Of a stretch of 36,425 nt of DNA, positions 1 to 36,425 are shown in pieces. Location: the NCBI GenBank assembly GCA_003209165.1, contig QCSL01000021.1:1-36425 (forward strand), written 5' to 3'. Within the stretch, counting starts at the first letter, position 1. The number at the start of each line of letters is the position of its first letter. A program made the position numbers and the translations under genes. The notes beneath the pieces are model-generated. The model saw only the letters and a list, made by a program, of their open reading frames with translations, had not been told where the DNA came from and searched no databases. The DNA comes from Synechococcus sp. AG-670-B23 (GTDB lineage Bacteria; Cyanobacteriota; Cyanobacteriia; PCC-6307; Cyanobiaceae).

Positions 1-927
1 ATCGGTGTCGCGACGCTGTACACCCTGTTCGGCGGGATGCGGGCCGTGATCGGTACCGATTTCATTCAGTCGCTGTTGATCATGGTGCTGCTGGCGGTGG
101 TGGCGGTGCTCGCTTTCCGGCAATTCCCGATGCCTGAGGTGCATGCTGCGTTGCTGTCTCGACATCCCGATCGGCTGGATCTGCTGCTGCCGGCGGGCTT
201 GTTGATCGCCTGGAATTCCGCCCTCTTTTCGATGGGCGAGGTGTTCCACAACAACATCTGGTGGTCCCGCGTCTTCGCCAGTCGGCGCTCGGTGGTGATG
301 ACTTCTTTTGTGTTTGGGGGAATCGCCTGGATGAGCGTGCCGATGGTGACGGGCTCTATTGGTCTGGTGGCCCTGGCCCGTGAGTTGCCCCTCGAGCAGG
401 TGAACATGGTTTTTCCAGTGATGGCAGCAGATCTCCTCGGGGCTGGCGGCGCGGCCCTGGTGTTTGTAGTGGTGTTTGCTTCGCTCACCTCCACCTTGGA
501 TTCGCTGCTGGCATCCACCGCCGATCTGTTGGCAGAGGATGTTTACTTCCGCCTGTTGCGGCCACAGGCCAGCGACCTGCAGCTCAAGCAGGCGGCACGG
601 CTGATGGTGGTGGTCTTGGCGGTGGTCACCCTGGCGCTGTCCTGGCCGCGGCTGGATTCGCTGGCGTCGGTGCTGTTCTTCACCGGTGCCCTGGTGGCCT
701 CCACGGTTTGGCCTGTGGCGTGTGGGCTCTACTGGAGGACGGCCAACCGCATGGCTGCCATTGCGGCCATGCTCGCCGGCAGTGTTGTGGGCCTGCTCGC
801 TTATGAGTTGATTGCGCCCTACTGCGCTGCTGTGTTTTCGGCGGCCGTTTCGGCGGTTGTGATGCTGATTGGCAGTCGCATGCGCCCGGAACGCTTTGAC
901 TTCACCTTGTTGCAGGAGGAGGGATGA
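1..927 (+). CDS. Sodium:solute symporter, DUR3-like (5' truncated by window)
   Basis: This is the C-terminal part (309 residues visible) of a sodium/solute symporter family (SSS) permease. The reading frame is open from base 1, so the true start lies outside the window. About seven hydrophobic segments are visible. Family-type stretches include GGMRAVIGTDFIQ near the start, a FHNNIWWSR segment, and the FASLTSTLDSLLAS helix that resembles the SSS sodium-site helix. The spacing (a conserved glycine/proline-rich helix, then LTSTLDS, then an acidic D-V-Y) recalls DUR3-type urea permeases, so uptake of urea or a urea derivative is my inference; other SSS substrates such as amino acids are possible. 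It overlaps the next small ORF by 4 bases (ATGA), which indicates cotranslation. Family assignment is firm, substrate is not. Confidence 0.85.
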   Translation: MGVATLYTLFGGMRAVIGTDFIQSLLIMVLLAVVAVLAFRQFPMPEVHAALLSRHPDRLDLLLPAGLLIAWNSALFSMGEVFHNNIWWSRVFASRRSVVMTSFVFGGIAWMSVPMVTGSIGLVALARELPLEQVNMVFPVMAADLLGAGGAALVFVVVFASLTSTLDSLLASTADLLAEDVYFRLLRPQASDLQLKQAARLMVVVLAVVTLALSWPRLDSLASVLFFTGALVASTVWPVACGLYWRTANRMAAIAAMLAGSVVGLLAYELIAPYCAAVFSAAVSAVVMLIGSRMRPERFDFTLLQEEG

Positions 928-1073
928 TCCAAATGGTTCCTTTGATGGCCGGCCTTGTTGGTCTGACCGGCTTTCAGTTCCTGCTGGTGGCCAGTCAGCT
1001 CGCCCTGGTGCTGTCGGTGCTCGTGCTGCTGCTGATCTGGTGGGTGGAGTGGCGGCATGGACGAGTCTGGTGA
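924..1073 (+). CDS. 49-residue single-span membrane peptide coupled to the symporter
   Basis: The ATG overlaps the TGA of the symporter (ATGA), and the preceding bases read AGGAGG, a strong ribosome binding site. The product has one long hydrophobic stretch, about residues 8-40, ending in WWVEWRHGRVW, so a positively charged, tryptophan-rich tail follows the membrane span. I recognise no family. The tight coupling suggests a small subunit or assembly partner of the symporter, as small accessory peptides occur with other secondary transporters. This is inference from position and hydrophobicity only. It could also be an unimportant read-on frame, but the good Shine-Dalgarno sequence argues against that. 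Confidence 0.6.
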   Translation: MIQMVPLMAGLVGLTGFQFLLVASQLALVLSVLVLLLIWWVEWRHGRVW

Positions 1074-1098
1074 TGTCTCCCTGAGCCAGACACCACAG

Positions 1099-1156
1099 CA
1101 CACTCCTTTCAGAATCTTTGCTTAAGAAGCTGCTTCTTCGTGGACGAAGGAGTGTG
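1099..1156 (+). promoter_or_regulatory. Nested dyad in the leader of the carbamoyltransferase gene
   Basis: An outer 10-base inverted repeat (CACACTCCTT at 1099-1108, AAGGAGTGTG at 1147-1156) encloses an inner perfect repeat, AAGAAGC-T-GCTTCTT, at 1124-1138. No T run follows, so it is not a clear intrinsic terminator. It lies between the symporter unit and the carbamoyltransferase and may be a processing, attenuation or protein-binding site. Confidence 0.5.
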
Positions 1157-1195
1157 GTTGTTGTTACCGGTAAAAGATGTAGTTCCTGGCTCTAG

Positions 1196-1218
1196 CACTC
1201 GGTTTGGCAAACAGAGTG
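1196..1218 (+). promoter_or_regulatory. Second dyad just upstream of the carbamoyltransferase start
   Basis: CACTC and GAGTG (5 bp) flank an inner GTTTG-G-CAAAC palindrome, giving a nearly continuous 23-base dyad that ends 16 bases before the ATG at 1235. No Shine-Dalgarno sequence is visible between it and the ATG, so a role in translation or repressor binding is possible. Function is not shown by the sequence. Confidence 0.4.
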
Positions 1219-1234
1219 TTGATCCGATCCCGCT

Positions 1235-2350
1235 ATGGCACAGGTCAAATCAGCAGTTGTGGACGCGTCGTCTGTTCAGATTCGGTTTCAGCCGATGGGG
1301 CCCGATGTCTACGGGCAGAACCAACCCCAGGAACTGTTGGCCGCGATTGCTGAAGACGCGGAGCCTTTGAAGGATTTGGTGGATCAGCACGTGGTGTCGA
1401 TCCAACCGTTCCGCCCCGAGGTTTTGTTGCAGGTGTTTCGCCTGGCGGCGAAGTTTGAGAGCAATCCAGATCGCTATTGCCGTCACAACACGCCGCTCAC
1501 AGGAAAGATTCTGATTAACGCGTTTTACGAACCGAGCACGCGCACGCGGCTGTCCTTTGACAGTGCCTGGCATCGCCTTGGCGGTACCTCCATCAACATC
1601 ACAGACAGGGCCACCACAGGGATCGCTAAGGGCGAGTCTCTCGAAGATGTCGCCCATATGTTCAACAACTACGGCGATTGTGTCGTGCTGCGGGATAGCG
1701 ATCCCGGTGCCGTTTATGCGATGACGTCAACCCTTCGGATCCCAATCATCAACGCTGGGAATGGGATCGATGAGCATCCAACCCAGGCGATGGCCGATCT
1801 GTACACGATCTTCAAGTGGCGGCCCAAGCTGGCTGAGTTGGACGTGACACCTGCAGATCGGATTCGCATTGGGATCGTCGGAATTCCTTCGCGGATGCGA
1901 ACGGTTCGCTCACTCCTGAGGATCCTGGCCAAATTCCCGCAGACCGTGGAGGAGGTGGTGGTGATTCACGCCCCCGGCCTGGAGCCGGATCAGCCGCTCT
2001 TCGACCCAGGACAGTTGGAGGAGCTTGAAGCTTGTGGGATGAAGGTTCGTTCTAGTACCGATCTGCAGGCTGAAGTACCAGACTTGGATGTTGTATACAT
2101 CAATGCCATCGCCTGGGTGGGCGAGTCCTATGAAGTGCACGGCGGAGGATTTCGCCTCACCCGCAATATGCCATTCAAACCGGAAGCGATCGTGCTTCAT
2201 CCCTTGGCGCGGGGAGCGGAACTGAGCACTTGCCTGGATGACACGCCCCACAATTGGTACTTCAGTCAGGCCAGGGGAGCCGTGTTCCTGCGGATGGCTC
2301 TGCTCACCTGCATGGTGGATCGGGCCGAACGCGTGATGGATGTGATCTGA
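1235..2350 (+). CDS. Aspartate/ornithine carbamoyltransferase-family protein with altered substrate loop
   Basis: A 371-residue member of the carbamoyltransferase family, longer than typical PyrB (about 310) because of an N-terminal extension of roughly 50 residues. The carbamoyl-phosphate site is intact: STRTR at 101-105, a Lys in AKGES (132, matching the PyrB 80s loop), R153, HPTQ at 181-184 and RTV near 222. The aspartate-binding parts are not canonical. The PyrB loop with R-x-Q is replaced by INAIAWVGESYE (289-300), and the HPLPR motif reads HPLAR (322-326). I infer that it carbamoylates an amine other than aspartate. It sits 9 bases before the amidotransferase gene and close to a carbamoyl-amino-acid hydrolase. 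The alternative is a divergent PyrB; a normal pyrB elsewhere in the genome would exclude this. Confidence 0.85.
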   Translation: MAQVKSAVVDASSVQIRFQPMGPDVYGQNQPQELLAAIAEDAEPLKDLVDQHVVSIQPFRPEVLLQVFRLAAKFESNPDRYCRHNTPLTGKILINAFYEPSTRTRLSFDSAWHRLGGTSINITDRATTGIAKGESLEDVAHMFNNYGDCVVLRDSDPGAVYAMTSTLRIPIINAGNGIDEHPTQAMADLYTIFKWRPKLAELDVTPADRIRIGIVGIPSRMRTVRSLLRILAKFPQTVEEVVVIHAPGLEPDQPLFDPGQLEELEACGMKVRSSTDLQAEVPDLDVVYINAIAWVGESYEVHGGGFRLTRNMPFKPEAIVLHPLARGAELSTCLDDTPHNWYFSQARGAVFLRMALLTCMVDRAERVMDVI

Positions 2351-2359
2351 GGCGGTCTG

Positions 2360-4384
2360 ATGTGCGGAATTGGAGGTGTTTTCAACGCAGAGTGTCGTCA
2401 GACGGTGGATCGCCAGCTCCTGGCCAACATGGCGGCAATTCAGGCCCATCGCGGGCCGGATGGTTTCGGCGTTGAGGTATTGGATCAGGCGGGTGTTGGC
2501 TTCTGCCATGCCCGGCTTTCGATCATTGATCTGAACGAGTCTCGGGCCCGGCAGCCCTTCCTCACCGATGACGGTGAAGTGCTGATGGCCCACAACGGTG
2601 AGTTTTACGACTTCCAGCGGATTAGGGCTGACCTCACAGCTCAGGGGGTGCGTTTCAGCAGCAAGAGCGATTCCGAGATTCTGATGCGTCTGTACCAACG
2701 CCAGGGGTTGGAGGCGACTTTGCCTTTGTTGCGGGGGGAATTTGCCTTCGCCTTGTTTGATCGGGCGAAGGACTGCCTTTACCTGGTGCGGGATCGCTTC
2801 GGCATCAAACCGCAGTACTGGGCAATGACGCCCGGGGGTCTGGTGTTCGGTTCCGAATTGAAGGTGTTGTTCGCTCATCCGGCGGTGGAGCGACGCTTCA
2901 CCTCGGAGGGTCTGTTCCATCAATTGATGCAAACCATGGTTCCAGGCACCACAGCCTTTGCCGGTGTGCACCAGGTGAAGCCCGGCCATGTGCTGAAGGT
3001 GCAACGTGCGAACGGGCGGCTGGAGGTGTCGGAGTCGACCTATTGGGATGTCGACTTTCCCCGCAAAGACGAGCGGGACCCCAAACAGACCGAGGCCGAT
3101 CACATTGCTGCAGTTCGTGCGTCGTTGTTGGAGGCCGTTGAGCTGCGCATGGTGGCCGATGTGCCTGTGGGCTGTTATCTCTCCGGCGGCATCGATAGCT
3201 GTTCGATCCTCGGTTTGGCGTCAGCTGTAAGCCAGGCACCGGTGAAGGCGTTCACGATTGGATTTGATGACGCCCGTTACGACGAATCGCCGATCGCCCG
3301 AGAGATGGCTGAGGCCACGGGAGCTGAGCAGGATTTGATGCGTCTGTCGGGCCAGGAGCTTTATGGCCACATGGAGCGCACCATCTGGCACGCCGAGCGA
3401 ACGATCTACAACACCTTGGCGGTGGCGAAGTTCTTGATGAGCCGCCACGTCAACGACGTGGATTACAAGGTCGTGATGACTGGTGAAGGATCGGATGAGT
3501 TGTTCGGCGGCTATCCCGCCTTTCGCCGCGACATGTTCCTCCACGGTCTTGATGACCTGCCGCAGGAGGAGCGCGCCAGCTGGGAAAGCCTGTTGCAGCA
3601 GTCCAATGCTCTGGTGCAGGGGGCGATGCTGGCTGAAAACCAGGTGGAGGACCCCGATCTCGATGCCGTGGTCGGCTTCACCCCCAGTTGCCTGCAGCCG
3701 TGGCTGGCCTGCGCGCCCTTGGTGCCGGAGCTTCTGGCGGAGTCCCATGCTGCAGCTTTGCAAAATTACTCTCCGGGCAAGGCGATCGCCGAGCAACTCG
3801 ATGCGGATCAGTTGGAAGGGCGCCACGCCCTGGACAAGGCCCAGTACGTATGGATCAAAACAATGTTGGAGGGCCAGATCCTGACCTGGGGTGGTGACCG
3901 GGTCGATATGGCCAATTCGATGGAGGCAAGACCAGCCTTCTTAGATCACCATCTGGCCGCGGTGGCGGTGCAGGTGCCACCTGAACTGCGGATCAAGGGG
4001 AAAACCGAGAAATATGTGCTGAGGGAAGCCATGGCGGGCCTCTTGCCGGAGGTGTTGTATCGGCGCGAGAAGTTCGCCTTCATGGCGCCGCCGGCCCACA
4101 CGGAGCCTGAGAAGTGGGAGCAGATGAAGCAGCTCGCCGATGACTACCTCAGTGATGAGGCGATCGATGCTGCTGGTTTGTTAAGTAAAGCTGGTGTGCG
4201 CGCCTTGTTTGCGCGTCACGAGGACCCTGCCACCACTGATGCGGAGCGTGTGCAGATGGATGCGGTGATCAATCACCTGCTGGGTGTGCAGATGCTGCAT
4301 CGCATGTTTGTGGCCGAAGACGTCCCATCCCTGGCCCGTCGAGAAGCTGACCGCTTGGGCTGGCGGGTGCTGATGCCCGTTTAA
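2360..4384 (+). CDS. Asparagine-synthase-type glutamine amidotransferase
   Basis: A 674-residue two-domain enzyme of the AsnB family. The N-terminal Ntn glutaminase domain starts MCGIGG, so Cys2 is the nucleophile after Met removal, and shows AHRGPDGFG, HNGEFYDF and RDRFGIKP. The C-terminal synthase domain has the ATP pyrophosphatase loop SGGIDS near 275-280, then GEGSDELFGGYP and SMEARPAFLDHH. It should adenylate a carboxylate and transfer glutamine-derived ammonia to make an amide. It is longer than E. coli AsnB (554) and follows the carbamoyltransferase by 9 bases, so they are probably cotranscribed. Relatives include both true asparagine synthases and amidotransferases that amidate other carboxylates, such as the N-acetylglutaminylglutamine amide enzyme; sequence alone does not settle which. 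I leave the gene symbol blank for this reason. Confidence 0.88.
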   Translation: MCGIGGVFNAECRQTVDRQLLANMAAIQAHRGPDGFGVEVLDQAGVGFCHARLSIIDLNESRARQPFLTDDGEVLMAHNGEFYDFQRIRADLTAQGVRFSSKSDSEILMRLYQRQGLEATLPLLRGEFAFALFDRAKDCLYLVRDRFGIKPQYWAMTPGGLVFGSELKVLFAHPAVERRFTSEGLFHQLMQTMVPGTTAFAGVHQVKPGHVLKVQRANGRLEVSESTYWDVDFPRKDERDPKQTEADHIAAVRASLLEAVELRMVADVPVGCYLSGGIDSCSILGLASAVSQAPVKAFTIGFDDARYDESPIAREMAEATGAEQDLMRLSGQELYGHMERTIWHAERTIYNTLAVAKFLMSRHVNDVDYKVVMTGEGSDELFGGYPAFRRDMFLHGLDDLPQEERASWESLLQQSNALVQGAMLAENQVEDPDLDAVVGFTPSCLQPWLACAPLVPELLAESHAAALQNYSPGKAIAEQLDADQLEGRHALDKAQYVWIKTMLEGQILTWGGDRVDMANSMEARPAFLDHHLAAVAVQVPPELRIKGKTEKYVLREAMAGLLPEVLYRREKFAFMAPPAHTEPEKWEQMKQLADDYLSDEAIDAAGLLSKAGVRALFARHEDPATTDAERVQMDAVINHLLGVQMLHRMFVAEDVPSLARREADRLGWRVLMPV

Positions 4385-4478
4385 ATTTTTTGGTGAGGGT
4401 GAAACCGTTGCTTTAGCTACAGGGCTACGACTGCTTTCAGGTGAATATTTACCTTCGTTTGAAACGCAGGTCACGGCA

Positions 4479-5768
4479 TTGCCCACGCTCATCCCGGCTT
4501 CTTCGACCACTCCTGCAACCGGGATCGAGCCAAGCAAACTTGCTGCGCGCCCAAACCTTGATCGGCTGGTTGGAACGATTGAACAGCTTGCAAGCATTGG
4601 CGCCAAGCCTGATGGCAGCGTTTGCCGGCGCGGTTTTTCAGCTGAAGACGTCCAGGGCCGTGAGTTGCTAGCCCATTGGATGAAACAGCTCGGCATGCAG
4701 GTGCGTGTCGATGCGGCTGGCAATTTGATCGGACGTCTTGAAGGACTCGATCCCCACCGTCCTGCTTTGGTGACCGGTTCGCACCTCGACACGGTGCCCA
4801 CCGGTGGACGTTTTGATGGGGCCCTAGGGGTGTTGGCTGGTCTGGAAGCCTGCCGTGCTCTTCAAGACCAGGGCCTAAAGCTGCGCCATGGCATCGAATT
4901 GATCGCCTTTGCCGACGAGGAGTCGACCATGGTGGGGTGCAAGGGCTTGGCAGGCACGGCCTCTGATGACCCGGATACGTATGCCACCAGCAACGGTCAG
5001 CCGATTCAAGACAACCTGGCGCGCATTGGGGGACATTGGCCGTCCTTGACCTCGGCCCGTCGCTCCGATGAGGCTTATGCAGCTTTCCTTGAGTTGCATG
5101 TTGAGCAGGGTGGCGTTCTTGAGCAACGCGGCGATGCAATCGGCGTTGTGGAGGGGGTTGTAGGTCAGCGTCGGTTCAGCATCAATGTGCAGGGCCAGGC
5201 CAACCACGCCGGCACCACACCGATGGGATTGCGACAGGACGCTCTCGTGGCGGCCTCGCGGATTGTTCTTGCCGTGGAGGCCATGGCCTCCCGTCATTCA
5301 GGGGATCCGGTGGCGACGGTGGGTCGACTGGACGTTTGGCCCAATGCCGCCAATGTTGTTCCTGGGGCCGTTGCCCTAACGGTTGACCTTAGGGATGTGG
5401 ATCCGACTGTTCTCGATCAACTGGTGGAGGAGTTGATGCAGCAGGTGGAAAGCATCGGTGCTGAAACAGGCTGCCCGATCGCGGTGGACCCACAATTTAG
5501 TGTTGATCCCACCCCTGCTGATGCTGCGGTGATGGCCGCGATTGCTGAGGCTTCTGCCGATCTCGGCCTGTCCCACAGCCATCTTCCCAGCCGTGCCAGT
5601 CACGATGCCCAGGAGGTGGGTCGCCGCTGGCCGATGGGCATGATTTTTGTTCCTAGCCAGGGGGGCTTGAGTCATTCTGCTGCAGAGTTCACCAGCGATG
5701 AGCAGTGCTGGGCAGGCACCGCGGTGCTCCTGGAAACGTTGCTTCGGTTGGACCGTCAACTGCTGTGA
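4479..5768 (+). CDS. N-carbamoyl-L-amino-acid hydrolase / allantoate amidohydrolase (M20 family)
   Basis: About 429 residues, the usual length for the HyuC/AllC branch of the M20 metallohydrolases, which cleave N-carbamoyl amino acids or allantoate to release ammonia and CO2. Metal-ligand motifs are present in order: GSHLDTV near residue 100, DGALGV, ADEES, ELHVEQG, and a C-terminal GLSHSAAEF. The dimerisation-domain stretch QANHAGTTPMGLRQDA is also typical. The start is uncertain: no in-frame ATG or GTG precedes the conserved part, and the best candidate is TTG at 4479, although the frame stays open upstream. It follows the amidotransferase by 94 bases and overlaps the DUF1028 gene by 4 bases. 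In this setting it could turn over the product of the two preceding enzymes. Confidence 0.85.
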   Translation: MPTLIPASSTTPATGIEPSKLAARPNLDRLVGTIEQLASIGAKPDGSVCRRGFSAEDVQGRELLAHWMKQLGMQVRVDAAGNLIGRLEGLDPHRPALVTGSHLDTVPTGGRFDGALGVLAGLEACRALQDQGLKLRHGIELIAFADEESTMVGCKGLAGTASDDPDTYATSNGQPIQDNLARIGGHWPSLTSARRSDEAYAAFLELHVEQGGVLEQRGDAIGVVEGVVGQRRFSINVQGQANHAGTTPMGLRQDALVAASRIVLAVEAMASRHSGDPVATVGRLDVWPNAANVVPGAVALTVDLRDVDPTVLDQLVEELMQQVESIGAETGCPIAVDPQFSVDPTPADAAVMAAIAEASADLGLSHSHLPSRASHDAQEVGRRWPMGMIFVPSQGGLSHSAAEFTSDEQCWAGTAVLLETLLRLDRQLL

Positions 5769-6439
5769 CATTTTCAATCCTGGCCCGTGACCCCAACAAC
5801 GGCCGTTTTGGTGTGGCAGTGGCTACCTGTCATTTAGCCGTTGGATCAACTGTTCCCCACATCCGCGCGGGGGTTGGTGCTGTTGCGACCCAGGCTCATA
5901 CCAATCCCTATCTGGGGATTTGCGGCCTTGAACGCTTGGAGCAGAGCTCGGATGCAGAAAGTGTTCTGGCCAGCCTTCTGGCGGAGGACCAACACCGTGA
6001 CCGGCGTCAGTTTCACCTGATTGACTTGGACGGTCGCACGGCCTGTTGGACTGGGCAGGATTGCGGCCCTTGGGCAGGGCATCGCCATCAGCGTGATCTG
6101 TCCGTTGCTGGCAATTGCTTGATAGACCAGGGCGTTTTGGATGCGATGGAGCAGGCCTTTCTCACCAGCGATCCCAGCCTGAAATTGGGTCGCCGCTTGA
6201 TGATTGCCTTGCAATCCGGGGAAGCGGCAGGCGGCGATCGCCGCTCCAGTCTCTGCACCTCAGCGGCGGTTCAGGTAAGTGGTGAAGCCGCTTTCCCGCT
6301 GTTGGATCTGCGTGTTGATTTCCATGAGCGTGCGGTGGAGCAGTTGATGGAGGTGTATGAGCGCAGCCAGGCACTTTGGGCCCAGGAGTGGAGGGATGAA
6401 CTCTCAGAGCTGCCCATGCTCAACCGCTTGGTGGCTTGA
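5765..6439 (+). CDS. DUF1028 family protein (Ntn-hydrolase-like)
   Basis: A protein of about 224 residues matching the DUF1028 family: the start VTFSILARDPNNGRFGVAVA is the family signature, followed by an AVGSTVPHIRAGVGAVATQA region. I chose GTG at 5765, which overlaps the TGA of the preceding hydrolase (GTGA), because family members begin immediately before this motif; the frame is open further upstream inside the previous gene. DUF1028 proteins have an Ntn-hydrolase-like fold but no agreed reaction, and they are often found beside amino-acid or peptide hydrolases. The coupling with a carbamoyl-amino-acid hydrolase suggests action on the same substrate or a derivative. Family call is good, function unknown. 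Confidence 0.82.
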   Translation: MTFSILARDPNNGRFGVAVATCHLAVGSTVPHIRAGVGAVATQAHTNPYLGICGLERLEQSSDAESVLASLLAEDQHRDRRQFHLIDLDGRTACWTGQDCGPWAGHRHQRDLSVAGNCLIDQGVLDAMEQAFLTSDPSLKLGRRLMIALQSGEAAGGDRRSSLCTSAAVQVSGEAAFPLLDLRVDFHERAVEQLMEVYERSQALWAQEWRDELSELPMLNRLVA

Positions 6440-6466
6440 GAATTCACTTTCATTTGCTCCATTAAG

Positions 6467-6500
6467 AAGCCCCGCAAACTTCTATGTTGCAGGGCTTTTT
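6467..6500 (+). terminator. Rho-independent terminator after the carbamoyl/amide cluster
   Basis: AAGCCCCGCAA and TTGCAGGGCTT form an 11-bp stem with one mismatch and a 9-base loop, followed directly by a T run. It lies 27 bases after the DUF1028 stop and serves the plus-strand operon; the stem could also act for the convergent small gene. Confidence 0.8.
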
Positions 6501-6515
6501 GGAATTCAGAGCAGC

Positions 6516-6734
6516 TCAGCTGGGGACGGAAGCTTCCCACTCCACATTCAAACCAGCTTCTCGTGCATCACTGATCAGATCGTCGATGCAGTCTCTGCCA
6601 AAGGCCGCTTGGCCCGACAGAAGCGCATCCCAGTCCTGAGCTGGGAAGTGGGTCTGTAGCCAGAACACACCATGCACGCTAGAAGGATTCACCTGCACGA
6701 GGCCCTGATCGAGGCGAGAAGCGATGAGATCCAA
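6516..6734 (-). CDS. Small conserved-type hypothetical protein, 72 residues
   Basis: The translation contains a composed middle section, HGVFWLQTHFPAQDWDALL, followed by an amphipathic region with GRDCIDDLISDAREAGL, which reads like a real folded small protein and resembles hypothetical proteins of marine picocyanobacteria that I recall but cannot verify. The only start that fits is TTG at 6734; no upstream ATG or GTG is in frame. It is convergent with the DUF1028 gene across the terminator at 6467-6500. No function can be assigned. Confidence 0.55.
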   Translation of the reverse strand: MDLIASRLDQGLVQVNPSSVHGVFWLQTHFPAQDWDALLSGQAAFGRDCIDDLISDAREAGLNVEWEASVPS

Positions 6735-6814
6735 CGTCGTTGCTGAAGTTGAATCTATTACGCCCCAATTCTCGGAACTGGAATGTTCGAGTTGCTACGG
6801 ATTGAAAAGTTGGC

Positions 6815-6982
6815 CTAGCGCGTGTAGCCCACGCCGCGATAAACGAGCTGCACCGGAGTCCGGGGGCTATTGATCTGGCGGGATTGGTACACGTTGCGAC
6901 GGTAAACCAGCTGCACACCAGGCTTGCCCTCAGTGGCATTGTTTTGCTGGTAGTGATGTCCGCGATAGAGGAGTGTGGTCAT
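6815..6982 (-). CDS. DUF4278 small protein (three YRG-type repeats)
   Basis: A 55-residue protein starting MTTLLYRGHHY. It carries three copies of an L-x-Y-R-G/R-x-x-Y motif: LLYRGHHY (4-11), QLVYRRNVY (24-32) and QLVYRGVGY (45-53), the signature of the cyanobacterial DUF4278 family. I chose the ATG at 6982 because the family motif begins right after it. An in-frame ATG at 7021 would add 13 residues, but that ATG lies in the loop of a conserved leader hairpin (7004-7029) whose copy at the second DUF4278 gene is not in frame with its coding region. Function of the family is unknown. A CRP/NtcA-type palindrome lies about 85 bases upstream. Confidence 0.75.
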   Translation of the reverse strand: MTTLLYRGHHYQQNNATEGKPGVQLVYRRNVYQSRQINSPRTPVQLVYRGVGYTR

Positions 6983-7003
6983 TTTAGTGGTCTTCGAAGC
7001 AAG

Positions 7004-7029
7004 CTCAGGTCCCCGTTCCATGGCCTGAG
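7004..7029 (-). promoter_or_regulatory. Leader hairpin with loop ATGGAACGGG (copy 1)
   Basis: On the minus strand CTCAGG and CCTGAG pair around CC-ATGGAACGGG-GA. The 10-base loop is identical to that of the hairpin at 22081-22102 upstream of the other DUF4278 gene, while the stems differ in sequence and both still pair. This suggests a conserved RNA element rather than shared coding sequence. Confidence 0.55.
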
Positions 7030-7066
7030 GCGAACTGCGCTGCGCGTAATGCGAAGTGAACGATCA

Positions 7067-7080
7067 GTAGCTGTTGCTAC
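7067..7080 (-). promoter_or_regulatory. CRP/NtcA-type palindrome upstream of DUF4278 gene (copy 1)
   Basis: GTAGC-TGTT-GCTAC is a perfect 5-bp dyad and fits the NtcA consensus GTA-N8-TAC. Read on the minus strand it is GTAGCAACAGCTAC, one base different from the site at 22033-22046. CGTTCAC follows four bases downstream in both. No canonical -10 box is seen at 20-24 bases, so the regulator may be NtcA or another CRP-family protein. Confidence 0.55.
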
Positions 7081-7174
7081 AGAAACATTGAAGCTCCCGC
7101 AAATCCTCAAGTGATGTTCAAGCTGATACTTGTTCAGAAAAGTTTTCGGTTTTGTTTATTTTTCTCCGTAGGAA

Positions 7175-7929
7175 TTAGTGGGACTGGCTGATGTCAATCA
7201 GCTGATCGAGTGCAGCATTGAACAGGTGTCGGCCTTGCTCTTGGAGCTTGGCGCCAAGCTTGTGCCATTCCCGCCCCAAGCGATCGGGCCCTTCAGGGCC
7301 AAGGGCGTTCACCACGTAGTTGAGGTCGTTGGCGATCCAACGCTTGAGCGCATGTCCATCGACCTCGAGGTGGCATTGCAGGCCAATGGCGTGGGCTCCA
7401 ATCCGAAACACCTGTTCCGCGCAGTGCAGCGAGGAACCCAGCAGGGTTGCATCAGTCGGCAGTTGGATACGGTCGCCATGCCAATGCAGCACCAAGCTGC
7501 TGTGTGGTTGCCCCTGCAGCAGGGGCTCATCGCTTGGATCAGCGACCCAGTGGATCGCTCCGAGACCCAGTTCCTTCAGCGGCTGCGGCGGTGTTCCAGC
7601 CTGCAAGGGTTGCACAGCGCCCCCTGCAGCAACAGCCAACAGCTGCGCCCCCAGGCAGATGCCCAGCACAGGTCGGCGTTGTTGGTGCCAGGCCGTCAGC
7701 CAGTCCAGCTCCTGTCGCAACCAGTCCATGTCCTGTTGGTTGCGGTCGTTCACGCTCATCGGTCCCCCCAGTACCAGCGCAATGCTGTTCGCACATGTGT
7801 TGAGGTCCGGCAGGGGATCGCCCTGATCGGGCCTCAGGGTCTGGACTGCCATGCCTCTTTGCCGTGCTAGTTGTCCCACCAGTGCGGCGTCTTCGTGGTC
7901 AACGTGTTGGAACACCAGCAGGGTGGGGC

Positions 7930-7933
<4 letters not shown>
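7175..7933 (-). CDS. Class I glutamine amidotransferase domain protein coupled to ureC
   Basis: About 252 residues forming a stand-alone class I glutaminase domain like that of GMP synthase: LGGPMSVND, the nucleophile elbow [10 protein letters not shown] with its Cys, and a late QCHLEVDG containing the catalytic His-x-Glu pair. Such proteins hydrolyse glutamine or a gamma-glutamyl compound, but no synthase partner is fused here. I chose TTG at 7933, which overlaps the ureC stop (TTGA); the next upstream ATG at 7981 would place 16 unlike residues inside ureC. It is the last gene of the ureDABC unit. Position suggests a link with nitrogen release or glutamine handling, but its true substrate is unknown. 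Confidence 0.8.
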
Positions 7934-9639
<1,706 letters not shown>

Positions 9640-9642
9640 GGG

Positions 9643-9963
9643 TCAGGCGTCGAGGGGTCCGTTGATCTGGCCGTTGAAGCCGATGACGCGTCGCGCACCG
9701 GCAAAGGGAATCAGGTTTACGTCTCTGTTGTCGCCGGGTTCGAAGCGGATAGCCGTCCCGGCGGGGATGTCGAGTCGTTGACCGCGGGCGGCGGCCCGGT
9801 CGAATTGCAGGGCGGCGTTGGCTTCGGCGAAATGGAAATGGGAGCCCACTTGAACCGGCCGGTCGCCGCTATTGGAGACGCTCACCGTGGTGACGGGTCG
9901 GCCCCCATTCAGCTCCAGTTCACCCGGTTCGGGAAGCAGTTCGCCTGGAATGAGAGGTGCCAT
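9643..9963 (-). CDS. ureB: Urease beta subunit
   Basis: 106 residues starting [19 protein letters not shown], the usual beta-subunit N-terminus. It includes [13 protein letters not shown], the family's most conserved segment, and [13 protein letters not shown]. It is a structural subunit that packs against UreC. The frame extends upstream to 10044, but that part is antisense-like filler overlapping ureA, so the ATG at 9963 is the start. It is separated from ureA by 10 bases and from ureC by 3, in the usual A-B-C order. Confidence 0.97.
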
Positions 9964-9973
9964 GGGTTCTGCC

Positions 9974-10276
9974 TCAGCGAATCGGGTCGTGCAGGGTGAC
10001 GAGCTTGGTGCCATCGGGGAAGACGGCTTCGATCTGCACCTCATGGACTAGCTCGGGTACTCCCTCCATCACCTGGTCCTGGCGCAGCCAAGTGGTGCCT
10101 TCCTGCATCAGCTCCGCCACTGTCTTGCCGTCACGGGCGCCTTCCAACACCAGAAAACTGAGCCAGGCCACCGCTTCTGGGTGGTTGAGCTTCAGGCCGC
10201 GGTTCAAGCGTCGCTCGGCAAGCAGTGCTGCGGTCACGATCAGGAGCTTGTCTTTTTCCTGTGGACTGAGATGCAT
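9974..10276 (-). CDS. ureA: Urease gamma subunit
   Basis: 100 residues, the exact usual length. It starts [31 protein letters not shown] and includes [12 protein letters not shown] and the C-terminal [14 protein letters not shown], all typical of UreA. It is the small structural subunit of urease. It lies 18 bases after ureD and 10 bases before ureB on the same strand. Confidence 0.97.
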
Positions 10277-10294
10277 GGCGAAGCTCGGTCTTGT

Positions 10295-11230
10295 TTAGTG
10301 TGTATCTCCTGCAGCTTCGAAAGCGTTCACAGTGGACGTTTGTCGGCGTAGAGGCTGTTCCTGCAGGGGCCATACCCTGGGGATGCGAGGTCTTGTCAGG
10401 CCCCGGAGCGTTCGTGTTCGCTCCCAGATTCGGCTGAACCAGAAGCGGGCATCTCGGCTGGAATCGCCGGAATAGCGGGCGATCATGCCCTGATTCAGGG
10501 CGCCGCAGCGCATCGTGCCCGTCAGTCCCTCTCGGTCGGCCCGCGCTCCCTCCAGCAGCGTTGTTGTTGTTTCGGGGACCATGGCCATGGGCGCGGCCCA
10601 GACCAACGTTCCGAACACCGGTGCGCCTCCTAACCCGTGCGGGCTTTCCAGGTTGGCGCCGCCGAGTTCCACCCGATCTGCCAGCTCCCAGGTTGAGCTG
10701 CTGGCCGCGATGCGCTGAATGGTGAGGTTCGACCGCCATAGTCCCTTCTGCAGGGTTTCACCGGCGGCGGTTCGACCCAAGCGCACGATCTCTGCATTGA
10801 GAAAGGAGGCGCCCTGGGGCAGGGTCACCATCAGCTGCTGCTCGAATAAGGCATCGGCGTACAGCACTAGTTCCTGGGGCAGCCATTCGAGATCACTGCC
10901 GCTGTCCAGCGAGCAGCGCACCTGTTGATGGGCAAAGCAACCATCGGGTTGCAGGCGGCTGCGGCCGATTGACCCGTAAACCTTCTGCGCCGCCACGCTG
11001 GTGATCAGGCCGCGGCTGTTGGCTTCCAGCTTGATGTCGAGGCTGAGTTGATCGCCGCCTACCAGGCCTCCAGCGGTGTGTAGCACCGGCAGCTCGCAGC
11101 GTCCGTCATCCCCGCGTTCACTGCGAAGCAACTTGAACGGAGCCGTGCAGCCCCCCTGGTGTCGGGTGATGCCGTTGGAGGCACGTAACTGCAGGTCGCA
11201 GCGGCCGTGCCAAGGATCAAGACGTTGCAT
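10295..11230 (-). CDS. ureD: Urease accessory protein UreD
   Basis: About 311 residues of the UreD/UreH family, the scaffold that binds apo-urease and recruits UreF and UreG for nickel insertion. Family stretches are LHTAGGLVGGDQL, AAQKVYGS and the ELVLYADALFEQ region. I chose ATG at 11230 because AAGGAG lies at a suitable distance upstream on the minus strand; the earlier in-frame ATG at 11281 would run across the likely regulatory region. It heads the minus-strand ureDABC unit and diverges from ureEFG across about 105 bases. Confidence 0.93.
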   Translation of the reverse strand: MQRLDPWHGRCDLQLRASNGITRHQGGCTAPFKLLRSERGDDGRCELPVLHTAGGLVGGDQLSLDIKLEANSRGLITSVAAQKVYGSIGRSRLQPDGCFAHQQVRCSLDSGSDLEWLPQELVLYADALFEQQLMVTLPQGASFLNAEIVRLGRTAAGETLQKGLWRSNLTIQRIAASSSTWELADRVELGGANLESPHGLGGAPVFGTLVWAAPMAMVPETTTTLLEGARADREGLTGTMRCGALNQGMIARYSGDSSRDARFWFSRIWERTRTLRGLTRPRIPRVWPLQEQPLRRQTSTVNAFEAAGDTH

Positions 11231-11264
11231 GGCTTCACGCTCCTTCGCCACCGCCTTCAACTCT

Positions 11265-11278
11265 GTAGCAATGCACAC
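11265..11278. promoter_or_regulatory. Candidate NtcA-type site between ureD and ureE
   Basis: GTA-GCAATGCA-CAC matches GTA-N8-TAC with one change, and the flanking TCTGTAGCAA is shared with the DUF4278 box at 22033. It is the best dyad in the divergent urease promoter region. No TAN3T box is placed at the expected distance on either strand, so this is tentative. Confidence 0.35.
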
Positions 11279-11335
11279 CAAAGTGCTGCTGATCTATCGG
11301 CACGCTTTCGTTGTGGATCTGGACAGGAAGTGCTG

Positions 11336-11788
11336 GTGACGGATGCAGTGGTCGTGCTGGAGCAGCGCCTGCAGAAGAGCAGTGCCAAGACAAACCTGCA
11401 CTTGCCGCTAACGGCCGAAGAGCGCACGGTGCTGCGCGGCCGTCGCAGCACGTCATGCGGTCGTCCTGTGCTGCTTCAGTTGCCCCGTGTGGGATTCCTC
11501 CAGCCTGGTGATCTGCTGGGGGATCAGTCCAGTACGACAGTTGTGGAGGTGACGGCAGCGCCGGAAGCATTGTTGCGGGTGCAGGGGTCGCATCCCCTGG
11601 AGCTGTTGCAGGCGGCTTATCACCTGGGCAATCGCCATGTCGCCCTGGAGTTGCATGAGCAAGAGCTGTTGCTGCCGGAGGATCCCGTGCTGGCCAAGAT
11701 GTTGGAAAGCCGCGGCTTGATGGTCAATCGTTGCTGTCAGCCGTTTGCGCCCGAAGGCGGTGCCTATGGAGGTCATCAGCACGGATGA
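11336..11788 (+). CDS. ureE: Urease accessory protein UreE (nickel metallochaperone)
   Basis: About 150 residues. It delivers nickel to the urease maturation complex. The first domain contains LTAEERTVLRGRRST, the second HPLELLQAAYHLGNRHVALELHEQELLL, whose His residues match the conserved UreE metal site. The tail ends GGHQHG, a short His-rich end rather than the long poly-His of some species. I chose GTG at 11336, which has AGGA 7 bases upstream; GTG at 11330 is a near alternative. The 3' end overlaps ureF by 4 bases. Confidence 0.9.
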   Translation: MTDAVVVLEQRLQKSSAKTNLHLPLTAEERTVLRGRRSTSCGRPVLLQLPRVGFLQPGDLLGDQSSTTVVEVTAAPEALLRVQGSHPLELLQAAYHLGNRHVALELHEQELLLPEDPVLAKMLESRGLMVNRCCQPFAPEGGAYGGHQHG

Positions 11789-12456
11789 CCTCCTTGGCGT
11801 TGTTGCAACTGGCTAGCCCGGCCTTGCCGGTGGGTGCCTTCTGCTACTCAGAGGGTCTGGAGGTGTTGATTCAGGCGGGCACCATCGCTGATGAGCAGGC
11901 CATTGAGGCATGGTTGGAGGCTGAACTTCAACGGGGCGCGGTGCGGCTGGAAGCCGCTGCGTTAACCCCTCTGGCGGATGCCCTGGTGGGTTGGTCAAGC
12001 CAGGCCGACGCAGTGGCCAAGGCGTGCTTGATCGACTTGGATGGTTGGCTGTTGGCCACCCGTGAAGCAGCTGAGCTGCGAGCCCAGCAGCGTCAGATGG
12101 GGATGTCGTTGCTGCAGTTGATGTCTGACATGGGGCACGATCTGCCTGAACCCGTCGCCTTGAGCTGGCCAGCGGCCTGGGCCTGGGCTGCTGTGGGCTT
12201 GTCGGTTCCAGCTGGAGACATGGTTGAGGGATACCTCTATGGCTGGGTTGCAAATCAGCTCAGTGCGTCGGTGCGGCTGTTGCCGTTGGGTCCGTCCAGA
12301 GCTCAGGTGCTGCAACAGCGGCTGCTGCCGATGATTGCTTCGCAAGCGCAGCTGCTCCAGGGGGCCGATCCGCAGCAGCTCTGGAGCAGCGGTGTGGGTG
12401 CGGGCATGGCTCAGCTTGCCCATGCTGAGCTATACACACGCCTGTTTCGAAGCTGA
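11785..12456 (+). CDS. ureF: Urease accessory protein UreF
   Basis: About 223 residues of the UreF family: [21 protein letters not shown] is the hallmark N-terminus. It bridges UreD-bound apo-urease and the GTPase UreG and helps gate GTP hydrolysis. The ATG at 11785 overlaps the ureE stop (ATGA), and the stop overlaps the ureG ATG by one base (TGATG), so ureEFG are translationally coupled. The longer frame from 11731 lies inside ureE and is not needed. Confidence 0.94.
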
Positions 12457-13061
12457 TGAGCAGCAAACTGCGCCTGGGGGTGGCAGGTCCCGTGGGATCC
12501 GGCAAGACCGCACTGGTGGAGGCGCTTTGTCGCCGCTTGCGCGACGACCTACAGATCGCGGTGGTCACCAATGACATCTACACCCAGGAGGATGCCCAGT
12601 TCTTGACTCGTGCCGGTGCCCTGGATCCAGAGCGGATCCGTGGGGTGGAGACCGGCGGTTGCCCTCACACGGCAATCCGTGAAGACTGCTCGATCAATAG
12701 AGCAGCTGTGGCGGAGCTGGAGGCGCAATTCCCTGATCTTGATCTTGTTTTGGTTGAAAGTGGTGGCGACAACCTGGCGGCGAGCTTCAGCCCGGAACTG
12801 GTGGATCTCTGTATCTATGTGATTGATGTGGCGGCTGGCGACAAGATCCCCCGCAAGGGTGGGCCTGGCATCACCCGCTCTGATCTGCTGGTGATCAACA
12901 AGATTGATCTGGCTTCACAGGTCGGTGCTGACCTTGCGGTGATGGAACAGGACACCCGGCGTATGCGTGGCGAGCGGCCGTGGTGCTTCACCAACCTCCA
13001 CAGCGGTGAAGGGCTGGAGCAGGTGTTGACGTTCTTGTCGCAACAGCTACCAAATTGGTAG
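12456..13061 (+). CDS. ureG: Urease accessory GTPase UreG
   Basis: 201 residues, the usual length. It is the GTPase that drives nickel insertion into urease. The P-loop GPVGSGKT is at residues 10-17; other motifs are [10 protein letters not shown], the metal-binding [14 protein letters not shown] (Cys-Pro-His), ESGGDNLAA and the base-specificity motif NKIDLA. It starts within the ureF stop codon and ends 117 bases before urtA. Confidence 0.97.
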
Positions 13062-13086
13062 CCAAAAACCTTGGAATCAACAAAAG

Positions 13087-13129
13087 GTGCGAATGGATAC
13101 ATTTCTCCAGTTCTCGCCCTCCATACCTT
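13087..13129 (+). promoter_or_regulatory. Candidate NtcA-activated promoter of urtA
   Basis: GTG-CGAATGGA-TAC (13087-13100) is one base from the NtcA consensus GTA-N8-TAC. It is followed after 23 bases by TACCTT (13124-13129), which fits TAN3T; the class II spacing is 20-24. A start site would fall near 13136, about 40 bases before the urtA ATG. NtcA control of urea transport genes is known in cyanobacteria. Confidence 0.6.
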
Positions 13130-13178
13130 TTGAGGACGCCCCTTGGCGGTTCTTATCTCTTCGCTTGTCTTTCGGGAA

Positions 13179-14477
13179 ATGATTAGTTCACTTTCAAAGC
13201 GAGTTCTTGCTGGCTTCGCTGCAACAGCTGTTGGCGTCACCATGACTGCTTGCGGTGGCGGCGGTGACTCTGCCGGCGGCGATTTCGACGGCGAAATCAA
13301 GGTGGGCATTCTCCACTCCCTGAGTGGAACCATGGCGATCTCTGAAACCACCCTCAAGGAGGTTGAGGAGATGGCTATCAAGGAGATCAACGATGCGGGT
13401 GGCGTCAAGATCGACGACAAGTCTTACAAGATCACCTATGTCTCTGAAGACGGTGCTTCTGATTGGCCCACCTTCGCTGAGAAGTCTCAGAAGCTGATCG
13501 ACGCCGACAAGGTTGCTGTGGTGTTCGGTGGCTGGACCTCAGCTAGCCGTAAGGCCATGCTCCCTGTCTATGAAGCTAAGGATCACTTCCTCTTCTACCC
13601 GATTCAGTACGAAGGTCAGGAGTGTTCTAAGAACATCTTCTACACAGGTGCTGTGCCCAACCAGCAGGCAGAGCCCGCTGTCGACTGGTTGTTCGAAAAA
13701 TTCGCCGACAAGTACGGCAAGAAGGTCTACCTCGTGGGTTCTGACTACGTTTACCCCCGCACGGCAAACACCATCATCAAAGAACAGGTCAAGAGCCTGG
13801 GTGGTGTAACTGTTGGTGAGGACTACATCCCCCTGGGTAACACTGAGGTTGCTCCGATTATCGCCAAGATCAAGAAGGAATTTCCCGATGGTGGAATTAT
13901 CATCAACACTCTGAACGGAGACTCCAACGTTGCTCTGTTCAAGCAGTTCAAGGCAGCTGGCATCACTCCTGACAAGTATCCGATCATGTCCTTCTCCATT
14001 GCGGAAGAAGAGATTCGCCAGATCGGTCCTGACTACGTCGGTGGCACCTACGCGGCATGGAACTACTTTATGTCCCTCGGAACTGAAGCTTCCAACACCT
14101 TCAATGAGGCCTTCATTGAGATGTACGGCGACGATCGGGTGACCAATGACCCGATGGAATCGGCCTACAACATGGTCTACCTCTGGAAGGCTGCTGTTGA
14201 GAAAGCCGGCACCTATGAGGATCTCGATGCTGTCAGAGATACTTTGATTGGCATCAAGTTGGATGCTCCGCAGGGTCCGATCGAGATGTACCCCAACCAC
14301 CACATCTCTCAAACCGTTCGCATCGGTGAAGCCAAGGCTGACGGTCAGTTTGAAATCCTTTGGGATAGCATGACGCCCGTTGCTCCAATCACTTGGAACC
14401 AGTACGTTCCTGAGACCAAGGGATTCGCCTGCGACTGGACTCTTGATCGTCCTGACGCTGGTAAGTTCAAGATGTGA
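13179..14477 (+). CDS. urtA: Urea ABC transporter substrate-binding protein
   Basis: 432 residues. It is the lipid-anchored periplasmic binding protein of the high-affinity urea transporter. The signal peptide spans roughly residues 1-25 and ends TMTAC, a lipobox with the Cys anchor followed by a Gly-rich linker. The mature part begins IKVGILHSLSGTMAISE, typical of the branched-chain amino acid/urea binding family, and contains FVGG-like VVFGGWTSASRKAMLPV and YPIQYEGQECSKNIFYTGA, which is characteristic of UrtA. I start at ATG 13179; the longer TTG frame from 13143 would spoil the signal peptide. A strong hairpin after the gene separates it from urtB. Confidence 0.95.
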   Translation: MISSLSKRVLAGFAATAVGVTMTACGGGGDSAGGDFDGEIKVGILHSLSGTMAISETTLKEVEEMAIKEINDAGGVKIDDKSYKITYVSEDGASDWPTFAEKSQKLIDADKVAVVFGGWTSASRKAMLPVYEAKDHFLFYPIQYEGQECSKNIFYTGAVPNQQAEPAVDWLFEKFADKYGKKVYLVGSDYVYPRTANTIIKEQVKSLGGVTVGEDYIPLGNTEVAPIIAKIKKEFPDGGIIINTLNGDSNVALFKQFKAAGITPDKYPIMSFSIAEEEIRQIGPDYVGGTYAAWNYFMSLGTEASNTFNEAFIEMYGDDRVTNDPMESAYNMVYLWKAAVEKAGTYEDLDAVRDTLIGIKLDAPQGPIEMYPNHHISQTVRIGEAKADGQFEILWDSMTPVAPITWNQYVPETKGFACDWTLDRPDAGKFKM

Positions 14478-14500
14478 TTCTTGATTCAGAAATGTAGTCC

Positions 14501-14535
14501 AAAGTGGATCAAACTTAGTTTGATCCACTTTTTTA
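14501..14535 (+). terminator. Intrinsic terminator between urtA and urtB
   Basis: A perfect 14-bp stem, AAAGTGGATCAAAC with GTTTGATCCACTTT, encloses a 3-base loop (TTA) and runs into a T-rich tail. It begins 23 bases after the urtA stop and ends about 16 bases before urtB. It likely stops much of the transcription, so that binding protein is made in excess over the permeases. Confidence 0.85.
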
Positions 14536-14550
14536 TTATCCTATGAAATC

Positions 14551-15711
14551 ATGGAGCTAGTTTTTTCACAGATTCTTGACGGCTTAAGCATCGGTTCTGT
14601 GCTTTTGCTTGCGGCGACTGGCTTGGCAATCGTCTTTGGATTGATGGGCGTTATTAACCTCGCCCATGGTGAATTTATGATGTTGGGCGCCTACGTTACG
14701 TTTGTGGTTCAGAACATATTCCGCCCTCTTGGGGGAACTGCTTTTGAGCTGTATTACATCGTGGCACTTGTTGCTTCCTTCGTGGTAACAGCCTTAGTTG
14801 GTGTTCTATTGGAGCGCACATTGATCCGTCGGTTGTATGGGCGCCCCCTCGAAACCCTTTTGGCGACATGGGGTGTCAGCCTGATCCTGATTCAGTTCGT
14901 TCGCAGTGTTTCGCTGGCCATGGTGTTGGGAATCGGTGTGACGGCACTGCTGGGGTGGTTAGCCCAACGCTTTTTGCCTATGTCTTTGAAACAAGCATCG
15001 TTTTCAAGCTATCTCGGTGGAGCTGTTTGGGCATTGGCAGGCGTACTGGGGATTTTTTCGATCAATATTTTCGTTTCGTTTGGGCGTTTTTTCTCCAATC
15101 CTTGGTTTGGGCCTAGAAATATTGACGTTACGGCACCCAAATGGTTGCAGGGAAGCTGGGGTTCGGTCGCTGGAATTGAGCTGCCTGGCATCAGGATTTT
15201 CATTATTGTCTTGTCGGCACTTTTGCTGGCAGCTGTTGCCTGGTTCCTGACCAAAAGTGTCTGGGGCGTTCGCATACGCTCAGTCACGCAAAACCGTGAA
15301 ATGAGTAACTGCCTTGGCATTCCTACCGACAGCGTTGACAGCATTACATTCGGCATTGGATCGGGTCTTGCTGGTGTAGCTGGTTGTGCCATCACCCTGC
15401 TGGGTTCTGTAGGTCCAAACCTCGGGGCGTCTTACATCGTCTCCTGCTTCATGGTGATTGTTCTTGGTGGTGTTGGAAACCTGGTCGGAACAGTAATTGC
15501 TTCCATGATGTTGGGGATTATTCAGTCCATCATTGGATCGGGTTCTCTGTTAATTGCGTTCCCGGATATGCCTTCAGGTTTGCAGGCTGTTACCGAGTTC
15601 TTTGCAACAACAAGTATGTCCTTGGTTCTCGTCTTTATCTTCATCATTGCCTTCCTTCAGTTCAAGCCAACCGGTATGTTCCCTCAAAAGGGACGATCAG
15701 TTGATGCTTAA
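14551..15711 (+). CDS. urtB: Urea ABC transporter permease UrtB
   Basis: 386 residues of the LivH-type inner-membrane permease family. The start ILDGLSIGSVLLLAATGLAIVFGLMGVINLAHGEFMMLGAY... is diagnostic (positions 8-48). A cytoplasmic loop near residues 235-255 carries the conserved ALR-like VRSVTQNREMSNCLGI segment that contacts the ATPases, and ASYIVSCFMVIVLGGVGNLVGT follows. About eight to ten membrane segments are visible. It pairs with UrtC and is energised by UrtD and UrtE. A Ser- and hydrophobic-rich insert at about 120-190 is also usual in UrtB. Confidence 0.94.
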   Translation: MELVFSQILDGLSIGSVLLLAATGLAIVFGLMGVINLAHGEFMMLGAYVTFVVQNIFRPLGGTAFELYYIVALVASFVVTALVGVLLERTLIRRLYGRPLETLLATWGVSLILIQFVRSVSLAMVLGIGVTALLGWLAQRFLPMSLKQASFSSYLGGAVWALAGVLGIFSINIFVSFGRFFSNPWFGPRNIDVTAPKWLQGSWGSVAGIELPGIRIFIIVLSALLLAAVAWFLTKSVWGVRIRSVTQNREMSNCLGIPTDSVDSITFGIGSGLAGVAGCAITLLGSVGPNLGASYIVSCFMVIVLGGVGNLVGTVIASMMLGIIQSIIGSGSLLIAFPDMPSGLQAVTEFFATTSMSLVLVFIFIIAFLQFKPTGMFPQKGRSVDA

Positions 15712-15729
15712 TTACTTTGCATTATTCCA

Positions 15730-16878
15730 ATGAAACTTTTTAAGCGCCTGATCCCCTGGATCCTTCTGGTTTTTGCCTTCTTTATATTGCCAGTGATGGC
15801 AGATAAAGACCTATTTGGTTTTTCCCAATTTCGACTAAATTTGTTTGGTCGCTACTTTTCCCTCGCCTTCGTTGCCCTTGGTATTGACCTTATCTGGGGT
15901 TATACGGGTTTGCTTAGTCTGGGTCAGGGGATTTTCTTCTCCCTCGGTGGTTACGCCATCGCGATGCACCTGTTGCTGGTCACCAAAAATGACTTTACAA
16001 CCGGCGCCAACGGATTGCCGAAATTCTTTGAAAACTATGGTGTCGATCAGTTGCCATTCTTTTGGGAACCTTTTTGGTCATTCCTTGTTTCGATAGCTGC
16101 AATTTTTATTGTCCCGTCGATTGTGGCAGGACTCGTTGGCTACCTCATTTTTAGAAACAGAATCAAGGGTGTGTACTTCTCAATTATCACCCAGGCCTCA
16201 TTGATGGTTTTTTACCACTTCTTCAATGGCCAGCAGAAACTTGTCAATGGAACTAATGGTCTTAAGACCAGCACGACTGAAATTTTTGGTCTGCAAGCTG
16301 GTTCAGATGATGCCCAGTTGCTTTTTTACCGCATCACGCTAATACTTCTTCCCTTCGCATTTTTGCTTTGCAAATATCTTACTTCTGGGCGCTTTGGTGA
16401 TTCACTTATTGGAATTCGTGATGATGAACCACGTCTTCGCTTTTCAGGTTTTAATCCAACTCCATTCAAGGTGATCGTCTTTATTGTCGCTGGTGCATTG
16501 GCTGGTGTTTCGGGTGCTCTTTATACAGTTCAGTCTGGTATTGTCTCTCCACAGTTCATGTCCATTTCAATGTCAATTGAAATGGTTATTTGGGTTGCTG
16601 TTGGAGGCAGGGGCACGCTCGTAGGTCCAATTCTTGGCGCTGTGGTTGTCAATTACCTTAGAAGTTTGGTTAGTGAGGCCCTGCCTGAAGCATGGTTATT
16701 TGTCCAAGGTGCATTATTTGTATTTGTTGTTGTTCTGATGCCTGATGGAATCTACGGATGGTTTACCAAAGGTGGATTCCGCGCCATGCTTGCAGCCTTC
16801 GGTTTAGCCAAGAAGACTGCAACCTATCCCAAGCTCGACCTTGATGAGTCAGCTCAAAGTGAGTCTGCATCAGCCTAA
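15730..16878 (+). CDS. urtC: Urea ABC transporter permease UrtC
   Basis: 382 residues of the LivM-type permease family. Family segments include YTGLLSLGQGIFFSLGGYAIAMHL (about 57-80), GVYFSIITQAS near 148 and GRFGDSLIGIRDDEPRLRFSGF near 225, the coupling loop facing the ATPases. After it come AGALAGVSGALYTVQSGIVSP and WVAVGGRGTLVGPILGA. It is 18 bases after urtB and 31 bases before urtD, consistent with one operon. Its codons are noticeably richer in T-ending choices than those of the urease genes. Confidence 0.94.
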   Translation: MKLFKRLIPWILLVFAFFILPVMADKDLFGFSQFRLNLFGRYFSLAFVALGIDLIWGYTGLLSLGQGIFFSLGGYAIAMHLLLVTKNDFTTGANGLPKFFENYGVDQLPFFWEPFWSFLVSIAAIFIVPSIVAGLVGYLIFRNRIKGVYFSIITQASLMVFYHFFNGQQKLVNGTNGLKTSTTEIFGLQAGSDDAQLLFYRITLILLPFAFLLCKYLTSGRFGDSLIGIRDDEPRLRFSGFNPTPFKVIVFIVAGALAGVSGALYTVQSGIVSPQFMSISMSIEMVIWVAVGGRGTLVGPILGAVVVNYLRSLVSEALPEAWLFVQGALFVFVVVLMPDGIYGWFTKGGFRAMLAAFGLAKKTATYPKLDLDESAQSESASA

Positions 16879-16909
16879 ATGTCTCTAATCTTCCTTTGAA
16901 TCTGCTCTC

Positions 16910-17659
16910 ATGTCGCAAACCATTCTTGATCTAGATGACGTCAGCGTCAGTTTTGATGGCTTCTATGCCCTCACAGATCTTTCCTTTTCACTACGCCCTG
17001 GTGAGCTTCGCTCGATTATCGGCCCAAATGGAGCCGGTAAAACAACTTTCCTGGATGTGATTACTGGCAAAGTCCGTCCAACAAAAGGGGATGTGACACT
17101 GCGAGGCAAAAGCATCGTCGGCCTATCTGAGCAAAAGATTTCTCGCCTTGGCGTTGGACGCAAGTTCCAGACTCCTCGTGTTTGGGAGAACTTGACTGTT
17201 CAGCGAAATCTTGAACTTACGGCATCGCCGAATAAGAATCCCTTCGCGCTCTTGACTGAAACTCTAAGTGATGTAGTCAAAGATGAAGTTTTCAAGATCA
17301 TGGAGTACGTGGGTCTCGCCCCTTATGCAAAGTGGCAGGCGGGGTCTTTGTCTCACGGCCAGAAGCAGTGGCTTGCTATCTCCATGTTGGTGGCCCAGTC
17401 TCCCGATATCATTCTCTTGGATGAGCCAGTCGCTGGTCTGACGGATGAGGAAACATCCAAAACTGCAGATCTAATCAAATCCCTTGCGGGCGAGCACACT
17501 GTTGTTGTGATTGAACACGACATGGAGTTTATTCGTGATCTTGGCGCTCCTGTTACTGTGCTTCATCAAGGCCAGAAACTGACCGAAGGGATGCTGGAGG
17601 AGGTAAAGGCAGATCCCCGTGTCATTGAAGTGTATCTCGGCGAATCTGATGATGACTAA
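16910..17659 (+). CDS. urtD: Urea ABC transporter ATPase UrtD
   Basis: 249 residues. It is an LivG-type ABC ATPase with Walker A GPNGAGKTT near residue 39, Q-loop region VGRKFQTPRVWENLTV, signature SLSHGQKQWLAI, Walker B IILLDEPVAGL and the switch His in VVIEHDMEF. The unusual signature SHGQ (in place of SGGQ) is characteristic of UrtD proteins. It forms a heterodimer with UrtE at the cytoplasmic face. It is followed by urtE after a short gap. Confidence 0.95.
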   Translation: MSQTILDLDDVSVSFDGFYALTDLSFSLRPGELRSIIGPNGAGKTTFLDVITGKVRPTKGDVTLRGKSIVGLSEQKISRLGVGRKFQTPRVWENLTVQRNLELTASPNKNPFALLTETLSDVVKDEVFKIMEYVGLAPYAKWQAGSLSHGQKQWLAISMLVAQSPDIILLDEPVAGLTDEETSKTADLIKSLAGEHTVVVIEHDMEFIRDLGAPVTVLHQGQKLTEGMLEEVKADPRVIEVYLGESDDD

Positions 17660-17710
17660 ATATTCCTTGCATTGAATTTTATGCTGACTGCAATTCCTGA
17701 ATCATCTACC

Positions 17711-18436
17711 ATGCACCCAACTTCTACTGACTTAATTCTTAAGGCATCTGGTATCAACGTTTATTATGGCGAAGGTCACATTCTCAGGGATGTTGATCTT
17801 CAAATTCCACAGGGAGAAATGGTCTGCCTGATCGGTCGAAATGGTGTGGGTAAAACCACGTTCTTGAAAACATTGATCGGTCTGCTTCAGCAGAAAAGTG
17901 GTTCTATTGAATATGAGTCAACTCAGCTACTTAAACAACCTCCATATCGTCGCGCACGCAACGGCATTGGCTATGTTTCCCAAGGTAGGGATATCATTCC
18001 TCGTCTCACAGTTCGTGAAAATTTGATGCTTGGTATGGAAGCTCTCCCTGGTGGAATGGGTAAAAATCGCCATATTGACCCCTTCATCTACGAACTTTTC
18101 CCCATTCTTGAGGAGTTTCTTAATCGGCGTGGTGGTGACCTAAGTGGTGGTCAGCAGCAACAGCTGGCCATTGCTCGTGCGTTGCTTGGCAAGCCCAAGC
18201 TTCTCTTGCTCGATGAGCCGACCGAGGGTATTCAGCCATCGATCATTCTTGATATTGAGCGTGCTGTTCAGCGCATCATCAAGGAGACCGGCATCAGTGT
18301 TTTATTGGTTGAACAGCATCTCCACTTTGTCCGTCAATCGAATTTCTACTACGCTATGCAGCGGGGTGGAATTGTGTCCAGTGGCCCCACGTCCTCCCTG
18401 TCTGAGGCCGTCGTTCAAGAGTTCCTCACTGTTTAG
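17711..18436 (+). CDS. urtE: Urea ABC transporter ATPase UrtE
   Basis: About 241 residues, LivF-type ABC ATPase. Motifs: Walker A GRNGVGKTT, Q-loop IGYVSQGRDIIPRLTVREN, signature LSGGQQQQLAIARAL, Walker B LLLLDEPTEGIQP and switch His in LLVEQHLHF. The RDIIPRLTV segment is typical of UrtE. The start is uncertain: ATG at 17711 gives a family-like N-terminus; ATG at 17681 in the same frame would add 10 residues, and neither has a clear ribosome binding site. It is the last gene of the urt operon. Confidence 0.93.
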   Translation: MHPTSTDLILKASGINVYYGEGHILRDVDLQIPQGEMVCLIGRNGVGKTTFLKTLIGLLQQKSGSIEYESTQLLKQPPYRRARNGIGYVSQGRDIIPRLTVRENLMLGMEALPGGMGKNRHIDPFIYELFPILEEFLNRRGGDLSGGQQQQLAIARALLGKPKLLLLDEPTEGIQPSIILDIERAVQRIIKETGISVLLVEQHLHFVRQSNFYYAMQRGGIVSSGPTSSLSEAVVQEFLTV

Positions 18437-18453
18437 TTTCAGTTCCCATCAAG

Positions 18454-18485
18454 AATCCCCCGAACCAATTGTTGCGGGGGGTTTT
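18454..18485 (+). terminator. Terminator at the end of the urt operon
   Basis: AATCCCCCG and CGGGGGGTT pair (9 bp with one G-T pair) around a 12-base loop, followed by TTTT. It begins 18 bases after the urtE stop and lies in the convergent gap with fmdB, so it may serve both strands. Confidence 0.8.
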
Positions 18486-18505
18486 CATGGGGTGCATTCG
18501 ACAGC

Positions 18506-18781
18506 TCAGCAACCGCGATTCAGCATCCAAGGCCGAGTAGTGCTTTCCTGCAATCGTGGTTTGGTGGAAGGTTCCCTCATTTTTCTTGTGACAAGTTCAG
18601 GTTCCTTTCGTTCAGTTTTCAAGCGCAATCCACCTGTGAGCATCATCGGTGGATTGAACAGACGTTTTCCATGACTTCCGCATTCCGGACATTCAGTGCT
18701 GGTGTCACGATCCGAGATCGATCGCCACACTTCATAGGTCGGGCATTGGTTGCTGGAACAGGCGAATTCGTAAACTGGCAT
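18506..18781 (-). CDS. fmdB: FmdB-type zinc-ribbon regulatory protein
   Basis: 91 residues. The N-terminus MPVYEFACSSNQC and the later ECPECGSHGKRLF form a zinc ribbon of the FmdB family, with cysteine pairs around residues 8-13 and 31-34. The C-terminal half is basic and probably disordered. FmdB was first described as a putative regulator beside formamidase in Methylophilus, and it is found here 79 bases downstream of fmdA on the same strand. A direct role in formamidase control is inferred, since many genomes carry FmdB proteins in unrelated places. Confidence 0.82.
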   Translation of the reverse strand: MPVYEFACSSNQCPTYEVWRSISDRDTSTECPECGSHGKRLFNPPMMLTGGLRLKTERKEPELVTRKMREPSTKPRLQESTTRPWMLNRGC

Positions 18782-18860
18782 TGTCTCGAGTGGATCAAAT
18801 AGAATCAGTTAATCGTTGGATTAACTCCTTTGCTGTTGAGCTGGGAGGGTTGGTTGTTCC

Positions 18861-20066
18861 TCAGCATGGAAGAATGTCTTTGTCAAAGATGGACGTCGGC
18901 AACGCCAGTGTGCAACAGGCATTGGGGATGTCGACAATGCCGCTGATCCTGCCTTCCACAGGTGCACAACTCAAGAGTAGATAGGCCTGTTCGCCGGTAT
19001 AGCCGAACTTCTTCAGGTACTCAATTGCATTCAAGCAGGCACGACGGTAGGCAATGTGCACATCCATGTAGTACTGCTTGCCTTCGAATTCATCAACAGA
19101 AATTCCCTCGAAGACGAGGTAGTCACTGTAGTGAGGCTCCACAGGGCTGGTCTTGAACATGGGATTGACCATCCCGTACTTGGCCATGCCTCCTTTGATC
19201 AAATCGACATGCAGATCGAGATAGCCCGACATCTCGATGGCACCACAGAAGGAGATTTCTCCATCACCCTGTGAGAAGTGAATGTCTCCCATGGAGAGTT
19301 TTGCCCCTTCCACATACACAGGAAAATAGATTCGTGTGCCTTTGGTGAGGTTTTTTATGTCGCAGTTGCCGCCATGTTCCCGGGGCGGAACGGTGCGGGC
19401 GGCCTCATTGGCGATGCGGTCAAAATCACCCGCTGCCACAGTGCCAAGAATGGCACTGTTGGGGTTGGGCAGAGCAGCCAGCACTGGATCACTGCCGGAG
19501 AGGCCTGCGCCGTAGGTCCGACGATCCGGAGCAGTGTTGACCAGTTCTGTTTCGCGGCGGTTCCACTCGTTGAGCAGTTCCATCGAAGGGGCACAGCCGA
19601 TCAGACCTGGGTGCGTGATGCCGGCGAAGCGCACGCCGGGGATGTGGCGTGATTCTGTGTACACACCCTCCAGATCCCAGATGGCTTTAGCTGCCTTGGG
19701 GAAATGATCGGTGAGGAAACCGCCGCCATTCTCTTTGGCGAAAACTCCAGTGAAACCCCATTCATCACCCTGGAGTGCTCCCACCTCGAGGATGTCCACG
19801 ACAAGAATGTCGCCTGGCTGGGCACCGTCCACCCAGATAGGACCACTCAGAACGTGAACAACCTCCAGATTGACATCAGCAATATCTTGCGGATCGTCGT
19901 TGTCCTTGATCTGTCCATCGGTCCAGTCCTTGCACTCGATCCGGAAGATGTCGCCTGGTTTGACTGAGGCAACAGCAGGAATGTCGGGGTGCCACCTGTT
20001 GTGACCAGGCATATCCTGCTGGTCCATGGGCTTGGTGAGATCCACCTTGAACAGGGTCTCGGGCAT
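18861..20066 (-). CDS. fmdA: Formamidase, FmdA/acetamidase family
   Basis: 401 residues, the standard length for the acetamidase/formamidase family, which hydrolyses formamide to formate and ammonia. Typical stretches are PGHNRWHPDIPAVASVKPGD at the N-terminus, GALQGDEWGFTGVF, the HPGLIGCAPS region, REHGGNCDIKNL and YFPVYVEGAKLSMGDIHFSQGDGE, the last holding probable metal and active-site residues. It is a cytoplasmic enzyme. It is downstream of amiF on the same strand, separated by 183 bases that contain a dyad and a candidate NtcA-type site, and is followed by fmdB. Acetamide or other short amides may also be substrates. Confidence 0.93.
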   Translation of the reverse strand: MPETLFKVDLTKPMDQQDMPGHNRWHPDIPAVASVKPGDIFRIECKDWTDGQIKDNDDPQDIADVNLEVVHVLSGPIWVDGAQPGDILVVDILEVGALQGDEWGFTGVFAKENGGGFLTDHFPKAAKAIWDLEGVYTESRHIPGVRFAGITHPGLIGCAPSMELLNEWNRRETELVNTAPDRRTYGAGLSGSDPVLAALPNPNSAILGTVAAGDFDRIANEAARTVPPREHGGNCDIKNLTKGTRIYFPVYVEGAKLSMGDIHFSQGDGEISFCGAIEMSGYLDLHVDLIKGGMAKYGMVNPMFKTSPVEPHYSDYLVFEGISVDEFEGKQYYMDVHIAYRRACLNAIEYLKKFGYTGEQAYLLLSCAPVEGRISGIVDIPNACCTLALPTSIFDKDILPC

Positions 20067-20169
20067 GAAGAAGCACTATCAACCAACAACATTCAAACCA
20101 GCACAAATAAGCTGAGATGTTGCAGCTGATACTTATTTCATTTAAGACATTTCGGGATTAAATATATTC

Positions 20170-20183
20170 GTATTGAGTGCCAC
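20170..20183 (-). promoter_or_regulatory. Candidate NtcA-type site upstream of fmdA
   Basis: Read on the minus strand the site is GTG-GCACTCAA-TAC, the same one-base variant of GTA-N8-TAC as upstream of urtA. It lies about 104 bases before the fmdA ATG in an AT-rich gap. The best -10-like sequence, around TTAAAT, is at about 24-25 bases but is not an exact TAN3T. Confidence 0.35.
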
Positions 20184-20212
20184 TAAAAATTCTTTGTCGT
20201 TTTGATATAGCG

Positions 20213-20239
20213 CCGAGGTTGGCTTTATGCCAACCTCGG
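20213..20239 (-). terminator. Strong hairpin after amiF (terminator or processing site)
   Basis: CCGAGGTTGGC and GCCAACCTCGG form a perfect 11-bp stem with a 5-base loop. It starts 11 bases after the amiF stop. No T run follows on either strand, so it may end transcription weakly or protect the amiF mRNA 3' end. Confidence 0.55.
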
Positions 20240-20249
20240 ACAAACTTCA

Positions 20250-21299
20250 TTAAACCGTCACTGCTTCAACAGGCTTTTCGCTTGTTGTTCCGTTTTTAGG
20301 CATGGGTCCAAGCTTCACGCCTTCGGGGTAGTACTTCCACCCGTCGCGGACCCGAATGCTGCTGTCCCAAGGGAGTTTGTATTCGCCTTTGGCCAGGTCT
20401 TCGACCCAGGTGAGGTAGTTCTCTTTTTCGCCACCTGGCTTGCCCACATAGGCACGACATCCCAGATTAAAGATGTTGTTTTCAAGTGCCCAATTTTCCC
20501 TTGCTTTGTCAACAAGGCGTGGGAATAGTTCTGCTGTAACGATCTCCCAGGGGTTGCGATGTCCTTGTTGAATGACGTTGCCGTCGTAGTTGCAAACTGT
20601 TCCTTCGCCGAAGTAGTAGAACACACCATCGTAACCAGCCAGGTTGACTGAAATGGTGTACATCAGGTTCTGCCAAGCATTGGTTCGGTTGGTCCAAATC
20701 CACTGGTCATTCACTTGGGTTGAGTAACCCGAAATGCGAATGTAGACATTTGCTCCCTTGTATGCAGCTTCACGAGCAAGTTCTGGGAACATGCCGTCAT
20801 GGCAGATGCAGACAGCGAGCTTGGAGCCTTTGGGCCCATCACAGACAGGCATGCCGTAGTTGCCTGGTGACCATGGCTCAATGGGGACCCAGGGTTGCAG
20901 TTTCCGGTAGTGCAGTGCTATTTCGCCATCTGAATTAATGATGATGGCTGAATTGAAGGGAGGTTTGCTTGGGTCGTCATTGACCTCCATTAATGAAAAC
21001 ACGCCCCAAACATCGTTCTCTTTGCAGGCTTGTTTGAAGCGGCCTATTTCTGGAGAATCGATGGTTAAAAGCATCTCATCGTATGTCCAGATCGATGTGT
21101 TGAGCCCCTGAGTCGAATACTCCGGCATCACGATCAGGTCGGCTTCCGGATAGCCGGCTTTCGTTGTTCCAACTGCTTTGCAGATTTGATCAACCTGGGT
21201 CTGAATATCTTCGGGTCCTTTAATTACAGGAACCGGGTACTGAATCATCGCGACGAGCAGTGATTCGTCCCAAGAGCTAACGCTGCCGGTGCTGGCCAT
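20250..21299 (-). CDS. amiF: Formamidase/aliphatic amidase of the nitrilase superfamily (AmiF-like)
   Basis: 349 residues of the nitrilase-superfamily amidases. The Cys-Glu-Lys triad is at E60 (VMPEYS), K133 (YRKL) and C166 (CICHDG), the same numbering as I recall for Helicobacter pylori formamidase AmiF. Other family marks are [12 protein letters not shown] and the W-containing [15 protein letters not shown]. It should hydrolyse formamide, perhaps also other short aliphatic amides, to the acid plus ammonia. It is not related in fold to FmdA next door. The mRNA has an 8-bp hairpin ending 6 bases before the ATG and no visible Shine-Dalgarno sequence. The choice between AmiF and AmiE is based mainly on residue numbering and neighbourhood. 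Confidence 0.88.
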
Positions 21300-21304
21300 A
21301 AACA

Positions 21305-21323
21305 GAGAATGGGAACCATTCTC
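21305..21323 (-). promoter_or_regulatory. Hairpin directly before the amiF start codon
   Basis: GAGAATGG and CCATTCTC pair perfectly (8 bp) around a 3-base loop, ending 5 bases from the amiF ATG. It occupies the place where a ribosome binding site would be, so it may limit or control translation, or be an operator. Confidence 0.5.
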
Positions 21324-21416
21324 ATTGTGCTGTCAGGATTTTGATGCAGATGTATCTCATGATGCAAAACGCGCCTTTTCAAGATCGACTAAGTTATTTT
21401 TGATACCAATTTTTGA

Positions 21417-21896
21417 TCAGTCGTCCTCGAAATCGTCTTTTCGGCAAGCATTCTGGGCCAAGCGTTTTGCCCACGCCGGAGCTGGCTCGCCTCCCTTGTT
21501 TTGATCTCTTCCGTCGAAGTAGATCAACAATTGCCAGTCGGTGATCCCCCCTGCTTCCCCTGGTATTTCGTCTGGTTCAAGCCAGCGCCCATAGATGTTG
21601 TCGTACTCGGGCCAGTTCGGCAGGTCCGGCATGCTGCATACAGCGTTGACTTCTGCGCTTCTCTCGTCCACCCCGGGGGCGCTGACCGAAACCCCACCAT
21701 CGAAGAGTCCGTTGGGTGTTCCGGGGCGAAACGCTTTGGTTAGCGTGACGATCGTCCCGCCATCGATCACGATGGCATCGCCTGGCTCTGCTTCGTGGAG
21801 TCGTGTCTCTGTGGGAGCACCGTTGCAGGCTTGACAGAGCAGGGCCACTGCTGTCCCCAGCAGGATCCGATGCGCTGTTGCGACTTGTTTTGGCAT
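21417..21896 (-). CDS. Hypothetical exported protein, possible lipoprotein
   Basis: About 159 residues from ATG 21896. The N-terminus has basic residues, a hydrophobic run RILLGTAVALLCQAC and a Cys, which suggests a signal peptide and perhaps lipid anchoring, though LCQAC is not a perfect lipobox. The mature part is acidic and rich in Pro, Gly and Trp, with two further Cys residues (AVCSMP and NACRKDD) that could form a disulfide. The ORF extends to 21956 but the added part is basic and unlike a signal peptide. I recognise no family. It lies 117 bases upstream of amiF on the same strand, with no clear terminator between, but a functional link is not supported. Confidence 0.6.
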   Translation of the reverse strand: MPKQVATAHRILLGTAVALLCQACNGAPTETRLHEAEPGDAIVIDGGTIVTLTKAFRPGTPNGLFDGGVSVSAPGVDERSAEVNAVCSMPDLPNWPEYDNIYGRWLEPDEIPGEAGGITDWQLLIYFDGRDQNKGGEPAPAWAKRLAQNACRKDDFEDD

Positions 21897-22032
21897 GACG
21901 TTGCGATGCCTCTTATGAACTGAGACGCCTTTCTGTCTACATCCCGGCCAAACCATTAAAAAAAGTTTTTTTTCTACCGATGTGTAGCTCTCTGAACTCC
22001 ATGAAAAGCTTTGCGATGGTCAAAATTTGTCT

Positions 22033-22046
22033 GTAGCAACGGCTAC
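22033..22046 (+). promoter_or_regulatory. CRP/NtcA-type palindrome upstream of DUF4278 gene (copy 2)
   Basis: GTAGC-AACG-GCTAC inside TGTAGC...GCTACA fits GTA-N8-TAC with 6-bp arms. It differs by one base from the box at 7067-7080 read on its coding strand, and both have TCT before the box and CGTTCAC four bases after. It is 75 bases before the ATG at 22121. Confidence 0.6.
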
Positions 22047-22080
22047 ATTTCGTTCACCCTGAGCCAGGGCGCATCTACAG

Positions 22081-22102
22081 CGAGCCATGGAACGGGGGCT
22101 CG
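22081..22102 (+). promoter_or_regulatory. Leader hairpin with loop ATGGAACGGG (copy 2)
   Basis: CGAGCC and GGCTCG form a perfect 6-bp stem around a loop identical to that at 7004-7029. The ATG in the loop would open a 31-codon frame out of frame with the DUF4278 gene and overlapping its start, so conservation is more likely at the RNA level or marks a short upstream ORF. Confidence 0.55.
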
Positions 22103-22120
22103 TCTATTGCCATCGTCGCC

Positions 22121-22540
22121 ATGTCAGTTCTTATTTTCCGGGGAGTTCATTACGAACGAGATACAAGGCTCCCCGGCGCTGAAGCTCCTGTCCAACAGCT
22201 GATTTATCGCTCCCCCGCCCAGGAGGCGCGTGTGATCCGCTCGGCCCAGACGGCGGCGCTACTCCAGTTGGAGGATCCGAAAGAGTGCAGCCGTCTTGTT
22301 TACCGAGGCGTTCCGGTTCGTCCTCTTCAGGCCAAGAGGCTCGACCGTGCTCCGATTCAACAGGGAGGCTTCATTCGCTCTCGTATGACAGCGGAGTTGC
22401 TCGGCATCAATCCTGTTAAACCAGCCGGCGCACCTGTGCGCTCTCATGGCGTCGTGCGATCTCGTCATACTGCTGACTTGCTGAGGCTGGATTGCCGGAG
22501 GTTTAAGTCTTCCCGTTTGTACAGGGGCGTTGTCAACTGA
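22121..22540 (+). CDS. DUF4278 protein with two kinds of internal repeat
   Basis: 139 residues, very basic. It has YRG-type motifs at LIFRGVHY (4-11), QLIYRS (26-31), RLVYRGVPV (58-66) and RLYRGV (132-137), and a second repeat at VIRSAQTAALLQL (38-50), FIRSRMTAELLGI (84-96) and VVRSRHTADLLRL (111-123). The alternation suggests three or four copies of a short module. The family is typical of cyanobacteria and has no known function; the basic, Tyr/Arg-rich make-up might suit binding to nucleic acid or an acidic surface, which is conjecture. It shares promoter and leader features with the smaller DUF4278 gene at 6815. Confidence 0.75.
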   Translation: MSVLIFRGVHYERDTRLPGAEAPVQQLIYRSPAQEARVIRSAQTAALLQLEDPKECSRLVYRGVPVRPLQAKRLDRAPIQQGGFIRSRMTAELLGINPVKPAGAPVRSHGVVRSRHTADLLRLDCRRFKSSRLYRGVVN

Positions 22541-22559
22541 GGTGAACTGATTTCAACAG

Positions 22560-22805
22560 TTAGCTGGCCCAGAGGGATTCCTTTGCCGGTTCATCTTCCA
22601 TGGCGTAGTCGCTCACATCGGCACGCACATGCAGCATCTGACCCGACATCGACATCTTCCAGATTTCCAGGCGAGCATCCTTAGGCGCTTCGAACCAAAA
22701 GACTTCCGTAGGCATCACCACCTTCTCTCGATAGAAATGGTTAGCGCCGATGCATTTCACGATCACCATCCGGCTGGTGTCATTTTGATAAACGCACTCA
22801 ATCAT
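22560..22805 (-). CDS. DUF1830 family protein
   Basis: 81 residues. It follows the DUF1830 pattern: an N-terminal CVYQNDTSRMVIVKCIG strand, a central FYREKVVMPTEVFWFEAP and then a charged ARLEIWKMS segment. This small family is found in cyanobacteria and its function is unknown. The gene is convergent with the DUF4278 gene, with only 19 bases between them, and its upstream region (22806-23079) shows no clear promoter. Confidence 0.8.
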   Translation of the reverse strand: MIECVYQNDTSRMVIVKCIGANHFYREKVVMPTEVFWFEAPKDARLEIWKMSMSGQMLHVRADVSDYAMEDEPAKESLWAS

Positions 22806-23079
22806 CTTGAGTATATTGAATCATGCCAATATCGTGTCCCTGAGGCAAGTGGGGTGTTTGATTGGTCACCGAATCAGCACGCCTTTAGATTTAGTAAAGA
22901 TGAGTTGATACAGAGCAGGCTAATTTCGTAGCGGTGGTCACACTTCTTGCCAGGTTTGGTGTGGCGGATGTCGCTCAGGGTTTGGAAGATCCCACATAGC
23001 GGCTCTTTCGTTTCAACTGAAACAAACCTTTTTTGCTGCCTTTTGCATTATTGATTTGTTGATGTGGGGGTATTGAGAA
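22806..23079. other. 274-base intergenic region without a clear gene
   Basis: It separates the DUF1830 gene (minus) from the small ORF at 23080 (plus), so it must hold two divergent promoters. I see one imperfect GTA-N8-CAC at 22928-22941, a short GTTTC/GAAAC dyad near 23009-23022 and nothing resembling a tRNA, terminator or repeat. Confidence 0.4.
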
Positions 23080-23262
23080 ATGGAAGAACCAATCAGCTTG
23101 AGTGTTACTCAACAGTTCGATGTTGAGCGTATGAATCGCGCAATCGAATCAACCCTTGATCCGCAGAAGTTGCAGGTGTTGGCCAAGCAATTGCTTCAGG
23201 CTTGGCATTCCCAGCGGGCTGCAACAGTTTGGGTAACGCGGCAGAGGGAGCAGCTGGGCTGA
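23080..23262 (+). CDS. Small helical protein, NblA-like
   Basis: 60 residues. The pattern LSVTQQF near the start, then two predicted helices with spaced Leu and Met residues (RMNRAIESTLDP, QVLAKQLLQAWHSQ), resembles the size and layout of NblA (LSLEQQF, about 60 residues), the adaptor that targets phycobilisomes for degradation. The match is by pattern only; key NblA residues in the second helix are not obviously present. It could instead belong to an uncharacterised cyanobacterial small family. A GGGGG run 8-12 bases upstream of the ATG may serve as a weak ribosome site. Confidence 0.55.
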   Translation: MEEPISLSVTQQFDVERMNRAIESTLDPQKLQVLAKQLLQAWHSQRAATVWVTRQREQLG

Positions 23263-23281
23263 TGCTTGTTCTCGTTAACCT

Positions 23282-24532
23282 TTAAGCAGCAAGCTCAGAA
23301 GCGAAGCGTTGCGGGTTGTGGTTTGGCCGTTTCAGGGATGTGCGATCTGCTTGCCCAGCCGCCGCCAGATCAGCCTGCAGAGCTGAATTGCAACTGCGCA
23401 GTCGTGACCAGCTGGGCAGTTGATGGGCAATTGGTGCCTGCATTAGTTTTGCCAAGCCAGGGCGCAAGAGGCCGGCAAAGTTCTGAACAGCTAGTTCTTC
23501 GCTATGGCGGTCATAGGGCAGTCGATTGATTGCCGAATCAAGGCCGAACTGACGCACGCGATCCTCGCCAACTCTTCTGTATAGCACTTCTAGCGTTGGC
23601 AGTTGATCCATCGACATCACGCAGCCCTCGTGTTCCATCAGGCCGCGTAAGACCGTGCCAAAAATTTCACCGGCCATGCGCTGCAGGCCTTCAGTCGGTT
23701 GCTGCCCCAACTCTTTGTGTTTGTGGTCGAACAACCCGAGATCAACTTGAGCAATTCGGCTTGAGGCCACATGGCGGTACACCTCGGATAGCAGCCCAAC
23801 CTCGAGGCCCCAGTCCGAGGGAATGCGCAGATTCATCGCCAAATCGGTGGTGAATGCAAATTCGCCAGCTAACGGGTAACGGAATGACTGGAGATAGGCC
23901 AGATAGGGCAGGGGCCCGAAAATCTGTTCCAGGCTGGCGAGCAGCGGACCAACAAACAGGCGGGTGGCGCGGCCTTGGAGCGCTTGGGTCTCAAGCGACA
24001 GGCGGCTGTAGAAGGCCTTGACGTAGGCAATGCCGTGGGAGCGGTCGAGCAGGGGACGGAGCATGCGCTCCGGATATGCGGATCCGAAGGTTCTGATATC
24101 GGCATCGAACAGACCAACGACCTCAGCGTTTTGGCATGCCACTCCAAGCCCCTGCCAGACAGCCCAGCCTTTGCCCGGTGGTCCGGTGACGTCGAGTCCC
24201 AGCTCACCCACCGATTCGAGCAAGTCCCGAACGGCGGGACCGTTGGTCCAGTGCACCCGAACAGGGAAGGGCATCCCTTCAAAAAACTTTTCTGCCGCTT
24301 TGACCTCCTCTGCACTCTTGGCTGCCAACGCCACGACCAGCTCGTTGAGCCCTTTTAAACCTGAGAGTGTGTCTCGTATCAGCCCCAGGGCCGGGCGGCT
24401 GAATTCCTCCATTAGACAGGGGATCAGCAGGGTGGTTGGTCGCTGACTCAGCTCCTGGTTAAAGGCAACCGCATCGAGATTGCCCAAGCTGTAGTCATGG
24501 ACTGTGCTGATCAAGCCCTGCTGAAAATCCAT
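23282..24532 (-). CDS. gpgS: Glucosyl-3-phosphoglycerate synthase
   Basis: About 416 residues, GT81-type glycosyltransferase with a GT-A fold. It transfers glucose from an NDP-glucose to 3-phosphoglycerate. Visible: TTLLIPCLMEEF near the N-terminus (nucleotide-binding strand), PGKGWAVWQGL, and the metal-binding DADIRTF. A later segment, LAGEFAFTTDLAMNLRIPSDWGLEVGLL, is typical of GpgS. I chose ATG 24532 (MDFQQGLISTVHDY), since GpgS proteins begin in this way; the frame extends further into the divergent gene. Product is dephosphorylated by the GpgP encoded 1.8 kb away, giving glucosylglycerate, a solute made by marine picocyanobacteria, often under nitrogen limitation with salt. Confidence 0.88.
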   Translation of the reverse strand: MDFQQGLISTVHDYSLGNLDAVAFNQELSQRPTTLLIPCLMEEFSRPALGLIRDTLSGLKGLNELVVALAAKSAEEVKAAEKFFEGMPFPVRVHWTNGPAVRDLLESVGELGLDVTGPPGKGWAVWQGLGVACQNAEVVGLFDADIRTFGSAYPERMLRPLLDRSHGIAYVKAFYSRLSLETQALQGRATRLFVGPLLASLEQIFGPLPYLAYLQSFRYPLAGEFAFTTDLAMNLRIPSDWGLEVGLLSEVYRHVASSRIAQVDLGLFDHKHKELGQQPTEGLQRMAGEIFGTVLRGLMEHEGCVMSMDQLPTLEVLYRRVGEDRVRQFGLDSAINRLPYDRHSEELAVQNFAGLLRPGLAKLMQAPIAHQLPSWSRLRSCNSALQADLAAAGQADRTSLKRPNHNPQRFASELAA

Positions 24533-24601
24533 GTGGTGTTCGATGCAACAACAGAGGACAGAGTCCTGCCTCATACCTGAGCGGTGTTGAGGAGGAAGGT
24601 G

Positions 24602-26329
24602 ATGCAGCCCCCGCGCGACGAGACGCTGCGGATCCTGCTTGGTGATTTGTACCCGAACGATTCTTCCGGGGATGGCAAGGAGTTGTCGTCGCAATTGCTG
24701 CAGATCTTTAGCCAATCGTCAGGAGATGGCGATATGGCAGAACCCATCGACCGTTGGGACGGCGGCGATGCGGTCTTGATCACCTACGCCGACACCATCG
24801 GTGATGAGGGTGTGCCGGGTCTTCAAGCGCTGAAGTCATTTGTGAATCGCCATCTGCACCCTTTTGCTGCGGTGATTCATGTGTTGCCTTTTCTGCAATC
24901 CACCAGTGATGGTGGTTTTGCTGTGGCCAGCCACACAAGGCTCGAGACGCGTTTCGGTGATTGGAGCGATCTTGCTGCCTTGGCCCAGGGCAGGCGGCTG
25001 ATGGCCGATCTCGTTTTGAATCATGTGTCAGCGTCTCACCCCTGGGTGCAGCAGTTCATGCGGGATGAACAGCCCGGCCGCTCCTGTGTGCTAGAGGCAT
25101 CACCCGATCCCTGCTGGGCGGATGTTGTTCGGCCTCGCAGTTCCAATCTGTTTACGCAATTGAGGGGCCCCAAGGGCGCGCGCCAGGTCTGGACCACCTT
25201 TGGTCCCGATCAGGTGGATCTCAATTGGCGCAGTGCGGAGGTTCTGCTGGGCTTTGCCCGTTTGATGCAGCGTATGGCTCGGCACGGGGTGCGTTGGATC
25301 CGTCTGGATGCCGTGGGTTTCGTCTGGAAGGAACCCCACACCTCATGCATCCATCTGCCGCAGGCGCATCAACTTGTTCAGGTGTTGCGGCTGCTGCTCG
25401 ATCAGGTGGGACCCGATGGCGTCGTGGTCACGGAGACCAACGTGCCGGAGCAGGAAAATCTCTCCTATTTGAGGAGCGGTGATGAAGCTCATCTGGCCTA
25501 CAACTTTCCACTGCCCCCTTTGTTGCTGGAGGCCAGTGTCAGTGGCCGCGCCGATCTTCTTAATGCTTGGTTGAGTCGTTGGCCCCACCTACCGCCGCAG
25601 ACGGGGTTGCTCAATTTCACTGCTTGTCATGATGGCATCGGCTTAAGGCCGCTGGAGGGTCTGATGCCCCAAAAGCGTTTGCTCCAGCTGCTCATCGGTT
25701 GTGAACAACGGGGTGGGCTGGTCAGCCACAGGATCATGAGTTCCGGCGACGAGGTTCCCTACGAGATCAATATCAGCTGGTGGAGTGCCATGGCGGATGG
25801 GGGAATTGACCCCACGTATCTCCAAAGGGAACGTTTCTTGCTCACCCAACTGATGATCCTGGCCTTGCCCGGGGTTCCCGCCTTCTATCTGCCGGCGTTG
25901 CTTGCGGCTCCCAATGATCTGACCCGCTTTCGCCGCACCGGCCACCGCCGGGATCTGAATCGGCCCCAGTTCACGGCCCAGGCCTTGGAGCGCCGCCTGG
26001 CGGATCCCGATTCAGATGTATACGCATTGCTGCCGCTGCTGAGGCGGGCTCTGGCGGAACGGGGTTTTCATCCGGCCTTGCACCCGGATGCTCCCATGAC
26101 GGTGCTGAGCGCCGATCGGAGTGATCGCGTCATCCTGCAGCGCTCCGGCGGGGGCGAAACGGTGGTGGCTGTTCACAACATGACGGCAGCGCGCCTGAGC
26201 TTGCGTCTCAGTGGCTTGGGGGGCGATCTGAACCAGCCTTGGGCCGATTGCCTGAGCGGTCATGTGTTCGCACCACATCAGTTGCATTCGCTAGAGCCTT
26301 ATGCGGTGCATTGGTTGGTTCAGCCATGA
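24602..26329 (+). CDS. GH13 sucrose-phosphorylase-family enzyme, probable glucosylglycerate phosphorylase
   Basis: About 575 residues. The GH13 catalytic residues are visible: nucleophile Asp in RLDAVGF, acid/base Glu in VVTETNVPEQEN and the transition-state Asp in CHDGIGLRPLEG. The layout fits subfamily 18, which includes sucrose phosphorylase and glucosylglycerate phosphorylase. Its place between gpgS and gpgP favours glucosylglycerate as substrate, releasing glucose 1-phosphate and glycerate. I chose ATG 24602, which has AGGAGG at the right spacing. It diverges from gpgS over 69 bases and overlaps gpgP by 4 bases (ATGA). Sucrose remains possible; the acceptor-loop residues need comparison. 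Confidence 0.85.
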   Translation: MQPPRDETLRILLGDLYPNDSSGDGKELSSQLLQIFSQSSGDGDMAEPIDRWDGGDAVLITYADTIGDEGVPGLQALKSFVNRHLHPFAAVIHVLPFLQSTSDGGFAVASHTRLETRFGDWSDLAALAQGRRLMADLVLNHVSASHPWVQQFMRDEQPGRSCVLEASPDPCWADVVRPRSSNLFTQLRGPKGARQVWTTFGPDQVDLNWRSAEVLLGFARLMQRMARHGVRWIRLDAVGFVWKEPHTSCIHLPQAHQLVQVLRLLLDQVGPDGVVVTETNVPEQENLSYLRSGDEAHLAYNFPLPPLLLEASVSGRADLLNAWLSRWPHLPPQTGLLNFTACHDGIGLRPLEGLMPQKRLLQLLIGCEQRGGLVSHRIMSSGDEVPYEINISWWSAMADGGIDPTYLQRERFLLTQLMILALPGVPAFYLPALLAAPNDLTRFRRTGHRRDLNRPQFTAQALERRLADPDSDVYALLPLLRRALAERGFHPALHPDAPMTVLSADRSDRVILQRSGGGETVVAVHNMTAARLSLRLSGLGGDLNQPWADCLSGHVFAPHQLHSLEPYAVHWLVQP

Positions 26330-27117
26330 CCGCAAGTGTTGATCCGGCCTGGTGGGTGGTGACCGATCTCGACGGCACCTTGCTGGATCACAGCTACGAC
26401 TGGTCGCCTGCCAAGGATCTGATTCGTCAGCTGCAACAGCGCGGGATTCCGGTGATTCCGTGCACCAGCAAAACGGCGGAGGAAGTGCGTGGCTTTCGCG
26501 CAGAGGCGGGGCTAAGCGACCCGTACATCGTTGAAAACGGTGGCGCTGTTCACGGTGAAACCCCGGTAGGGGAGCCCTGGGAGCTGCCGTTGGGTCCGAA
26601 TTGGACGGAGCTGAAACCACAGTTGCAGCGTCTTCAAAGTGAGCTGGGCGAGCCTCTGCGTCCGTTGGATGAACTCAGTGAGGAGGAGGGTCACCGGTTG
26701 TTGGGGCTGGGTGGTGAAGCCTTGCGCCAGGCGCAGCGGCGGTGTTGCAGCGTGCCTTTCGTTCCGCCCTCCGCGGAGGGACGTGGTCGCCTTGAAGCCT
26801 TGGTGCAGCGGATGGGCCTCACGGTGGTGCAGGGCAACCGAATGGGGCATCTGCTGGGCCCAGGCATCAGCAAAGGCAAGGCCTTGGCCACCTTAAAAAA
26901 ATATCTGGGTGCCGAGCAGGTGAAGGTCTTAGCCTTGGGGGATTCCCCCAACGATCTGCCATTGCTCGAGGTGGCCGATATTGCTGTCGTTGTGCCCGGG
27001 CTCGACGGCCCCCATCCTGAGTTGTGCTCCGGTCTTGCCGCCGGGCGATTCCAGCTTGCGGGAGCCCCCAATGCCAACGGATGGGATGAGGCTGTGCGCA
27101 GGATTCTTCGGATCTAG
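26326..27117 (+). CDS. gpgP: Glucosyl-3-phosphoglycerate phosphatase (HAD, MPGP family)
   Basis: About 263 residues. It is a HAD hydrolase of the mannosyl-3-phosphoglycerate phosphatase type: motif I DLDGTLLDH with the nucleophile Asp, motif II in CTSKTAEEV, IVENGGAVHG, a Lys in SKGKALATL, and motif IV GDSPNDLPLL. It completes glucosylglycerate synthesis begun by GpgS. The ATG at 26326 overlaps the phosphorylase stop, so synthesis and breakdown enzymes are translated from one message. The earlier in-frame start lies within the phosphorylase gene and is not needed. Confidence 0.9.
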   Translation: MTASVDPAWWVVTDLDGTLLDHSYDWSPAKDLIRQLQQRGIPVIPCTSKTAEEVRGFRAEAGLSDPYIVENGGAVHGETPVGEPWELPLGPNWTELKPQLQRLQSELGEPLRPLDELSEEEGHRLLGLGGEALRQAQRRCCSVPFVPPSAEGRGRLEALVQRMGLTVVQGNRMGHLLGPGISKGKALATLKKYLGAEQVKVLALGDSPNDLPLLEVADIAVVVPGLDGPHPELCSGLAAGRFQLAGAPNANGWDEAVRRILRI

Positions 27118-27136
27118 CCATTCGGTGGCCCCTGTC

Positions 27137-27949
27137 TCAATGGAGCAGGGAACGCCATAGCTCCACTGCAGCAATCGCTGCTGCCATGGGTTTGCGGTTG
27201 TGGGAAGTGATTGGTCGACAGCTGAGGCTGTTTATCAGAACGGCCTGATCATCGGTATCGAACTCTGGTGCCAGCTCGGTTTCCACCGCCAGGCCCTGGG
27301 CCAGCGCACGGCCCCGCATCACCCCTGGAAGACAGCCGCTGCTGAGGGCTGGCGTCAGCCACTGACCGCACCGCTGGACCAGCAGGTTGGCCGCCGTTCC
27401 GCAGCACAGGGCCCCAGCCGTGTTCAAGAGCAGAGCGTCGTCAGCGCCTTGTTCCTGTGCCTCTCTCCGGGCCTGGATGGATTGCCCGTAGGCGAAGGTC
27501 TTGCAACGGCTTAGCTGGCTTGAGGTGTTGCGGCGCTCATGGCGACTGGTGATGGTGGTGACGGGTGAAAACGTCGGTGTGCATGGCTGAAGGGTGAGCC
27601 AAAAGCGGTGGTGTCCTGATGCTGGAAGCCCGATCCCGCGTTGGGATGTGCTGCCACGGCTCCAGTTCAGGCGCAGGACTCCATCGGCTTCGCTCAGCTG
27701 GCTGCGTTGAATCGCGGCTTCAATCACAGGCTCCAATGCGTCGCGCTGCGGTGGTGCATCCATGCCCAGCAACGCAGCACTGTTACTCCAGCGCTGCAGG
27801 TGCTCCTGCAGAAGTTGAGGCTTACCGTAGCTGACTAGAACGGTTTCAAAGAGGCCATCGGCCAGGAGCAAAGCCCGGTCGTCGAGGGGAAGGTTCAGAC
27901 TTGCTGCAGTTCCCCAGAGGCCGTTGATCCAGGCGATGGACGATGTCAT
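27137..27949 (-). CDS. pabC: Class IV aminotransferase, probable 4-amino-4-deoxychorismate lyase
   Basis: About 270 residues of the PLP fold IV family, which includes aminodeoxychorismate lyase, branched-chain and D-amino acid aminotransferases. Family features: INGLWG at the start, DDRALLLADGLFETVLV, the probable PLP lysine in CKTFAYG and CCGTAANLLV in place of the usual E-x-T-x-NLF. The direct coupling to pabB (ATGA overlap at 27946-27949) favours the p-aminobenzoate role in folate synthesis. The start is ATG 27949; the frame reaches further upstream into pabB. Confidence 0.83.
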   Translation of the reverse strand: MTSSIAWINGLWGTAASLNLPLDDRALLLADGLFETVLVSYGKPQLLQEHLQRWSNSAALLGMDAPPQRDALEPVIEAAIQRSQLSEADGVLRLNWSRGSTSQRGIGLPASGHHRFWLTLQPCTPTFSPVTTITSRHERRNTSSQLSRCKTFAYGQSIQARREAQEQGADDALLLNTAGALCCGTAANLLVQRCGQWLTPALSSGCLPGVMRGRALAQGLAVETELAPEFDTDDQAVLINSLSCRPITSHNRKPMAAAIAAVELWRSLLH

Positions 27950-29244
27950 GTCAGCGCCTCCAGCAACGGCTGCAGTTTCCACATCAACTCCTCCGCTTCG
28001 CCGAGGGGATCTGAGTCGGCCACAATTCCGCAGCCGGCATGGGCCCGGAGGGTTTCGCCTTGTCGCAGCAGAGACCGAATCAAGATGTTGCTGTCGAAGC
28101 TGCCATCCCAGTCGATCCGCAGCAATGATCCGCAGTAAGGCCCGCGGCTGGTGGGCTCGAGTTCATGAAGACGCTGGCATGCCCGCAGTTTGGGTGCTCC
28201 GCTAATCGATCCTCCAGGCCAACTGGCCTCCAAGAGATCGACCCAGCTCAATCCGGCCTGCAGTTGTCCCTCCACGACTGAGGTGAGGTGATGCACGGAG
28301 GCAAAACTTTCGAGCCCCACCAACTGGGGAACCTGGATCGAACCCGGCTGGCAGGAACGACCGAGGTCGTTACGCAGCAGGTCAACGATCATCACGTTCT
28401 CCGCGCGGTCTTTATCGCTGCAGACGAGTTCCGCGGCGAGGTTCGCATCCTGTTCGGGGTCGCCATGGCGCGGCCTGGTGCCTTTGATCGGCCGGGTTTG
28501 CACGGCTCCCTGGGCACTCACCTGCAGAAACCGCTCCGGGGACGATGACAACAATGCTTCGTTCTGGTCGCTGACGATCAGTCCTGAAAAGGGGGCTGGA
28601 CAGGCATCTCTCAGGGTGAGAAACAGCTCCAGGGCACTGCTTTTCTGGGGCCAGGCTGTGCTGCAACAAGCCGTGAGATTGGCTTGGAAAAGATCACCTG
28701 CCGCGATCAGATCATGGATGCGCCGCACACCTGCGGCGTATTGCTGTGGTGTGGTGTGGTGACGCCAGGCTGTGAGGGGGATCGATGCGGGCTCAACTTT
28801 GGGCTGCTGAGTTCTGGAGGCCAGCTGTTGGGCCAAGTTGTCTAGGGCAGCTGTGCTGCTGGCTTCGATCCACAGCTTGCGTTCCTGGAGATCAAAGCGA
28901 AGAACCGGATCGTGCCGGGCGATCCAAAGCGTTGCCATGCCATCGCTGGCCCAGGGGTTGCCCGGTTCAACCCAAGCGGCGGCTTCGTAGCTCAGCCAGC
29001 CGCACCAATGCCCTGGGGCAAGCCTACGCAGAGCCTCGAAGGGATTGGTGGCTCCCGGCTCTCCAGGGAGGCCGCGGCAACAGATGATTTCGTGGGGAGC
29101 GACTGCTAGGGTTGCCCAGCGGCCAAGGGTGCTGCCGTCGCCATCCAGCCATATCAGGCCTTGTTCGCTGTAAGCATGGACAAGTTGGCGGGCGATTGCT
29201 TGGGGCTTCTGCCAGGGCAGTTCAAGCCGCTGTGGGGGGATCAT
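27946..29244 (-). CDS. pabB: Aminodeoxychorismate synthase component I
   Basis: 432 residues of the chorismate-utilising family. The C-terminal catalytic region contains [12 protein letters not shown] (the Lys is characteristic of PabB rather than TrpE), [34 protein letters not shown] and the late [12 protein letters not shown]. It makes 4-amino-4-deoxychorismate, with ammonia from a PabA-type subunit not encoded here. It overlaps pabC at its end and queC at its start, both by ATGA. Confidence 0.9.
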
Positions 29245-29921
29245 GCCTTTGCGGAACTGCAGAGGTCAGGACGTCCTGCCTCGCGGAGCGCTGCATCACG
29301 AATGCGGCAGCTGTCGCAGACGCCGCAGGGGTGGGTGCCGCCGCTGTAGCAACTCCAGGTTGTCGCAATCGGAACACCCAGGCGAAGGGCTTCCTCAACG
29401 ATGCGGACCTTGCTCGACTGCACCAGGGGTGCCCAGAGTTGGGCGCCATGGCCCTCCCGACCGGCCTTGCTGGCGAGGTCGGCCAGAGTCTGGAAGGCTT
29501 TGAGGTAGTCGGGCCGGCAGTCGGGGTAACCCGAGTAGTCGACAGCATTCACGCCCAGCACCAACCTTTCGGCCCCGCGTGTCTCCGCCAGGCTGAGGCC
29601 AATGGAGATGAACACGGTGTTGCGCCCGGGCACATAGGTGGGCGGGATTCTGCCCTCTTCAACTCCATGGGTTGGGATCGAGATGCTGGCGTCGGTGAGG
29701 GCTGAGCCCCCCCAGTTGGCCAAGTTCACGGCGATGCAGTGATGCTCTGCCAAGCCAAGTTGCTGGGCGACGTCAGCGGCGGCATCCAATTCACGGCGAT
29801 GGCGCTGGCCATAGTCGAAGGACAGACCGATGACGCGGTCGCCTTGCTCAAGGGCCAGGGCAGCAGCGGTCGCGGAATCCAACCCGCCGGAGAGCAGGGC
29901 GATAGCAGTGCGTTGACTCAT
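29241..29921 (-). CDS. queC: 7-cyano-7-deazaguanine synthase QueC
   Basis: About 226 residues. It converts 7-carboxy-7-deazaguanine to preQ0 with ATP and ammonia. The ATP loop is [11 protein letters not shown]; also seen are [36 protein letters not shown]-type sequence and the zinc site [15 protein letters not shown] with four Cys residues. I chose ATG 29921 ([13 protein letters not shown]), which overlaps the stop of the upstream gene. QueE, the enzyme making its substrate, is coded nearby at 30870-31487. Confidence 0.95.
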
Positions 29922-30772
29922 TTCAGGACCGTGAGTTCGTGCAGTGCGCAATAGTCCTGCGCATCCAGCTCGGTGCCCTTTGCTTGTTCAAGCAGGGAAA
30001 GCAGCCCGGTGAGCCCCTGGTCTTGGAGGCCAGCGGTTGTCGCTTCCTCCAGGAAAAGGCGCAGGTCTTTTCGCAGCAGGGCGGTGCTGAAGTTGGGATC
30101 GGCGTACTTGTGATCCAGCATCCGTTGCAGCTTCTTGTCGAAGGTGGGGGCGTAGAGCGCTGACGGTCGCAGGATGGCCATGAACGTCTCCACAGGAACG
30201 CCGGCCTGCTGAACCAGTTGCAGGGAGAGGGAGAAGCTGTGGGTGAGGCTGGCGATCAGCTGATTGAGGGCCAGCTTGGTGGCAGCACCGCTGCCGACGG
30301 GGCCTACGAGCAGAGGCTTTTGGGAGAGATGGGAGAGGAGTGGTTGTTGCGCTTCGAAGACAGTGGCCTCGCCGCCAGCCATCACCAGCAGCGATCCGCT
30401 GAGCGCTTGAGGTTTGCTGCCGAGCACTGGGGCTTCCAGGTAATGCCCACCCTGGTCTGCAACCTGCGTTGCGAGTTTGCGGCTTTCCTCCACTCCCATG
30501 GTTCCCATGGGGATGACCGTTGAGCCTTGCAACTCCCCAACCGTCTCGATCACGGATGCAGTTGCAGTCCCGTCGCGCAAGATGAAGATCAAGACTCTGT
30601 CGTTTCCTACGGCTTCCCCTAGATCGTCTATCGCTGTTGCACCCTTCTCCACGAGGGGGACGATGCGGGAGGGATTCCGGTTCCAGACGTGGACGTTGAG
30701 ACCCTGCTCCAGCAATCGCGTTGCGATAGCCGTTCCTAGAAGCCCTGTGCCAAGAACGGCCACTGAGGTCAT
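29918..30772 (-). CDS. NAD(P)-dependent beta-hydroxyacid dehydrogenase family protein
   Basis: 284 residues. The Rossmann motif [17 protein letters not shown] is at the N-terminus, followed by VWNRNPSR, which suggests NADP preference. Family landmarks are [15 protein letters not shown] (substrate-binding, normally D/E-APVSGG), [12 protein letters not shown] with the catalytic Lys near 166, and a helical C-terminal domain with [10 protein letters not shown]. Relatives reduce succinic semialdehyde, glyoxylate or tartronate semialdehyde. Which one applies here is not clear. It overlaps queC by 4 bases. Confidence 0.87.
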
Positions 30773-30869
30773 GGCTCAGGCAATTAAAAACTTCTTTTCA
30801 ACCTCAAAGTAATGGAGCAGATCCCTGGCCAGAAGGGTGCTGAGCAGAGACCGCCCTCACCGGCATTGT

Positions 30870-31487
30870 TCAGCGGATTCCAAGCCATTTGTGGCTTTGC
30901 ATGCTGAGGCGCCATCTGGCGTGTTGAAGCACATGATCCACAGCCAGCTCTTCTCCGATGGTGCTCTCCCAGCCCGGCTGAAGCAGTCGTTGAGTTTTGT
31001 CCTCACACTGCGACTCCATTGCCGCAGCGAAGCTGATGTCTTCCGGGCCATGCACCACGACTTTCAGCTCATGGCAAGCCTGCAAAAGGTCTCGCCGAGG
31101 TGGGCGGTGGCGTTTCGGCGAGAGGGTGATCCAGTCGAAGCGTCCGCTCAGCGGATCCACTCCACTGGTTTCCAGATGCAGGGGGAGACCACATCGCGCA
31201 TCGAGTGCTTGGGTGAGGTGCTGCAGATTGTGATGCAGCGGTTCCCCACCCGTTATCACAACAAAGTTGGCCCCGGCTTCAGCAGCTATCTGGGCTGCTG
31301 AAGCCAAATCGTCGATTGGATGTTCAGGGTGTCCCTGGGTGGGCCACGAGTGCTTGGTGTCGCACCAGGGACAGCCCACCGTGCAGCCGGCTAAGCGAAT
31401 AAAAAAAGCACTGCGTCCGGCATGGTGGCCTTCTCCCTGGAGGGAATGGAACGTTTCAACCACCGGAAGATGCTGAGAGTCAGCCAT
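30870..31487 (-). CDS. queE: 7-carboxy-7-deazaguanine synthase QueE
   Basis: 205 residues, a small radical SAM enzyme that converts 6-carboxytetrahydropterin to 7-carboxy-7-deazaguanine in preQ0 and queuosine synthesis. The cluster motif is C-x3-C-x2-C in AGCTVGCPWCDTKHSW, preceded by SLQGEGHHAGRSAFF, which is diagnostic for QueE. VITGGEPLHHN is the SAM-binding GGE motif. It is 9 bases downstream of pyrG on the same strand and 97 bases before the next gene of the pab/que unit. Confidence 0.94.
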   Translation of the reverse strand: MADSQHLPVVETFHSLQGEGHHAGRSAFFIRLAGCTVGCPWCDTKHSWPTQGHPEHPIDDLASAAQIAAEAGANFVVITGGEPLHHNLQHLTQALDARCGLPLHLETSGVDPLSGRFDWITLSPKRHRPPRRDLLQACHELKVVVHGPEDISFAAAMESQCEDKTQRLLQPGWESTIGEELAVDHVLQHARWRLSMQSHKWLGIR

Positions 31488-31496
31488 CGATGCGGT

Positions 31497-33164
<1,668 letters not shown>

Positions 33165-33215
33165 TCAAATTAGCTGGCGTTGGTAGCGTGCTCCAGAGCT
33201 CAGGCGGTCAGAGAG

Positions 33216-33692
33216 TTAGCTATCGAGCAGGCTGCGCAGCATCCAGGCGGTTTTCTCGTGCACCTGAAGGCGCTGTGTGAGGAGGTCCGCAGTGGGTTGA
33301 TCATTGGCAGCATCTGCGATGTCAAAGACACTGCGAGCAGTACGTGCCACGGCCTCATGGTCGCTCATCAGCTGCTGCACCATGTCCATAGCGGCAGGGA
33401 TGGAGCTCGCTTCCTTGAGCGAGGCCAGCTTGGTCAGGGTGCTGTCGCCGAACGGGGCTGGCATGCCAAGGGCACGAATGCGTTCCGCGATTTCATCAAG
33501 AGAGTCCCAAAGTTCGTTGTACTGGGCGTCGAACATCCCGTGAAGGGAGTTGAACATCGGACCGGTCACGTTCCAGTGAAATCCGTGGGTCTTGCCGTAC
33601 AGCACCCAGGTGTCGGCTAGCAGCCGTCCCAGACCATCGGCAATTTGCCGGCGCTGGTCTTCGGAGATGCCGATGTCGATCGAGCTGCTCAT
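33216..33692 (-). CDS. dps: Dps family ferritin-like protein
   Basis: 158 residues from ATG 33692. Dps proteins form 12-subunit shells that oxidise and store iron and protect DNA. The inter-subunit ferroxidase residues are visible: His residues in [13 protein letters not shown], then [26 protein letters not shown] with the Asp and Glu ligands. There is no long basic N-terminal tail, so DNA binding by the tail is unlikely. It sits 31 bases downstream of the sigma factor gene on the same strand, so it may be partly cotranscribed. Confidence 0.92.
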
Positions 33693-33723
33693 TTGATTTA
33701 GGTGCAGAAGGCGCGATTTTGAC

Positions 33724-34857
33724 TCAGGAATCAAGGCACTGGATGTAATCCCGGACCTTGATGCGTCGTTGGGGTTGCCGCAATTTGAGCAGGGCGCGGG
33801 TTTCGATCTGACGAACGCGCTCCCTGGAGAGTTTCAGTTCTTCCCCGATCTGGGCCAGGGTCTGGGGCGTGTCGTCCTCCAAACCAAAGCGCCTGCGCAG
33901 GACAGCGGCCTCCCGACTGGTGAGTTCATCCAAAAGATCCTCCAGATCGTTGTGGAGTTCGTCGTGGGTCAGGGTCTGCTCGGGGGTGGCATGGCCGTCT
34001 TCGATCAGATCTCCGAGCTGGGTGTCCTGTTCGCGACCGACGCGGGTGTCCAGAGAGACCGAGCGGGGCACCCGGGCCAGGGTTTGGCGAACGGTGTCCT
34101 CACTGATGCCTAGTTCGCGAGCCAGATCCGCGATCGAGGCGATGCGCCCTTCGTTGCTTGCAATCTCCTGCTGGACCCGTTTGATCCGGTTCAGTTTTTC
34201 GGTTACATGGACAGGCAAGCGGATGGTGCGGCTCTGGGTCGCAATGGCCCGGGTGATGCCCTGACGGATCCACCAGTAGGCGTAGGTGCTGAACCGGAAG
34301 CCGCGGGTGGGGTCAAACTTTTCCACTGCCCGTTCCAGCCCGAGCGTTCCTTCCTGAACCAGGTCCAGGATTTCCATGCCCCGCTGCTGGTACTTCTTGG
34401 CCACCGCCACCACAAGCCGCAGGTTGGCCTGGATCATGTGGTCTTTGGCTCGCCGACCGTTGCGGAGGGCCAACCTCAGGTCTTTGGCCTCCAGTTGGGC
34501 CTGCTCAGCCCAGGCCTGATAGCCCGCATCGATCCGCTGCTGCAATTCGGGTAGGTCAAGTCCAGCCGCCCGAGCCCATTCCTGCTTGGTTGGCCAGTGG
34601 CTGTGCTGGTTTGCCTCGCGGCGTTGCAGCTCTTCAAGACGGTGCAGTTCACCGATTGCTTCATGGCTTTCGGCTAGCTCCCGTTGCTGGTGCAGCAGTG
34701 CTTCGCGGCGCTGCACCAGACGTGCCAGGGTGACCTCCTCTTCGTTGGTGAGCAGGTCAACTCGGCCGATGTCCTGAAGATAAAGCCGCAGCAGATCAGT
34801 CGTGCCGCTGGTACGGCGCTCACGGGTCCCCCCGGTCCTTCGGGGCTTGCTGGGCAA
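33724..34857 (-). CDS. Group 2 RNA polymerase sigma factor (sigma-70 family)
   Basis: 377 residues. Region 1.2 is [14 protein letters not shown]; region 2 runs from [16 protein letters not shown] through [21 protein letters not shown] to [19 protein letters not shown] (core and -10 binding); region 3 contains [13 protein letters not shown]; and region 4.2 [20 protein letters not shown] is the -35 helix-turn-helix. No acidic region 1.1 is present. This fits the cyanobacterial non-essential group 2 sigma factors (SigB-E type). The only start in frame before region 1.2 is TTG at 34857; the frame is open upstream without an ATG or GTG as far as aspS. Which stress it serves is not evident. Confidence 0.92.
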
Positions 34858-34960
34858 AAGCTGGCCTTGGTGAACTCCAACTTCAGGGTTCCTCGCCGTT
34901 GACCGCGGTGCGACAAATGCGCTGATTCCCTTCGGGATCTGCTCAGCCCCTTGGTCGAGG

Positions 34961-36425
34961 TCAGTCCTCCTGGTCGGGCTCTACCCAAGTGCTGGCTACA
35001 TGCAGTTCCTCCAGCTGCTTGTCAGCCACGCCCCCTGGGGCATTGGTCATCAGACAACGGGCCTGTTGGGTCTTGGGGAAGGCGATGGTGTCGCGGATCG
35101 ATTCCTCACTGGCCAGCAGCATCACCATGCGGTCCACACCGAAGGCCAGTCCGCCGTGGGGAGGTGCGCCCAGATCGAGAGCATCCATCAGGAAGCCGAA
35201 CTGTGCCCGGGCCTCCTCGAGGGGCAAGCCAACCGTCTGCAACACCTTTTGCTGCAGGGCGGAGTCGTGGATGCGCAGGGATCCGCCTCCGAGCTCAAGG
35301 CCGTTGAGTACAAGGTCATAGGCCTGGGCCCGGGCTCCAGGTAGGGTGCCGGCCCATTGGGAGGCATCACTGCCGAGATCCTCGGCATTGGGGGCGCAGA
35401 AGGGGTGGTGCAGGGCCTCATAACGGTTTTCATCGCTGTTGAACTCGAACATCGGGAAGTCCACCACCCAGAGGAAGTTCCACTGGTCGTTGTCCCGGTC
35501 GGCCTTGACCATGCCCAGCTTCTTGGCCAGGTACTGGCGCACCCTGTCAAGCGCCTTGTTCACCGTTGCGGTGTCGCCGGCGCCGAACAGCAGCAGGGTG
35601 CCGGGTTCCGCCCCGGTGCGGCTTAGTAGCTCCTGCTTCTGCTCATCGCTGAGGTTGTCCTTGATCGCACCGATGGTGTCGATCTCGCCGCCGTCGCGCA
35701 CGCGGATGAAGGCCAGGCCACCGGCACCGGCTTTCTGGGCTTCGCTGAATACGTCTCCGCCGGGCTTGATCCGCACGTTGGAGATGGCGTCGTTGCCGCC
35801 GGGAACAGCAATGCACTTCACCGCTCCGCCGGATTTCACTGCACCGCTGAACACCTTGAAGCCCATGTCTTTGACGATGGAGCTCACGTTGGTGAGCTCC
35901 ATGCCGTAGCGGGTGTCGGGCCGGTCGGTGCCGTAGCGCTCCATGGCTTTATGCCAGGTCATGCGGGGGAAGGGCCGCGGAAGTTCGATGCCCTTCACGG
36001 CCTTCCAGATGGCGCAGATCAGCGATTCATTCAGTTCCAGGATCTGCTCTTGATCCATGAAGCTCATCTCAATGTCCAGCTGGGTGAATTCCGGCTGGCG
36101 GTCGGCGCGTAGGTCTTCGTCGCGGAAGCAGCGTGCCACTTGGTAGTAGCGCTCGATGCCCCCCACCATCAGTAGCTGCTTGAACAACTGAGGGGATTGG
36201 GGCAGCGCGAACCATTCTCCGCCGCAGACCCGGCTGGGCAGCACATAGTCGCGGGCACCTTCAGGCGTGGAGCGGGTCAGCACCGGGGTCTCCACCTCGA
36301 TGAAACCTTCGTCTTCCAAAAAGCGACGGGCGGCTTGGATGGTCTGGGCTCGCAGCCGCAGGTTGTCGTTCATCCGCTTGCGGCGCAAATCCAAGTAACG
36401 GTGCCGAAGCCTTAGTTCTTCGCGG
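34961..36425 (-). CDS. aspS: Aspartyl-tRNA synthetase (N-terminal part outside window)
   Basis: The C-terminal 487 or so residues of a bacterial-type class II synthetase. The frame continues past the right edge ([15 protein letters not shown] reads in frame from 36424), so the apparent start at 36394 is not real and the OB-fold anticodon domain is missing only because the window ends. Class II motif 2 is [20 protein letters not shown] and motif 3 is [12 protein letters not shown]; the GAD insert typical of bacterial enzymes lies between. It attaches aspartate to tRNA-Asp, perhaps also tRNA-Asn. It is upstream of the sigma factor on the same strand, with about 100 bases between. Confidence 0.96.

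Follow-up and report, generated by a model that had tools for sequence, protein, structure and literature searches.

Nα-carbamoyl-L-glutamine 1-amide (CGA) is an osmolyte, named as a possible product by an earlier sequence-only reading of the DNA analysed here. According to PMC1224877, CGA was isolated from Ectothiorhodospira marismortui. In the openly licensed papers searched, no gene assignment for CGA biosynthesis was found, and the accessible portions of PMC5818414 and PMC5231179 contain nothing on the pathway. A close analogue is the NAGGN pathway (asnO-ngg), in which, according to PMC8070244, an AsnB-type enzyme amidates an N-blocked glutamine derivative at its carboxylate to give an osmolyte, while a peptidase gene adjoins the NAGGN genes in Pseudomonas. 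For the transcarbamylase superfamily, PMC4581275 describes that R229 and Q231 of the motif RxQxER, present in all known ATCases, anchor the beta-carboxyl of aspartate, that R167 and K84 of ATCase position the alpha-carboxyl, and that some variation exists in the motifs of the superfamily.

The window, i.e. the whole analysed stretch of 36,425 nucleotides from Synechococcus sp. AG-670-B23, carries a carbamoyltransferase of a new subfamily (CT) next to an AsnB-type amidotransferase. Judged by sequence and gene context, these two enzymes probably make CGA or a close analogue, which an amidase and a carbamoylase would recycle.

Gene run in the window

Open reading frames and profile searches revealed one plus-strand run of an SSF symporter, CT, an AsnB-type amidotransferase, an N-carbamoyl-amino-acid hydrolase and a DUF1028 protein. 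All genes named by the sequence-only reading are thus present, and the coordinates also confirm the close spacing of AsnB to CT and the coupling of DUF1028 described there. The gene of the SSF sodium:solute symporter (1..927, plus strand as all following features) is cut at its 5' end by the contig start. Its product passed PF00474 with 79.6 bits and matched generic or other SSF models only, the best NCBIfam match being TIGR00813 with 144 bits compared to a cut-off of 184. Generic SSF models were also matched by a full-length relative (L033, 475 aa from the chosen start codon). As for the earlier term "DUR3-like symporter", the protein is a symporter of the SSF family, and none of the models tested marks it as DUR3.

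An ORF at 924..1073, which was missing from the earlier reading, overlaps the SSF stop (ATGA) and encodes a single-span membrane protein of 49 aa with no Pfam match. A similar small ORF with a C-terminus of the W..E[WY]....W type was observed in 16 of the 19 cyanobacterial loci examined and was not found in L048, L051 and L063. The 49-aa protein is possibly a small companion of SSF.

CT (1235..2350) is separated by 9 bases from the ATG of the glutamine-dependent amidotransferase gene (2360..4384), which comprises GATase and Asn_synthase domains. The following gene encodes an M20-family N-carbamoyl-L-amino-acid hydrolase (about 4479..5768, start codon uncertain), the stop of which overlaps by 4 bases with the GTG start of the DUF1028 gene (5765..6439). 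A terminator-like hairpin followed by a T run lies at about 6465..6500, with a folding energy of -20 kcal/mol (z of -4.1) and an equally good fold in 0 of 200 shuffles. This agrees with the terminator claimed after the run, though the consensus terminator scan of the window lists none there. The promoter scan found no promoter.

In its genomic context, the cassette of the window adjoins genes for urease, UrtABCDE urea transport and formamidase.

The CT pocket and the pairing of CT with AsnB

CT matches OTCace_N and OTCace and reached 192.2 bits with the ATCase equivalog TIGR00670 (cut-off 236.95) and 98.4 bits with the OTCase equivalog (cut-off 280.85), in line with its earlier description as an altered carbamoyltransferase. 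Identity with a known NCBIfam equivalog (ATCase, OTCase, putrescine, YgeW, N-acetylornithine) was rejected, as no cut-off was reached. In its own genome, CT is the third carbamoyltransferase beside an ArgF and a PyrB with the ATCase motif RxQxER, both encoded elsewhere, which corresponds to three OTCace_N matches. Exactly three such matches were counted in 26/26 genomes with the cassette, and 2, 2, 2, 2, 2 and 0 in six family members without CT. The sequence-only reading had considered that CT could be the genome's only PyrB, which is not the case.

The pocket was compared in 120 CT proteins, i.e. 119 loci and the window, excluding L206 (BSL-9), in which CT lies in two frames. Four sequences are present twice in this set, and L050/L092 as well as L051/L110 are one genome each, reached by two routes. 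STRT, KGE, HPTQ and HPLARG were each found in 120/120 proteins. The SxRT and HPxQ carbamoyl-phosphate motifs of the superfamily are thus kept throughout (120/120 each), while HxLP occurs in 0/120 and HPLARG stands in its place in all 120. The columns of ATCase R167 and K84 hold R and K in 120/120 proteins, whereas the column of R229 showed A in 110, S in 9 and T in 1, and the column of Q231 A in 108, S in 9 and V in 3. RxQxER is absent from the 240s loop, the sole R.Q.ER string of the set (L058, position 263) preceding this loop. The OTCase motif DxxxSMG was not met at the loop position in the CT set either; the D...SMG strings in L209, L210 and L212 begin 9 residues past the YxN start, the OTCase motif 2 past its Tyr. 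As judged from these columns, CT retains the residues for the alpha-carboxylate as well as the carbamoyl-phosphate site and is devoid of the aspartate side-chain residues in 120/120 cases. These changes appear to rule out an aspartate-type binding better than they point to glutamine, and CT is proposed to carbamoylate L-glutamine, or an amino acid close to it, at the alpha-amine. In the CT tree, for which 75 of the 120 rows were kept after thinning at 95%, the cyanobacterial sequences group together.

AsnB lies directly downstream of CT in 116 of the 117 loci whose sequence extends at least 600 bases beyond CT. Among 151 genomes of the window's family (Cyanobiaceae), 22 comprise both genes, 0 only CT, 1 only AsnB and 128 neither; in the AsnB-only genome (G138) the match starts at base 2 of a contig and is cut by the contig end. 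The 47 genomes of the Ectothiorhodospira family include 40 with both genes, one with CT and an edge-cut AsnB fragment (G574), one with AsnB only (G570) and 5 with neither, and in G588 both genes are kept about 0.7 Mb apart. A search of the cyanobacterial phylum gave 17 positives in 386 genomes, each positive bearing the label of the family to which the window belongs, and at class level on the Ectothiorhodospira side CT was present in 23/369. In one search for relatives, the best 80 of 193 were kept. The locus groups behind the clade counts are our own lists and include the oddly titled bins L060 and L068. Altogether, the pair recurs from picocyanobacteria to many Proteobacteria, presumably of marine and halophilic habitats. 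CT and AsnB co-diverge with an r of 0.89, a value which shared ancestry alone would raise. This comparison covered 105 rows, the window among them, after 15 of the 120 loci had been set aside for lack of a complete AsnB frame. The genomic co-occurrence of the two synthetic genes, part of a check suggested earlier, was observed, and the CT-AsnB arrangement is a conserved module beyond chance. Carriage by phages or plasmids was rejected, since none of 48 pattern matches in viral_contigs was a confirmed relative and plasmids gave no match at 1e-60.

The AsnB-type protein begins with MCGIGG, showing Cys2 after Met1, contains an SGGIDS loop and matches PF00733 and PF13522/PF13537. Full-length unbroken cassette AsnB proteins scored at least 1224 bits against A3, compared to at most 401.5 for other AsnB proteins. 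The score with TIGR03104 (NAGGN amidotransferase AsnO) was 299.2 bits, under the cut-off of 570.1, while the score with TIGR01536 (430.7 bits) lies above the cut-off of 267.1, so that NCBIfam names the protein an asparagine synthase. Together with the predicted ATCase-like fold of CT, this name would fit a housekeeping role, namely a PyrB paralogue that has diverged, an asparagine synthetase next to it and a degradative hydrolase close by. AsnB is indeed the only strong Asn_synthase match in its own genome (87.7% complete), as the sequence-only reading had considered possible, but the unconserved pairing considered along with it was not found. Furthermore, 103 of the 151 family genomes showed no AsnB match at E<=1e-60, and most relatives therefore manage without one. 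Given also the separate PyrB and ArgF, the three OTCace_N matches, the R229 and Q231 equivalents missing in every CT protein and the recurrence of the pair across two phyla, the housekeeping role was rejected as highly improbable. Instead, the AsnB-type enzyme is proposed to amidate the carbamoyl amino acid at its alpha-carboxylate.

Probable link to CGA and proposed recycling

The genome of E. marismortui DSM 4180 (G498) carries Hyd-Iso-CT-AsnB, Iso being an isochorismatase-family protein. The genes predicted for a CGA-type solute were thus found in the source species of CGA, with 61% identity to the window for CT and 67% for AsnB. The hydrolases are 36% identical and may, on this basis, be separate recruits. 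The CGA match rests on one species, and since CT was found in 41 of the 47 Ectothiorhodospira-family genomes, its occurrence does not single out E. marismortui. To our knowledge, CGA has not been reported from Synechococcus, Prochlorococcus, Kangiella or Idiomarina-type bacteria. A Kangiella genome paper (PMC6000758) suggests an asparagine synthase of one species as a possible source of asparagine.

The proposal is based on gene content, linkage and co-occurrence, on the altered pocket of CT, on the Ntn fold and N-terminal Thr of the DUF1028 model described below and on the presence in the CGA source species; from these we infer the substrate, the order of the steps, the bond cut by each hydrolase and the cargo of the transporter. 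CT would transfer the carbamoyl group of carbamoyl phosphate onto the alpha-amine of L-glutamine, and the AsnB-type enzyme would amidate the alpha-carboxylate at the expense of ATP, a second glutamine donating its amide nitrogen. During recycling, the carboxylate would be freed by an amidase (DUF1028 in cyanobacteria, the isochorismatase-family enzyme in Ectothiorhodospira relatives), and the M20 hydrolase would remove the carbamoyl group, releasing CO2, ammonia and glutamine. The number of hydrolases, two, matches the single carbamoyl and the single amide bond to be cut, which counts for a CGA-type recycling. The SSF symporter, where present, probably transports the solute or one of its precursors and would serve the uptake or recapture of the solute.

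The same chemistry could also act on another substrate, giving an N-carbamoylated amide derived from a different neutral amino acid (e.g. asparagine), or on an amide that is carbamoylated afterwards, with nitrogen storage rather than an osmotic function as the main role. The pocket data, which show only the loss of the aspartate side-chain anchor, are compatible with this, and the urease, urea-transport and formamidase genes make a nitrogen context plausible. However, CGA is the known compound of this type and the module is present in its source species, and UreC occurred within the fetched flanks of 5/20 loci in one set and 3/80 in another, all Synechococcus-type, so that the urease link is local. 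We consider these variants unlikely. Overall, the earlier reading of a pathway to a carbamoylated amino-acid amide is supported, with substrate and product deduced from context, while its "nitrogen reserve" is, like DUR3, not directly supported.

The M20 hydrolase exceeded the cut-off of TIGR01879 (hydantoinase/carbamoylase; 399.4 compared to 204 bits). Its top score, which speaks for the proposal, was obtained with the ErtE N-carbamyl-L-glutamate hydrolase model NF058540 (430.6 bits, under the cut-off of 520). As a point against the proposal, it also passed the subfamily model NF006771 "allantoate amidohydrolase" (418.0 compared to 399 bits) and remained under TIGR03176 AllC (284 compared to 597.75) and NF006768 allantoate deiminase (336.7 compared to 532). 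In a phototroph relative (L198), the M20 protein likewise scored best with NF006771 (522.9 bits, cut-off 399), ErtE reaching only 385, which also counts against the proposal. The top PDB relative of the window protein is the N-carbamoyl-L-amino acid hydrolase 3n5f.

DUF1028 (PF06267) showed a Thr after the start codon in 44/44 located cases from 50 loci, and MTYS was present in 4 of the 6 not located. Its predicted fold matches 2imh, followed by proteasome subunits and HslV, i.e. an Ntn-hydrolase fold. According to this model, it is plausibly a proteasome-like hydrolase with an N-terminal Thr and a candidate amidase for the 1-amide. A full-text search of openly licensed papers gave no paper on DUF1028 proteins.

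DUF1028 was found in 40/40 cyanobacterial loci flanked by 5 kb to either side, and Iso in 16 of 17 Ectothiorhodospira-family loci. In the 38 loci of other Proteobacteria with 5 kb on both sides, the hydrolase was not found in 15, DUF1028 was present in 0 and Iso in 3 (L213-L215, the only ones of this group); in the named proteobacterial loci, no isochorismatase-type protein was found at 1e-5. SSF lies directly upstream of CT in 35/35 Synechococcus/Cyanobium-type and 40/40 other proteobacterial loci with enough flank, in 0/21 Prochlorococcus-type and in 4/17 Ectothiorhodospira-family loci. A symporter and two hydrolases in cyanobacteria would suit a purely catabolic cassette, in which a ureido or N-carbamoyl compound is imported from outside and CT runs toward carbamoyl phosphate. 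We regard this as very improbable, since the conserved partner of CT is an ATP- and glutamine-consuming amidotransferase, i.e. a biosynthetic step, whereas for each of the others, namely the hydrolases, DUF1028 and SSF, there are lineages that lack it in the vicinity of CT.

Within the preferred reading of CGA-type synthesis, cassette carriers might recycle the solute by the carbamoylase and a lineage-specific amidase, which would be the first function for DUF1028, and recapture it by a dedicated symporter, which could allow marine cells to exchange it; the chances for and against this extension appear equal to us. If the proposed pathway is true, two genes account for CGA biosynthesis, and the known solutes of marine picocyanobacteria, as well as those of many heterotrophs of the sea, gain an osmolyte rich in nitrogen (4 N per 6 C). 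It would also set a transcarbamylase subfamily apart from the true aspartate carbamoyltransferases and give DUF1028 proteins a candidate role.

Comparison with known systems

CT resembles ATCase (PyrB) in its predicted fold, its carbamoyl-phosphate site and its alpha-carboxylate residues. It differs in the 240s loop lacking RxQxER, in HPLA instead of HxLP and in an extra N-terminal stretch, and it coexists with a PyrB that carries RxQxER. The M20 hydrolase shares with ErtE and the hydantoinase/carbamoylase family its family membership and probably the hydrolysis of a carbamoyl group; unlike ErtE, it lies below the cut-off, passes an allantoate-labelled model and is linked to a biosynthetic pair. 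DUF1028 is similar to SPO2555 (PDB 2imh) in its predicted fold (Foldseek E of 2.3e-17, 34-35% identity); the SPO2555 entry carries no function in our outputs, while the role of the window protein is proposed from its context. With the NAGGN pathway, the cassette would have in common the AsnB-type amidation of an N-blocked glutamine derivative, a hydrolase-type gene beside it and an osmolyte as product, whereas the N-blocking would proceed through carbamoylation by a transcarbamylase-family enzyme and not through acetylation and a peptide bond.

Gene content of the cassette and its surroundings

All genes named by the sequence-only reading were recovered on the plus strand: a symporter of the SSF family (1-927, family match) truncated at its 5' end, a third carbamoyltransferase (CT, 1235-2350) and, 9 bases later, an AsnB-type amidotransferase (AsnB, 2360-4384), followed by an N-carbamoyl hydrolase of the M20 family (about 4479-5768) and a DUF1028 protein. 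The DUF1028 gene begins with a GTG at 5765 that overlaps the hydrolase stop. The matches of the symporter place it in SSF and give its label as DUR3-like no further support. An ORF of 49 aa with one membrane span (924-1073, plus strand, no Pfam match), which is coupled to the symporter, had been overlooked; of 19 cyanobacterial loci inspected, 16 have a similar ORF. The terminator proposed after the run is retained as a terminator-like hairpin found by folding 3' of the DUF1028 gene, but a consensus terminator scan of the window did not list it.

In four proteobacterial cassettes, a protein of 149-186 aa lies directly before the symporter (L096 6889-7425, L109 7027-7476, L102 6839-7399, L105 6913-7416). 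All four show an apparent signal and one C-terminal span, and possibly represent another symporter partner.

Further downstream in the window, the urease alpha subunit (7930-9639, minus strand), UreG (12456-13061) and UrtABCDE (13143-18436) each scored above their NCBIfam cut-offs. A class-I glutamine-amidotransferase-like ORF (7175-7981, minus strand) adjoins ureC, and a formamidase (20250-21299, minus strand; NF009803, 600 bits, cut-off 406) is a further small-amide nitrogen gene close to the cassette.

The carbamoyltransferase and its pairing with AsnB

The host genome (2.27 Mb, 87.7% complete) holds three OTCace_N proteins. One adjoins an FtsH-like ORF, carries the OTCase motif DVWASMG and was taken as ArgF, the second carries the ATCase motif RLQKER and was taken as PyrB, and CT shows neither motif. 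A role of CT in pyrimidine synthesis was therefore rejected, and the possibility that it is the only PyrB of the genome did not hold. Exactly three OTCace_N proteins were counted in 26/26 cassette-bearing genomes. For the Ectothiorhodospira family (15 genomes counted), eight genomes with CT had three, the six without CT had 2, 2, 2, 2, 2 and 0, and Ectothiorhodospira sp. BSL-9 gave four because its CT gene is split across two frames (L206, reversed coordinates 8273-9348).

The motifs STRT, KGE, HPTQ and HPLARG were found in all 120 aligned CT proteins (119 loci and the window). The columns of ATCase residues R167 and K84, which position the alpha-carboxyl, were R and K throughout, whereas those of R229 and Q231, which anchor the beta-carboxyl of aspartate (PMC4581275), read A (110), S (9) or T (1) and A (108), S (9) or V (3), respectively; the HxLP position reads HPLA in every protein. 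Judged from these kept and changed columns, the ligand should be a free alpha-amino acid without a side-chain acid held as in ATCase, and glutamine would fit such a pocket. The AlphaFold model of CT (mean pLDDT 83.0) had ATCases as its best structural matches.

A scan of named genomes gave 193 CT relatives, of which the best 80 came from Synechococcus, Cyanobium, Prochlorococcus, Kangiella, Aliikangiella, Pleionea, Idiomarina-type genera, Pseudoalteromonas, Kordiimonas and others; among these and in the CT tree, Synechococcus proteins were the named ones nearest to the window CT. Of 120 loci surveyed, 117 had enough flank, and AsnB was next downstream of CT in 116, which bears out the proposed conserved pairing; in the sole exception (L205), the genome carries an AsnB at a distance of about 0.7 Mb.

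In searches with an AsnB alignment, unbroken full-length cassette members scored at least 1224 bits and other AsnB proteins at most 401.5, while the cut or split proteins of G138, G580, G574 and G049 lay between these ranges or below. CT was present in 22/151 Cyanobiaceae genomes, always with AsnB; none had CT only, 128 had neither, and one (G138) had AsnB only, with a match beginning at base 2 of its contig. The Ectothiorhodospira family (47 genomes) comprised 40 with both and five with neither, besides G574 (CT with an edge-cut AsnB fragment) and G570 (AsnB only). In broader samples, CT occurred in 23/369 Gammaproteobacteria and in 17/386 genomes of the cyanobacterial phylum, all 17 being Cyanobiaceae. 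One Cyanobiaceae genome (G922) carries two CT genes (C1:2535827 and C1:1682796).

All five cassette genes occurred together in 20/20 fetched Cyanobiaceae loci, in six of which DUF1028 is inverted between AsnB and the hydrolase. No symporter was found directly upstream of CT in 21 Prochlorococcus-type loci or in Ectothiorhodospira phototrophs. L066 and other Prochlorococcus-type loci have CT, AsnB, hydrolase and DUF1028 without an adjoining symporter, and their CTs form a long branch inside the cyanobacterial clade. When the count is limited to loci with 5 kb of flank on each side, 27/27 Synechococcus-type, 13/13 Prochlorococcus-type, 16/17 Ectothiorhodospira-family and 23/38 other proteobacterial cases have the hydrolase. 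The near-constant core of the cassette is CT plus AsnB.

Hydrolases of the proposed recycling branch

Two bonds would have to be cut to break down a carbamoyl amino-acid amide. The M20 protein is a member of the carbamoylase family, and its closest PDB structure is an N-carbamoyl-L-amino acid hydrolase. Since its top NCBIfam score was ErtE (430, 520 required) and yet it passed the subfamily model named allantoate amidohydrolase (418, cut-off 399), it may be of either the carbamoylase or the allantoate type; an M20 relative in L198 (Ectothiorhodospira family) reached 523 with the latter model.

The DUF1028 model (mean pLDDT 85.5) matched the DUF1028 protein SPO2555 (2imh) and, more weakly, proteasome subunits and HslV. 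The alignments run from residue 2 of the model, a threonine, and from chain residue 1 in most proteasome matches. Thr directly follows the start codon in all 44 cases located among 50 examined, and MTYS occurs in four of the other six. With 5 kb on both sides, DUF1028 was found in 40/40 cyanobacterial and 0/55 proteobacterial loci, while 16/17 loci of the Ectothiorhodospira family have an isochorismatase-family protein, whose nearest model is biuret amidohydrolase (below cut-off) and whose nearest structures are of the N-carbamoylsarcosine amidase type. Such a swap of one hydrolase family for another would be expected of a fixed reaction, and each hydrolase may act on one bond of the carbamoyl amide.

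The CGA source species and the NAGGN route

The osmolyte N-alpha-carbamoyl-L-glutamine 1-amide (CGA) was isolated from E. marismortui (Galinski and Oren 1991, as cited in PMC1224877 and PMC5231179). The genome of this species (G498, strain DSM 4180) has adjacent genes for an M20 hydrolase, an isochorismatase-family protein, CT and AsnB, in this order, with identities to the window of 61% (CT), 67% (AsnB) and 36% (hydrolase). Its 17-kb locus and that of G549 (GC 68.5% and 68.7%) share 93.6% identity, in line with the values published for E. marismortui and E. mobilis (GC 68.2/68.3%, ANI 92.6; PMC8877833). In the Gammaproteobacteria sample, two of six PufLM-bearing genomes have CT; their family has it in 41/47 genomes, including all 11 PufLM-bearing members, one as a partial match. 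Because the module is common throughout this family, its presence in the source species is one strong coincidence and not a correlation over producers. In L198 (11197-12105), L201, L204 and L207 of this family, AsnB is followed by a gene for a mechanosensitive channel (MscS), consistent with an osmotic role.

A gene assignment for CGA was not found in openly licensed literature, by compound or by gene pair; a review of phototroph osmolytes names N-carbamoyl-glutamine amide in a passage without mention of genes (PMC7824335). For one Kangiella species, it was suggested that an asparagine synthase could make asparagine (PMC6000758). Altogether, the conserved CT-AsnB pair, the pocket changes and the source species support a pathway for a carbamoylated amino-acid amide, as first proposed, and its product is probably CGA or a very close relative, with the CT substrate inferred.

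The N-acetylglutaminylglutamine amide (NAGGN) route includes the amidation of an N-blocked glutamine derivative by AsnO (PMC8070244), and a corresponding step is proposed here for the AsnB-type enzyme. The window AsnB as a NAGGN AsnO was rejected, since the TIGR03104 cut-off was not reached. Because the blocking chemistry differs as well, the cassette is not a member of the NAGGN route, although the parallel drawn by the sequence-only reading holds as an analogous working.
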